Source: Candidatus Doudnabacteria bacterium RIFCSPHIGHO2_01_FULL_46_14 (lineage in GTDB: Bacteria; Patescibacteriota; Doudnabacteria; UBA920; 2-01-FULL-46-14). From it: a stretch of 43,339 nt of DNA. The position numbers and the translations under genes are program-made. The stretch lies in NCBI GenBank assembly GCA_001779925.1, contig MFEK01000016.1, positions 1 to 43,339 on the forward strand, written 5' to 3'. This document shows, piece by piece, positions 1 to 43,339 of the stretch. The first letter of the stretch is position 1. Every line of letters begins with the position of its first letter. A model generated the notes under the pieces. The model had not been told where the DNA came from, did no database searches, and saw nothing but the letters and a program-made list of their open reading frames with translations.

Positions 1-243
<243 letters not shown>

Positions 244-250
244 AGATCTA

Positions 251-276
251 CCCCAAAAATGATTACATTTTCGGGG
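251..276. repeat. Dispersed hairpin module K, copy in the 16S leader
   Basis: An 11-nt arm CCCCAAAAATG, loop ATTA, then CATTTTCGGGG, followed by GACCCC. The same module with other stem bases sits inside sufS (18614-18639) and rluD (21296-21321). The inner three stem pairs differ between copies but stay paired here and in rluD (ATG/CAT and GCG/CGC); the sufS copy has one mismatch (CCG/CGC). The module is only about 8 nt from the inferred 16S 5' end. Confidence 0.75.
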
Positions 277-598
277 GACCCCGCTCTGCTCAAAAATGAG
301 CTAGCTTTGCGAAAGATATTTTTTATAATGGTCATCTTTCAAAACCATCCAAATTTCATTGGAAATTGACGTATTTTGACCCCGACTGAAACGTCGGGGC
401 ATTCCTATCACTATTCAGTTGCCAAAGAGCGCTTTATAATCGTCCGCCGTCAGCGGATTTCGGCGACAAAAAACACGCTTTACCAAATGCGTGTACATAT
501 CCCCCTAACACACGGATTATTTAGGTAGTGCTTGTTTAATAGTCTCCTCTCCCGATTGATCGGGATTTGTAAAAAAGCTTAATTATAAAGGTAAAATA

Positions 599-627
599 AT
601 AATACCCTGGATAAATTGATATGTCAA
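599..627 (-). promoter_or_regulatory. Candidate sigma-70 promoter for the rRNA operon
   Basis: On the minus strand TTGACA (complement of 622-627) is followed by exactly 17 nt and TATTAT (complement of 599-604). Transcription would start near 592 and run to 16S. It lies back to back with the plus-strand promoter at 650-678. Confidence 0.6.
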
Positions 628-649
628 GCTCCCGGCTAAATCCCGTCCA

Positions 650-678
650 TTGACAAACCCTTTCAGATTGGCTATATT
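650..678 (+). promoter_or_regulatory. Candidate sigma-70 promoter for the basic-protein gene
   Basis: TTGACA (650-655), a 17-nt spacer and TATATT (673-678). The predicted start is near 685, giving a leader of about 75 nt before the GTG at 759. Confidence 0.6.
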
Positions 679-758
679 TTGGAGTCGAAATTGCTCGACA
701 TTTTCTCGTCTCGCGCAGCGTAGATAATAACGATCAAAAACAACGGAGGATATAAAAA

Positions 759-1094
759 GTGGTAGATCGAAAAGAATTGCTCACTTTAGCTCTTCTTGGG
801 CTTGAGGCCCAGCAAGGCCGCATTATGGACAAAATTGCCGATGTCCGCCGGGAGCTCTCGCAACTGGCAAAGCCAGCCGCGCCAACGCCCAAGCCTCGGC
901 CGATAAAGAAAAATAAACGCGGCCGAAAATGGACTCCGGAGCAGAGAAAAGCGGCTGCAGAAAGGATGCGGCAAATGAATATTGCTCGCAAAAAACCGGT
1001 GCCCAAAAAGCGTAAGCCCATGTCCGCGGCCCGGAAAAAAATTCTTTCCCAAAAGGCGAAAGCCCGCTGGGCAGCAAAAAAAGCCAAGCAATAG
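759..1094 (+). CDS. Small Lys/Arg-rich protein with NUMOD3-like repeats, possible nucleoid protein
   Basis: 111 residues. The start is GTG at 759, chosen because a strong Shine-Dalgarno (ACGGAGGA, 743-750) precedes it. The first 35 residues are an amphipathic helix. From about residue 48 the protein is very basic, with two copies of a W/R-rich helical motif (GRKWTPEQRKAAAERMR and MSAARKKILSQKAKARW) resembling the NUMOD3 DNA-binding motif, joined by a Lys/Pro hinge as in histone-H1-like proteins. DNA binding is inferred from composition and motif, not shown. It has its own promoter (650-678) and terminator (1107-1135), so it is monocistronic. It is divergent from the 16S gene, which suggests growth-linked expression. 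It could also be an RNA-binding protein. Confidence 0.8.
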   Translation: MVDRKELLTLALLGLEAQQGRIMDKIADVRRELSQLAKPAAPTPKPRPIKKNKRGRKWTPEQRKAAAERMRQMNIARKKPVPKKRKPMSAARKKILSQKAKARWAAKKAKQ

Positions 1095-1106
1095 AAATAA
1101 GCCCTC

Positions 1107-1139
1107 ACAAGGGACGCGCCCCGCGCGTCCCTTGTTTCA
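1107..1139 (+). terminator. Rho-independent terminator of the basic-protein gene
   Basis: Perfect 13-bp stem (ACAAGGGACGCGC, 1107-1119; complement 1123-1135) with a 3-nt loop, followed by a T-rich run. It lies 12 nt after the stop codon. Confidence 0.85.
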
Positions 1140-1228
1140 TTTTCAAATTAATTTAAAATACCCTCAGCACCAAAAGCTGAATAAGGGTGAAGCCAGAAAA
1201 AAATTCACCGCGCTGTGCGCGCATAGAG

Positions 1229-1471
1229 CTATTGTGCGCCCTTTACGTTGGTCTTTGTTTGGGTCTGGTGTTCAGCAGTCGGGATATAAGTCGAGATGTT
1301 CTCGCGGGTCCTCTTGGAAGCGGCAACCGTGGAAAGGTAAATATAAATATGCAAAAATGTGGCGAAAACCAGGAGGGAGCCGATGATTATCTCAGAGACC
1401 GAATAGGTGATGACGATCTTCCCCTGGTGCAGGCCTTTTTTATAGTGTTCTTTCTTAACAAATTTGAACAT
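1229..1471 (-). CDS. Possible small single-pass membrane protein
   Basis: 80 residues, with a basic N-terminus (MFKFVKKEHYKKG) and one strongly hydrophobic stretch (about residues 19-48, with IIIGSLLVFATF) followed by a polar tail. That is the topology of a small inner-membrane protein. A weak AAGGA lies 11 nt upstream of the ATG. No family is recognised. It is the only credible CDS in the 1095-1550 gap; the overlapping plus-strand frames at 982-1492 have no usable start signals and erratic composition. Whether it is expressed is uncertain. Confidence 0.4.
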   Translation of the reverse strand: MFKFVKKEHYKKGLHQGKIVITYSVSEIIIGSLLVFATFLHIYIYLSTVAASKRTRENISTYIPTAEHQTQTKTNVKGAQ

Positions 1472-1499
1472 GCTTTTTTGTTTCCTTGTTAATGCTTAT

Positions 1500-1529
1500 T
1501 TGCTTTAATAATAAACTATCTCCTATAAT
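1500..1529 (+). promoter_or_regulatory. Candidate promoter for the response regulator
   Basis: TTGCTT (1500-1505), an 18-nt spacer and a consensus TATAAT (1524-1529). The -35 box is weak. An AAAAGGG ribosome site (1535-1541) follows, and the predicted start leaves a leader of only about 15 nt before the ATG at 1551. Confidence 0.45.
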
Positions 1530-1550
1530 TGAGCAAAAGGGTAATACACA

Positions 1551-1928
1551 ATGAACTCCATACTGCTCGCGGACGACGATCCCCTGATTGTCGGGTTATA
1601 TAAAAAGAAGTTTGCCAAGCTCGGCTACGAGGTCGATGTTGCGATTGATGGCGAGGAAGCGCTGGAAAAGGCCGCGCAAATGAAACCTGGTCTCATCCTT
1701 CTCGATCGCATGCTGCCCAAGCTGGACGGCTTGGAAGTTTTAAAGAGACTTCACGCCAATCCCGAAACCAAAAACATCCCGGTTGTCATCTTGACCAACA
1801 TGGAAGAGGATCAATCCGTCATCGGGCAGGCCAAGGCTCTCGGCGCGCTTGATTACCTTATCAAGGAGCGGATTGATCTAAACATGCTGGCCGAAAAGGT
1901 CAAAGAAATCTTCGCAAAGCAAAACTAA
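1551..1928 (+). CDS. Single-domain response regulator (CheY-like receiver)
   Basis: 125 residues, the whole length being one receiver domain with no output domain. All catalytic residues are present: acidic pocket D8-D9-D10, phospho-acceptor D52 in LILLDRMLP, switch T82 in VVILTN, and invariant K105 in DYLIK. It would take phosphate from a histidine kinase and act through protein contacts. The obvious partner is the kinase encoded convergently at 1900-3615, whose 3' end overlaps this gene by 29 nt. The overlap means the two mRNAs are antisense at their ends. CheY-like output (pili, motility) is possible but not shown. Confidence 0.9.
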   Translation: MNSILLADDDPLIVGLYKKKFAKLGYEVDVAIDGEEALEKAAQMKPGLILLDRMLPKLDGLEVLKRLHANPETKNIPVVILTNMEEDQSVIGQAKALGALDYLIKERIDLNMLAEKVKEIFAKQN

Positions 1929-3615
1929 ACACTGAACCTTTGGCAGGTGTGGATTTTACCCATATCCGGCCATTCATTTTTTCGACAATCTCCTTAACAA
2001 TAAACAGTCCCAGTCCTGTTCCGGAAATATTTGCTGTCTCTGCGGTCTGGACACGGTAAAATTTTTCAAACAATTTTTTTTGCGCCTCAGGAGAAATACC
2101 CAAGCCCGTATCTTTAATGTGGGTAATAACCTCCTCGCTTAGAATTTCGTGGCTGATCATAACCGTACCCGGGCCGGGCGTGTATTTAATGGCATTTCCA
2201 ATGAGGTTGATGAGCACCTCGCGCAAACGCGCGCTGTCAGCCGAAACATCAGCAAGGGCTTTGTCGTCATTATAAACCAGCTCGATTTTTTTCTGTTTTG
2301 CCAAGGGCAGCAGCTCTTTCAGGGCTTCGCGAATCTGCTCATCAATCTTAACCTTACCAACCTGGATAGAAAGCCGCCCGGCTTCACTGCGCGCCACTGC
2401 CAGCAAATCTTCAACAAGCTGAACCAGTCTCGCGTTGGCCACATTGACCTGGCCGATCATTTCTTTGACCTCCGCGCTCACCGGGCCCGCGTCCCCGTCC
2501 ATGACCATAGAAAGATAACCTTTGATAGCCGTAACCGGAGTACGCAATTCGTGGGCAGCTACAAATACAAACTCTTCCTTCAGTTCTTCCAGGCGCTTTA
2601 GCCCGGCAGTCATTTTGTTAAAGGCCGTGCCGAGCTCTTCGATTTCATCACCGGTTTTGATTTTTATCTCCTGGTCAAATTTACCTTCCGCGACGCGCAA
2701 TGTCCCCTGCTCAAGGATCTTAATCGGCCGCACCACTCGGTTCGCCAAAAAAATGCTCAACAGCATGGTAAACAACAGCACCCCCAAAGACACTAAAATG
2801 ATTTGATTGCGGACAACATTCACAATGCGATCCGCGTCAGCGGCCGGCCATTCCGCCACCAGGGTTAAACGGAGCCGCGGAAAATCCAATCGGGAAGCGA
2901 CTACCGGTTCCTGCCAAAAACTCTGATAACGATTAACCCCTTGTAAATCCGGGGCAATAACAGCTTTTTGCGAAAATTTTTCCGGCTGGCTATGAGCGAC
3001 CAAAAAACCATTCTCGTCCGCAAGATACACATATCCGCTGTTCCCCAAGCGGCTGCGCCTGATGATTTGACCAATCTCGGAAAGATTGACCTCAGCAGTC
3101 AGCACGGAAATGATCTCATTGTTGCGGTTGCGCACCGGCGAGGCCAGGGAAACCATGGGTCCGACCATAGTAAACCGAACCTCGCTGAGATAATCGCGTC
3201 CTTCGGCCGGAACGCGAAATTTTTCTGTCAGGCTTTGATCCAAAAGCTCGTCCGCCGGCAACACGTCCTCAGCGTCTCGTTTGAGGAGCGCGGTTTCCCG
3301 ACCAGAGAGAGCAATAAAAGAAATCTCTTCGATATTAGGGATCTCCTGGAGGATTTCCCGCAATAAAAAATGCTGCTGCGACAGCTCGATATCGCTTTTC
3401 TGCTCATAGGCGACCTGCAGCAGGAGTGTGCCGGCAATACGATCCAATAACCCCTGGATCTCTTCTTCCTTTTGGCTCAGGAGGTTATTTTCAATGCTGG
3501 CAACATCAGCCTCGTGGAAAAAATTGATGCTGTAAAACGCCGCCAGTCCCAAAATCGCCAAGGGAATAACGCTGACCATGGCCATCGCCGTAAAAATTTT
3601 ATTGCGCAGCAGCAT
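1900..3615 (-). CDS. Membrane-bound sensor histidine kinase (sensory region, HAMP, HisKA, HATPase)
   Basis: 571 residues. An N-terminal transmembrane helix (about 9-31) is followed by a roughly 235-residue extracellular sensory region resembling a double-Cache fold (VYLADENGFLVAHSQPE is a typical Cache strand-turn). A second helix (about 272-295), a HAMP linker (about 295-347) and a HisKA domain follow, with the H-box VAAHELRTPVTAIKGY. The C-terminal ATPase has the N-box (NLIGNAIKYTP), G1 (DTGLGIS) and G2 (GTGLGL). Every catalytic motif is intact. The start overlaps the protease gene upstream by 17 nt, so the two are probably translationally coupled. The likely target is the receiver protein at 1551-1928. 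The ligand is unknown. Confidence 0.93.
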   Translation of the reverse strand: MLLRNKIFTAMAMVSVIPLAILGLAAFYSINFFHEADVASIENNLLSQKEEEIQGLLDRIAGTLLLQVAYEQKSDIELSQQHFLLREILQEIPNIEEISFIALSGRETALLKRDAEDVLPADELLDQSLTEKFRVPAEGRDYLSEVRFTMVGPMVSLASPVRNRNNEIISVLTAEVNLSEIGQIIRRSRLGNSGYVYLADENGFLVAHSQPEKFSQKAVIAPDLQGVNRYQSFWQEPVVASRLDFPRLRLTLVAEWPAADADRIVNVVRNQIILVSLGVLLFTMLLSIFLANRVVRPIKILEQGTLRVAEGKFDQEIKIKTGDEIEELGTAFNKMTAGLKRLEELKEEFVFVAAHELRTPVTAIKGYLSMVMDGDAGPVSAEVKEMIGQVNVANARLVQLVEDLLAVARSEAGRLSIQVGKVKIDEQIREALKELLPLAKQKKIELVYNDDKALADVSADSARLREVLINLIGNAIKYTPGPGTVMISHEILSEEVITHIKDTGLGISPEAQKKLFEKFYRVQTAETANISGTGLGLFIVKEIVEKMNGRIWVKSTPAKGSVFSFALRRFL

Positions 3616-4342
3616 TCATTTCCGCAAGCAGGGCGGCATCTAAATAATTATATTTCAAGGGCCTTCTGCGGCCGCCCCCCATAATATCGGCGGAAAAGGG
3701 TTGGTTGGTTTCCAGATCATACTGGTCAGGCAGACCCATAGTGTGCCCAAATTCATGATAAAAAAGCGTACTTGCAAAATCGGCATACTGCGGATCAGAA
3801 AGAAATGCCCGGGAAAGAATCATTGAACCCGTGGTCCCGCTGGCGCCCACGCCCTCATAAATAACAGCGATCGCGGTAAAATCTCCGCGGTCTTTTTTCA
3901 AAAAATCGACGGCTCGATTTTCAATCTCCGCAGTGATGCGTAGTAAAGCCTCGGGGTTGCCCTTGTTGGTATTTTCCGTATCATAAAAAATCGCGGGCTG
4001 TTTCAGGATAAACGGCTCCGGGAAAATCTTGTAAGAAAAAACTGACTGTCCGTGAAACTGGACCTCGTGAAACTTTGCAGCCTCGTCGAGCATAGCAGGC
4101 AAAAGATCATGCCAGCCGGGATAAATTTGCGCTGCCCTGTCCTGAGGAACAGCATAAAAAACCTTGAGTGCGATTCGCTCAAGACTCAGCGCCGGGCTGT
4201 GATAAACATGGACCGGGCTGGGACGCAGGGCAAACGGGACGCGAGGAGCCGCAGATTTGTAAATTTTTATTCCTGCGGCCGCTGCAATCAGCACGGCACT
4301 CAGAGCGATGAGCACCGAGGCGCGGGAACGAAACAGTTTCAT
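3599..4342 (-). CDS. Membrane-anchored zinc metalloprotease of metzincin type
   Basis: 247 residues. A basic N-terminus and hydrophobic helix (about 9-29) act as signal anchor or uncleaved signal peptide, placing the catalytic domain outside the membrane. The zinc site is HEFGHTMGLPDQY (HExxHxxGxxD, with Asp as third ligand) in the C-terminal third, followed by a Met-turn-like DIMGGG. This arrangement is typical of snapalysin/M6-like metzincins. The gene overlaps the surface-protein gene upstream by 4 nt (ATGA) and the kinase gene downstream by 17 nt. Three coupled genes suggest that proteolysis of an extracellular substrate, perhaps the large co-encoded protein, is linked to sensing. That link is inference. 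Confidence 0.85.
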   Translation of the reverse strand: MKLFRSRASVLIALSAVLIAAAAGIKIYKSAAPRVPFALRPSPVHVYHSPALSLERIALKVFYAVPQDRAAQIYPGWHDLLPAMLDEAAKFHEVQFHGQSVFSYKIFPEPFILKQPAIFYDTENTNKGNPEALLRITAEIENRAVDFLKKDRGDFTAIAVIYEGVGASGTTGSMILSRAFLSDPQYADFASTLFYHEFGHTMGLPDQYDLETNQPFSADIMGGGRRRPLKYNYLDAALLAEMNAAAQ

Positions 4343-7227
4343 TGGATTGGGCCGTCATCCGGCAGGAACAAAAGCTCCGCATCGCTGGCTGTTTTGATCA
4401 TGGCTGGCGTATAACCGTATGATGTAAATTTCTCAAACGACGGAAAGGTTTTTTTCTTGCCCTGGGTGATGAGATAAACGGCCGGGCCCGAACCTTTCAG
4501 CAATATTCCGTCCGGAAAAATCAGAATTGGGCCGTCAGAATACGAAAAGGAGCGCGGCACAGTGATGATTTGCGAGGAGGAAACATGCGCCTCAAGCACC
4601 GGCAGACTGGTAATACCTCGCTTAGTTTTGTTTTCTATTTTATAAACCGTTGCGCTGTCCGGGTATTTGATAAAATTGCCGGCAGCATGATAAGACAAAA
4701 CCTTCACTCCGCTCTCAGGGTAAGCGGCAAGCTCGGGCACGGAAACCGTTTCCACAAGTTCGAAACGGAAACCAAAACGCTTAAATTCTTCGGCAGAGGT
4801 AAAACCATAACGCGATCCGTCATCGAGGATCAAATAAACCGCGCCTCCGCCCGGAGTTTTCAGCAATGCCCCCGGCCCAAACTTTACAGACTGCCCATCC
4901 GGATATAATTCGCTTGGGGAAATCGTGATGATCGGACGCGAAGCAAAATAATGCTTGTAGAGCTCAAAACTAGGCAAGCCGCGCTTGACACCGCTTTCCA
5001 ACAGATACACTGTAGGCGAACTGGCGTATTTAACAAGACTCCCATCAGGCCGGGAAGAAAACACTGCAGTCCCGGATGGCGGCGGGGCCATGGGCGCAGG
5101 CGCAGGACTCGTGATTGAAACAATAGAGACTTGGTTGGTGTTGTTTGATTCATTACCGGCCGGATCAACCGCCCGAACCGTGTAATAATAGGTCGCCCCC
5201 TTTGTTACAGTGCTGTCGGAAAACTCCATGCCCAAAACCTGCGCAGCCGCGATCTTGCCCAAATTCCCGGCCTGCTCTGAACGGTAAACCTTTGCATGGT
5301 TGAAATCCTTGGCGGGATTTTGCCAGGAAAGCTTTGCGCCGCCGGCAGTATTGACAACAGCTAGAGCGCTCGGCGGCGCCGGAGGGGTAACGTCAGCCGG
5401 CGCAACCAAAGCAAACCTCGTGAAATGTTTGACGCGCGCGATGACAATATTTTTTTCTTTATCAATTGTATAATTGTCAACATTCACCCAGACTCCTGCT
5501 GCTTCGTCAAAAAAACTCGGAACAAGATCATTTTCACTAATGCCCTGGGCCGCAAGCTCGGCCTCATCATATGGCAGGATAATCTCCGCCTCTGCCGCAA
5601 GCTCGGTAAGCTTTGTTCCGGACGAGTCTTTAACCGTTACTTCATATACAGTACTGACAACCTGGGCGGGGCCCTGGGACGGCGCTTCCACGGTGGACGC
5701 GATTTCTACGCTGATGTTCCCTGAGGAAGAGAGGGCGTCTGGCGGAATGGTAACCTCAGCCCCATCGGCGGATCCAACCACTATTTCCTGAGTCGCGGGC
5801 TGAACAGCGCTTACCGGGAGAGGCAAAGGCCTTTGCAAATCCTCGACAAGGATGATTTCTACAAATTGATCAGCTGCGCCCGTGTCCACTATTATTTCAT
5901 CGGCTTTGTGGGAGATCTGCCCTCGGGATCTGGCGCTGCTGACATGCCAGCGTTCGTTTGGGGAAATTTGCATGGTGAAGGAACCGCTGGAGTCAGCGCG
6001 CCCCTGGGTATAACCGCCCTTTTCCGACCAAGCCCACACAAACGCATCGGTCGGAGTTCCATCTGCGAGTTTAACTGCGCCCACCAGGGTAATCGCGCTT
6101 GCCGCGCTCGGCCGCTTGAATATCAAAGTTGCTGTTTTTGCGGAACCGGGAGATAAACTTATAGTTTGTTCCGCAGGATTAAAATAACCCAGGCCCGGGG
6201 CCAAAGACGCGCGAAGGTAATAATTGCCCGGGGCCAAAGAAAAAACCGTGACTCCGGAAGAGTCGCTGTAACGAAATGCTGACGGCTTTTGGGAGTTGGG
6301 CTGCGAAGCCGCGGCGCTATTTTCATCAATTACCACCGCAGCATTGGCCAAAGGCTGATAATTTTCATCGACAGTATAAACGCGAATCTCAGAGTTGGTA
6401 TTTATGATGACAAAATTGGCGCTTTGGTTTTCCGCGATATTGTCCGAGGAAAAAACAACTTCAATGTATTTTCCGGAAAATGACCATTTGGCCTGGCGCG
6501 GCCGGATAGGGCGGGCAGAGAGCTTCCATTTGCCAGGCCCCAAAACAAGACTGAAAGCCCCGTTTTTGTCTACCTTGGCGCTGATCCATTTTTGAGTGGC
6601 AAGCGAGTAAGCGCCGATTTCAGCATCGGTTATCGCGCTGCCGTCAACGAAATAAATATTGCCGCTGGCAATTTTTGAGCCAAAAGCAGGAGGCGGGGGC
6701 GCCAATGCTGGCGGAACTGCAGCAGGCGGCGTGATCGCTGCTGGCGGCGGAGACGGGGGCGGAGTTGTACCCGAAGGCGGAAGAACTGGATTTATAATAT
6801 TATTTCCGGAATTGGCGTCCGCACCGCTCGAATCGGAAGATGTCCCTGAGTTTGATGAAATCGTAGGGTTGTCAGAGGTAAATTTATATTCTGCGCTATA
6901 AGTCTTCTGTCCAGACGCATCAGTGGATTCAACACGAAAATAATAAACCGTATTATAGGCAAGCCCCGTGAGATAAAAGCAGTGCCTTGTATTTAATATA
7001 TTTGTAGAACACGAATTGGTTGTGAAACTACCGAGCGCGGAAGATGTAACATCATACCAAACCCGGGAGGAAGCCGGAACATCAGTATCCCAGGAAATTT
7101 GCGCGCCGCTCAACACAATGCTACCCGCCTGCACATTGGAAATCACTGGAGCGGCCAGCACGCCGCCGACTGCTTGAGCAGAAGAAAACAGACTCAATCC
7201 AAGAACGATTGCAATTACTCGTTTCAT
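4339..7227 (-). CDS. Large secreted multi-domain surface protein (FN3-like, carboxypeptidase-regulatory-like, ZU5-like, C-terminal repeats)
   Basis: About 962 residues from the ATG at 7227. That start gives a clean signal peptide (MKRVIAIVLGLSLFSSAQA); a TTG at 7251 would add eight residues. In order: an FN3-like domain (to about 125), Ser/Gly then Pro-rich linker (about 130-185), three carboxypeptidase-regulatory-like beta domains (about 185-470, with YYLRASLAPGLGYFNP and GKWKLSARP strands), a ZU5-like segment (about 485-605, AEVTIPPDAL), a second FN3 domain (about 615-700), and four C-terminal repeats of about 60 residues with the pattern G-x-LLK...VYLI-x-x-GKKR-x-F-x-S...GY. The same repeats occur in the protein at 15692-16951. 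No LPXTG-type motif is seen, so retention is unexplained. It is first gene of the protease-kinase operon. Confidence 0.85.
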   Translation of the reverse strand: MKRVIAIVLGLSLFSSAQAVGGVLAAPVISNVQAGSIVLSGAQISWDTDVPASSRVWYDVTSSALGSFTTNSCSTNILNTRHCFYLTGLAYNTVYYFRVESTDASGQKTYSAEYKFTSDNPTISSNSGTSSDSSGADANSGNNIINPVLPPSGTTPPPSPPPAAITPPAAVPPALAPPPPAFGSKIASGNIYFVDGSAITDAEIGAYSLATQKWISAKVDKNGAFSLVLGPGKWKLSARPIRPRQAKWSFSGKYIEVVFSSDNIAENQSANFVIINTNSEIRVYTVDENYQPLANAAVVIDENSAAASQPNSQKPSAFRYSDSSGVTVFSLAPGNYYLRASLAPGLGYFNPAEQTISLSPGSAKTATLIFKRPSAASAITLVGAVKLADGTPTDAFVWAWSEKGGYTQGRADSSGSFTMQISPNERWHVSSARSRGQISHKADEIIVDTGAADQFVEIILVEDLQRPLPLPVSAVQPATQEIVVGSADGAEVTIPPDALSSSGNISVEIASTVEAPSQGPAQVVSTVYEVTVKDSSGTKLTELAAEAEIILPYDEAELAAQGISENDLVPSFFDEAAGVWVNVDNYTIDKEKNIVIARVKHFTRFALVAPADVTPPAPPSALAVVNTAGGAKLSWQNPAKDFNHAKVYRSEQAGNLGKIAAAQVLGMEFSDSTVTKGATYYYTVRAVDPAGNESNNTNQVSIVSITSPAPAPMAPPPSGTAVFSSRPDGSLVKYASSPTVYLLESGVKRGLPSFELYKHYFASRPIITISPSELYPDGQSVKFGPGALLKTPGGGAVYLILDDGSRYGFTSAEEFKRFGFRFELVETVSVPELAAYPESGVKVLSYHAAGNFIKYPDSATVYKIENKTKRGITSLPVLEAHVSSSQIITVPRSFSYSDGPILIFPDGILLKGSGPAVYLITQGKKKTFPSFEKFTSYGYTPAMIKTASDAELLFLPDDGPIQ

Positions 7228-7265
7228 TTTTGTTTTGGTTTCTAAATTCAAAGTTTACTAATATA

Positions 7266-7294
7266 ATTATACCACAAAAAAAGAATCTTGGCAA
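7266..7294 (-). promoter_or_regulatory. Candidate promoter of the surface protein-protease-kinase operon
   Basis: On the minus strand TTGCCA (complement of 7289-7294), a 17-nt spacer and a consensus TATAAT (complement of 7266-7271), preceded by TGG. The predicted start is near 7259, about 32 nt before the ATG at 7227. Confidence 0.6.
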
Positions 7295-7380
7295 GAAAAA
7301 ACAGGTGGCGCGTGCACCTGCTAACCCAATGGGATTTGTGAATTGAAAAGTTGTGCCCTAAATCGCGCGGGCAATAGAGT

Positions 7381-7995
7381 TTACTTCTTTATGGGCACGT
7401 ACCCGAGCTCTCTGCAAATAGGAGAGAGAGCCGCCCAATCAGCGTCGGTCAGAGTGCTGCATATTCCTGCAATGCTATCTGCAGGTGGATTGGATGGTAC
7501 CGCGGACTTTGCAGCAGCTGTCGAAGGAACTGCGGAGAGCTGCGGTTCAATACCAAGACCTTTACAGAACGATTCGAATCCCTCACCATCATCCGGCACA
7601 CGATTGCGGCATGCAACCAGTGAGTCGAGCTTAATAGCCTGTTGACGATCCATAAGGTCTTTCAAAGTCGCCTTGCGCTCTTCGCCGCAAATTCGGTCTG
7701 CCTCGGCTTCGAGTACCTTGGCTTTTGCCTCCAGAGAGGGATCGGGGGGTGTCGGCAGTCTCCCTGCCCAATCACCCAGACGACGCAGACGCTGATTGAC
7801 TTCCTTATTTTCGGTATAATATTTCTGATTTGCCTCAAAAAGGAAACGTGCGTCCTCGGCCTTGGCGACAGCGTCGTACGCTTTGCCGGCTGCCGCTTTG
7901 CACTTGGGTCCGCCAATAAACGGAATCTTGATCGCAGCTTGTGCAGCGACCGCGCAACCGAACATCATAACTAACACTAACATCAATCGTCTCAT
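7381..7995 (-). CDS. Secreted protein of unknown function, Cys-containing
   Basis: 204 residues with a classical signal peptide (MRRLMLVLVMMFGCAVAAQA). The mature part is mainly helical with Ala/Lys/Glu-rich heptads (about 30-115), a low-complexity Ala/Ser/Pro linker (about 150-170), and a short C-terminal domain with two cysteines (IC...IC) that may pair; three more cysteines lie earlier. No family is recognised. A ribosome site AGGGAG precedes the ATG by about 8 nt. It has its own promoter (8151-8179) and a leader of about 145 nt containing an inverted repeat (GCTCCAAGTATTT near 8098-8111 against 8052-8066). The promoter spacer resembles those of the accessory island at 30-39 kb, hinting at shared control. 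Confidence 0.75.
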   Translation of the reverse strand: MRRLMLVLVMMFGCAVAAQAAIKIPFIGGPKCKAAAGKAYDAVAKAEDARFLFEANQKYYTENKEVNQRLRRLGDWAGRLPTPPDPSLEAKAKVLEAEADRICGEERKATLKDLMDRQQAIKLDSLVACRNRVPDDGEGFESFCKGLGIEPQLSAVPSTAAAKSAVPSNPPADSIAGICSTLTDADWAALSPICRELGYVPIKK

Positions 7996-8150
7996 CCTTT
8001 TGTCTCCCTTAATACGGTCGTTAGATTAGAGTTGTCGAAATCGAAGTTTTGAAAATACTTTAGAGCAAACTGCGCACAATTTATTCCGTGCAAATCGCTC
8101 CAAGTATTTAACTCTACAAATCAAAATCCTCCTGTATCTTGTAACCCAAG

Positions 8151-8179
8151 AGTATAGAGGATTTTTTGGGTTTTGTCAA
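8151..8179 (-). promoter_or_regulatory. Candidate promoter of the secreted protein at 7381-7995
   Basis: Minus-strand TTGACA (complement of 8174-8179), 17-nt spacer AAACCCAAAAAATCCTC, then TATACT (complement of 8151-8156). The spacer starts almost like that of the accessory promoter at 35703 (AAACCCCCAAAATCTGC). The predicted leader is about 145 nt. Confidence 0.6.
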
Positions 8180-8185
8180 CCCTAT

Positions 8186-8761
8186 CTACTGAATGATTTT
8201 ATCGATGATCCCGTATTTTTTGGCTTCATCCGCAGTCATAAAAAAATCGCGGTCTGTGTCTGTTTCGATCTTTTTGATTGATTGTTTGGTGTGTTCCGCT
8301 AAAATCTTGTCCACCTGGTTTTTGATGCGCATCATTTCTTTGGTCTGAATAGCCACATCGCGGGCCTGACCCTCTGCGCCACCCATGACTTGGTGGATGA
8401 GGACTCGGGAATTAGGCAGAGAAAATCTTTTTCCCGCCGCGCCACTCGCCAAAAGCACAGCGGCGGCTGAAGCAGCCTGGCCAATGCAAATCGTAGCAAC
8501 ATCAGCCTTGGTATATTGCATGGTGTCGTAAATTGCCAAAGCCGCAGTGACTGATCCGCCCGGTGAGTTGATATACATTTTGATCTCTTTTTTGGAATCT
8601 TCGGCCTCGAGAAACAAAAGCTGGGCAATGATTGTATTGGCCACATTGTCATCAACCGGCTCCCCAAGAAAAATAATCCGTTCTTTCAGGAGACGCGAAT
8701 AAATATCATAAGCGCGCTCGCCGAACGGACTTTTATCTATTACCATTGGAATGAGAGGCAT
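8186..8761 (-). CDS. clpP: ATP-dependent Clp protease proteolytic subunit ClpP
   Basis: 191 residues, the usual length. The serine protease triad is visible: S98 in [12 protein letters not shown]123 in VLIHQ and D172 in DRDFF. The handle-region helix and the N-terminal [20 protein letters not shown] are typical. ClpP forms a tetradecameric barrel that degrades proteins fed by an AAA+ unfoldase such as ClpX or ClpA/C; none is encoded in the window. An AAGGAA ribosome site lies 7 nt before the ATG. The next gene upstream is the unknown at 8816-9649, separated by a repeat element. Cytoplasmic quality control is the expected role. Confidence 0.97.
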
Positions 8762-8780
8762 TATATAGTTCCTTTCTTTA

Positions 8781-8818
8781 TTCCCTCCCCCCTGTGGGGA
8801 GGGCTAGGGAGGGGGTTA
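8781..8818. repeat. Dispersed CTC-rich palindromic element, copy 1
   Basis: CCCTCCCCCC-TGT-GGGGAGGG hairpin followed by CTAGGGAGGGGGTTA. Its right end supplies the TAA stop (8816-8818) of the upstream unknown gene. A nearly identical copy in the same orientation lies at 9686-9725. Confidence 0.8.
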
Positions 8819-9649
8819 AGTAATTATTTTTTCCGTTGTCACAAATTTTTCCGCCATTTTCTTCTGAAGCTTCCTTTGAATATCCTTTGGAACCCCGCTT
8901 AAATCCATGGGATCTATTTCTCCTGAGTCTAGTTTTTTTCGGATGTTTTCAGGATCAGCATATTTTACAAGTCCCGCATCGCCACTAAGTTCCTGGAATT
9001 GTCGTGCCAGACGCGCGATAGTTTCAGGATTTTCCCTATCTTCGCGAGATAGGTCACCAATTTCCTGCCACAACTTGCTTTCCGGACTATTTATAAAATC
9101 AGGGTAAACTGCTTCTACCATTTGTTTGAGAGCGGTTATGCGAACGGCATCTGATTCCTTGGATGTCAGATCTTTTCTTGCCTGCTCCCAAATCGTTTTC
9201 ATATCGCCGGTCGGATCAGCGTCCAATCTATCTGCCAATGTGGCAAACGCTTCACCAAGCCGGTTTTTCCCTTCCATCAGAACTATATCTTCCACTTGGG
9301 TTCGAAACGATTGCGGTAAAACTCCCTCTTTAGAGTAGGAGGTGAGAACTTCTTTGGCGTGGGCAATGGGGTTATTGGCAAACTCGCGCATAGCCTGAAT
9401 TGTTCCAGGGCGATCTCCCTTAAAATTTGGCGCCTGGATGCTACTTGGCATATTAGCCATTCGATCATAAGTTTGAAGCTGATCGCCCTTCCCCCTATAA
9501 AGATCAAGAATTCCCGCGACTTGAGCGGCACTGGTAATCCGATTTCGATCTTCGACGGGTATCTTGGCAATATGCAGCTCGGAAATTTTTTGCGCTTCGC
9601 CTTTGAGATACTCTTTGTACCTCGGGTCTTCTTGGTCGTGTGTATTCAT
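8816..9649 (-). CDS. Soluble, mostly helical protein of unknown function
   Basis: 277 residues, no signal peptide and no membrane segment. It is rich in charged helices (for example AIAHAKEVL-type and WQEIGDLSRED stretches), and no catalytic motif or family is recognised. No ribosome site is evident before the ATG (A/T-rich TAATTTAAAAAT). It is flanked on both sides by the same palindromic element in the same orientation (8781-8818 and 9686-9725), which makes it look like a cassette between direct repeats in the nusA-to-clpP run. Candidate roles such as a regulatory or scaffold protein cannot be distinguished from sequence. Confidence 0.7.
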   Translation of the reverse strand: MNTHDQEDPRYKEYLKGEAQKISELHIAKIPVEDRNRITSAAQVAGILDLYRGKGDQLQTYDRMANMPSSIQAPNFKGDRPGTIQAMREFANNPIAHAKEVLTSYSKEGVLPQSFRTQVEDIVLMEGKNRLGEAFATLADRLDADPTGDMKTIWEQARKDLTSKESDAVRITALKQMVEAVYPDFINSPESKLWQEIGDLSREDRENPETIARLARQFQELSGDAGLVKYADPENIRKKLDSGEIDPMDLSGVPKDIQRKLQKKMAEKFVTTEKIIT

Positions 9650-9685
9650 ATTTTTAAATTATGATACTTTATTCTCACCCCTTGC

Positions 9686-9725
9686 TCATCTTCCCCATTC
9701 AGGGGAGGGCTAGGGAGGGGGTTAA
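9686..9725. repeat. Dispersed CTC-rich palindromic element, copy 2
   Basis: CCCCATTCAGGGGAGGG followed by CTAGGGAGGGGGTTA. It ends just before the stop codon of the pilin at 9727. The last 22 nt are identical to the copy at 8781-8818. Confidence 0.8.
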
Positions 9726-9726
9726 A

Positions 9727-10209
9727 TTAACAAGCCGGCAAAATAATCACATAATAATCATCAGCTGTTTGTCCGAGTTTATCAGGACCCGCGCTCGCCA
9801 GATACGACTCTGCGTTTTGACCAGCACCCTTACAGTCATTATCATCATAGCCATAGTAACTGCCCCAAGGATCCAAATCAATTCGGCCTCCCAGATAAGG
9901 GCCTTGCCAATTAGCGCCATCATTAGTCGTTAAAGCATCGATAACCAAAGTCCAACTGCCATTAAATTTACCTTGGGCATCCAGGCAGTAAGAACATAGA
10001 TCTCCGCGCGACGGAAGCTCGCCCACGTCCCCTTTGTACGCCAGCATCGCGGTAGATAAGGTTAGGATATCTTTTTTGGCTTTCGCGAGTTTGGCTTTAT
10101 CACGGGCTGCGTTGAGCGACACCATAACCACGCTGGCCAAAAGACCGATTACAGAAATAACAACCAGGAGCTCGATGATTGTAAAACCTTTTTGATTTTT
10201 AATTTTCAT
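9727..10209 (-). CDS. Type IV pilin/pseudopilin-like protein
   Basis: 160 residues from the ATG at 10209, which has a good ribosome site (GAGGAG, 6 nt upstream); the frame stays open further upstream but that part overlaps nusA and is not credible. The class III signal MKIKNQKG^[20 protein letters not shown] has the prepilin peptidase site after Gly and Glu at +5. The globular part has paired cysteines (LCSYC) and a C-terminal glycine/tyrosine-rich beta segment like T2SS major pseudopilin G (DPWGSYYGY). It should assemble into a type IV pilus or T2S-like filament. It follows nusA closely (22 nt) and may be cotranscribed. Confidence 0.9.
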   Translation of the reverse strand: MKIKNQKGFTIIELLVVISVIGLLASVVMVSLNAARDKAKLAKAKKDILTLSTAMLAYKGDVGELPSRGDLCSYCLDAQGKFNGSWTLVIDALTTNDGANWQGPYLGGRIDLDPWGSYYGYDDNDCKGAGQNAESYLASAGPDKLGQTADDYYVIILPAC

Positions 10210-10231
10210 TCTCTCCTCTTTTCCCCTCCCC

Positions 10232-11407
10232 CTATTCTTTTGCCTCTTCTCCCTGCTTTTTTTCTTCAACAGGTTCCGCGGCCGCCTCAGGGCTGGCCTC
10301 TTCAGATTTTTTTTCAGGTTTTTCGCCGCCGCCGAGATCCTGCCCGGCAATGTCGATTTTCCAGCCGGTCAGCCTCGCCGCAAGCCGGACATTTTGCCCG
10401 GCTTTGCCGATAGCCAGAGACAGCTGGTCTTCCATGACCTCAACCTTGGCTTCCTTATTATTCTCATCGAGCATCACGTTCAAAATTTTTGCAGGACTTA
10501 GCGCGTTGGCAATAAATTTAACATGGTCTTCGTTCCATTCGATAATATCAATTTTTTCGCCGCCGAGTTCGCTCATCACTGTCTGGACGCGGGTTCCCCG
10601 CTGTCCCACGCAGGCACCGATCGGATCAACCCCCTCCTGCCGGCTTTCCACCGCGATCTTGGAGCGGCTTCCTGCCTCGCGGGCAATGGCCTTTATTTCA
10701 ATAACCCCATTGAATACCTCTGGCACCTCGATTTCAAATAAGCGCCTGACCATATCCGGATGAGAGCGCGACAAAGTAATTTTCGGCCCCTTCGGCGTTG
10801 GCTCCACGTGCAGAATCAAAACCTTCACGCGCGCGCCGATTTTGTAAGTCTCATCCTTGATCTGCTCGGAAGGAAACAGCACCCCGGTGGATTTGCCAAG
10901 GTCCACGAGAACCGTATCTTTTTCAATCCGCTGAATAACGCCGGTAACAAGCTGGCGCTCTTTGGCTTTGAACTCGGAGAACATGACATTGCGTTCTGCT
11001 TCGCGGAGTTTCTGGATGATGACCTGCTTGGCAGTCTGCGCGGCAATACGGCCAAAATTCGTCCCGGTTTTCGGGGTAATGTCTGTGCGGATTTCATCGC
11101 CGACAGAATAGGATTTTTTTCCGCCAGAGGCGGACCCGTCTTTGGCGGGCTTAATTTTTTTCGCCTGTTCGAGGAGGATCTCTTTTTGCGGATCAGTGAT
11201 TTCCGTCTCGACCACAGTTTTTACGTCAAAAATTTTCATGGCCATGGTTTCCGGATCCAGGACCACTACCGGGTTTTGATCTTTCTCACCATAGTCTTTG
11301 CGAAACGCCGCAGCCAGAGACGCCTCAATCATTTTTAGAACCTCGTCCTTATCCAGGCCTTTTTCTTCGGCTATTTCATTGAGTGCTGTCAAAAAATCTG
11401 GATTCAT
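10232..11407 (-). CDS. nusA: Transcription termination/antitermination factor NusA
   Basis: 391 residues: N-terminal RNA-polymerase-binding domain (about 1-125), S1 domain (about 133-200, VTGVIQRIEKDTVLVDLG), and two KH domains (GACVGQRGTRVQTV and LAIGKAGQNVRLAARLTGW). The C-terminal tail is acidic/Lys-rich (EEKKQGEEAKE) with no AR repeats. NusA modulates pausing, termination and rRNA antitermination. At about residues 85-95 (PAKDGSASGG) the DNA carries two small hairpins, TCCGCC-AGA-GGCGGA and CCCG...CGGG (11120-11153), of the dispersed repeat family, so about ten residues look inserted in the linker before the conserved YSVGDEI strand. Gene order nusA after yraN with no infB or rimP nearby is atypical. 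Confidence 0.95.
   Translation of the reverse strand: MNPDFLTALNEIAEEKGLDKDEVLKMIEASLAAAFRKDYGEKDQNPVVVLDPETMAMKIFDVKTVVETEITDPQKEILLEQAKKIKPAKDGSASGGKKSYSVGDEIRTDITPKTGTNFGRIAAQTAKQVIIQKLREAERNVMFSEFKAKERQLVTGVIQRIEKDTVLVDLGKSTGVLFPSEQIKDETYKIGARVKVLILHVEPTPKGPKITLSRSHPDMVRRLFEIEVPEVFNGVIEIKAIAREAGSRSKIAVESRQEGVDPIGACVGQRGTRVQTVMSELGGEKIDIIEWNEDHVKFIANALSPAKILNVMLDENNKEAKVEVMEDQLSLAIGKAGQNVRLAARLTGWKIDIAGQDLGGGEKPEKKSEEASPEAAAEPVEEKKQGEEAKE
11120..11153. repeat. Small palindromic module inside nusA
   Basis: TCCGCC-AGA-GGCGGA followed by CCCG-TCTTTGG-CGGG. The first hairpin recurs as TCCGCCTTTGGCGGA in the element at 41826-41905. It encodes about ten linker residues of NusA, in frame. Confidence 0.5.
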
Positions 11408-11425
11408 AAGTTTTAAGACTTGCTA

Positions 11426-11480
11426 ATCCTTACGAATTTACGAATTCGTACATTCGTACTATTCGTTATTCGTAAATTAA
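11426..11480. repeat. TTCGTA-type dispersed repeat, copy 1
   Basis: An A/T-rich imperfect palindrome built from TTACGAATT, TACATTCGTAC and ATTCGTTATTCGTAAA, between nusA and yraN. A second copy with the same blocks in the same order lies at 25857-25920 between smc and rnc. It is not coding. Confidence 0.75.
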
Positions 11481-11515
11481 AATTTAAAAAAAGTGCGGTC
11501 AAACCACACTGTAAA

Positions 11516-11917
11516 TCAAACATCTTCAATCGCATTCTCAATCAGTTTAACAGATTTGATGGAATTGTCAAATGGGTCCATAAGCACCGCCGCGACGTCG
11601 ATTTGAATGTCCCAATCCGCATATTGCGGATTTTGCTGAAGATAAAGCTTGGCCATCCGCCTTAGCCTCGTTTGCTTGTGAAAATTCACGGTTTCTTCGA
11701 CTGGCATGAAATTCTCATTCTTTCTGGTTTTTACCTCGACTATGTATAATCTTGGACCGCGCCTAGCAACAATATCTATCTCACCGAATTGTTTTTTTCC
11801 AAACAGCGCGTAATTGCGCGCCAAAATCTCGAAGCCGTTCTTCTGATATAAATACGCCACCCACTGCTCTCCTGCCTCGCCGGATTTCAGACCAGAAAGC
11901 TCAGGCGGCTCGAGCAT
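11516..11917 (-). CDS. yraN: UPF0102/YraN family protein, nuclease-like fold
   Basis: 133 residues. It has the family's N-terminal GEAGEQWVAYLYQKNGFEIL, then NYALFGKKQFGEIDIVARR and LYIVEVKTRK. E and D in GEIDIV and E-x-K in VEVKTRK match the PD-(D/E)XK endonuclease-like core of the YraN family. A role in DNA or RNA processing is likely by family, but its substrate is unestablished. The stop is followed by a repeat element and nusA. The start lies 1 nt from the stop of the membrane protein upstream, so coupling is likely. Confidence 0.88.
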   Translation of the reverse strand: MLEPPELSGLKSGEAGEQWVAYLYQKNGFEILARNYALFGKKQFGEIDIVARRGPRLYIVEVKTRKNENFMPVEETVNFHKQTRLRRMAKLYLQQNPQYADWDIQIDVAAVLMDPFDNSIKSVKLIENAIEDV

Positions 11918-11918
11918 T

Positions 11919-12323
11919 TTATCTCTTTAGATATTGTAATTTGACCTGCTCGTCCTGCCATCGCTCCTGGGCTGATCGATGAACGCGCAGATAAAATCTC
12001 GTAATAAACCCGAACCACACCAAACCGACGATGAGCAGCAGCAGAGCGGTGAAATGTGTATAGATCCAGGGAATCCGCTCGATCCGGGCGCCATACCAAA
12101 TACCTAAGAGAATGCCAATGGTTAAAAACAAATGGAATACCCGGCCAAATAAAATTTTCTTGGGACTGCCGCGTTCCGCCCTCAAAACTATTATTTTCGC
12201 GGCAGCTGCGATGATAACGCAGGTAATGGCGAGAACAAAAAAAATATGGTCTGAGCGCGCAAGATCAAAAGGATTCGGTCCGAACAAATACCTCTTATCC
12301 CACAGTTTTGTGACATCTACCAT
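11919..12323 (-). CDS. Small membrane protein with three transmembrane helices
   Basis: 134 residues with helices at about 28-48 (FVLAITCVIIAAAAKIIVL), 63-82 (LFLTIGILLGIWYGA) and 88-112 (TALLLLIVGLVWFGFI), ending in a basic cytoplasmic tail. No family is recognised with certainty. It sits 1 nt before yraN, which suggests one transcript. No function can be assigned. Confidence 0.75.
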   Translation of the reverse strand: MVDVTKLWDKRYLFGPNPFDLARSDHIFFVLAITCVIIAAAAKIIVLRAERGSPKKILFGRVFHLFLTIGILLGIWYGARIERIPWIYTHFTALLLLIVGLVWFGFITRFYLRVHRSAQERWQDEQVKLQYLKR

Positions 12324-12400
12324 TTACCTGCCTAAATTTTTAATACTTAATAGTTTCATATTGTTGAAGTCTCCACCGAAAAATTTTGGCGGGTAAATAA

Positions 12401-12946
12401 TTATTTAGAATAGAGGAGAGCATAATGAAACGATCCTGCCGGAAGCTCTGCGACCGGCCGTAGCCCGTTGCTTTCCAAAAGCTTGCGTATCTCTGCTTCT
12501 GCAATCCGCTCGGAGACCTGCGGGCCCAAAGCTGAATCTTTTTTCCATTCCACTACCAAAAGCCGGCCGCCGGTTTTCAGGAGACGATAAGCTTCGCGGA
12601 TGGCATTTCCTTTATTTTCCAACTGATGCAAAATACTCGACACAATCACCACGTCCGCAATGCTCCCTTCCAGGTCGCAACTGCCAAGCTTCTCAAGGTT
12701 GCATTGGCGCGTGCTGACATTTTGCACACCGACTAAGCGCGCCAAGGTCGCGGTCTGAGAAAGCGCATCCTCGAGCACGTCAAAAGCGTGGACCAAGCCT
12801 TTTTTCCCGACCATGAGCCCGGCACTGGCCGCATAATGGCCGTTGCCGCAGCCGAGGTCCACGACAGTCATATCCGGCTCCAGCGGAATCGATTTTAGAA
12901 GCGTTTCCGGGTTGAGAAAAGTTCTAGTTTTGGTTGTTGATGTCAT
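12401..12946 (-). CDS. Class I SAM-dependent methyltransferase
   Basis: 181 residues from the ATG at 12946. The frame stays open upstream, but those residues lie inside ymdB, so the internal ATG is preferred. Motif I is VVDLGCGNGHYAA, with post-motif residues AFDVLEDALSQT and a motif IV-like ADVVIVSSILHQL, then the typical AYRLLKTGGRLLVVEWK. This matches the UbiE/arsenite-methyltransferase-like group that acts on small molecules. The substrate is unknown. The gene overlaps the end of ymdB by 23 nt. Confidence 0.88.
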   Translation of the reverse strand: MTSTTKTRTFLNPETLLKSIPLEPDMTVVDLGCGNGHYAASAGLMVGKKGLVHAFDVLEDALSQTATLARLVGVQNVSTRQCNLEKLGSCDLEGSIADVVIVSSILHQLENKGNAIREAYRLLKTGGRLLVVEWKKDSALGPQVSERIAEAEIRKLLESNGLRPVAELPAGSFHYALLYSK

Positions 12947-13760
12947 AAATTGGGATCGCTCTACTGGTAATATTTTGGCACTTCCCTGTAGCTTCGTCAA
13001 TTTCCAGGAGCACGTAAGAGACCTCGTATCTGCCGTCGTCATCAGGAATCTCTAAGGCAACTTTTTTCTGCTCCAGATCATGCATTTGAAACCGAGCCAG
13101 GGCGGATTTAGTAGTCACGCCGATGACGCTATGTGCCCCTCCTGTCATTCCAATATCCGTGATGTAACCAGTGCCGCCGGGCAAAATTTGCGCGTCAGCA
13201 GTCGGCACATGCGCATGAGTTCCAACTACGGCCGACATACGTCCGTCTAGCCAAAAACCCATAGCGCGTTTTTCGCTCGTGGCTTCCGCATGAAAATCCA
13301 AAATCTTTATTTTTGGGTCATGGCCAACCTTTTCGAGAATCTCGTTGATCTTGTAAAAGGGGCTCGTCAGCGGACCTTGGTCGACTTGTTCGCTCATAAA
13401 TACTTCGCCGAGCAAATTGACCAAAAGAATGCTGTCGTCGCCCACCTCGACAATCTTGTAGCCGTCTCCGGCAAGGTCAGGCGCGAAATTGGCTGGACGG
13501 ATGATTTTACCGCCAAACTGCTCCAAAACTTTTTTATATTCAGGCTTGTCATAGATGTGGTTACCGGAGGTAAAAAAATCCACCCCACCATCAACAAGGT
13601 TTTGTATGGTCGACAAGGTTACACCTTTGCCATGCGCGAGATTTTCAATGTTGGCAATGACTATGTCCGGCTGAAGTTCTTTTTTTAGGCCAGGCAAAAT
13701 CTTTGCGACCGCACTGCGCCCCGGCTTTCCCATGATATCACCGAAGAATAATATTTTCAT
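12924..13760 (-). CDS. ymdB: YmdB family metallophosphoesterase
   Basis: 278 residues. Metal-binding motifs are all present: FFGDIMGKPGR at the N-terminus, IANIENLAHGKG, TSGNHIYDK, DFHAEATSEK and GTHAHVPTADA. Family members are dinuclear-metal 2',3'-cyclic nucleotide phosphodiesterases that affect RNA turnover and biofilm genes in Bacillus. It lies 19 nt downstream of rny, the common neighbourhood of these two genes in Firmicutes and CPR, which supports a joint role in RNA decay. The downstream methyltransferase overlaps its 3' end. Confidence 0.95.
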   Translation of the reverse strand: MKILFFGDIMGKPGRSAVAKILPGLKKELQPDIVIANIENLAHGKGVTLSTIQNLVDGGVDFFTSGNHIYDKPEYKKVLEQFGGKIIRPANFAPDLAGDGYKIVEVGDDSILLVNLLGEVFMSEQVDQGPLTSPFYKINEILEKVGHDPKIKILDFHAEATSEKRAMGFWLDGRMSAVVGTHAHVPTADAQILPGGTGYITDIGMTGGAHSVIGVTTKSALARFQMHDLEQKKVALEIPDDDGRYEVSYVLLEIDEATGKCQNITSRAIPIYDINNQN

Positions 13761-13779
13761 GAATTTCTAATTGCAAAAT

Positions 13780-15303
13780 TTATCTCGCATATTCCACAAC
13801 TCTCATTTCTCTAATCACCTGGACTTTTATTTCACCGGGGTATTTCAGCTGCTGCTCGATCTTGCTTGCCACCTCGCGGGCCAGTTTCATTGCTCCCCAA
13901 TCATCAATTTTCGTGGGTTCCAAAAACACGCGGATCTCGCGGCCGGCCTGAATCGCGTAGCTTTTTTCCACGCCCGGGAATGAATTGGCCAGATTCTCGA
14001 GCTCTTCGAGCCGTTTTACATACTGCTCATAACTGTCTCTGCGTGCACCGGGACGGGCGCCGCTGATATTATCACAAGCATCAACAATCGCAGCTTCCGG
14101 ACTCTCATGCGGTACATCGCCGTGGTGCGCCGCGATGCAATTCACGATAATGTCCGGCAGATTAAATTTCTTGGCAATCTGCACTCCGAGCTCCACGTGC
14201 GTGCCTTCCATTTCTTGATCGAGGGCTTTGCCAATGTCATGGAGGAGTGCGCCTTGTTTGACGATCAGAGGATCAGCGCCAATTTCTTCAGCGATTATTG
14301 CGCCGATCTTGGCCATCTCCGTGGAATGCATGAGCACGTTCTGACCATAGCTGGTACGGAACCGCAGCCGGCCGATAAGCTGAATGAGTTTTGGCGGAAA
14401 TGAGGTAATGCCCAGATCATAGACCGCCTGCTCTCCTGCCTCTTTAATCATTTGCCCTACCTCTTTTTTCGCCTTTTCGTATGCCTCTTCGATTTTTGCC
14501 GGATGAATGCGGCCGTCCTGAATTAGTTTTTCAAGCGTAACCTTGGCCACATGGCGACGCACCGAATTAAAGCCCGAGATAACCACCGTATCCGGCGCTT
14601 CATCAACAATCACCTCTACGCCAAGCATCTGTTCAAAGGCCTTGATGTTGCGACCCTCTTTGCCGATGATCCGGCCTTTCATCTCGTCGTTAGGAATACC
14701 CACAGTCGTGGTCGTAGTTTCGCTGGAAACCTCAGCGCTCACCCGTTCGATAGCCTGCGCCACAATGTCGCGGGCGGTTTTATCTGCGTCCTCACGCGCC
14801 TCAGACATGATCTTTCTGGTCAATCCCAAAAGCTCGTCTTTGACCTGCCGCTCGGTTTGCTCTAAGAGAACAGTCTTGGCCTCAACTAGGGTCAGCTTGG
14901 CGATTTTTTCCAGAGTTTCAATCTGTTTTTGCTTGCCGGTTTCCAGATCTTCCCGGACCTTTTTGTTTTCTTCCTTTTGTCCCTCAAGATCAGTTTTCTG
15001 CTTTTCCATCTGACTGAGTTTGGCGTCTATCTCAGTTTCCTTTTTCTCCAGACGAGTTTCGATGCGCAAAATCTGCTGGCGAATCTCAGTCTCCTGCTTT
15101 TTTGCCTCTTCAGTTATTTTTATGGCCTGGTCTTTGGCCGAGAGAATGATTTCTTTTTCTTTTTGTTTGACCTCGTCTAGCAGCTTTTCTGCCTTGTTTT
15201 CGGCAGAATCAATCTTGGCTTTAACCTGGGCCTTGCGTACCACGTAACCGACGGCAAAGCCGGCGACCAGCGCAATCCCTGCGAACAAAAAAAGACTGTT
15301 CAT
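13780..15303 (-). CDS. rny: Ribonuclease Y
   Basis: 507 residues, the usual length. An N-terminal membrane anchor (about 3-22) is followed by a long coiled coil (about 25-190, rich in Lys/Glu/Gln), a KH domain (about 200-265, GRIIGKEGRNIKAFEQ) and an HD domain (about 325-420, ALLHDIGKALD and AAHHGDVPHES). RNase Y is the membrane-bound endonuclease that starts mRNA decay in bacteria lacking RNase E. Its leader is about 200 nt with a pairing GGAACCAAA...TTTGGTTC, which might allow autoregulation (inference). Confidence 0.97.
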   Translation of the reverse strand: MNSLFLFAGIALVAGFAVGYVVRKAQVKAKIDSAENKAEKLLDEVKQKEKEIILSAKDQAIKITEEAKKQETEIRQQILRIETRLEKKETEIDAKLSQMEKQKTDLEGQKEENKKVREDLETGKQKQIETLEKIAKLTLVEAKTVLLEQTERQVKDELLGLTRKIMSEAREDADKTARDIVAQAIERVSAEVSSETTTTTVGIPNDEMKGRIIGKEGRNIKAFEQMLGVEVIVDEAPDTVVISGFNSVRRHVAKVTLEKLIQDGRIHPAKIEEAYEKAKKEVGQMIKEAGEQAVYDLGITSFPPKLIQLIGRLRFRTSYGQNVLMHSTEMAKIGAIIAEEIGADPLIVKQGALLHDIGKALDQEMEGTHVELGVQIAKKFNLPDIIVNCIAAHHGDVPHESPEAAIVDACDNISGARPGARRDSYEQYVKRLEELENLANSFPGVEKSYAIQAGREIRVFLEPTKIDDWGAMKLAREVASKIEQQLKYPGEIKVQVIREMRVVEYAR

Positions 15304-15505
15304 ATATTAATGAGTGCAGTCTGCAACAGTAAAAAGCCTATAATTACCCGGAAGAACCAAAAAAGCCGTGATTAGCGGTTTGTATGAATTATCGTGTTTG
15401 GTTCCAAGTAATGAAAAGTCATGGGATTAAGCAGAACATGCTGTATTCGCAAGTATTTCTGACTTCTAACTGTACAGATTTATTGAATAATTAAGTACCG
15501 ATCTC

Positions 15506-15534
15506 AGTATACCGCAAACAATTGAAAATGTCAA
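15506..15534 (-). promoter_or_regulatory. Candidate promoter of rny
   Basis: Minus-strand TTGACA (complement of 15529-15534), 17-nt spacer, TATACT (complement of 15506-15511). The predicted start near 15499 gives a leader of nearly 200 nt. Confidence 0.6.
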
Positions 15535-15610
15535 AACGAACGAAAGCCTCAAGTAAGTGTACGATATTTACTCGAATATTTGAAGCTTCGCAAATTCAAA
15601 GTCCCGGACG

Positions 15611-15640
15611 TTAACGGCTAAAACTCGTTTTAGCCGTTAA
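15611..15640. repeat. Perfect 13-bp hairpin
   Basis: TTAACGGCTAAAA, loop CTCG, TTTTAGCCGTTAA. It immediately follows the terminator of the surface-protein operon and might be a second terminator or an element. Confidence 0.75.
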
Positions 15641-15641
15641 T

Positions 15642-15673
15642 AAAAGACTCTCCCCATATTGGGAGAGTCTTTT
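15642..15673 (-). terminator. Terminator of the two-gene surface-protein operon
   Basis: Perfect 13-bp stem AAAAGACTCTCCC / GGGAGAGTCTTTT with a 6-nt loop, 19 nt after the stop at 15692. Flanking A and T runs make it work in either direction. Confidence 0.85.
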
Positions 15674-15691
15674 TGAAATCGTATTCAAGCT

Positions 15692-16951
15692 CTACTCAAC
15701 GCCGGATCCTGCCTGGTAAGCGCTTAGATCAGCATTGATGGCACTGCTGATTTTGTAACCAAGAGCCTCCATGGCCGCGACTGAGGCAAACGGTTTCTTC
15801 GTGCCGTCGGAGATGAGATAATAATTCCCGCCGTCGCTGACCAATGTCCCGTCCCGGAATTTGACCAGTGAACCGACAGCCAGAGCCATATCCGCATCAT
15901 TGGCCGGTACAATCTTGTCAAAAGCAAATCCATAGGTAAAAAATACTTCCGCTGACTGAAAACCTTTGCGTCCCGAACCAAGAACCCACCACACAGTCCG
16001 ACCATCGGTCTTATCGAGAACGAGCGCTCCATCAGGATGCACGGCATCGGCTGCGGTAATCGGATCTGCGGCGGGATAATCGCTCAAATCCACTGGTATG
16101 GCCTGGTTGAATTGGTAACCCAGACCATGAAATATTTCTGCGGAAGTAAAGCCGCGCTTCTTGCCGTCCGCGATCATATAAATCGTCCGGCCGTCAGTCT
16201 TATCCAAAACTAGGGTTCCATCAAGGGCTTTTTCAATTGGCTGCTCTTCGCTGGACAAAGTTTTGTCAGCGGCGGTTGCCGGAACGGCTTGGCTAAATTT
16301 GTAACCGTGTGACATATATTCTTCCGGATTTCTAAACCCGCGCCTTTTCCCGTTAACCACAAGGTAAATCGTGCCATCATCCAAAATCAAAGTTCCATTC
16401 GGATGCGCGCCGGCCGGAGGCTGCGAAACTGCTGGGGCTGGAGGTGGTGCGGCAGGAGGAGCTGGTGTTGGGGCTGGAGGTGGTGCGGCAGGAGGAGCTG
16501 GCGCCGGCGCTGGCGGTGGGGGACTAGCACCTCCTACGGGTCCGGAACCAGACCCGCTAGTGGTACACCGCGTATCATTTCTCGGCTCAATCACGTAGGT
16601 GGTTGTGGCAGTATTGGAAAGGGTAAATGAGGATTCGCTGGCAGTACAGGTGGTATTGTACACGCCATCCACCAAAAACATCATCCTTCGCGAGGAGTTG
16701 GTGTCTTTCATGGTAAACGTATCGCTGTCGGTACCCAGCTGGACCGTAATAGTGGTAGCTCCGACTATGACAGATTCGGCCTTTGATCCGGAGGCAATAC
16801 TCACAGTCACGCTGGTGCCAACGCTGGTCACAGCCACGCTAGTATCAGCCGTGTAATCTACGGCCGATTCCACAGCAAACGCTGGAACGGGAAGGGCCAA
16901 TACAATTACCAGGAAAAATAAGAGATATCTGCGATAAATTATTTTATTCAT
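15692..16951 (-). CDS. Secreted surface protein with Pro/Ala-rich linker and four C-terminal repeats
   Basis: 419 residues. Signal peptide (about 1-26, ending VPAFA), an all-beta Ser/Thr-rich domain (about 27-135), a low-complexity Pro/Ala linker (about 143-185), then four repeats of about 55-60 residues each (about 185-415). Each repeat follows G-x-LVLDK-x-DGRTIYMI-x-DGKKRGF-x-S-A-E...GY.F. The same repeat type, also four times, ends the 962-residue protein at 4339-7227, so both may bind the same surface ligand or assemble alike. The Pro-rich stretch is encoded by near-tandem GGAGCTGG repeats. The second gene of its operon, it starts 24 nt after 16976-18022. Confidence 0.85.
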   Translation of the reverse strand: MNKIIYRRYLLFFLVIVLALPVPAFAVESAVDYTADTSVAVTSVGTSVTVSIASGSKAESVIVGATTITVQLGTDSDTFTMKDTNSSRRMMFLVDGVYNTTCTASESSFTLSNTATTTYVIEPRNDTRCTTSGSGSGPVGGASPPPPAPAPAPPAAPPPAPTPAPPAAPPPAPAVSQPPAGAHPNGTLILDDGTIYLVVNGKRRGFRNPEEYMSHGYKFSQAVPATAADKTLSSEEQPIEKALDGTLVLDKTDGRTIYMIADGKKRGFTSAEIFHGLGYQFNQAIPVDLSDYPAADPITAADAVHPDGALVLDKTDGRTVWWVLGSGRKGFQSAEVFFTYGFAFDKIVPANDADMALAVGSLVKFRDGTLVSDGGNYYLISDGTKKPFASVAAMEALGYKISSAINADLSAYQAGSGVE

Positions 16952-16975
16952 GTGGGATTGTTGGCTAGATCCAAA

Positions 16976-18022
16976 CTAATCTCGGCAGGTGCCTGCAATC
17001 ACTTTTAGCCCAGTTCCGGCTGTGTCTATATAAACCTTATAAGCCACGTTTTCACGCCACATCTGAATGCATGAACCTGGGGTAGCAGAGCCTGTTTCTC
17101 CTGCCCGATTACCGCCGATTTGCACAGTGGTGGTGGACACTCCGGCCGGAGCCGCCACCCACAATGACCCGGCTGTGGTGGAAGCAGTGGTGGTTGCTAT
17201 GCCAATACTCGTTCCTGAGATAAAAACATTGGTGGCTGTGGTGTTGCCAATCACCTCGCTGTTTTGCAGGGTAAGATTGCCGGTAACGCTCAAGGCGCTG
17301 TCAATGGTCAGGGCGTTGGCGGCTGATCGGTAAACATCCACGTCACCGCCGATGACCAACGCGGTAGATGAAGCCGTGGCTCCTCTGATATCAAGCGCGC
17401 CATACGGCACGGCCGTGCCGATCCCAATTTCGTTCTCATTGGCATTGACCACAAACGTATCGGTATCCACGACTAAACCGCCTCGCTGCGTGGTCGAGGC
17501 CGTGGCACCGGAGCTGTCAATCACGAAATGATTAGTGCCTGCATTCTGCAGAATAAAAGCCGTGGTCGAAGAAATGTTCATAAGCAATCCTCCGGCGCCA
17601 GTGAAACCGCTTAAGAACGCGTTGGATGAGTTATTGATTTGCAAGAGGTTTTGAGCTTGTGAAGCAGCGCCGGTTATGAGCAAGCCACGCGATCCTGAAC
17701 CGCCGGTGGTAATCGAGGTAGTGGCAGTCAGAGTAAATCCTGATCCACTAGACGTAGTATCAAAGGCAAAGATATTGGTGCCCGAGCCGTTTTGGAGGAG
17801 GAACGCTGTTGTCGAAGAAACATTGAACAATGCCCCATCAGTGCTGTACAGATCAGCAGACAGACTAGTCGCTCCCGTGACGCTTAATGTCCCGTCAGTC
17901 GCGATATTCAAATTTAGGGTTGTTACAGCTTTGGCTATGGTAAAAGCCAAAAGCAGAAATAGTAATGAGGCAATAACCTGACCCAACAGGTTCTGCCTTA
18001 CAAAGGCAATCGTCTTTCTCAT
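16976..18022 (-). CDS. Secreted Ser/Thr/Gly-rich beta-repeat protein, fibre-like
   Basis: 348 residues. A long N-terminal signal or anchor (about 14-34, VIASLLFLLLAFTIAKAV) is followed by repeating short strands with the recurring phrase SSTTAFLLQNGSGTNIFAFDT, seen about three times in variants, and GIGTAVPYGALDIRGATAS, a phrase type typical of trimeric fibre and tail-fibre-like beta-helical proteins in CPR genomes. The C-terminus has two cysteines (GSCIQMW and GTCRD) that may bridge. It is first gene of a two-gene operon with 15692-16951. Adhesion or a surface fibre is inferred. No phage genes are near, so a prophage origin is not supported. Confidence 0.8.
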   Translation of the reverse strand: MRKTIAFVRQNLLGQVIASLLFLLLAFTIAKAVTTLNLNIATDGTLSVTGATSLSADLYSTDGALFNVSSTTAFLLQNGSGTNIFAFDTTSSGSGFTLTATTSITTGGSGSRGLLITGAASQAQNLLQINNSSNAFLSGFTGAGGLLMNISSTTAFILQNAGTNHFVIDSSGATASTTQRGGLVVDTDTFVVNANENEIGIGTAVPYGALDIRGATASSTALVIGGDVDVYRSAANALTIDSALSVTGNLTLQNSEVIGNTTATNVFISGTSIGIATTTASTTAGSLWVAAPAGVSTTTVQIGGNRAGETGSATPGSCIQMWRENVAYKVYIDTAGTGLKVIAGTCRD

Positions 18023-18088
18023 ATTTATTTGGTGTTTTTTAAATTAATTAAATTTTTTATTTCTATAGCTGACCTATATCTCACTTAT

Positions 18089-18117
18089 ATTAGATATCAT
18101 TGTGGAATAAATGTCAA
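18089..18117 (-). promoter_or_regulatory. Candidate promoter of the surface-protein operon
   Basis: Minus-strand TTGACA (complement of 18112-18117), 17-nt spacer, TCTAAT (complement of 18089-18094). The -10 box is not ideal. The leader would be about 60 nt before the ATG at 18022. Confidence 0.45.
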
Positions 18118-18162
18118 TAACCTGTGGATAAAACAAAAAAAATCTGATAAAATCGAGTAGTT

Positions 18163-19596
18163 ATGAGAAATTTCCCGATTCTAAAACGCAAAATCAATGG
18201 CCAGCGTCTGGTCTATCTTGACAATGCTTCGACAACCCAAAAACCAGAAATTGTGCTTGGAGCGATGGATAATTTTTACCGCAACCACAATGCCAACATC
18301 CACCGCGGGATTCATACCCTGTCGCAGGAAGCGACTGAGCTGTACGAAGGGACGCGGGATAAAGTTCAGAAATTTATAAACGCTAAGAATCGCGAAGAAA
18401 TAATCTTTACCAGCGGAGCGACAGAGGCCATCAATCTCGTGGTCTGGACCTGGGGACATGAGAATATCCATGCCGGCGACGAGATTCTACTTTCCGAAGC
18501 AGAACATCACAGCAACCTCGTGCCTTGGCAGATTCTCGCCAAAAAGAAACGCGCCAAGCTGAAATTTATTCCAGTGATTTCACCCCCGCCTTTATCCTCC
18601 CCCCTCAAGCCTACCCCAAAACCGAGTACGCTTTTGGGGGACCCCGGCAAGGGGGAGGAACCCCCCTCCCTTGAGGGGAGGGGTAAGGGGAGGGTGGGGA
18701 CTTTAGATTTATCAAAATTAGACAAACTCATCACTAGTCGCACAAAGATTGTCTCCACAGCTCACGCCTCGAATGTTCTCGGCACTGTAAATCCTATCGA
18801 AGAAATCATCCGCGCCGCACACAAGGTTGGCGCCATGGTACTTATTGACGGCGCGCAAGCCGGCGGGCACATTCCCATCAATGTTCAAAAATTGAACTGT
18901 GATTTTTACGTTCTTTCGGGACATAAAATGTACGGACCAACAGGCGTGGGCGTGCTGTATGGCAAAAAAGAATTGTTAAGTTTGATGCCGCCGTATCAAG
19001 CCGGAGGACATATGATTCGCAAAGTCGAACTAGAATCCAGCACTTGGGCTGACCTGCCGCACCGCTTCGAAGCCGGTACAGCAAATATTGCGGAAGCAAT
19101 CGGCCTCGGCGCAGCTATAGACTTTTTAACTCTCATTCATAACTCCCCTAACCCCTCTTATCTTAAGAGGGGGACAAATACACGGACTCTCCCCCTTAAA
19201 TTAAGGGGGAGATGGAGGGGGTTATTGAAATATGAATCAGAACTTACTGCCTACGCCCTCAAACAAATGCAAAAAATTCGCGGGATTGAGATCTACGGCC
19301 CCCAAAACAACAAAGACCGCATTGGGGTCATTAGCTTTAATTTAAAAAAAATCCCTCCCCATGACCTTGCCTCGATTCTCGACAGCCGCGGCATTGCCAT
19401 CCGCACCGGCCACCACTGCGCCATGCCTTTGCATGATAAATTGGGAATTGAATCATCTGCGCGCATCAGCCTCGGCATTTACAATACGAAAAAAAATATT
19501 GATGCATTTATTAATGGATTAAAATACGCCCAGCGTATTCTTTCTCCCCCTCGTGAGGGGGAGATTAAGAGGGGGTCGCGGAGCAAAAATACATGA
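18163..19596 (+). CDS. sufS: Cysteine desulfurase SufS, with in-frame repeat insertions
   Basis: 477 residues, against about 406 for the family. The PLP fold is complete: N-terminal YLDNASTTQKP, AEHHSN, DGAQAGGHIP, PLP lysine K255 in SGHKMYGPTG, and the sulfur-accepting C419 in RTGHHCAMP. Two stretches interrupt conserved sequence: residues about 140-179 (DNA 18580-18701) and about 326-353 (DNA 19141-19223), both made of dispersed palindromic elements, and the last 18 residues also come from an element. Removing the two internal inserts gives about 409 residues, the family length. Both inserts keep frame, so the enzyme is probably active. SufS passes persulfide sulfur to SufU downstream. The first insert follows a beta strand before LDKLI, the second precedes a surface helix. 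Confidence 0.95.
   Translation: MRNFPILKRKINGQRLVYLDNASTTQKPEIVLGAMDNFYRNHNANIHRGIHTLSQEATELYEGTRDKVQKFINAKNREEIIFTSGATEAINLVVWTWGHENIHAGDEILLSEAEHHSNLVPWQILAKKKRAKLKFIPVISPPPLSSPLKPTPKPSTLLGDPGKGEEPPSLEGRGKGRVGTLDLSKLDKLITSRTKIVSTAHASNVLGTVNPIEEIIRAAHKVGAMVLIDGAQAGGHIPINVQKLNCDFYVLSGHKMYGPTGVGVLYGKKELLSLMPPYQAGGHMIRKVELESSTWADLPHRFEAGTANIAEAIGLGAAIDFLTLIHNSPNPSYLKRGTNTRTLPLKLRGRWRGLLKYESELTAYALKQMQKIRGIEIYGPQNNKDRIGVISFNLKKIPPHDLASILDSRGIAIRTGHHCAMPLHDKLGIESSARISLGIYNTKKNIDAFINGLKYAQRILSPPREGEIKRGSRSKNT
18580..18701. repeat. Composite palindromic element inside sufS, insert 1
   Basis: CACCCCCGCCTTTATCCTCC followed by CCCTCAAGCCTACCCC, hairpin module K (18614-18639), GACCCCGGCAAGGGGGAGG and a CTC-rich end (CCCCTCCCTTGAGGGGAGGGG). 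It shares its left block and module K almost base for base with 21262-21345 in rluD. About 40 codons, in frame. Confidence 0.85.
19141..19223. repeat. CTC-rich double-hairpin element inside sufS, insert 2
   Basis: Begins AACTCCCCTAACCCCTC and ends GATGGAGGGGGTTA. Two internal hairpins: CCCCTCTTA...TAAGAGGGG and CTCCCCCTTA...TAAGGGGGAG. About 28 codons in frame. Confidence 0.85.
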
Positions 19597-19633
19597 CCTC
19601 CCCTAACCCCTCCTCATGAGGAGGGGAATAATA
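19545..19633. repeat. Double CTC-rich element at the sufS/sufU boundary
   Basis: CTCCCCCTCGTGAGGGGGAG hairpin at the end of sufS, then CCCCTAACCCCTCCTCATGAGGAGGGG. The first part codes for the last residues of SufS (LSPPREGEIKRG) and the second carries the Shine-Dalgarno of sufU. Confidence 0.8.
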
Positions 19634-19635
19634 CC

Positions 19636-20034
19636 ATGACCCAGCACTATTCTGAAACAATTAAACAACACTATCATCATCCGCTTAATAGCGGCAAATT
19701 GGACAATGCCGATTTTGTTGCCGAGCAGGTCAATCCCTTGTGCGGCGATGAAACGAAAGTTTACATAAAATTCATAATTGTGGAAAATTCCCGCGGCCGC
19801 GGGAATTTTCCACAATCGGATTTAGTAATTCAGGACATCTCTCACGAAACCCGTGGCTGTATGATCTGCGTGGCCAGTGCTTCCGCTGTTTCCGAATACG
19901 CCCGCGGCAAAAAACTTTCCGAAATCAAAAAGCTTGGAATAAAGCAAATCTCCAAGCTTTTAAATGTGCAGATTAGCTCCGCCCGCGCTTCCTGCGCTAA
20001 TTTGATCCATGCAGCGCTGAAAAAACTAGGTTAA
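19636..20034 (+). CDS. sufU: Iron-sulfur cluster scaffold SufU/IscU-like, with palindromic insertion
   Basis: 132 residues. Ligands: C36 in NPLCGDE with D38, C75 in [11 protein letters not shown] and C120 in RASCANLIH. SufU of Bacillus and IscU have 25-26 residues between the first two cysteines; here there are 39. The extra 13 residues coincide with a 40-nt perfect palindrome (19777-19816) encoding about residues 48-60 ([13 protein letters not shown]). The gene lacks the roughly 19-residue SufU-specific insertion between the second and third cysteines, so by length it is IscU-like, but the sufS context supports the SufU role. The ribosome site is GAGGAGGGG of the preceding element. Its 3' end overlaps the convergent pilin gene by 4 nt. 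Confidence 0.92.
19777..19816. repeat. 40-nt perfect palindrome inside sufU
   Basis: The left half ATTGTGGAAAATTCCCGCGG is exactly complementary to the right half; there is no loop spacer, and symmetry stops at 19776/19817. It codes in frame for about 13 residues. Confidence 0.9.
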
Positions 20035-20507
20035 CTGCCAATCCAATAATGATTAGGCCCGCCCTGAGAACAGTTTGGGTGATTATTCATGGGCACGGCT
20101 AGGGGATTTTCCAAATTAGCATACAAAACAAAATTTCGTCCGTTATTGTAAGTGCAATAGATATAAATATGACAATTTGGAGTTACCTGGCAATTTAGCA
20201 AATCAATATTCTGCGGATCTACCGGCATTCTGGAAACGTATTGTGCGGGCAGCATGTTAAACCAGCCAGCCCAAGTGCTGGCGTTGCAATTCACAGCTGG
20301 ATCAATCCCGTTGCAGGTTGGGTAAGTATTGTTTTCATTGAAATATAGATTCAAGGCCGTGGTTAGCTGCCGCAAATCCCCAATGCGACGCGCATCGCGC
20401 GCTTTGGATCTGGCGCTATTGAGAGCCACGAGCACTCCTGACGCCAGGAGGCCGATGATGGAAATGACAACCAACAGCTCAATTAGCGTGAACCCGCGTT
20501 TTTTCAT
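20031..20507 (-). CDS. Type IV pilin-like protein
   Basis: 158 residues. Class III prepilin signal MKKRG^[26 protein letters not shown], with cleavage after Gly and Glu at +5. The globular domain has several cysteines (TCNG, VNCNAS, LLNCQ, PNCH, YCTY, NCSQ), likely paired outside the cell. The N-helix followed by [28 protein letters not shown] is typical of CPR pilins. It overlaps rplS by 29 nt at its start and sufU by 4 nt at its end. It probably joins the same pilus as the pilin at 9727-10209. Confidence 0.9.
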
Positions 20508-20880
20508 TACTTTTTATTTCTCTGGTTTTTGCTTCTTTGCCTTCGCGGGTGTAGTAGAGTTTAGATTTGCGGGCAACCGAGTTTTTCACAACCTCAATTT
20601 TCGCGATGGTTGGAGAGTGCATTGGAAACACGCGTTCCACGCCCACGCCGGAAGCAATCTTTCTTACGGTAAAGGTCGCATTGATGCCAGAACCGTGTTT
20701 GACCGCAATGATCTGCCCATCAAACATCTGCACGCGGTCGCGATAGCCGGTGACCGTGCCTTTTTTTGGATCCACGATCGGCTCTTTGATTTTCTGGTGC
20801 ACGCGAACAGACTGACCACTGCGTAGCTGCGGCAGATCGGTTTTCAAAACGTCTTTAGAAATTTCTTTAATGTAAGGCAT
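20479..20880 (-). CDS. rplS: Large ribosomal subunit protein bL19
   Basis: 133 residues. Family motifs: [48 protein letters not shown] and the basic [12 protein letters not shown]. It contacts 16S and 23S rRNA at the subunit interface. The C-terminal extension after YYTREGK is longer than usual and runs into the pilin gene (29-nt overlap). The order rpsP-khpA-trmD-rplS is the usual one, here with rluD between trmD and rplS. Confidence 0.97.
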
Positions 20881-20921
20881 GTTGTTTGAATATTGAATTT
20901 CGAATTTTGAATCTCGATATT

Positions 20922-21836
20922 CTATATTCCATTTTCGAGATTCATTAAAACTTTTTTCAGGTCCTCGGGCAAATCGGATGATATTTCAATCCACGTTCCG
21001 TCGGGAAGTTTGAACTCCAGTTTTGACGCGTGGAGGAATTGTCGGCCGAGAATTGCGCTTAGCTTCTGCGATTCCGGCTTGCCGTAAAGATCATCGCCCA
21101 TTACCGAATGTTTCTCGGAGGTCATATGCACACGAATCTGGTGTGTACGCCCCGAATGCAATTTTACCCTAACCAGAGTGAATTCGTCAACCCCGTTAGA
21201 AATCGCGCCCGCGCTTGCGCGCCCAGAAGGCCTTTGGGGCGGGCTATTTCTAACGGGGTCAACACCCCCACCTTTATCCTCCCCCCTCAAGCCCACCCCA
21301 AAAGCGAGTACGCTTTCGGGGGACCCCGGCAAGGGGGAGGAATTCCCCTCCCTTGCCGTGCCCGCCGAAGCTTCACGCGTAGGCTGGGAGGGGAGGGGTT
21401 GGGGGAGGGTGAAGTATTTTAGGGGCCAGTATTCTGTCTTGGAAGCACGGCCCTTTTTATCCACTCTCACCCGGCTCTGGCCCTCATGACCGATTTTGGA
21501 AAGCGGTTTGTCGATCATCCCATGTTTTTCTATGCGGCCGTAAACCAAAGCTTGATATTCTTTGCTGATATTGCGCGAATGAAATAAATCTTTTAAGAAT
21601 TCGAACCCTGCCGCGGTTTTTGCCAGGATCAGGAGACCTGAGGTCTGTTTGTCGAGACGGTGCACTATGCCAGGGCGATCCGGGTCCCCGACTGTTTTCG
21701 CCTCAGGATATTTTTCCAAAAACCAAGTCAGTACAGAATCCTCTTTGGTCTGGACACGGGTTGAATACACCGGCATGCCAGCCGGTTTATTAACAATAAC
21801 CATATCATCATTCTCGTATTCGATCTGAATTTTCAT
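20922..21836 (-). CDS. rluD: RluD-type pseudouridine synthase with a large in-frame repeat insertion
   Basis: 304 residues, with no N-terminal S4 domain. Motif I is VNKPAGMPVY and motif II is GIVHRLDKQTSGLLILAKT with the catalytic Asp; YQALVYGRI and HSGRTHQIRVHM complete the active site. Residues about 141-217 (from after WPLKYF to before FTLVRV) are low-complexity, Pro/Gly/Ser-rich, and come from two nested elements (21187-21415). Without them the protein would be about 228 residues. It is probably a 23S rRNA (or tRNA) pseudouridine synthase; position specificity cannot be given. The ribosome site GGAGAGGAG belongs to the element at 21843-21898. The insert lies in a loop between two strands and stays in frame. 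Confidence 0.93.
   Translation of the reverse strand: MKIQIEYENDDMVIVNKPAGMPVYSTRVQTKEDSVLTWFLEKYPEAKTVGDPDRPGIVHRLDKQTSGLLILAKTAAGFEFLKDLFHSRNISKEYQALVYGRIEKHGMIDKPLSKIGHEGQSRVRVDKKGRASKTEYWPLKYFTLPQPLPSQPTREASAGTAREGNSSPLPGSPESVLAFGVGLRGEDKGGGVDPVRNSPPQRPSGRASAGAISNGVDEFTLVRVKLHSGRTHQIRVHMTSEKHSVMGDDLYGKPESQKLSAILGRQFLHASKLEFKLPDGTWIEISSDLPEDLKKVLMNLENGI
21187..21263. repeat. Inverted-repeat module V inside rluD with possible target duplication
   Basis: Perfect 13-bp arms CCCCGTTAGAAAT (21191-21203) and ATTTCTAACGGGG (21246-21258) around a GC-rich core containing GCGCCCGCGCTTGCGCGC. TCAAC borders both sides (21187-21191 and 21259-21263), as a 5-bp target duplication would. Confidence 0.75.
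21262..21415. repeat. Composite palindromic element inside rluD (block, module K, module B)
   Basis: Begins ACACCCCCACCTTTATCCTC, like sufS insert 1, then module K (21296-21321), GACCCCGGCAAGGGGGAGG, then module B (TTGCCGTGCCCGCCGAAGCT) and a CTC-rich end near 21415. About 50 codons in frame. Confidence 0.85.
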
Positions 21837-21842
21837 AAAGCA

Positions 21843-21898
21843 ACTCCTCTCCTTTTCTTCCTCTCCTCTTGCAAGAGGAGAGGATTGAGGTGAGGAGT
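21843..21898. repeat. Nested palindromic element between rluD and trmD
   Basis: Inner perfect palindrome CCTCTCCTCTTG/CAAGAGGAGAGG with outer AACTCCTC/GAGGAGTT arms. Its minus-strand end GGAGAGGAG serves as the rluD Shine-Dalgarno. Confidence 0.75.
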
Positions 21899-21901
21899 TT
21901 C

Positions 21902-22567
21902 CTAAATTATATCTTTGCTATTCGCTCTTCGCCATTCTCTAATCTTTGCGTGATTCCCGGACAGCAGCACCTTGGGCACTCTTCTGACTTTTCCGCCGAT
22001 TTTAATAGCTTCCGGCCGGGTGTAATGAGGATGTTCGAGGAGGCCATCAGCAAACGATTCATTTAAGACTGATTCTTTTTTGCCGACCGCGCCAGGCAAA
22101 AGCCGCGTTACAGCTTCCATAACCACCATGGCTGGCACCTCGCCGCCGAACAAAACATAGTTGCCAATGGAAATTTCCTCATCAGCAATATGCTCGGCCA
22201 CCCGGTCATCAATACCTTCGTAGCGCCCGCATATAAGAATCAGCTGATCCAGCTTCGACCATTTCTTTGCTGTGGCCTGGTCGAATTTTTTCCCCTTTGC
22301 GGAAAAAAGAATTATCTTAGTTCTGCGTTTTGAGTTTTGAGCTTTGAGTTTCTTCACTGCCTTCATGATCGGCTCCGCCATCATCACCATTCCCGCCCCT
22401 CCCCCATACGGCCTTCCGTCTACGGTCTGGTGATTATCTTTTGTCCATTTGCGCAAGTTGTGCGCGGTAATTTTGATGATCTTTTTTTTAATGGCGCGCG
22501 CAATCAACGCTTCGCTCGTGAAGCTGTTAAAAAAATCAGGAAAGATTGTGATTATATCGAAGCGCAT
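21902..22567 (-). CDS. trmD: tRNA (guanine-N1)-methyltransferase TrmD
   Basis: 221 residues, near the family minimum. The N-terminus is MRFDIITIFPDFFNSF; the trefoil-knot SAM site is LILICGRYEGIDDRV with DEEISIGNYVLFGGEVPAMV, then HYTRPEAIKIGGK. It methylates G37 of tRNAs reading CNN codons and so prevents +1 frameshifting. The C-terminus (HAKIREWRRANSKDII) is short, and its DNA (GCTATTCGCTCTTCGCC) resembles the TTCG-type repeats. A segment with AAACTCAAAGCTCAAAACTC (encoding KKLKAQNSKRR) is low-complexity. Confidence 0.96.
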   Translation of the reverse strand: MRFDIITIFPDFFNSFTSEALIARAIKKKIIKITAHNLRKWTKDNHQTVDGRPYGGGAGMVMMAEPIMKAVKKLKAQNSKRRTKIILFSAKGKKFDQATAKKWSKLDQLILICGRYEGIDDRVAEHIADEEISIGNYVLFGGEVPAMVVMEAVTRLLPGAVGKKESVLNESFADGLLEHPHYTRPEAIKIGGKVRRVPKVLLSGNHAKIREWRRANSKDII

Positions 22568-22617
22568 GGGCTAGTAGTAAGTTCGCGTACTTACAACTTG
22601 ATTGTATCATAAACAAA

Positions 22618-22634
22618 CCCCGGAATTACCGGGG
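22618..22634 (-). terminator. Hairpin after khpA, possible terminator
   Basis: CCCCGG-AATTA-CCGGGG, 6-bp perfect stem, followed on the minus strand by TTTGTTT. It lies between khpA and trmD and may separate transcripts or attenuate readthrough. Confidence 0.55.
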
Positions 22635-22660
22635 TAGTGTTTTGTTGAAAATAGATTGAA

Positions 22661-22999
22661 TTACAGTTTAAAATCTTCCATCGCGTCCGGGGCTTCCTCA
22701 GCTGCGCCGGAGGCAGCCATTGCTGACTGCGGTCTCGGGTTTGGACCGCGGCCCCCTTCGGGCTCAACGATCTTGAGGTTAACGCGGGCTTTGTGCTTGG
22801 CGCCGACTACTCTCAAAAGAGTGCGAAGTGCTTTGGCAGTCTGACCCTGGCGGCCGATGACCTGACCCATGTCCTCGGGGCTGAGATGAAGGCTGATGAG
22901 AACTCCCATTTCGTCAACCGTACGATCGGATTTCACTGCTTCAGGATGATCAACCAGTGATTTTACGACGAACTCTACGAACTCTTGGTCTTTTTCCAT
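22661..22999 (-). CDS. khpA: KH-domain RNA-binding protein KhpA
   Basis: 112 residues. The KH core includes the GxxG loop in MGQVIGRQGQTAKALRTLL, preceded by EFVEFVVKSLVDHPEAV typical of the YlqC/KhpA family. A disordered Pro/Gly/Ala tail of about 30 residues (GGRGPNPRPQS) follows and is longer than usual. KhpA dimerises or pairs with KhpB to bind sRNAs and mRNAs, affecting cell division and elongation. The gene sits after rpsP in its normal place, with its own candidate promoter (23108-23136). Confidence 0.93.
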   Translation of the reverse strand: MEKDQEFVEFVVKSLVDHPEAVKSDRTVDEMGVLISLHLSPEDMGQVIGRQGQTAKALRTLLRVVGAKHKARVNLKIVEPEGGRGPNPRPQSAMAASGAAEEAPDAMEDFKL

Positions 23000-23107
23000 T
23001 TAGGATTTTACCCGCCGATGAGGCGGGTCCTTATCTACTTGACTGATTAATTGTGTACCAGATTTTCGACAGCTCTGGTCCCGCCATTGGCAGGATAAAC
23101 TAAAAAT

Positions 23108-23136
23108 ACGTTATCAGATTTAGCTAAAAATGTCAA
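23108..23136 (-). promoter_or_regulatory. Candidate promoter upstream of khpA
   Basis: Minus-strand TTGACA (complement of 23131-23136), 17-nt spacer and TAACGT (complement of 23108-23113), preceded by TGA. The -10 is weak. It would separate khpA from rpsP. Confidence 0.4.
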
Positions 23137-23155
23137 TCTGGAATTCATAAACAAT

Positions 23156-23177
23156 AAATCCCCTGGGGAGGGGATTT
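23156..23177 (-). terminator. Terminator of rpsP
   Basis: AAATCCCC-TGGGGA-GGGGATTT, 8-bp perfect stem overlapping the last base of the rpsP stop codon, with a TTATTG tail on the minus strand. Confidence 0.65.
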
Positions 23178-23575
23178 TATGCGGCTACTGTGCCCGCCGT
23201 AGCCTCTGGCGAAGGCTGGGGCTCCTCTGCTTTTGGCTCTGCGGCTGTGGCGGGCGCTGTCTCAGCCTTCGTTGCCGGAACGGCGGCTGCCTGCGGCTCA
23301 GCAGGTTTCCGTCGCGGCTGCCAAGCATGGACCTTTTTAGCGTCAATAAGTTTCTTGGTCACAAATAGATTGTGCACGGTCGGGGAAAGCTCTGTGTGTC
23401 TCTCCAGCCAATATTTCACGCGCTCTTCCTTTACTGTAAACTCTTTGTTACGCGGATTATAAAGACCAAGCTGTTCTACGGTCTTCTTGGTAGCCGCTCG
23501 GTGTTTCTCGGCTAAAACAATCCGGTAAACCGGCTGGTTTTTCCTGCCCACTCGTTGTAATCTGATAGTTAACAT
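23177..23575 (-). CDS. rpsP: Small ribosomal subunit protein bS16 with a long Ala/Pro tail
   Basis: 132 residues against about 80-90 for the family. The core is MLTIRLQRVGRKNQPVYRIV...RAATKKTVEQLGLYNPR and KYWLERHTELSPTVHNLF. After about residue 85 comes a disordered Ala/Pro/Glu-rich tail of about 45 residues. Its end (QPSPEATAGTV) is coded by a module B repeat (23184-23222) that in rluD encodes the similar QPTREASAGTA in the same frame, so the tail end is probably repeat-derived. bS16 is needed for 30S assembly. The start ATG at 23575 is unambiguous. Confidence 0.96.
   Translation of the reverse strand: MLTIRLQRVGRKNQPVYRIVLAEKHRAATKKTVEQLGLYNPRNKEFTVKEERVKYWLERHTELSPTVHNLFVTKKLIDAKKVHAWQPRRKPAEPQAAAVPATKAETAPATAAEPKAEEPQPSPEATAGTVAA
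23184..23222. repeat. Module B repeat forming the 3' end of rpsP
   Basis: TGTGCCCGCCGTAGCCTCTG followed by GCGAAGGCTGGGG. Matches the elements at 21340-21395 and 41250-41290 (GTGCCCGCC...AGC...GCGAAGGCTGGG). Coding, in frame. Confidence 0.7.
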
Positions 23576-23626
23576 GGTTTATAGTCTACCAAGTTTAAAA
23601 ACACAAGTCAACCGCCAGGTAGCTGG

Positions 23627-25846
23627 CTAATTCTTTGTACTGTAAACCGCAGCTTGTTCGAGCTTAAGGGAGATGATCTTGCTCACAGAGTCATCACCCA
23701 TGGTCACGCCGTAGAGCGTGTGCGATTGGCGCATGGTTTCGCGGTTGTGGGTGATGGTGATGAACTGGGTCTTGGCGGCCATGGTGCCGATAATTTTTCC
23801 AAACCTGATGCTGTTGGCCTCGTCGAGCGCGGCATCCACCTCATCAAGCACCACAAATGGTGAAGGATTGATATGCAGAAGCGCCGAAAGCAAAGCGATA
23901 GAGGTTAGCGCACGCTCTCCGCCGGAAAGCGCGGAAATCCCGCCGAGCTTTTTGCCGGGTGGGGTAGCGCGGATTTCAATGCCAACAATTTCGAGTTTGT
24001 GAACGCCCCCCTCCCTTACTCCCTCCCCACCAGGAGGAGGAAAATCCTCGTCTTCTTCCTCCCCCTCGAGGGGGGAGGCTGAGGTGGGGGTGATCGGTTG
24101 TTCCCGTACCAGGGTCATAGTCGCTTTCCCCCCCGAAAACAGCATCCGAAAATATTCCGCAAATTTTTCGGAAATTTTCGTAAACGCTTCATGAAATTCT
24201 TTCTTTATCACCTCGTCCAGCTCGGAAATCACGGTTTTCAAATCCTTGACCCCTTTTTCCAGATCCCCGGACTGTTCCGTTAAATGCATATAGCGCTCCT
24301 CGGTTTCTTTGTATTCCTGAACCAAAAGTTCGTCAACACCACCAATCATCTCGAGCTGTTTTTTGAGCTTGGCAATCTTTTCCTGCAAATCCGAAAGCTG
24401 GTGGTTCAATCGATGGTCTGGAAAAAATTTTCTAAACTCCGGCCCGAGGGCCGTAGCCGCTTCCTGTTCAATCGAATCTTTCCGCGTTGCGATCCTGGCC
24501 TGCTCTATAGCCAACTGATTTTTTTGATCAGAAGTTTTAACGATCAGCTCTTGTTTATTGCGTAGCAATCGTTCCTTTACAAACAACTGCTGTTTGACCT
24601 CCTCTTCTTCTTTGTTGTAGGCTGTGAAATCCTGCTCGAGTTTGCTGATTTTGGCGAACAGGTTCTCAAGCTCGTGATTCAGCCGATCTTCCTCTTTGCG
24701 CAGAGCGACAAGAACGTCTTCAATATTTTTCGCGCTTTCCGCGCCTTCAAAAATCTTTGAAACTTCATCGAACAGCCCTTGGACACGCACAGCCTCACTA
24801 GCATCAAAATTTTTAAATAAATTCACCAGCTTTGCGTATGCAGTCTTAAATTTAGTCTTTAGATTCTCAACATCAATGACAATATTCTTTTTGGCCTGCG
24901 CTTCTTCAGCTTTCAGTTTGCCGCGGATAGTGGCGAGCTCCTCGAGCAACCCCAGGCGTGCTTTCTGCAAAACTTCCAAATCGACTTTTACTTTCTTGTA
25001 TGCATCAGACCGCTCTTTTGATTGCTTTTCCTGCGCGTCCGCGCTTTTACTTAAATTTGCTATTTCGCTGTGCACATCGGCTAGCTGTTTTTCGAAAATT
25101 TCCAGTTTTTGGTCAACTTCTATGAGCTGAGTATCAAGCCCCTGCAAAATCTGGCCATAATAATTTATTTGCAGATCGCGAAGTTCTTTTTCCAGATCCT
25201 CGCGCTGTTCCAAGCGCTTGGCTTGGCGTCTCAATGATCGCAGCCTTGGTTCGATTTCGCGGGTGAGCGCCCGTGCCTGTTCCAGGTTAACCGAAGTCAC
25301 CTCCAGCTTGCGCAGGGTACGCTCTCGTTTTTGATAGTATGGGGTGATGCCGGCGGCCTCCTCCACAAGCTCCTTAATCGCGCCCGGCCCGCGCAGGATA
25401 AGCTGATCGATCGCACCCTGGCCGATGACCCAATATGAGGTATTGCCAAAACCGGATTTGAACAGTAGCTCCTCGATATCCAAAAGCCGAACTACATTGC
25501 CGTTCAATATATATTCCGAGTTCCCGTCCCGGTACACCCGCCGCCCCATCATCACCTCGTCATAATCAATGGCCATTTTGTGATCGCGATTATCAAAATA
25601 GACCATAACCTCGGCCGCGCCCAGACGTGATTTCTGATCAGATCCGGCAAAAATCACATCTTCGGCTTTTTTGCCACGCAGGAGTTTCATGGACTGCTCG
25701 CCGAACACCCACCGTAGAGCGTCGGCAATATTGGATTTGCCGGAGCCGTTGGGTCCGACAACCGCCGTAATGCCCTGTTCAAATTCCAAAACTGTTTTTT
25801 TGGCAAAACTTTTGAACCCGTAAATTTCTGCTTTTTTTAAATACAT
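23627..25846 (-). CDS. smc: Short SMC-like chromosome segregation ATPase lacking a recognisable hinge
   Basis: 739 residues, against about 1150-1200 for bacterial SMC. N-terminal head: KKAEIYGFKSFAKKTVLEFE, Walker A GPNGSGKSNI and Q-loop region. C-terminal head: signature ALSGGERALTSIALL, Walker B FVVLDEVDAALDEAN and the D/H-loop THNRETM. Between are two coiled-coil arms (about 165-330 and 395-550) joined by only about 60 residues (LKTKFKTAYAKLVNLFKN...) with no Gly-rich hinge fold. Residues about 584-614 (TPTSASPLEGEEEDED...) are an in-frame repeat (24005-24094) inserted between two strands of the C-terminal head. How it dimerises is unclear; a helical mini-hinge is possible. No ScpA/ScpB genes are nearby. 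Confidence 0.92.
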   Translation of the reverse strand: MYLKKAEIYGFKSFAKKTVLEFEQGITAVVGPNGSGKSNIADALRWVFGEQSMKLLRGKKAEDVIFAGSDQKSRLGAAEVMVYFDNRDHKMAIDYDEVMMGRRVYRDGNSEYILNGNVVRLLDIEELLFKSGFGNTSYWVIGQGAIDQLILRGPGAIKELVEEAAGITPYYQKRERTLRKLEVTSVNLEQARALTREIEPRLRSLRRQAKRLEQREDLEKELRDLQINYYGQILQGLDTQLIEVDQKLEIFEKQLADVHSEIANLSKSADAQEKQSKERSDAYKKVKVDLEVLQKARLGLLEELATIRGKLKAEEAQAKKNIVIDVENLKTKFKTAYAKLVNLFKNFDASEAVRVQGLFDEVSKIFEGAESAKNIEDVLVALRKEEDRLNHELENLFAKISKLEQDFTAYNKEEEEVKQQLFVKERLLRNKQELIVKTSDQKNQLAIEQARIATRKDSIEQEAATALGPEFRKFFPDHRLNHQLSDLQEKIAKLKKQLEMIGGVDELLVQEYKETEERYMHLTEQSGDLEKGVKDLKTVISELDEVIKKEFHEAFTKISEKFAEYFRMLFSGGKATMTLVREQPITPTSASPLEGEEEDEDFPPPGGEGVREGGVHKLEIVGIEIRATPPGKKLGGISALSGGERALTSIALLSALLHINPSPFVVLDEVDAALDEANSIRFGKIIGTMAAKTQFITITHNRETMRQSHTLYGVTMGDDSVSKIISLKLEQAAVYSTKN
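24005..24094. repeat. CTC-rich palindromic element inside smc
   Basis: CCCCCCTCCCTTACTCCCTC...CCTCCCCCTCGAGGGGGGAGG, ending GAGGTGGGGGTGATC. The right half matches the element at 35786-35868 (CCTCCCCCTCGATGGGG ... TTAGGTGGGGGTGAT). About 30 codons in frame. Confidence 0.8.
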
Positions 25847-25856
25847 CTGGTTTTAC

Positions 25857-25920
25857 GAATAACTAATTTTACGAATTTACGAATTATTGGTACATTCGTA
25901 CCGATTCGTTATTCGTAAAG
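25857..25920. repeat. TTCGTA-type dispersed repeat, copy 2
   Basis: TTACGAATTTACGAATT, then TACATTCGTACC and GATTCGTTATTCGTAAAG. Same block order as 11426-11480. It lies in the smc/rnc gap and is noncoding. Confidence 0.75.
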
Positions 25921-25923
25921 CAT

Positions 25924-26607
25924 TTAGAAGTCCTGCTTCTGCAGCGCGTTTTTGGCAGCCTCTACTTCTGAATCCTGTTTGGACGGCCCCGCGCCTTCGC
26001 CGATCAGCCGGTCAGTGATGTAAACCCCGACCACAAAATTTTTCGCGTGATCCGGACCCGATTCCGAGATGACTTTGTAAATCGGCGTAACAGCGAGCCG
26101 CTCCTGCACCATTTCCTGCAGCTTGGATTTGGGATCAAGATAAGCCTGCTCATGGATAATCGCCGGCAATTTGACGAGCACAAAATCTTCGATGAATTTT
26201 TTTGCGCCCTCCCAACCCTTGTCAAGGTAAATGGAACCGATCAAAGCCTCGAGCGCATTAGCCAATATGACTTGGCGCGCGCGGCCAGTGTCCTTGGCCT
26301 CGCCGTGAGAAAGGAGAATAAAATCCTCGAGGCCGAGCTCCTTGGCGATCTGCGAAAGCAGACGGTAGTTAACGAGCGCACTGCGGAAATTGGTAAGCTC
26401 TCCTTCCGGGTTCGGGAAATTGCGATACAAATATTCCGTGGAGACGAGCTCCAGGACCGCGTCCCCCAAAAACTCAAGGCGCTCGTTGTGCGGCAAACGG
26501 TGCGCGCGGTTTTCGTTTAAAAACGAGCGATGCGTAAGCGCGGTTTTGAGAAGATCGGGATTATTGAATTTTTGATTGATTTTATTTTCGAGAGTAGATA
26601 AATCCAT
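25924..26607 (-). CDS. rnc: Ribonuclease III
   Basis: 227 residues from the ATG at 26607; a TTG four codons upstream is less likely. The RNase III signature NERLEFLGDAVLELVSTEYLY is intact, and the second catalytic Glu cluster is in LANALEALIGSIYLDKGWEGA. A C-terminal dsRNA-binding domain follows (about 155-227, DPKSKLQEMVQERLAVTPIYKV...KQDSEVEAAKNAL). It processes rRNA precursors and dsRNA. That fits its place upstream of smc, a common neighbour in bacteria. Confidence 0.96.
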   Translation of the reverse strand: MDLSTLENKINQKFNNPDLLKTALTHRSFLNENRAHRLPHNERLEFLGDAVLELVSTEYLYRNFPNPEGELTNFRSALVNYRLLSQIAKELGLEDFILLSHGEAKDTGRARQVILANALEALIGSIYLDKGWEGAKKFIEDFVLVKLPAIIHEQAYLDPKSKLQEMVQERLAVTPIYKVISESGPDHAKNFVVGVYITDRLIGEGAGPSKQDSEVEAAKNALQKQDF

Positions 26608-26618
26608 TTTGGAAAGCA

Positions 26619-26682
26619 AGTAGCGAATAGCGGTCAGCGATTAGAATTCTAATCGCCAGTCGCTGGTCGCCAATCGCATTTA
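26619..26682. repeat. Palindromic GCGATTAG repeat upstream of rnc
   Basis: AGCGATTAGAATTCTAATCGC is a near-perfect palindrome in a stretch of related GCGAATAGCGG / TCGCCAGTCGC / TCGCCAATCGC units. Noncoding, between rnc and tRNA-Val. Confidence 0.55.
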
Positions 26683-26697
26683 ATTGTTAATGGCCCT

Positions 26698-26725
26698 GCC
26701 ATGCCGAAGCCTTGGCGTAGGCTGG
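26698..26725. repeat. Module B repeat abutting the tRNA-Val 3' end
   Basis: CATGCCGAAGCCTTGGCGTA followed by GGCTGG; the final TGG is the complement of the tRNA CCA. The same arms, AAGCTTCGGCGGGCAGG and CAGCCTA, occur at 39934-39975 and 41340-41393. Confidence 0.6.
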
Positions 26726-26797
26726 TGCGCGGTGAGGGACTTGAACCCCCGACCCTTCCCACGTCAAGGGAATGCTCTACCACTGAGCTAACCGCGC
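26723..26797 (-). tRNA. tRNA-Val(GAC), CCA encoded
   Basis: Minus strand begins GCGCGGTTAGCTCAGTGGTA; the anticodon arm TTCCC-TTGACGT-GGGAA gives anticodon GAC (Val). The T arm has GGTTCAAGTCC and the acceptor closes GCGCGG/CCGCGC, followed by discriminator A and CCA. All four arms pair. The 3' end abuts a dispersed repeat module. Confidence 0.95.
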
Positions 26798-26811
26798 TCG
26801 AAAATTTAAAA

Positions 26812-27768
26812 TTACGCTACAGGTTCTGCTTCCGGCGCTAAAACCTTTGCCTCTTCATCAGTTTTTTCGGTTTTTACCATTTCCATTACCGCCAAAACCC
26901 AAACGAGGTTATTAAAGATCGTGAACCCGGCGGATAAAATAACGACCGCGCAGCTCCCCAGGAGCGCGGTGAGAAAAACCAGCGTGTAAATCGCCCAAGG
27001 AATGGCCAATTTCGCAAAAACCAGGGAGAGAAATGCGACCGGAACGCTCAGCACAATTATACTAAATACCATCAAAGTAATAAAGACCCCCGAGACTCCC
27101 AGGAGGAAGGCGCCCAAAAGCAGGCTCTCTTTCAATTTATTCTGCACGAGCCGGAACCCCAAATGCAGCGCGGAGCGCACCGAGACTTTGTAGAGGACCA
27201 CGAAAATCGGGCTATAAATAAAAATATAAACCAGCAGGATGCTGACCGGCACAAAAATCGCCAGTCCGAGGAGAGCCAGAGCCACGGCACGGCCGATTTC
27301 AGAAATCACGGCCAGGTACACAACCGGCGCAGCCAGAGACACCAAAAGGATTAGAAATAAAAACAGCAGGAAAACTTGCAGGCGAAAAATCGGCCAGACA
27401 AATTTTGCGCCCTCTTGGAGGGCGGTTTGCACAGTCCAATCTTTGTCTTTGTCTGCCAGGGACTCGCCGCCCCCGGATAATTTCTGGGCCGACCAGATGA
27501 CTGTGGCCTTAGAAAGCGCGGCCAGAAACAAAACAGCCGCCGCTAAAGCGAGGCTCAGTATTGTCCAGGGACTGTCGAGCCCGTCTGCTATCTTGCGGAG
27601 ATGGGCTTCCACGCTAATATCCACAAACTGACGCCGGTCGAGAACGAAATTGATGAACAAAAAATTCAGGGCAGTCGCCAGACTGATGAAGACCCCGAAA
27701 ACCCACAACTGAAAATGATCACGCGCAAGCAGGTAGGCTTTTTTCAGAATCGCCGCGTACGGGAACAT
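26812..27768 (-). CDS. Polytopic membrane protein, about six helices, unknown function
   Basis: 318 residues. Hydrophobic helices at about 19-41, 72-93, 122-152, 156-180, 205-240 and 240-275 (for example LFLFLILLVSLAAPVVYLAV and LLGLAIFVPVSILLVYIFIY), with a disordered C-terminal tail (KTEKTDEEAKVLAPEAEPVA). The general shape resembles glycerophosphodiester-phosphodiesterase membrane domains or DUF-type polytopic proteins, but no motif decides. It starts directly after the ftsH stop (no gap), so it is cotranslated. A substrate or partner of FtsH is conceivable but not shown. Confidence 0.8.
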   Translation of the reverse strand: MFPYAAILKKAYLLARDHFQLWVFGVFISLATALNFLFINFVLDRRQFVDISVEAHLRKIADGLDSPWTILSLALAAAVLFLAALSKATVIWSAQKLSGGGESLADKDKDWTVQTALQEGAKFVWPIFRLQVFLLFLFLILLVSLAAPVVYLAVISEIGRAVALALLGLAIFVPVSILLVYIFIYSPIFVVLYKVSVRSALHLGFRLVQNKLKESLLLGAFLLGVSGVFITLMVFSIIVLSVPVAFLSLVFAKLAIPWAIYTLVFLTALLGSCAVVILSAGFTIFNNLVWVLAVMEMVKTEKTDEEAKVLAPEAEPVA

Positions 27769-29688
27769 TTATATCAGCTCCCCGGCCTCGCCGAGGCGAG
27801 TCGAGGCGGGCGGGGTAGAGGGCGCGATTACGGCGGGCTGTTTCTGGATTTTTTTGGCAGGCGGGTTCACGTCAGCCATAATTTTGACAAACTCTTCCTG
27901 TTCGATGGTTTCTTGTTTAGTGAGTATTTTGGCGATCTGATCAAGTTTGGCCCGGTATTTTTTGCAAAGCTGGGACGCGGTTTTGAGTGCGCCATCCAAA
28001 AAATTGGCAATTTCTTCATCAATTTTCTGGGCGACCTTTTCCGAATAATTGCGCTGTTCACCGATTTCTTTGCCCAAAAAAATCATCTCGTGATGATCGC
28101 CGTAAGTAACGGGCCCGAGTTTGTCGCTCATGCCATACATCATGACAAGCTTGCGGGCAAGGTTGGAGGCAACCTGGAGGTCGTTGGATGCGCCCGTAGT
28201 AATGTCTGCAAATACCTGCTGTTCCGCCACATAGCCGCCAAGCGCCACTGCCAGGTCAGCGAGAAATTCGCTTCGCGAATGCAGGTGTTTATCCTCAACC
28301 GGCAGTTTCAAAGTATAGCCCGCCGCTCTGCCGCGCGAGACTATGGAAATCTTGTGGACAGGGTCCGCGTGCGGGAGCATGGCGGCCACCAGCGCGTGGC
28401 CGCCTTCGTGGTAAGCCGCGATTTGTTTTTCGCGCGGGGACAACACGCGGCTTTTGCGCTCCGGCCCCAGCATGACTTTTTCAATGGCTTCCAGAAATTC
28501 ACCCAGGTCAACCTGCTGTTTATCCCGGCGAGCGGCAAGAATCGCCGCTTCATTCACAAGGTTAGCCAGGTCTGCGCCGGAAAAACCCGGAGTGCGTTCG
28601 GCAATGAGATTGACATTCAGGGTTTTTAACACGGGTTTGCCGCGCAGATGCACTTTGAGGATTGCCTCGCGGTCTTTTATATCCGGCTGGTCAATGATAA
28701 CCTGTCGGTCAAAGCGGCCTGGACGCAAAAGTGCAGGATCCAAGACATCCGGCCGGTTAGTCGCCGCAATGACTATAACGTTCGTGTCCGTATCAAAGCC
28801 GTCCATTTCCACGAGAATCTGGTTCAGTGTCTGCTCGCGCTCATCATGCGAACCGCCCAGTCCTGCGCCGCGCTGGCGGCCGACCGCGTCGATTTCATCG
28901 ATAAACACAATACACGGGGCATGCTTTTTAGCTCGGCGAAACAGATCGCGCGTCCTGGCTGCGCCCACGCCCACGAACATTTCCACAAACTCTGAGCCGG
29001 ACATATGGAAAAACGGCACATTAGCCTCGCCGGCTACCGCGCGCGCAAGCAAAGTCTTACCGCAGCCGGGCGGCCCCAGGAGCAGCGCGCCTTTGGGAAT
29101 GCGCGCACCAATATTCAGAAACTTTTGCGGGTAGCGCAAAAACTCCACTATTTCTTTGAGTTCTTCTTTTGCCTCGGCAACTCCGGCCACATCCGCAAAC
29201 GTAACTTTTTTCTGCGTCGCGCTGTCCGTGAGGCGTGCCTGCGATTGCCCAAACGACATAGCCCTGTTGTTCTGGCCCCCGACTTGCCGCATCAAAAAAT
29301 AAATAAATCCGGCAATGAGCAGAAATGGTATAAGGAACGGCAAGATGCCTTGGACAAAAAACGAGGTGGCAGACGGACCTTTGACCTGGATACGCGCATC
29401 CTTGATGGCATCCGCGTCAGCATTGAAGCGAACCAATGCTTCACTTAGGTCAGACTGCGACTCTTTGATGGTCCTCACTTTGGAGCCGTCTTTGAGAAAT
29501 ACTAAAACCTCGTTATTGTCAGTGGAAACCTCGATATGATCAACGCGCCGCTCCTTCACATCGCCAGCAATGTCAGAGAGTGTAACCTCTTTGACATCCC
29601 GATCCTCGCTAACCGTCAGGCTGAAAACCCCCGCGATAATGAGGAAGACGAACAAGACAATGCCTAAATTTTTTAGAAACTTCTTCAT
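27769..29688 (-). CDS. ftsH: ATP-dependent zinc metalloprotease FtsH
   Basis: 639 residues. Two N-terminal helices (about 6-24 and 110-130) flank an extracytoplasmic domain. The AAA domain has Walker [14 protein letters not shown], Walker [13 protein letters not shown] and [23 protein letters not shown]. The zinc site is [13 protein letters not shown], with a distal Asp in the C-terminal helices ([12 protein letters not shown]). It degrades misfolded membrane and regulatory proteins. The last 17 residues ([17 protein letters not shown]) are coded by a repeat-like GC-rich palindrome (27784-27825, GCCTCGCCGAGGCGAG), probably a repeat-derived tail. It is followed without gap by the membrane protein. 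Confidence 0.97.
27784..27825. repeat. GC-rich palindromic module at the ftsH 3' end
   Basis: CCTCGCCGAGGCGAG followed by TCGAGGCGGGCGGGG. It encodes the last residues of FtsH. Related to the GCGGGC-type modules elsewhere in the window. Confidence 0.5.
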
Positions 29689-29750
29689 AAGTTAAAATTG
29701 TACCATCTTAACAATCATGAATCAAATGTGCGCTACGCACAATTGAAAGG

Positions 29751-29837
29751 TGGTGCCGCCGGTCGGAGTTGAACCGACATACCCTTGCGGGCGTCAGCTC
29801 CTAAAGCTGATGTGTCTGCCAATTTCACCACGGCGGC
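29751..29837 (-). tRNA. tRNA-Leu(TAG), CCA encoded
   Basis: Minus strand begins GCCGCCGTGGTGAAATTGGC; the anticodon arm TCAGC-TTTAGGA-GCTGA gives TAG (Leu). The long class II variable arm CGCCCGCAAGGGTATG is present, the T loop is GGTTCAACTCC, and the acceptor GCCGCCG/CGGCGGC pairs fully, followed by ACCA. The 5' half overlaps the end of the GIY-YIG gene by 44 nt. Confidence 0.95.
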
Positions 29838-30072
29838 GTATTGTTCTTAAAAATTCCTTTCCAATTCCAGACTTTAAGTATTTTTCATGATTTCTAGCGG
29901 TCTTTCTATCAGGAAACTCTTCGGTGTATATTAATTCAAAGGGCAGATACGATCTAGTGGTCGTTTCTTTTCCTGCATTGTGCTGAGCGACTCTCCTAGT
30001 AACATTATAAGCCAAGCCCACATAAATGTAGTTCTTCACTAAACTACTAATTGCGTAAACACTGCATTTCAT
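29794..30072 (-). CDS. GIY-YIG nuclease-domain protein overlapping a tRNA
   Basis: 92 residues from the ATG at 30072. GIY-YIG motifs are Y6-A7-I8 and Y17-V18-G19, with R25, and the catalytic Glu is E63 in TARNHEKYLKSGIGKEFL. That is the single-domain UPF0213 class. The frame stays open upstream, but those codons are the 5' half of a broken tRNA-Leu, so the internal ATG is chosen; no good ribosome site is seen. The last 15 codons (from about residue 78) are the first 44 nt of the intact tRNA-Leu, so the protein ends in a tRNA-derived tail. Placement between two tRNA-Leu sequences suggests a mobile or homing nuclease. It may also be a DNA repair protein. Confidence 0.85.
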   Translation of the reverse strand: MKCSVYAISSLVKNYIYVGLAYNVTRRVAQHNAGKETTTRSYLPFELIYTEEFPDRKTARNHEKYLKSGIGKEFLRTIRRRGEIGRHISFRS

Positions 30073-30088
30073 AACGATTTTTATTTTT

Positions 30089-30144
30089 GGTCCTAAACCT
30101 GTGCGCCTGCCGGCAGGCAGGTATGCCAATTCCGCCACTCGCCC
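30089..30144 (-). pseudogene. Broken tRNA-Leu 5' half with a palindrome in its D arm
   Basis: Reads GGGCGAGTGGCGGAATTGGC-ATAC on the minus strand, then CTGCCTGCCGGCAGG, then CGCACAGGTTTAGGACC. This is the 5' half of a tRNA-Leu: acceptor GGGCGAG, D arm, and anticodon loop TTTAGGA. A 15-nt palindromic insert interrupts the D arm, and the sequence stops in the 3' strand of the anticodon stem. No matching 3' half (variable and T arms, CTCGCCC) is found in the next 250 nt. It therefore cannot be a functional tRNA. Confidence 0.8.
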
Positions 30145-30146
30145 CC

Positions 30147-30250
30147 CAACTATGCGGGGTAAATCTGCTTGCCCGACTGAAATTTGCAAAGCAAATTTGG
30201 GCGGGCCTTTCGCCACTTTACCCGCCTAACTGCATGAGCAGTTGGGACGT
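30147..30250. repeat. Inverted repeat region next to the broken tRNA-Leu
   Basis: CCCAACTATGCGGGGTAAA at the left is complemented by TTTACCCGCC...CAGTTGGG at the right, with GCCCG/CGGGC and AAATTTGC/GCAAATTT inner arms. It has the GGCGGGC flavour of the dispersed modules. Confidence 0.6.
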
Positions 30251-30292
30251 GCCCGGCCAAAAGCCCTAAGATTATAGCGAAACTAGGCAGTC

Positions 30293-30321
30293 TTGACAAT
30301 TCCGCCCAAAAGTGCTAGGAT
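30293..30321 (+). promoter_or_regulatory. Candidate promoter of accessory operon A
   Basis: TTGACA (30293-30298), 17-nt spacer ATTCCGCCCAAAAGTGC, then TAGGAT (30316-30321); TGC makes an extended -10. Start near 30328, leader about 250 nt. Confidence 0.7.
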
Positions 30322-30490
30322 TGGTGGTCAATAATGATCCCAAATTTGATACACTAAAAAACCAGCTTTTCTCGCAGGAAAGAATCAGCAAATGTGCCGG
30401 TTCTCTCCGGCTAGAGAAGAGAAAAAAATCCCTAGCCTGAACTTTAAAAACTGAAAATAATGGATCAATTCTTTCTTCCCTAACCGATGC

Positions 30491-30545
30491 AGTTACAACC
30501 TGCGTCCGGCAAGCGATTTTCGTTTTCCGAGCGCAGGTTGTAACT
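30491..30545 (+). promoter_or_regulatory. 14-bp inverted repeat in operon A leader
   Basis: AGTTACAACCTGCG (30491-30504) and CGCAGGTTGTAACT (30532-30545) are perfect complements around a 27-nt loop. It is 30 nt upstream of the first ATG, just before the ribosome site (AGAAAGGA). It could be an operator, an mRNA hairpin that hides or exposes the ribosome site, or part of a riboswitch-like fold; the sequence cannot say which. Confidence 0.6.
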
Positions 30546-30575
30546 AACTGCAAAAACGGAAAGAAAGGAAAAAGT

Positions 30576-30881
30576 ATGGAAAAATCGGAAGACACGGGCA
30601 GACCATACACCGGTTATGTTATCGGATCACGACCAACTCCAGGTGGCCCAATTTGGCGCCTGAGAATTGAGACTGGTCCAAAGCTGACCGGCGAGAGCGT
30701 GACAATTTTGCGAAGCAGCACGCCTCCTGACATTAAGGAGACGGCATTTGCGAAGTTCAATGTCACGACCATTGGTAAGCCCCCCAACGATCAAGACTTC
30801 GCGGTCAATGTTATTTTAACGACCCGCGACAGGCAAACAACAAATGGAACGGAACAAAAGGAAGAAAAGGAGACGAAATGA
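30576..30881 (+). CDS. Small protein of unknown function, first gene of accessory operon A
   Basis: 101 residues, no signal or membrane segment. The first 75 residues look like a small beta-rich domain (YTGYVIGSRPTPGGPIWRL, GESVTILRSSTP); the tail is Lys/Glu-rich (QKEEKETK). No family is recognised. Its 3' end overlaps the next gene by 4 nt (ATGA), so it is translationally coupled to the membrane protein that follows and may be its soluble partner. Confidence 0.75.
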   Translation: MEKSEDTGRPYTGYVIGSRPTPGGPIWRLRIETGPKLTGESVTILRSSTPPDIKETAFAKFNVTTIGKPPNDQDFAVNVILTTRDRQTTNGTEQKEEKETK

Positions 30882-32575
30882 GTATGGAAGAGATTCGGAA
30901 TGACGAAATTATGCAGGATTCGGACGGGGTAGTTCTCGCCCAGATTACCGCCGCGATCAGCGACATCAACACAAAAACCGTACCGAGCATGGTAGCCAAC
31001 TACGCCGGCAAGGATAGCTGGTCACTGACTTTCACGAGACTCGCGGACGATTATCGAATCGTCTGGGAAGGATACCTGACAACGTTTGCCGAGATGCGCG
31101 CCGACCGCCGCGGACGAGTCATTGAAGCGCTAACCCGCGCCGAGGAACTCCGCACCCGTCTGCAGACTGGCATTAACAACGAAAACACCCGTCTGCTAAC
31201 CATCCTGAAAGAATCGCTCGCATCTGCCTGCCTTACCCGCCGCAAAAAGCTGGAAACAGCGCAGTTGGCAGCCGAAAGCCCGGCGAGCGAACCAACGGAA
31301 AAGGTTGAGATACCAACGGATGAACCGAAAGCACCGGAACCTCAGCCTGCTCCTCCGGTGGTTGACCTCGACTCGTCGCAACAGCAGCTCGCGCGCATCA
31401 ACGTGGAACTCGCCGGTGATGAGAAAGCACATGTCGACCTGCCGAAACGGACGCAGAAAGCCGATAATTTCATGGCAGCGATGGTGCTTCTCGGGTTTGC
31501 AGGCATTGCCATCGCGGTCGAAGTTCTCTCGGGCGGGTATGATATGTGGCGGGTCATGAGCAACCCACGAATGGCGTGGGGATTCACGGCAGCGTTTCAG
31601 ATTTTGCCGGTGATTCTTGCGTTTTTCCTAGCCGGGCCATTCAAGCGCTCCCACACGCACAACCTAGCCAAGACACGGTTCCGGTCGTTGTACTCGAAAG
31701 GTCATCCGCAGGGATACAGAGTCGGCGAATTTGAGGATACAGCCCTTCTCAAGATCTTAGGCTGGCCTTTCATTGGACTGACTCTATTCCCGGTTATCTA
31801 CCGGCTGTATGTTGCCACAACCCAGGATTTCGGGACAGCCGGGTTTGTATCTGCACTGGCCGGGTTCTTCGTTACTCTTACGGCGTTCGGCGTCAAATAC
31901 GCTATGTCCAAAAGATATACGGACGAGCAGTACGAGCGCCTGGCGGAAAGAAAAAAGGCAGCAAAGATTGCCGAAGACGAAGAAAAAAAAGTCAAAGCTC
32001 AAGTGAAAGCCGAAGCCGCAGCCAAAGCTAGACAAGAAGAGGAAGAAAGGAAGGAGGCCGAAGCCATGGCCGCCGCTCTCCCGAAACCCATTATTCGCAC
32101 TCCCCAGGAGGAATTTGACCAGTCCTTCAACGCGGCCGTCGCTGCTTACAGGAACGGGGTCAGTGCAAAGCTACAAATTGCGGGTGCGAATATCGAAAGC
32201 CGAGAAACAGCGCGGCTCGAGATTGTAGCGCTTGCCAAGCAACGCAATGAGGTTCGGGGAGAACTCAGGGAAGGCTTCTACCATTCCTGCATCGCAGTCA
32301 TGGATGGCGTCCAGGATACGCATCACGTAAAGCGAGCTCATATCCAATTCGGTAACGGCAAGGCCAGCGAGTATGACTATCTAATGTCATTCTTCGACGC
32401 CGCCGTGAAACTGCCGGATGACGAGAAGGAGATGGCTCAAATCCGTGATGGCGAGATCGAAATCTCGCTGGATGATCCAACCGCGGGAGTTACAGTGATT
32501 GAGGACCTCATGGACGAGGCCATCGCAGCCACTGCCCGCAAAACCATCGTTCGTCCCGCAAACGCGGTCAACTAG
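30878..32575 (+). CDS. Large membrane protein with four helices and long soluble arms, unknown family
   Basis: 565 residues. N-terminal helical region (about 1-130) and Glu/Pro linker (about 130-165), then a helical segment, four hydrophobic helices at about 198-218, 236-254, 291-312 and 322-343, a highly charged coiled coil (about 345-405) and a C-terminal soluble domain of about 160 residues. Between helices 2 and 3 lies a conserved-looking FRSLYSKGHPQGYRVGEF segment. No family is recognised. A strong ribosome site (AAGGAGACGAA) precedes the ATG. With the small protein upstream and the VWA-like protein downstream it probably forms a membrane complex. Confidence 0.85.
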   Translation: MSMEEIRNDEIMQDSDGVVLAQITAAISDINTKTVPSMVANYAGKDSWSLTFTRLADDYRIVWEGYLTTFAEMRADRRGRVIEALTRAEELRTRLQTGINNENTRLLTILKESLASACLTRRKKLETAQLAAESPASEPTEKVEIPTDEPKAPEPQPAPPVVDLDSSQQQLARINVELAGDEKAHVDLPKRTQKADNFMAAMVLLGFAGIAIAVEVLSGGYDMWRVMSNPRMAWGFTAAFQILPVILAFFLAGPFKRSHTHNLAKTRFRSLYSKGHPQGYRVGEFEDTALLKILGWPFIGLTLFPVIYRLYVATTQDFGTAGFVSALAGFFVTLTAFGVKYAMSKRYTDEQYERLAERKKAAKIAEDEEKKVKAQVKAEAAAKARQEEEERKEAEAMAAALPKPIIRTPQEEFDQSFNAAVAAYRNGVSAKLQIAGANIESRETARLEIVALAKQRNEVRGELREGFYHSCIAVMDGVQDTHHVKRAHIQFGNGKASEYDYLMSFFDAAVKLPDDEKEMAQIRDGEIEISLDDPTAGVTVIEDLMDEAIAATARKTIVRPANAVN

Positions 32576-32584
32576 GAGGCGAGT

Positions 32585-33874
32585 ATGAAAAAAATCAAGA
32601 TTCCGACGCCTGTGGTTGTCCGCAAGGGCGAGCCACAGGGGACCAAAAAGATAGCACCACCCCCATCGTCAAACGGGACCAGTGCCCAAGCTGCGGTCAC
32701 GGCCAACCCAGTAAAAACTATCCCACCCGACCCGCAGCCCCAGTCTCGAGTTATCGAGGTCGAGGAAACGCGAACCGTGGACAGAATCAAGATTCGCGAA
32801 ACATCGACTCCTCCTCCCGCTCCAGAGTTCTCAGAGGTACCAACTGGCGGCGGGATTTGGAAGTACGTAGCGGGCGTAATATTCGCCGTGATCGTGGTGG
32901 CTATACTGGCCGCCGTGTTTCACAACATCTCCACTGAGAACAGGAGCTTCCGTTCCGAGCTGAAACAACTGATGTTCACACGCGACATTCTGACCGGCAA
33001 AAGCGATCCAATTCCGGATCTTTTTACACCGGAACAGATCGCCCGATACAACCCAGGTCAAGGTGACGGCTTTGATGCAAAGTTCGTTATCAATAACGAT
33101 CCTCGAAAAAACTTCGGGACTACAGAGGAGATTTTCACTCTGCCGATATGGGACCGCAAGAACGAGGAAGAACGCCGTACCCAGGTCGCCACAGCCCATG
33201 GCAATTTTCTAAAATGGGTAAGCGAGAAATACCTAATCGCTCTGTCGTTCAAAGAGTCTGTAGAAATCGGGCTCGATGATACTGAAGGCGTTTCAGAATC
33301 GCTGGCGGAATTTGTCCGGCGCAATCTGGAACTTGAGGAGGTCAAAGAAAAACTCATCGAGTCGAAGAACGACACGCGGCTTGCCTTCTTCCGGATTTCC
33401 GATTCCAACGCTCTGACATTCCGGCGGTTCGAAATCAAAGCCGGCGATGAAGACACTGTGAACCAAGTCTGGGAGGACGGCCTGACCTGGCTACTCGAGT
33501 CAGAGGAGGCACGCTCAAGGAAGGACGAAAGTTCGATCGCGACCGGGCTGTTCAATTTCCTGAAGAGAAATAATGAGATCCGGAAACGGAAGATCATTAT
33601 ATTCTCGGATGGTATGGAAAACAGTCGGCTGGAAACGACGACTTTCTATCCAGTAACCCAGACGGCACGGATCGTCACGGAAACGAACTGGCCAAAGCTG
33701 GATGAACAGATCCAGAAGGTCCAAGAGTTTCCTGACCTGACACGCGCGCAGGTCAAATGGTTCATGCCGCCGCTACGGGCCGTGTTTTATAACAACGTTA
33801 AGGCTTACTGGCAGCACGTGCTAGAGCAAGCCTGCGACTGCGACGGCGCGCCGCAAGTGGAGGTCATCCGCTAG
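32585..33874 (+). CDS. Single-pass membrane protein with VWA-like C-terminal domain
   Basis: 429 residues. A disordered Pro/Lys-rich segment (about 1-90), one transmembrane helix (about 92-113), then a large outside domain. K336 begins KIIIFSDGMENS, the DG-x-x-N pattern of a VWA strand and MIDAS-like loop, and the flanking FLKRN...RKRK region looks VWA-like. The earlier DxSxS motif is not visible in canonical form, so metal binding is uncertain. Two cysteines near the end (EQACDCDGAP) may chelate or pair. It starts 9 nt after the previous stop behind AGGAGGCGAGT. It is the last gene of operon A. Confidence 0.8.
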   Translation: MKKIKIPTPVVVRKGEPQGTKKIAPPPSSNGTSAQAAVTANPVKTIPPDPQPQSRVIEVEETRTVDRIKIRETSTPPPAPEFSEVPTGGGIWKYVAGVIFAVIVVAILAAVFHNISTENRSFRSELKQLMFTRDILTGKSDPIPDLFTPEQIARYNPGQGDGFDAKFVINNDPRKNFGTTEEIFTLPIWDRKNEEERRTQVATAHGNFLKWVSEKYLIALSFKESVEIGLDDTEGVSESLAEFVRRNLELEEVKEKLIESKNDTRLAFFRISDSNALTFRRFEIKAGDEDTVNQVWEDGLTWLLESEEARSRKDESSIATGLFNFLKRNNEIRKRKIIIFSDGMENSRLETTTFYPVTQTARIVTETNWPKLDEQIQKVQEFPDLTRAQVKWFMPPLRAVFYNNVKAYWQHVLEQACDCDGAPQVEVIR

Positions 33875-33915
33875 ACAATCAAAAATCCCAAGGAGGGGAT
33901 TGAAGTAATACTTGG

Positions 33916-33957
33916 AAAGGAGAGCAGAAACGACGATGTTTCTCTCTCCTTTTCTTT
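33916..33957 (+). terminator. Terminator of accessory operon A
   Basis: AAAGGAGAG (33916-33924), bulged C, AGAAAC, loop GACGAT, GTTTCT, CTCTCCTTT (33944-33952), then TCTTTTT. 15 bp in all. Confidence 0.85.
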
Positions 33958-33970
33958 TTGTCCGGAAAAC

Positions 33971-33999
33971 TTGATTTTCACCCAAAAATTTGCTATAAT
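33971..33999 (+). promoter_or_regulatory. Candidate promoter of the small-gene transcription unit
   Basis: TTGATT (33971-33976), 17-nt spacer TTCACCCAAAAATTTGC, then TATAAT (33994-33999) with TGC just upstream. The start would be near 34006, about 30 nt before the first ATG. Confidence 0.65.
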
Positions 34000-34034
34000 T
34001 ACTGTAGATAAATTAAGCCTTAACGATACAAAAT

Positions 34035-34202
34035 ATGTTTAGAAAAAAAGAACAATCACTCGGCGATTATCTGAGAGCAGACAGTGGTCCGACCGCGGAA
34101 ACAACTCCGGAAAGATCAGTGGACCAAATCGCCACAGAACGCATGCAAATGATCAAGGCAAAAGCGACCGGTTTTAAAAGATCGCATGCTAGATTACGGT
34201 AG
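34035..34202 (+). CDS. Small basic helical protein
   Basis: 55 residues (MFRKKEQSLGDYLRADSGPT...KATGFKRSHARLR). A mid-protein Glu/Asp-rich turn is followed by a basic tail. It is too short for a domain search by eye and may be a cofactor or leader peptide. Its end overlaps the next gene by 17 nt, so coupling is likely. No good ribosome site is seen, but the promoter lies just upstream. Confidence 0.6.
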   Translation: MFRKKEQSLGDYLRADSGPTAETTPERSVDQIATERMQMIKAKATGFKRSHARLR

Positions 34203-34539
34203 CCGGTTCGCGAAATTCGTTCTAACCGGTGATGTGCGAGCAAAAAAAACCGCGCATCATGTCAGTGAAAAAACCAGAGAGCTTCACGCGGCTGGAGTAG
34301 ACAGAATCGGACAAGTTACAGAAAATGCCAAAAATTGGGCTGACAAAAAGGTCCAAGGTGTAGAAAATAGAATCGGCTCTGGCATTAAAACCTATGAAAT
34401 TGCCAGAGATTCTGTAAAACATGGCTTTACCGAAATGAAAAGCTTTGCCGGTAACCAGAGAGCTATGGAACAGAAGAGAGCGGAACTTATGAAACAACTC
34501 GCAGAACTAAACGCGCAAATGGGAGAAAGCAATGCCTAA
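34186..34539 (+). CDS. Helical protein, membrane- or scaffold-associated candidate
   Basis: 117 residues, almost wholly alpha-helical and charged, with hydrophobic heptads (KTAHHVSEKTRELHAAGVDRI, NAKNWADKKVQGVENRI) and a C-terminal LMKQLAELNAQM coiled-coil segment. No signal, no recognised family. It starts inside the previous gene (overlap 17 nt) and ends inside the next (8 nt), so all three are coupled. The neighbouring small genes point to an oligomeric coiled-coil complex. Confidence 0.75.
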   Translation: MLDYGSRFAKFVLTGDVRAKKTAHHVSEKTRELHAAGVDRIGQVTENAKNWADKKVQGVENRIGSGIKTYEIARDSVKHGFTEMKSFAGNQRAMEQKRAELMKQLAELNAQMGESNA

Positions 34540-34768
34540 CCAAAAAGATTTACAAAAACAACGAGATGAACTAAAACAACAGCTGGCAGCAGTTGATCAG
34601 CAGCTTGATGCTATGAAGAAATTGGAAGACACAATGGCCCAGGCTGAACAGCAATTCGATTCAGAAATGCAGGCCAAAGAAAAAGAGGTGGAGACAGTCT
34701 ACAAAGAAGAGACAGACAAACTTAACGCCGCAATGCTGGATGACGCCCGGCAAGCCCTAAAAGATTAA
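34532..34768 (+). CDS. Small coiled-coil protein
   Basis: 78 residues with near-continuous Lys/Gln/Glu heptads (KDLQKQRDELKQQLAAVDQQ and MKKLEDTMAQAEQQ). It overlaps the previous gene by 8 nt. The terminator at 34820 ends the unit. Very low hydrophobicity suggests a soluble parallel coiled coil. No family is recognised. Confidence 0.75.
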   Translation: MPNQKDLQKQRDELKQQLAAVDQQLDAMKKLEDTMAQAEQQFDSEMQAKEKEVETVYKEETDKLNAAMLDDARQALKD

Positions 34769-34819
34769 ATCCAGCCATTTTGGTAAAGTGCTGGATAAAT
34801 TTTTCTGAAAAAGTCCCTC

Positions 34820-34848
34820 AAAAACCCCGCTAGGATAGCGGGGTTTTT
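34820..34848. terminator. Bidirectional terminator shared by the small-gene unit and hepT
   Basis: AAAAACCCCGCT (34820-34831), loop AGGAT, AGCGGGGTTTTT (34837-34848), a perfect 12-bp stem with A and T runs on both sides. The stop codon and last residues of hepT lie inside it (34830-34848), so the toxin's terminator overlaps its own coding end. Confidence 0.9.
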
Positions 34849-35165
34849 GATTGGAGCGCGGCTTCGAGTTTGGGCAAATCATGTTTAATGACTTGCCATA
34901 CGGCTCGATTATTTATTCTAAAATATTCATGAATGACTCTATTCCTCAATCCAACAACGTCATGCCATGGTATGCTTGGATAACGCTTTAGAAAATCATC
35001 AGAAAGCTTGTTGGCTGCTTCTCCTATAATTTCCAAAGAACGAATGATAGCCAGCCGATGCAATTTATCCGTCAAGAACTTTTCATAATCCAAATTCGCC
35101 GTAAAAGATTCAATATCATTGATTGATTCCAAAATATGACTTTTATATAAATTATCTTTTCCCAT
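34830..35165 (-). CDS. hepT: HepT-like toxin (HEPN RNase) of a type VII-like toxin-antitoxin pair
   Basis: 111 residues, all-helical. The HEPN catalytic motif is R74-NRVI-H79-E-Y81 (RX4HXY), complete. HepT toxins are metal-independent RNases kept inactive by AMPylation through MntA. The gene overlaps mntA by 14 nt; the antitoxin is upstream and translated first. Its end forms part of the terminator. Confidence 0.92.
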   Translation of the reverse strand: MGKDNLYKSHILESINDIESFTANLDYEKFLTDKLHRLAIIRSLEIIGEAANKLSDDFLKRYPSIPWHDVVGLRNRVIHEYFRINNRAVWQVIKHDLPKLEAALQSKTPLS

Positions 35166-35637
35166 ATATTGGGACTAGGTCTTTTTCTACTTGCGGTTTT
35201 ATCATAGGATGAAGTTCATCTTCTGTTGCTAAATCCGTCTTGGTGCCGAAAGCGTCTGTTAACTCATTCTCCAAATGAATTATATCGAGCAAGCTCTTTT
35301 CGTTAGCGCTCTTTCCAAAACGCACTATTAAGTCCACGTCACTATCGGGCCCGGCTTCCCCTCGCGCATAAGAACCAAAAATCCCAGCGAACTCCACATC
35401 ATTTTTTTTGAGAATGGGAATGGCGCGTTTTTTGATTTCCTCCAAAGTAAGAATAGATTTGCCAGTGGCCGGAAAAGGGGCGGTGCTGACCTCTTTTAAT
35501 AGCTCTGGGTTGCTTTTGCGAACAAACCGCAGGACAGCGCGCAAAAACTCGCTACGGTTGGCAAACCCAAAGCTTTTGGTGGTTTTGTCAACGAATTGGG
35601 CTTGTTCTTCTGTTAAGCTTATATTGACTGTTTTCAT
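35152..35637 (-). CDS. mntA: MntA-like antitoxin with N-terminal ribbon-helix-helix domain
   Basis: 161 residues. The N-terminal 1-42 look like a ribbon-helix-helix DNA-binding domain (MKTVNISLTEEQAQFVDKTT, then ANRSEFLRAVLRFVRK). Residues about 66-150 are a minimal nucleotidyltransferase with GSX10DXD: G88-S89 and D100, D102 (FAGIFGSYARG, DSDVDLIVRF). MntA normally lacks the RHH part, so this is a fusion. It should AMPylate HepT and repress its own promoter. The promoter (35647-35676) contains a CAAAC/GTTTG inverted repeat suited to an RHH dimer. Confidence 0.92.
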   Translation of the reverse strand: MKTVNISLTEEQAQFVDKTTKSFGFANRSEFLRAVLRFVRKSNPELLKEVSTAPFPATGKSILTLEEIKKRAIPILKKNDVEFAGIFGSYARGEAGPDSDVDLIVRFGKSANEKSLLDIIHLENELTDAFGTKTDLATEDELHPMIKPQVEKDLVPIYGKR

Positions 35638-35646
35638 GATATTTTA

Positions 35647-35676
35647 AGTATAGCAAACTTTGGCAAGGTTTGTCAA
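35647..35676 (-). promoter_or_regulatory. mntA-hepT promoter with overlapping operator
   Basis: Minus-strand TTGACA (complement of 35671-35676), 18-nt spacer and TATACT (complement of 35647-35652) with TGC just upstream. The inverted repeat CAAACTTTGGCAAGGTTTG (35654-35672) lies across the spacer, a good place for autorepression by the RHH domain of the MntA fusion. Confidence 0.65.
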
Positions 35677-35702
35677 GATATAAATGCTGTCTCAACCCAG
35701 CA

Positions 35703-35731
35703 TTGACAAAACCCCCAAAATCTGCTAATAT
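35703..35731 (+). promoter_or_regulatory. Candidate promoter of accessory operon B
   Basis: TTGACA (35703-35708), 17-nt spacer AAACCCCCAAAATCTGC, then TAATAT (35726-35731), extended -10 TGC. It faces away from the mntA promoter, the two -35 boxes being about 26 nt apart. The leader is about 270 nt. Confidence 0.7.
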
Positions 35732-35785
35732 ATCAAGTCAATAAAGATAGCTCAGAGAACAGGACCTTTGGGTAACGATTTATTC

Positions 35786-35868
35786 CCTCCTTTTATTCCT
35801 CCCCCTCGATGGGGCACGCTTCGTCCGAGCGAAGGCGAGGCGAGGAGGTTAGGTGGGGGTGATAAAAA
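35786..35868. repeat. CTC-rich palindromic element in operon B leader
   Basis: CCTCCCCCTCGATGGGG, then a module with GCACGCTTCGTCCGAGCGAA, then AGGAGGTTAGGTGGGGGTGAT. Matches the element inside smc (24005-24094) at both ends. It lies in the leader, not in a gene. Confidence 0.75.
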
Positions 35869-36008
35869 AGGGTTCTATTCTGTGAGCTAAAGGAAACTTT
35901 GGTTCTTGTCCTTTTACAGTTCAATAGTTCAAGTAAGTAAGTTCAAAAACAAACATTTCGTCGCTTCGTTGCGTCGCAATCTCGCGCGTGAAGCAGGAGG
36001 TCACCAAC

Positions 36009-37538
36009 ATGAACGGTACAGTAGTTAGAGTCAACGCTGAACAACATTGGGCTTTTGTAAGGCCTGATGATGGCAGCGAAGACGTATGGCTTGATCTGAA
36101 CCTTCTAGCCGGCCAACAAGCCCGGAGAGGAGATCAGATCGAATTTGATGCTGGGGAGGCGCCTGGCGAAGGCCGGCGGCGACCTGCATTAAACCCCCGA
36201 AACATTCGACCTGCAAATCCGCGCGATGCGGCCCGCCGCGATCTTGATCACGGACGCGACCGAGACCAACGAGGCGCCAGAGGACCCTTGAGCGTTTCTG
36301 GCAAATTCGGCAGAGCGCTCGAGATCACTTTACCGGCGACTGAGACCGATCCGTTCGAAAGAACGAATCTCTATCTGCCGGTGACCATTCAAGTGGTGAG
36401 AGGCACGAGACCGGCTCCTGGACTCCGAGTAGAACTCAAATACTTGGGCGTACCCGTGACCGACGAGCCGATTACCACGACCCACAACAGCGGCGAAGCG
36501 TTCTTTATGGCCCCGTTTGAGGTAGCTACCGCGTTTGCGGAATTCACCGCCACAGTGCTAGTACCCGACGAACGGCCAGTGATCACCAACATCCCATGGG
36601 ACAGAACCAGGGACGAAGTGAGACCTGCGACAACCATGCAGGTTACCAAGCCTGGCAACGATCTGTTGCAAGTCATCATCAAGGACGAGCACAGGCCGAT
36701 TGCCGGTTCGATAAACCTTCTGGTGATGGCGCCAGCTGACGGCAACAAAGTTCAGTTTCGCGACCTTCATGCCAACATGAACTTTAACGGCTCAAGGTTG
36801 AATGAGGGGAAACTGACCGGCAACTTCTTGTATCAAGTCACATGCACCGAGACCTGCGTCATCGTGGTTCAAAACCGCGAAGGACTGCAGGCTGAGGTTA
36901 TGACCTTCGAGAAGGAACCGCCGGCAGTTGCTGATAAGATCTTTGCCGAGCGTCTCGAAACGGATCATCTCCAAGTCACTACAAAAAAAGGAGACAAGAT
37001 CGCTCCGGGCAAGATCAACCTGATCGTCACGCCGGATTCCGCGACAGTGGAAATCCGGAATGCGGCGACCGGGGCAATCCTTGCCACGCGGATAGACATT
37101 CAGATTCAAGGTGAGGTCATCTACCAGATCAAAAGTGATATGACCTGCACCATCATCGCCCAGCTCTGCGACACTGGCGCGTCCAAGGCTGTGACCTTTG
37201 AAAAAGTCCAAGAGGCAAGGGGCTTCAAAGTCACGCCGGAAGACGCAATCATTCGATCCGCAAGCAACAAATATTCGCTGGACATTCTCACTTTCAAAGG
37301 TGAGAAGAAGACACCTGTCCAGGACACTTTGTTGTTCCGGTCTCACGATGGCGCGGTGACGATTACCGACAAACGCACGAACACGGTGCAGGCAACGGAT
37401 GTCGAGTTTTGCAATTTGCAAACCGACGCGGACGGCTGGAAATTCATTGAGGTTACGTTCCGTGGCCTCAAGCGCAATATCAGCCTCACAAATGCCGCTG
37501 GCACCCAAACCGCAAACAAAACGTTGCAGTTCAAATAG
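36009..37538 (+). CDS. Cold-shock-like domain fused to tandem beta domains, unknown family
   Basis: 509 residues from ATG 36009, chosen for the AGGAGG ribosome site; seven upstream codons are open but unsupported. Residues 1-65 resemble a cold-shock domain (MNGTVVRVNAEQHWAFVRPD, VWLDLNLL, GDQIEFDAGE), but the RNA-binding aromatic face is only partly kept. Residues about 66-95 are Arg/Pro-rich. The rest (about 95-509) is beta-rich, perhaps four Ig-like or filamin-like domains (LYLPVTIQVVRGTRPAPG and TMQVTKPGNDLLQVIIKDE), with no signal peptide. It is first gene of operon B and probably cytoplasmic. The fold assignment is by pattern only. Confidence 0.7.
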   Translation: MNGTVVRVNAEQHWAFVRPDDGSEDVWLDLNLLAGQQARRGDQIEFDAGEAPGEGRRRPALNPRNIRPANPRDAARRDLDHGRDRDQRGARGPLSVSGKFGRALEITLPATETDPFERTNLYLPVTIQVVRGTRPAPGLRVELKYLGVPVTDEPITTTHNSGEAFFMAPFEVATAFAEFTATVLVPDERPVITNIPWDRTRDEVRPATTMQVTKPGNDLLQVIIKDEHRPIAGSINLLVMAPADGNKVQFRDLHANMNFNGSRLNEGKLTGNFLYQVTCTETCVIVVQNREGLQAEVMTFEKEPPAVADKIFAERLETDHLQVTTKKGDKIAPGKINLIVTPDSATVEIRNAATGAILATRIDIQIQGEVIYQIKSDMTCTIIAQLCDTGASKAVTFEKVQEARGFKVTPEDAIIRSASNKYSLDILTFKGEKKTPVQDTLLFRSHDGAVTITDKRTNTVQATDVEFCNLQTDADGWKFIEVTFRGLKRNISLTNAAGTQTANKTLQFK

Positions 37539-37546
37539 GAGAAAAA

Positions 37547-38197
37547 ATGGCAGACGCTGTTGGATCGAAAATGATCGACAAGATACTCCATATGGCCGAG
37601 GAGGTCAGCGCTTCCTTCATGGGGGACTGGCTAGCAAAGATGCTCTGGGGTACGTATACGAAACCCGCGGACATTCAGCTCATCAAGAAAGCGGCGGATC
37701 TCATGGCTGAAGGGAAATCCAAAGAAGCTAGAGATCTTCTGGAAGCCCGACCTGGTGGCTGGGGAGACGCGGACGAGGAGATTGGTATCGAGGATCTCAC
37801 AGGACTGATAACGGCCAGGGTAATCACCCAGGCTCAAGCAGTCGCTGTTGGGACGTATCTCGGCAACCTCCCTCAGCATGTACGAACCAAGTTCCGGCTC
37901 GCGCACTGCACGCAGAAGGATTCCGAAATCCGGATGCGCAAGCTCACGGAATTCGCCCTGCTTCCCAACGATGCAGATCGCGAAGCGTTTCTGCGCGGAT
38001 GGGGTTACTACGATCGGAATGCTTTCGAGCAAACCGTTCATGACCTTAACGCCCGCGCCGAGGCTGCTAACACAGTAATGGATGTAAATGCCGCTACCCT
38101 GCGAGCGCGAATCAACGGAGGCGTTGGTCTCGGTGATATTTTCGCCGGACACAACGTCGTCGAACGACTCATCAACTTCTTCAACCCCCTGCGGTAG
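37547..38197 (+). CDS. Helical protein of unknown function
   Basis: 216 residues, helical throughout, with aromatic-rich stretches (MGDWLAKMLWGTYTKPADIQ) and no signal or clear membrane helix. The C-terminus contains GVGLGDIFAGHNVVERLINF. The ribosome site GGAGAAAAA lies 8 nt after the previous stop. The acidic N-half and the Ala-rich C-half may bind the membrane proteins downstream. No family is recognised. Confidence 0.75.
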   Translation: MADAVGSKMIDKILHMAEEVSASFMGDWLAKMLWGTYTKPADIQLIKKAADLMAEGKSKEARDLLEARPGGWGDADEEIGIEDLTGLITARVITQAQAVAVGTYLGNLPQHVRTKFRLAHCTQKDSEIRMRKLTEFALLPNDADREAFLRGWGYYDRNAFEQTVHDLNARAEAANTVMDVNAATLRARINGGVGLGDIFAGHNVVERLINFFNPLR

Positions 38198-38215
38198 CAG
38201 GAAGGAGCGCCAGTA

Positions 38216-38788
38216 ATGAATTTCACGCATATTCTTCTGTGGTTGCCTCGCGTGCTCCGCAACGGTGGATTGCATGCAGCGAGGTTTGGACAGGTTCACA
38301 TCGCCAAGACGATCTTTACGCTTCTCGTCGGGCTGTTCTTCAGCATTGTTGTCCTCGGCAGCGGTGTACTGATCGCGCGACTCGGTTACGGAATTAACTG
38401 GCCAAGCCTGATCACCGCCGGCAATTTCATCACTGCCTTTAGCGGAATGGTGGCGGGCGGATGGTTTATCTATTCGTTCACCCGCATCGGAACATTCGCT
38501 GAGGAGATAGTGATCGGCAACAGCGTCGGGCATCAATTGGTTCATGAAATAACTCGACCACTCCCAAGCACACCGGCGCAGTTGCCAATCGTGGTCACAC
38601 AAGAAATGGCTAACCAGATCATGAGAATCGCGGCCACTGTGTTCGCGGTTCTGACGGCGATGAGTATTGTTGCCAGTGTCTTTCCGGTTTACCGGAATCT
38701 GACGTGGTTGATGGTTGGAGTGATGATCATCATGTTCGGCGGATTCAGATACATGTCTTCAGCACTGAGAGGAGGTCAGCATGTCTAA
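38216..38788 (+). CDS. Membrane protein with about four helices, unknown function
   Basis: 190 residues. Hydrophobic helices at about 33-55, 67-90, 137-158 and 161-182 (TLLVGLFFSIVVLGSGVLIA and AATVFAVLTAMSIVASVFPV), with a short soluble loop (about 92-135). Strong ribosome site (AGGAAGGAG). It overlaps the next gene by 8 nt. It may be a membrane scaffold with 38781-39791. Confidence 0.8.
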   Translation: MNFTHILLWLPRVLRNGGLHAARFGQVHIAKTIFTLLVGLFFSIVVLGSGVLIARLGYGINWPSLITAGNFITAFSGMVAGGWFIYSFTRIGTFAEEIVIGNSVGHQLVHEITRPLPSTPAQLPIVVTQEMANQIMRIAATVFAVLTAMSIVASVFPVYRNLTWLMVGVMIIMFGGFRYMSSALRGGQHV

Positions 38789-39791
38789 TGCATCTAATTC
38801 TGGTTCCCCGAGCGCTACCCCAGTGGTTCATAGCAAACGGTTTTGGAAAACCGTCGGCGCCACGGTGCTATTCGTGGTTTACATCTCTGTTTTCCTAGTC
38901 CCCAAGCTCATCAATCAGCTCGGCGTCTACAGCGTGTTCAAGAGTGAGAAAGTAGTGAGTAAGCTGGAAACCCTGCAACAGCTGGAAAAAGCTGCTGAAG
39001 AAGCGAGAAAAAACGCTGCGGATCAACTCGCTGCTCTGATTCGAAAATACGGTGCTGAGCGCGTGAATCTCTTAGCGGCTGGTCGGGACCCTCAAGACCC
39101 AGAGATTCAGACTCTCAGTCGCAAGATTGCAGAGGCTGAAGCGCAACGACCCCTATACACGCCCCGAGTCCAGGTCGGCCCGACACTCAAAGACGACGCA
39201 TGTGGTCAGCTCGATAGTTTGCAAGTGTTCGCCGCATGGATCGCTTGGGTAGTGGTGATACTAGCAAGTCTGGCACTGATCTTTGTGGGGATCAAGAAAA
39301 AATCCCTGTTATGGACTATTGCCGGTCTCGCTACGATCGTGCTGACGCTTCTTTTCGGCGGAGATGTTACGAGGGAAGCTCTGGCTGACCCGCATCCAAA
39401 CGAGAAGTGTGTGCCGCCCGGGATGCCTTCGTCAGTCCCGCCAACAACACCCACGCCAGTCCCTCCAGTACCAACAACCCCTGCCACTCCGACTCCTGGC
39501 AGACTCGTTCTGACTGTTCACAACCGTATCGGCCGGGATGTATTCATCCACTGCCAGGATATTAGCGGCGCGGACGACGGACTGGCTGGGACCCGCAGGA
39601 TCAAACCAGGGTGGCATCAATGGGTGGATTTTATCAGCCCGGTGCCCTGCGAGATCAAGGACAGCGCGGGAGATGTAATGCCTGTCGTGACTGTCGCGCT
39701 CGATCCTGCTACCGGGACGAAAACCGAAACCGGTGCGCCGTTCACCGCCATCGCGCCACTTACGGCGAACCTGGAGGTGAACGTTAACTAA
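38781..39791 (+). CDS. Membrane protein with coiled coil and C-terminal beta domain, unknown function
   Basis: 336 residues. First helix about 23-42, a charged coiled coil (about 53-90, SKLETLQQLEKAAEEARKNA), then two helices at about 149-170 and 175-193. A Pro/Thr linker (about 210-236, PPTTPTPVPPVPTTP) leads to a C-terminal beta domain (about 238-336, RLVLTVHNRIGRDVFIHCQD) with several cysteines. The arrangement (soluble coiled coil, two helices, linker, outside beta domain) resembles an assembly factor or adhesin anchor, but no family is recognised. Strong ribosome site GAGGAGG. Last gene of operon B. Confidence 0.8.
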   Translation: MSNASNSGSPSATPVVHSKRFWKTVGATVLFVVYISVFLVPKLINQLGVYSVFKSEKVVSKLETLQQLEKAAEEARKNAADQLAALIRKYGAERVNLLAAGRDPQDPEIQTLSRKIAEAEAQRPLYTPRVQVGPTLKDDACGQLDSLQVFAAWIAWVVVILASLALIFVGIKKKSLLWTIAGLATIVLTLLFGGDVTREALADPHPNEKCVPPGMPSSVPPTTPTPVPPVPTTPATPTPGRLVLTVHNRIGRDVFIHCQDISGADDGLAGTRRIKPGWHQWVDFISPVPCEIKDSAGDVMPVVTVALDPATGTKTETGAPFTAIAPLTANLEVNVN

Positions 39792-39847
39792 CAATTTTTC
39801 GGAGGAAAGATTACGCGCTTTGGGAGGAGGCGCAAGCAAAAAAAAGA

Positions 39848-39888
39848 CCGGCGATTTCTCGATTTATGAGAATTCGCCGGCTTTTTTT
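39848..39888 (+). terminator. Terminator of accessory operon B
   Basis: CCGGCGATTTCTC (39848-39860), 7-nt loop, GAGAATTCGCCGG (39868-39880), one mismatch, then TTTTTTT (39882-39888). Confidence 0.9.
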
Positions 39889-39933
39889 ATTTCCAATCTA
39901 CCACTCCTGATCCGATTACGGATCATCCTCCCC

Positions 39934-39975
39934 TCTCCCAGCCTAGGCTCAAAGCTTCGGCGGGCAGGCAAGAAG
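39934..39975. repeat. Module B repeat between operon B and the pilin array
   Basis: CTCTCCCAGCCTAGGCTCAA followed by AGCTTCGGCGGGCAGGCAAG. Matches the copy at 41340-41393 (CCCAGCCTACACGC...GGCTTCGGCGGGCAGGCA). Confidence 0.8.
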
Positions 39976-39992
39976 AGGAAAAAAGGAATATT

Positions 39993-40433
39993 CTATTCAT
40001 TATAAATCAAAATATTGGCAATGATCGTTACGATCGCGAAAGACAAAATCACCAGAACTACGCCGATGACTGCGTGCAGAATGGTTTTTTTCGCGCCCTC
40101 GGCCTGCTCTTCATTGCCGTGCGCGGTGATGTAACGGATCCCGCCGATGATTACGAACAGGACAGCGAGCAACCCCACGATCGCAAGCAAGATATTGATA
40201 ACCCCCAGAATCAATTCTGAGGCAGTGGTCGCTCCCGCGGGGCCGCAGGCACCCAAAAGATTTCTAATAATACCGCCGATGCCTGAACAGGCAAACTGGG
40301 AATTCGTTGGCACTGGTACCGGGTCGGTTTTATCAATGCAAAGAGTTCCGGTACAGCCCGGCACAGCTCCGGCAATAGCAGGAACTGTCAACAAAACGAC
40401 GGCAAAAATCAGAAAATAAAAAATCAGCTTCAT
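39993..40433 (-). CDS. T4SS pilin-like membrane protein (paralog 1)
   Basis: 146 residues. Signal peptide (about 1-22) with a cysteine-containing loop (PGCTGTLCID), then two hydrophobic helices separated by IGGIRYITAHGNEEQAEGAKKTILHAVIG, the signature shared by all six proteins in this array. This matches the pilin-like family often annotated as T4SS pilin (VirB2/TrbC-like) in CPR. It would insert in the membrane and may assemble into a secretion pilus. Its start overlaps the paralog upstream by 4 nt. Confidence 0.85.
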   Translation of the reverse strand: MKLIFYFLIFAVVLLTVPAIAGAVPGCTGTLCIDKTDPVPVPTNSQFACSGIGGIIRNLLGACGPAGATTASELILGVINILLAIVGLLAVLFVIIGGIRYITAHGNEEQAEGAKKTILHAVIGVVLVILSFAIVTIIANILIYNE

Positions 40434-40828
40434 ATTCCCCTAGCCCCGCCGAGCAGAACATTAGTAATGATTGTGATAATCGCGAATGACAGCACCACCA
40501 CAATCAGGCCGATTACAGCATGGGTCATGGTTTTTTTAGCTCCCTCCGCATTTTCCTCATTGCCCGCGGCCGTCACATACCGAAACCCGCCAATGATCAG
40601 AAACAGCACGGACAGGGACCCGACAACGAGCAGGAGGATTTGGATGACAGTCAGAATGAGCGCACCAAAACTCTGCGACCCAGCCGGTCCATCATTAAAA
40701 AAACATGGAACACTAATTATACCATCAGAGCAATAATCACCAAGGTCAGCCAGCGCCGCTCCAGGGAGCAAGATCACTGCCAGCAAAAGAAATAATTTCA
40801 CCAATAAAATTGTCATTGCTCTATTCAT
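40430..40828 (-). CDS. T4SS pilin-like membrane protein (paralog 2)
   Basis: 132 residues. Signal peptide (LFLLLAVILLPGAALA), a short cysteine pair (DYCSDGIISVPCFF), then the two helices around IGGFRYVTAAGNEENAEGAKKTMTHAVIG. It overlaps the genes on both sides by 4 nt, so translation is coupled. The two cysteines sit where paralog 1 has its pair, implying a disulfide at the outer side. Confidence 0.85.
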   Translation of the reverse strand: MNRAMTILLVKLFLLLAVILLPGAALADLGDYCSDGIISVPCFFNDGPAGSQSFGALILTVIQILLLVVGSLSVLFLIIGGFRYVTAAGNEENAEGAKKTMTHAVIGLIVVVLSFAIITIITNVLLGGARGI

Positions 40829-41223
40829 TCTGTAGGCACTCCTGTTCCCGGAGCGCCACCAATCAAAGCTTCGGAAATTATGAGAATAATCGCAAACGAC
40901 ATGATAATGATGACCAGCCCCCAGACCGCTGCTGTCATGGTGCTTTTGGCAGATTCAACCTTTTCTTCATTACCGCGGGACAGAATATATTTTATTCCGC
41001 CAACGACCAGGTAGACGACGGCAATGCTTCCTGCAACCAATAGCAGGACTTGAAGAACCGTGGCAATCAGCTGGCCAAAGGTTTGCGAGGTTGCCGGGGA
41101 CGAACCCGCAGAACCAAAACCGAACTTGCTGCCAATCGTGTTTTTGAAAAAATCGTTCAAAATGCCCTGCTGGGCAAGGACAAGACCAGCGGCAAAATTA
41201 TTCAATTTTTGTTTCAAGTACAT
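40825..41223 (-). CDS. T4SS pilin-like membrane protein (paralog 3)
   Basis: 132 residues from the ATG at 41223; 16 open upstream codons are repeat-derived and not used. There is no clear signal peptide; a helical N-terminus of about 35 residues is followed by the two-helix core around VGGIKYILSRGNEEKVESAKSTMTAAVWG. The C-terminus is extended (GGAPGTGVPTE). Absence of a cleavable signal differs from the other paralogs; insertion may rely on the first core helix. Confidence 0.8.
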   Translation of the reverse strand: MYLKQKLNNFAAGLVLAQQGILNDFFKNTIGSKFGFGSAGSSPATSQTFGQLIATVLQVLLLVAGSIAVVYLVVGGIKYILSRGNEEKVESAKSTMTAAVWGLVIIIMSFAIILIISEALIGGAPGTGVPTE

Positions 41224-41237
41224 TTCGTCTTTTATAC

Positions 41238-41310
41238 TTCCCTCCCCTTGCCGTGCCCGCCATAGCTTCAAGCGAAGGCTGGGATGGGGAGGGACTGAGG
41301 AAGGGGTGGC
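41238..41310. repeat. Module B/CTC-rich element in the pilin array, copy a
   Basis: CCCTCCCCTTGCCGTGCCCG, then CCATAGCTTCAAGCGAAGGCTGGGATGGGGAGGG (broken here by position only). It faces copy b head to head. Confidence 0.75.
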
Positions 41311-41323
41311 GTATGAAAATTAT

Positions 41324-41393
41324 TCACCCCACCTAACCTCCCGCATCCCAGCCTACACGCAAGGCTTCGGCGGGCAGGCAAAGGGGAGGAATA
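41324..41393. repeat. Module B/CTC-rich element in the pilin array, copy b
   Basis: CACCCCACCTAACCTCCCGC then CCAGCCTACACGCAAGGCTT and GGCGGGCAGGCAAAGGGGAGG. It has the arms of copy a in inverted orientation, so the pair can form a large cruciform. Confidence 0.75.
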
Positions 41394-41399
41394 AATACA

Positions 41400-41762
41400 C
41401 TACTTAACTGCGTTGGCTACCACTCTCACGATAACAAAGGAGAGAATGATTATCACGATACCGATTATCGCGTTGACAATGGCTTTTTTGCCAGCTTCCG
41501 CGGCTTCCTCGTTGCCCCCGGCGGTAATGTAGCGGAACCCGCCGACGATGAGGAAAATCACAGCCACCAAACCCGCGATAGACAGGAGAATGTTGATAAT
41601 CCTGACAAGCAAGGTGGTAAGATCAGTGTCACTGGCAACCCCTTTCCCTGTTGGATCTGGATCCGTGAACTGCGCGGAAACGGCTAAGGGAGACACGATC
41701 ATGACGAATACTGCTATGATGGCGAGAACATTGACGATTTTGACTAGATTGAGCTTTTTCAT
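41400..41762 (-). CDS. T4SS pilin-like membrane protein (paralog 4)
   Basis: 120 residues. Signal peptide (about 1-31, IAVFVMIVSPLAVSA), a short linker (QFTDPDPTGKGVAS), then two helices with VGGFRYITAGGNEEAAEAGKKAIVNAIIG. It is the shortest member and the simplest version of the family. No cysteines in the loop, unlike paralogs 1 and 2. Confidence 0.85.
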   Translation of the reverse strand: MKKLNLVKIVNVLAIIAVFVMIVSPLAVSAQFTDPDPTGKGVASDTDLTTLLVRIINILLSIAGLVAVIFLIVGGFRYITAGGNEEAAEAGKKAIVNAIIGIVIIILSFVIVRVVANAVK

Positions 41763-41825
41763 GTTTATTGATTATTTTTAATCAATTAATTATTAGATAA
41801 GTTTTGTTTCGACCTAGCAAAGTTT

Positions 41826-41905
41826 ATTCCTCTTAACTCTCGCCCTGGCGAGGGGAGAGTGCCCCGATCCGCCTTTGGCGGACGGGGGAGAGAGGTTTAC
41901 CTTAT
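41826..41905. repeat. CTC-rich element with TCCGCC module between paralogs 4 and 5
   Basis: CTCTTAACTCTCGCCCTGGC then GAGGGGAGAG, module TCCGCCTTTGGCGGA, then GGGGGAGAGAGGTTTACC. The TCCGCC...GGCGGA hairpin is like the one inside nusA. Confidence 0.7.
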
Positions 41906-41944
41906 GTTAAAGTATTATAACACAAATCGTCCAGAGGCTCAAAT

Positions 41945-42811
41945 CTAGGGCGAATTCTGCCCTGGTTCCAGGATAATAATCTGAAAATCTTTGGTTCCTG
42001 TCCGGCCGTTGCCAGTGGCCGTGATTCGCAAATTGTATGTGCCGGGTTCAGCGCTACTGCTCACGGTCCCATTTATCTGCGGCGGGTTGCTGCCGAAGGT
42101 TGTCAAGCCTAACCCGTCGGGCAATTGATCGCCGGTTAGTGCCCAGGTATACCCCCCGCCCGGCGCAGGGACAAAAGAGATACTGGCAACATCATCAATG
42201 CTATATGTTGGCGGATTGTTATTTACGACAACAATGAAAATATTGTTCGCTGGAGGCGGCCCAGGCGGCGGGGGAGGAGGCGGGAGTGGGGACGGCGAGA
42301 GTGAGGTGGTGGAAGCGCCGCCTGGAACACCCTGAACTACCAGATTGTTTATCATTGTTACAATCGCATAGGACATTATGATAATAATGAGACCGAGAAT
42401 GGCGCCACTTATGGTTTTTTTGGCTTTTTCCGTGGTCTCTTCATTGCCGCGGGCGGCAATGTATTGAAACCCGCCGATAATCAAAAACAGCAGGGCGATT
42501 GCTCCAGCAAAAAACAAGGCAATCTCAATTGCGCGAATAATAAGCGCGCCGAAATCCGGAATATCCACCAGGTACTGTTTTGCAGGATTGTTAATAACGC
42601 ATTGGCCATTAACCAAGGTAGTGTTCGGAGCGCAGCCACCTGCCGTTGCCCCGCTGCCATTGCCGCCGTCAGGACCGCCGCCTGTATTGCCGGCGCCACT
42701 GTTTTGACCTCCCCCGGTGTTTCCTGTCTGGCCAAAAACAACAGCTACTGCGGCAAAATTAACAAGCAGTAAAAAAATAATGAAGATAAATATTTTTGTC
42801 TTTTGTTTCAT
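41945..42811 (-). CDS. T4SS pilin-like membrane protein with C-terminal Ig-like extension (paralog 5)
   Basis: 288 residues from the ATG at 42811, chosen for the signal peptide (FIFIIFLLLVNFAAVAVVF); the frame is open further upstream. Then a Gly/Asn/Thr-rich linker (TGNTGGGQNSGAGNTGGGPDG), the two-helix core (IGGFQYIAARGNEETTEKAK), a Pro-rich linker and an Ig-like domain of the He_PIG type (about 200-282, WALTGDQLPDGLGL and INGTVSSSAEPGTYNLRI). This would place an Ig-like domain outside the cell, perhaps as a pilus tip or adhesin subunit. It lies 7 nt before the start of the previous gene's end at 42819. Confidence 0.85.
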   Translation of the reverse strand: MKQKTKIFIFIIFLLLVNFAAVAVVFGQTGNTGGGQNSGAGNTGGGPDGGNGSGATAGGCAPNTTLVNGQCVINNPAKQYLVDIPDFGALIIRAIEIALFFAGAIALLFLIIGGFQYIAARGNEETTEKAKKTISGAILGLIIIIMSYAIVTMINNLVVQGVPGGASTTSLSPSPLPPPPPPPGPPPANNIFIVVVNNNPPTYSIDDVASISFVPAPGGGYTWALTGDQLPDGLGLTTFGSNPPQINGTVSSSAEPGTYNLRITATGNGRTGTKDFQIIILEPGQNSP

Positions 42812-42818
42812 TTTCTGT

Positions 42819-43339
42819 TTAGACTCCTGAGAACAGGAGCCTCTGCACCCCGGAAATAATAGTAAAGGAAAGGACGGCAATGACAAATCCTATAACCGAC
42901 CATTTCAAACCGTTTTTGGCCTGCTCCAGACTCTCCTCATTTCCGGCAGCCGTAATATATCTGTACCCATAATAAACTATCATGAAAATCGTGACAATAC
43001 CGATCAGCCCGAGGATATTCACCATCACAAAATTGACCACGCTCCAGAAAAACCGCGGGTCAGCCGGCCCGGAAAGCGGCGAGTCAATCTTGTCCTTGGC
43101 CAGGTTGCTGCCGAAAATACCCGCGTCAAACCCGAGAATCTTGGCGGCCCCGGAAACAATGGTAAACGAGAGTATGGCCACGCAAAATCCGCCGACCGCC
43201 CAGGTGATGGATTCGCGCGCTTCTTTTATTGATTCCTCGTTTGTGGCAATGACGAGCTTGAATGCAGAAAACACGATAAACATCACTGCCGCAGTGCCGA
43301 TGATCGAGGAGAACAACTGAATCACGCGCACTACCAGGT
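42819..43339 (-). CDS. T4SS pilin-like membrane protein, duplicated core, cut by the window edge (paralog 6)
   Basis: At least 170 residues in the window; the frame stays open to the right edge, so the N-terminus is missing. Two tandem copies of the two-helix core are visible: FSAFKLVIATNEESIKEARESITWAVGGF and YYGYRYITAAGNEESLEQAKNGLKWSVIGF (each shown only as a pattern), so this is an internal duplication. The last helix ends FTIISGVQRLL. It is the first gene (5'-most) seen of the array and is followed by paralog 5 after 7 nt. Confidence 0.8.
   Translation of the reverse strand, partial: LVVRVIQLFSSIIGTAAVMFIVFSAFKLVIATNEESIKEARESITWAVGGFCVAILSFTIVSGAAKILGFDAGIFGSNLAKDKIDSPLSGPADPRFFWSVVNFVMVNILGLIGIVTIFMIVYYGYRYITAAGNEESLEQAKNGLKWSVIGFVIAVLSFTIISGVQRLLFSGV

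Follow-up and report, generated by a model that had tools for sequence, protein, structure and literature searches.

The genome of Candidatus Doudnabacteria bacterium RIFCSPHIGHO2_01_FULL_46_14 raises the question of how a gene for a small GIY-YIG nuclease came to lie between a broken tRNA-Leu gene and an intact one with which it shares nucleotides. The window considered here is the whole analyzed stretch of 43,339 nucleotides, and the features of the locus discussed below are all on its minus strand.

Architecture of the tRNA-Leu locus

Read along the minus strand, the locus consists of the 5′ half of a broken tRNA-Leu(UAG) (30089..30144), a 16-nt spacer, an ORF of 92 aa (29794..30072; ATG at 30072, TGA at 29794), and an intact tRNA-Leu(UAG) (29751..29837). 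A preliminary description had placed a GIY-YIG gene between a broken and an intact tRNA-Leu, and this arrangement is borne out by the sequence, ARAGORN, Rfam, and a PF01541 match. The 16-nt gap between the broken half and the ATG (30089 versus 30072) and the overlap of the last 44 nt of the gene with the first 44 nt of an intact tRNA-Leu of the same anticodon (ORF to 29794; tRNA 29837-29751) were likewise described correctly. A tRNA survey of this 99%-complete genome found no tRNA-Leu(UAG) besides the intact gene.

The broken half (30144-30089) starts with the acceptor sequence GGGCGAG, ends just past the anticodon arm, and reads GGGCGAGTGGCGGAATTGGCATA, an inserted palindrome CCTGCCTGCCGGCAGG (30106..30121), and CGCACAGGTTTAGGACC. 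The palindrome, taken at first for 15 nt in the D arm, is indeed present there but is better read as 16 nt inserted into the D loop after tRNA nt 23, the best reading being the relatives' 20-nt CCTGCCTGCCGGCAGGCAGG minus 4 nt; it is no private oddity, as the same type recurs at the same site throughout the family described below. A complete tRNA with the GGGCGAG acceptor elsewhere, together with absence of the nuclease gene from this site in all relatives, had been named as a finding that would speak against a homing event, and this acceptor is absent from the other four tRNA-Leu genes of the genome. Remnant and intact tRNA have different acceptors both in the window and in genome G040, from another family of the order; these two loci therefore require steps beyond a simple insertion into a single gene.

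The encoded protein scores 56.6 bits against PF01541 (cut-off 22.6; E 3.2e-15) and keeps Tyr6, Tyr17, Gly19, Arg27, and Glu63, all invariant in a mixed alignment, A1. A PDB profile search with the A1 profile returned the UPF0213 structures 1zg2 (E 4.9e-14) and 1ywl (5.4e-11) and SLX1 (5.6e-07), its closest solved relatives by sequence, which indicates a UPF0213/Slx1-like GIY-YIG protein. Neither UPF0213 nor SLX1 proteins are known to us as mobile or tRNA-associated. The ORF is under purifying selection, with dN of 0.21 and saturated dS against its 72% identical relative in G040 (L167). The C terminus had been described as tRNA-coded, which holds for the 44-nt overlap but is not conserved, as the 72% identical relative ends 6 nt short of its tRNA; the tRNA-coded end of the window protein is probably incidental. 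Because ORF and tRNA overlap in 27 of 65 loci, with tRNA nt 8–10 providing the stop codon in 12, protein ends encoded by tRNA sequence are common, and they follow from gene position rather than marking a conserved domain.

The syntenic anchor of the locus is ftsH (27769..29688). The order tRNA-Leu(UAG)-ftsH-tRNA-Val is ancestral in this taxonomic order, and tRNA-Leu(UAG) lies just 5′ of ftsH in most order relatives examined. Among these relatives, only the window's genome and G040 have a GIY-YIG gene at the syntenic site, and a plain vertically inherited gene was rejected on this ground. In G040, the intact tRNA-Leu(UAG) is flanked by two different GIY-YIG genes (L130/L167), the upstream one being the relative of the window gene. 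A tRNA-Ile lies 5′ of ftsH in genome G003 (L024); upstream of this tRNA is a broken 5′ half with an inserted hairpin, and there is no GIY-YIG gene.

Around the broken half lie traces of an older insertion. The left arm, TTTACCCCGCATAGTTGG (30146..30163), is found immediately 5′ of tRNA-Leu genes at most of seven other places, where the right arms covary. Adjoining it is a D-arm fragment of an outermost tRNA-Leu (AGTGGCGAAA...CAGA; 30164..30217), split by a hairpin ending in GGGCAAG and laid out as in L030/L274, L277, and L278. On the other side, TTGTGCGTAGCGCAC (29728..29742) is a probable trace of the right arm together with the D stem of the outer tRNA; it matches TTGTGCGGGGCGCAC of L030 at 13 of 15 positions, a score reached in 0 of 2000 shuffles. 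The consensus arms (TTTACCCYGYA on the left of a tRNA-Leu, YTTGTRCRGGG on the right) recur in seven genomes at eight places, in most cases enclosing a tRNA-Leu gene, and show C-G/T-A changes in both halves of the stem. Genome G028 has a complete tRNA-Leu inside the D loop of a second one; once the inserts are taken out, the outer gene and the uninterrupted gene of the congener G024 differ at 2 of 87 positions, making the G024 gene, by sequence comparison, a true empty site for the nested tRNA insertion.

From the nesting, three generations of tRNA-Leu appear to be stacked at the window locus. The left arm, the outer D-arm fragment, and the probable right-arm trace suggest that the outer tRNA-Leu was invaded by a nested tRNA-Leu, and that this copy was later broken and gave way to the intact gene now seen there, with its GIY-YIG insert. 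Whole tRNA-Leu genes inside the D loop of another, with covarying 7-bp arms and no ORF, were observed at L030/L274, L276, L277, L278, and L272, with which we group window positions 30146-30217. Inner and outer tRNA-Leu look identical at L276 except for a palindrome in the outer anticodon loop, and L272 is a second nested case in the window's genome, at tRNA-Leu(CAA).

A family of GIY-YIG genes at tRNA-Leu

A search of genome contigs with the window protein and its G040 relative as queries returned 26 loci whose proteins have the motifs of the window protein. All 26 genes adjoin tRNA-Leu or pieces of it on the same strand, and the anticodons beside them (UAG, CAA, UAA, CAG, and GAG) indicate that any isoacceptor can be used. 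At a contig end (L176), the family gene runs into tRNA-Leu-like sequence. A conserved, lineage-specific target, as is typical of a free-standing homing endonuclease, is thus observed. The hosts are Doudnabacteria, Nomurabacteria, Spechtbacteria, Dojkabacteria, several Bacteroidota, Ignavibacteria, and one gammaproteobacterial (Saccharospirillaceae) MAG. Many of the surveyed genomes are metagenome bins; strains of Algoriphagus, Echinicola, Litoribacter, Gelidibacter, and Polaribacter were also included, and these are among the Bacteroidota that carry family genes. In the protein tree, which like the others was built on about 80 columns and is weakly resolved, the label Bacteroidota changes 9 times compared with a shuffled mean of 8.3, so phyla are mixed as by chance. 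The distribution indicates sporadic presence and horizontal spread, again as for a free-standing homing endonuclease.

Most family loci have a broken tRNA-Leu 5′ half with a D-loop palindrome of the type CCTGNCTGCCGNCAGGCAGG, inserted after nt 15 or nt 23, in which the N positions covary (C/G, T/A, A/T). This palindrome type lies near 21 of 23 checked Leu-family genes, compared with 7 of 174 other GIY-YIG loci; it also occurs elsewhere in 18 of 49 genomes. A subset of the Bacteroidota members forms a mirror class, in which an intact tRNA is followed by the gene and then by a 3′ remnant with a palindrome in the T loop. Polaribacter sp. IC066 (L179) has two tandem 300-nt units, each a gene plus a palindrome-bearing half, followed by one intact tRNA. 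At an Algoriphagus locus (L190), the duplicated part takes in the host terminator; the duplicated half can therefore come from the host, and it may stem from repair rather than from a donor.

GIY-YIG genes at other structured RNA genes

The association is not confined to tRNA-Leu. The window's genome has 11 small GIY-YIG genes, seven of which are in or beside structured RNA genes: at tRNA-Leu, at tRNA-Ser, at two tRNA-Glu, between two tRNA-Met, after tmRNA, and within RNase P RNA. The tRNA-Ser gene has a 36-nt 5′ remnant upstream of the GIY-YIG gene, and one of the tRNA-Glu loci has a short 3′ remnant downstream of it. The RNase P RNA case (L002/L010, G000:C6:40412-40624) lies in an apical region, with the stem CCCCGTGAGATA/TATCTCACGGGG flanking the ORF; another GIY-YIG gene (L094) adjoins an RNase P RNA.

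The 108 GIY-YIG genes surveyed across the order fall mainly into two clades, A (51 rows) and B (53 rows), with 99% support. A same-strand tRNA lies within 110 nt of 23 of 51 clade A genes versus 3 of 53 in clade B (Fisher, 2.7e-6); from average tRNA density, the chance rate is estimated at ∼1.4% per gene. No opposite-strand cases occur among the 51 genes of clade A, and some further members are located within or close to genes for 16S rRNA and RNase P RNA. Within the tree, the Asn and Leu clades have support of 99–100. Clade B includes a lineage downstream of tmRNA. A separate GIY-YIG lineage located ∼140–160 nt 3′ of tmRNA in several families of the order (L001, L054, L055, L056, L072, and L123) has 97% support.

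Searches of 287 Patescibacteria genomes with Asn- and Gln-associated proteins revealed the same layout at tRNA-Asn, Lys, Pro, Ser, Met, Asp, Gln, Ile, Ala, Phe, Val, Thr, and others, and tRNA-Glu is also among the targets of other GIY-YIG clades. Asn-family genes mostly adjoin tRNA-Asn, and the tRNA-Asn loci have their own D-loop palindrome, TCCGCCAGCTGGCGGA. A significant 5′ remnant resembling the intact tRNA precedes the gene in 55 of 67 gene-then-tRNA loci and was not found in the other 12; 38 of the 55 remnants carry an insert of at least 8 nt, mostly at tRNA nt 14–24. The mirror class, with a 3′ fragment downstream of the gene, is rarer. The isotype of the adjacent tRNA is the single best match among 18 in 52 of 65 gene-then-tRNA loci and in 15 of 25 mirror loci. 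Half-tRNA duplicates beside intact tRNAs without a GIY-YIG gene were also noticed (tRNA-Gly, L144; tRNA-Arg, L156; tRNA-Ala, L143) and are possibly footprints of lost elements.

Origin of the arrangement

We consider it probable that a small UPF0213/Slx1-like GIY-YIG gene invaded tRNA-Leu here and that the window locus is a minimal mobile element of the homing type. A homing-type event had been suggested for this site, and it is the best-supported reading, now as one instance of a large family; plain allelic homing, however, would not lead one to expect the duplicated host terminator of Algoriphagus. The family as a whole is best read as minimal homing-type elements that invade structured RNA genes, mostly tRNAs, and leave one functional copy through duplication of a half. 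A nuclease lineage specific for tRNA-Leu genes of any isoacceptor would cleave the tRNA gene, probably in or near the anticodon arm, and repair of the break would copy in the nuclease gene together with a duplicate of one tRNA half, which could be either half. One complete tRNA would stay beside the insert, and the displaced half would persist as a remnant. A short palindrome would disable this remnant, lying in the D loop of a displaced 5′ half or in the T loop of a displaced 3′ half. One possible role of the palindrome is to inactivate the orphan half and so keep it from pairing with the partner half of the real tRNA; alternatively, the palindrome may belong to the mobile unit. The D-loop palindrome was considered as the point of insertion, but remnants that reach the anticodon arm point, tentatively, to a break in or near that arm. 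Since many of the ORFs extend into the tRNA, cleavage of the transcript at the 5′ end of the tRNA would strip the message of its stop codon, which might hold expression down. A close pair of loci with and without the GIY-YIG gene was not found; around L116, a DNA search among congeneric genomes returned essentially tRNA-like hits that lacked conserved flanks, and it revealed no empty site of this kind.

It is possible, and here we are more tentative, that these are natural cleave-and-rescue elements. The nuclease would destroy element-free tRNA genes while the element keeps a functional tRNA beside itself, so that cells losing the element would be left without an essential tRNA. Given the conservation of tRNA sequence across phyla, such an element could home between phyla with the tRNA as the sole homology, and it could swap one version of a tRNA gene for another.

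An unlikely alternative to a homing-type element is that tRNA genes were duplicated first, in whole or in part, and that the redundant copy offered a neutral landing site for palindromes and for GIY-YIG genes moved by something else, with a nuclease that does not target tRNA genes. Half-tRNA duplicates without a GIY-YIG gene in the window's own genome (tRNA-Gly and tRNA-Arg), whole tRNA-Leu genes nested in others without an ORF, and the palindromes lying elsewhere in 18 of the 49 genomes would all fit such a history. It does not predict that a single protein lineage keeps to tRNA-Leu across phyla in 26 of 26 cases, nor the well supported Asn and Leu clades, nor the strand bias.

Less probable still is a function at the RNA level, in which the protein acts on the tRNA or its precursor, as a processing enzyme or a tRNA-cutting toxin, and its gene lies near the substrate for co-regulation. 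With overlaps in 27 of 65 loci and the stop codon at tRNA nt 8–10 in 12, tRNA maturation would cut the message, and the involvement of many different structured RNAs also suits this idea. Yet the closest solved relatives are UPF0213 and a DNA structure-specific nuclease, SLX1, and this idea leaves unexplained both the broken tRNA halves and the presence of nuclease genes inside genes for rRNA and RNase P RNA. We regard as very improbable a cassette moved between tRNA-derived direct repeats or palindromes by a site-specific recombinase acting in trans, in the manner of an integrase. In the mirror class, the pairing of an intact tRNA with a 3′ remnant resembles the attachment sites of tRNA-targeting integrases, and the palindrome is a plausible recombination site, but the roughly 300-nt unit contains no integrase, repeat length and boundaries vary, and different GIY-YIG clades keep to different tRNAs.

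Other candidates were rejected: a group I intron in the tRNA with an internal ORF (no Rfam group I match at the locus), a tRNA-targeting integrative element (a ∼300-nt unit whose sole ORF is the GIY-YIG gene, with no integrase gene), a REP/RAYT system (no Y1 HUH transposase; the only protein of the unit is GIY-YIG), and a phage or viral source (no relative in a scan of viral contigs, and only Rhizobium phage proteins of 36–37% identity among phage records). By eye, the tRNA-Asn 3′ of the GIY-YIG gene appears to contain an anticodon-loop group I intron at L213, L215, L216, and L223.

If the homing-type reading is correct, many bacteria undergo repeated invasion of their essential tRNA, rRNA, and RNase P RNA genes by ∼300-nt elements that spare a working copy, and these elements would be natural counterparts of rescue-type gene drives. 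The same reading would account for the pieces of tRNA found next to tRNA genes, for proteins whose ends are tRNA-coded, for the substitution of one tRNA gene version by another, and for genes exchanged between Patescibacteria and other phyla; in a 2025 study, GIY-YIG genes are listed among those predicted to have moved from Patescibacteria into other bacteria (PMC12455944). In the full-text literature, in which subscription journals are thinly covered, we found no description of bacterial GIY-YIG genes with tRNA remnants.

The Allomyces atp6 element is an insert associated with an endonuclease; it brings along or duplicates part of its target, so that the gene keeps working. The window-type elements likewise preserve the target gene by a carried or duplicated part, but the atp6-type elements occupy protein genes with group I introns in mitochondria, whereas those described here target tRNAs without an intron, occur in both 5′ and 3′ classes, and have a palindrome in the displaced half. 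Target-duplicating fungal introns are among the nearest precedents (PMC7315562). SegB of phage T4 is a free-standing GIY-YIG homing endonuclease encoded between tRNA-Arg and tRNA-Ile (PMC2988022); it shares with the window protein the GIY-YIG fold, the free-standing state, and the tRNA region, and SegB promotes the inheritance of that region (PMC2988022), as the window protein may. SegB targets a phage tRNA intergenic region, whereas the window-type genes lie within a broken tRNA gene of a bacterial chromosome, with one half duplicated.

Mobile endonuclease genes in structured RNA genes of Patescibacteria have a parallel in the rRNA gene insertions of CPR bacteria, whose homing endonucleases are mostly LAGLIDADG proteins in group I-like introns; that study calls GIY-YIG rare and outside homing, and its main text does not mention tRNA (PMC11270868). 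Integrative elements with tRNA attachment sites also restore the target tRNA and leave a partial copy on the other side, but they use a tyrosine or serine integrase and carry kilobases of cargo. Short mobile-looking palindromes, some of them in RNA genes, include REP palindromes with RAYT transposases, Rickettsia palindromic elements, and mitochondrial double-hairpin elements. The window type differs from these in having no HUH transposase and in a palindrome type that tracks the GIY-YIG clade and the tRNA target. Two clade B GIY-YIG genes (L017 and L012) lie between inverted palindromic repeats, an arrangement reminiscent of REP-associated transposase genes.

Follow-up and report, generated by a model that had tools for sequence, protein, structure and literature searches.

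Operon B, the last of three plus-strand transcription units in a gene island next to a pilin array, is, judging from sequence comparison, the local form of an operon that recurs across Candidatus Doudnabacteria. Its genes are conserved in related genomes, its location is shared, its proteins are hypervariable, and its leader, like that of operon A upstream, combines a strong promoter with a boxA-like element. With confidence a little short of even, we propose that operon B is a Doudnabacteria-specific operon of three to five genes, hypervariable in sequence, that would specify an undescribed, envelope-spanning surface apparatus working with T4SS-type pilins, with operon A as its partner and with high transcription from strong promoters sustained by boxA and Nus factors. 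The window, namely the whole 43,339-nucleotide stretch analyzed here (G000:C16:1-43339), belongs to a 99%-complete genome of 1.08 Mb whose RNase III is 84-87% identical to that of its closest named relatives, MAGs of Candidatus Doudnabacteria.

A recurrent operon between ftsH and a pilin array

Matches to P7, the first protein of operon B, in other Doudnabacteria prompted a survey of the ftsH flank across the order (one MAG per species, several loci being cut by contig ends, with relatives' genes called by a simple caller of our own). The gap from ftsH/tRNA-Leu(tag) to a T4SS-type pilin array is filled in 14 of 33 complete gaps (3.2-10.5 kb) and nearly empty in the remaining 19 (0.2-1.1 kb). 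Operon B takes the form of a plus-strand series of three to five sizeable genes, with additional ones in loci that have an upstream module, and its gene order is maintained across genera. Displaced operon B copies, whole or partial, occur in G027, G037 and G023, each again beside a PF18895 pilin gene. A profile of g4, one of the protein families described below, searched against 380 genomes of the phylum, found Doudnabacteria only, plus one doubtful match. The original prediction had looked to co-occurrence in related CPR genomes, and this is indeed found: operon B in many Doudnabacteria, and the P2-P3 pair of operon A in one other genome.

In the window, the pilin array (39993..43331, minus strand) is convergent with operon B, and the three members tested match PF18895 (E 1e-11 to 7e-19). 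Upstream of operon A, a GIY-YIG gene (29794-30216) overlaps tRNA-Leu, as expected from the prediction of a tRNA-linked nuclease. We rejected tRNA-Leu as a recent integration site: it adjoins ftsH in all the filled loci inspected and likewise in G004, whose gap measures 0.97 kb, and is thus part of the core synteny.

Several minor features were noted in the flanks of other genomes. GIY-YIG-like ORFs apparently lie within, or immediately ahead of, the 16S rRNA genes of G038 (L159) and G009 (L163), in the manner of homing endonuclease inserts. Between tRNA-Leu and operon B stand large genes on the minus strand, neither matching Pfam, at L010:4628-6031 (G005) and L031:6556-8169 (G024). In L037 (G003, a family member), the ftsH flank carries type IV pilus-like genes (PilM/N/O-like, pilin), the island being absent there.

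Between G005 and G024, ftsH identity is 0.87, versus 0.14-0.28 for the five operon B families g1-g5. Over all pairs, island proteins show median identities of 0.18-0.23, figures to be read with the caution that identities below 20% are close to alignment noise, and a rank correlation with FtsH of rho -0.04 to 0.21. Such a pattern would result either from very fast diversification of the island proteins or from exchange of alleles at the site. For operons A and B, atypical composition was rejected as a sign of recent import, their GC3 (0.57-0.62; 0.51 for P1) being host-like and near that of ftsH (0.60).

The operon B proteins

Operon B is preceded by the promoter TTGACA-N14-TGCTAATAT (35703..35731, plus strand), of a type found before most relatives, and ends with a GC-rich hairpin followed by a T run (39848..39890, plus strand; end at about 39888-39890). 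Pairwise and profile searches assigned its products and their relatives to families g1 (P7; 15 proteins), g2 (P8; 9), g3 (P9 and relatives, in several subfamilies), g4 (9) and g5 (8). The genes belong mostly to unknown families and occur together, in keeping with the predicted undescribed set of membrane-protein genes and at odds with the contrary outcome, namely different known families with no co-occurrence.

P7 (36009..37538, plus strand; 509 aa) starts at ATG 36009 after a GGAGG sequence, not at GTG 35988, and combines an N-terminal cold-shock-like OB domain with a C-terminal Ig-like beta domain (residues 404-509). The cold-shock match is below the family cut-off (E 0.009, 16.3 bits versus 27; 24.9 bits for the G032 relative), and the AF2 model has a five-strand N-terminus and a C-terminal domain block of pLDDT 71-92 with Ig-type Foldseek matches. 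While the g1 C-terminus is an Ig-like domain, the N-terminus is cold-shock-like in the window, G012, G032, G038 and G040, and basic, rich in RG/K/N, in G005, G009, G020, G024, G027 and G046. This swap suggests that the g1 N-terminus is conserved as a nucleic-acid-binding part. No transmembrane segment or signal peptide is predicted in g1.

The second protein, P8 (37547..38197, plus strand; 216 aa), is soluble and helical like the rest of g2 and has relatives in 8 other genomes. P9 (38216..38788, plus strand) is a polytopic membrane protein corresponding to the N-terminal half of g3; it matches the G005 g3 protein (BLASTP E 2e-21) and also a G005/G046 profile. Full g3 proteins are polytopic and include a coiled coil and a last transmembrane segment. 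By transmembrane prediction, P10 (38781..39791, plus strand) consists of a transmembrane segment, a coiled coil, a transmembrane hairpin, a Pro/Thr linker and a C-terminal domain, an arrangement like that of the C-terminal half of g3 with an exposed domain added. A weak resemblance of P10 to the g3 C-terminus and to g4 is suggestive of homology, and the g3/g4 boundary seems to have shifted in the window, more evidently for P9 than for P10, where the match is weak. Family g4 combines an N-terminal anchor with an exposed region, and g5 carries a signal peptide; one g5 member has an STN match under the Pfam cut-off.

In one locus only, that of G007, the protein in the g3 position ends in a domain of the lytic transglycosylase type (SLT, E 1.1e-26) that contains the ES motif. 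As the one finding that hints directly at biochemistry, it puts the G007 version at the cell wall. We discarded a TrbC hint on P10 (E 0.45) along with further Pfam matches below threshold.

Operon A and the upstream slot

Operon A is preceded by a perfect extended promoter, TTGACA-N14-TGCTAGGAT (30293..30321, plus strand), and its leader contains a long hairpin (30489..30555, plus strand); the predicted RNA fold has a z score of -6.0, and none of 200 shuffled sequences was as stable. The operon encodes P1 (30576..30881, plus strand; 101 aa), a small predicted beta protein; P2 (30878..32575, plus strand; 565 aa), with four predicted transmembrane helices and long soluble helical arms; and P3 (32585..33874, plus strand; 429 aa), with one transmembrane helix (residues 87-118) and a C-terminal domain with VWA-like motifs. 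Its terminator is an imperfect hairpin at about 33917-33960.

The original prediction of a VWA-like P3 holds at the level of motifs: D231-x-T233 and FSDG (340-343) are present, and both are conserved in the G043 relative. P3 has no match to a Pfam family, a PDB sequence, a profile or a fold (Foldseek). The domain alone gave an AF2 model of pLDDT 46 without Foldseek match; profile comparison with true VWA proteins aligned only the FSDG strand, and alignments of P3 and of P8, used as profiles against the PDB, returned noise only.

A P1 relative occurs in G013, immediately upstream of that genome's operon B. The P2-P3 gene pair turned up in a single further genome, G043, where it lies away from ftsH and has no operon B nearby. 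Other genes occupy the slot ahead of operon B in G038 and G021; they encode a zinc-ribbon/FHA-like protein (the FHA assignment being made by eye), a VWA protein and a Ser/Thr kinase; a PP2C was shown in G038. Operon A, rarer than operon B, is thus one of several modules that fill the upstream slot. Of this signaling set the window has only P3 with its VWA-like motifs; a search found no kinase or phosphatase in it.

The middle unit and the toxin-antitoxin pair

All ten predicted plus-strand ORFs are present between TTGACA at 30293 and the terminator at about 39888. Three of them form a middle unit, M, with promoter TTGATT-N14-TGCTATAAT (33971..33999, plus strand), a leader of only about 35 nt without boxA, and a terminator made of a symmetric GC-rich hairpin and a T run (34818-34850). 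They are P4 (34035..34202, plus strand; 55 aa; GC 0.458), the helical P5 (34186..34539, plus strand; 117 aa; GC 0.441) and the coiled-coil protein P6 (34532..34768, plus strand; 78 aa; GC 0.435). The promoters and terminators predicted for the three units all exist, those ending B and M being the GC-rich hairpins. Strong Shine-Dalgarno sequences, described as the rule, precede P1-P3 and P6-P10 but neither P4 nor P5.

The toxin-antitoxin pair reported inside the island is confirmed. It comprises a HepT-like RNase toxin (34830..35165, minus strand; PF01934, E 2.7e-30) and an MntA-type nucleotidyltransferase antitoxin (35152..35637, minus strand; NF047752, E 1.4e-13), whose N-terminal ribbon-helix-helix-like stretch (residues 4-42) matches TIGR02606. 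The pair is a separate inverted insert. GC3 is 0.39-0.42 in unit M and 0.34 in hepT, versus 0.60 in ftsH; unit M and the HepT/MntA pair differ in composition and look like later insertions. No relative of unit M was detected among the fetched loci. As P2-P3 and operon B are found separately in other genomes, and unit M stands apart in composition and leader, the original prediction that all three units make up one system is not supported. A layout resembling this small-helix unit was seen in G037 (L029:9637-18794), where 1707-aa, 772-aa and small coiled-coil proteins are encoded directly upstream of the displaced operon B.

Promoters and boxA-like elements in the leaders

Perfect TTGACA-N14-TGNTANNAT promoters are rare, numbering 29 in 480 kb of flank DNA, and 23 of these lie on the island strand within the gap, where base-shuffled sequence would yield 0.1. 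The genome of the window contains 13; a boxA follows within 600 nt at those of operons A and B and at none of the other 11. Operon leaders are mostly 150-340 nt long and often structured, and they match no Rfam family.

Nine rRNA leaders of Doudnabacteria, their boxA sites chosen by eye, served to train a boxA matrix. Its validity is indicated by recovery of the organism's own rRNA boxA, GCTCTTTGGCAACTGAATA (412..430, minus strand; score 22.4). The latter lies in the 16S rRNA leader, which extends up to about 627 (minus strand; promoter 627-599); the 5' end of the gene occupies the first ~195 bases (minus strand) and continues off the contig start. An SSU search of the G000 genome gave no match, although the contig begins within this gene.

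The matrix detects GAACTTTAAAAACTGAAAA in the operon A leader (30439..30457, plus strand; 18.2) and GTCCTTTTACAGTTCAATA (CTTTTACA) in that of operon B (35908..35926, plus strand; 17.6), each with a shuffle p of 0.003 and both above all 1760 random windows. The exact boxA core occurs in the genome only at 30442 and 35911, in these two leaders; as this pattern was drafted with both sites in view, it is the matrix that provides independent evidence. When 19 island leaders were scanned, the Fisher p over all of them was 8e-11, and 8 exceeded the 99th percentile of random windows; most had been selected by promoter match prior to the boxA test, the boxA idea itself coming from reading these very leaders. 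In G021, a boxA precedes both the signaling module and operon B. Against this, the leaders of G007, G012, G005, G024 and G020 contain no scoring match, and an unexplained match at window position 20190 (18.4) illustrates that chance can yield similar scores. The one Nus factor searched, nusB, exceeded its cut-off in 37 of the order's 49 genomes, among them G000. A boxA-controlled unit is characterized by an rRNA-type boxA in a transcribed leader and by Nus factors in the cell; the former and nusB are present, from which we infer antitermination. The claim of a coregulated membrane system is accordingly supported for operons A and B, which share the perfect extended promoter and the boxA leader, and not for unit M, which has neither.

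A spacer motif of the three window promoters, CCCAAAA-TGC, was rejected as a common operator, comparison with relatives identifying it as a variant of the general strong promoter. The operon B leader also contains a GC-rich palindromic stretch (35768-35875; cctccccctcgatgggg...ggtgggggtg) that looks like a dispersed repeat.

Relation to known systems

Non-rRNA targets of boxA/Nus antitermination are few: suhB (PMC5725501, which lists also the gamma-proteobacterial predictions prsA, rpsJ and ParE-like toxins), as well as CRISPR arrays and lambdoid nut sites (PMC12691694, citing eLife 2020 e58182 for the CRISPR-array boxA). Operons A and B resemble these targets in having an rRNA-type boxA in a non-rRNA leader, a strong promoter and NusB in the genome. 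They differ in being long, in encoding hypervariable membrane proteins and in that different genera have the element at one and the same locus.

The adjacent PF18895 pilins, the membrane proteins and the VirB1-like lytic transglycosylase domain of one locus are reminiscent of type IV secretion loci. However, no Pfam match to a VirB4/VirD4-type NTPase or core channel protein was obtained with P1-P10 or the relatives scanned, no VirB11 or other VirB homologue was found in the operons, and the VirB2-type pilins are outside the operons themselves, in the adjacent array and beside the displaced copies. Capsule and O-antigen cassette loci have variable content between fixed flanks, with alleles that do not track the species tree. 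The operon B site shares these properties; unlike those loci, it has no glycosyltransferase or polysaccharide export genes and its order of protein families is conserved.

Interpretation

One could envision an apparatus in which g1, a cytosolic protein that joins an Ig-like domain to an N-terminus of nucleic-acid-binding type (a cold-shock domain or an RG/K-rich tail), and the helical adaptor g2 would sit on g3. The polytopic, coiled-coil g3 would carry or pair with the anchored, exposed g4, and g5 would be secreted in many species. Operon A would provide an upstream partner module, with its membrane-anchored VWA-like protein, in the slot that two relatives use for kinase/VWA/FHA-like signaling genes. 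Both operons would be transcribed at a high level from their strong extended promoters; boxA in the long leader would load Nus factors, so that premature (Rho) termination would not stop RNA polymerase on its way through the structured leader and the rest of the long operon. The proteins would then be abundant and might assemble into a complex acting in contact or pilus assembly. A surface role is plausible, since in Saccharibacteria, another CPR group, episymbiosis is reportedly driven by type IV pili (PMC12206443).

Some findings weigh against this proposal. The link with the pilins is positional only, the VWA fold of P3 is at motif level, the homology of P10 to g3/g4 is weak, the SLT domain is found in a single locus, and the five leaders named above contain no scoring boxA match. 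Operons A and B encode no NTPase, nuclease, known secretion component or known effector; the lack of an NTPase and of a known effector counts against both a self-powered secretion machine and a classic defense system. We are more doubtful of a stronger version, in which two separate operons with swappable contents form one Nus-controlled regulon that builds a contact surface beside the pilins through rRNA-style boxA antitermination. Our proposal as a whole would extend boxA antitermination to long membrane-protein operons, and it predicts that transcripts of operons A and B rank with the cell's most abundant mRNAs. The ways in which CPR bacteria attach to and exploit their hosts are still being worked out, and only a small number of gene sets specific to one of their orders have been delimited; the combination of conserved architecture and allele-like sequence turnover at one address offers a concrete set for testing.

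A rather unlikely alternative is that the island is a hypervariable biological-conflict or defense system, in which a sensor/adaptor membrane complex with a VWA protein (and, in relatives, a kinase and phosphatase) diversifies under pressure from phages or competitors. TerY-P and T6SS threonine-phosphorylation modules consist of a kinase, PP2C, VWA and FHA proteins. The slot of operon A in G038 and G021, with kinase, VWA and zinc-ribbon/FHA-like proteins and, in G038, PP2C, bears a likeness to them, unlike the window, which has the VWA-like motif protein without kinase or phosphatase. The extreme divergence, the mosaic gene relationships, the HepT/MntA pair and the patchy filled or empty site would also suit a conflict system. 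However, PADLOC defense models match only the separate MntA protein, apart from weak noise, and there is no effector nuclease or NTPase. No relatives were found of P2, P3, P10 or the P8 profile in viral contigs, of P3 in genome contigs, of P2 or P7 among phages, or of P3 or P8 among plasmids. The fixed core position by the pilins and the SLT domain are better suited to an envelope apparatus.

It is also unlikely that the genes simply encode rapidly evolving structural proteins of a coat or adhesin type (a surface layer or proteins for attachment), with no machine function and an incidental pilin neighbor. Very strong expression signals, anchored and secreted proteins, an Ig-like domain and hypervariability would all be expected of a coat; yet g1, with its cold-shock or RG-rich N-terminus, lacks a transmembrane segment and signal peptide, a polytopic g3 and a helical cytosolic g2 would be unexpected, and displaced copies retain the pilin neighbor.

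Quite improbable is the view that unrelated units share one variable chromosomal site, their promoters and boxA-like matches being generic for strong genes. Unit M and the toxin-antitoxin pair are clearly separate, and P2-P3 occurs without operon B nearby in G043. Against a chance assembly stand the restriction of boxA to A and B among the 13 perfect promoters, the paired boxA leaders of G021 and the conservation of operon B gene order across genera. A phage or integrative-element relic with a nut-like boxA is hardly credible: boxA acts in lambdoid phages (PMC12691694) and the island is patchy, but PHROG gave nothing beyond coiled-coil noise of low score, the searches of phages, plasmids and IMG/VR found no match, GC3 of A and B is host-like (about 0.61 versus 0.60 for ftsH) and the tRNA-Leu border is core synteny.

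Aside from the island, strong boxA-like matches were noted at L053 oriented 10936 (minus strand, G004; 21.3) and L050 oriented 10340 (minus strand, G010; 14.5). Both precede small genes on the minus strand close to lspA-like ORFs and are possibly another protein-coding boxA target. The counterpart of this site in G000 (promoter G000:C16:50532) is without such a match.
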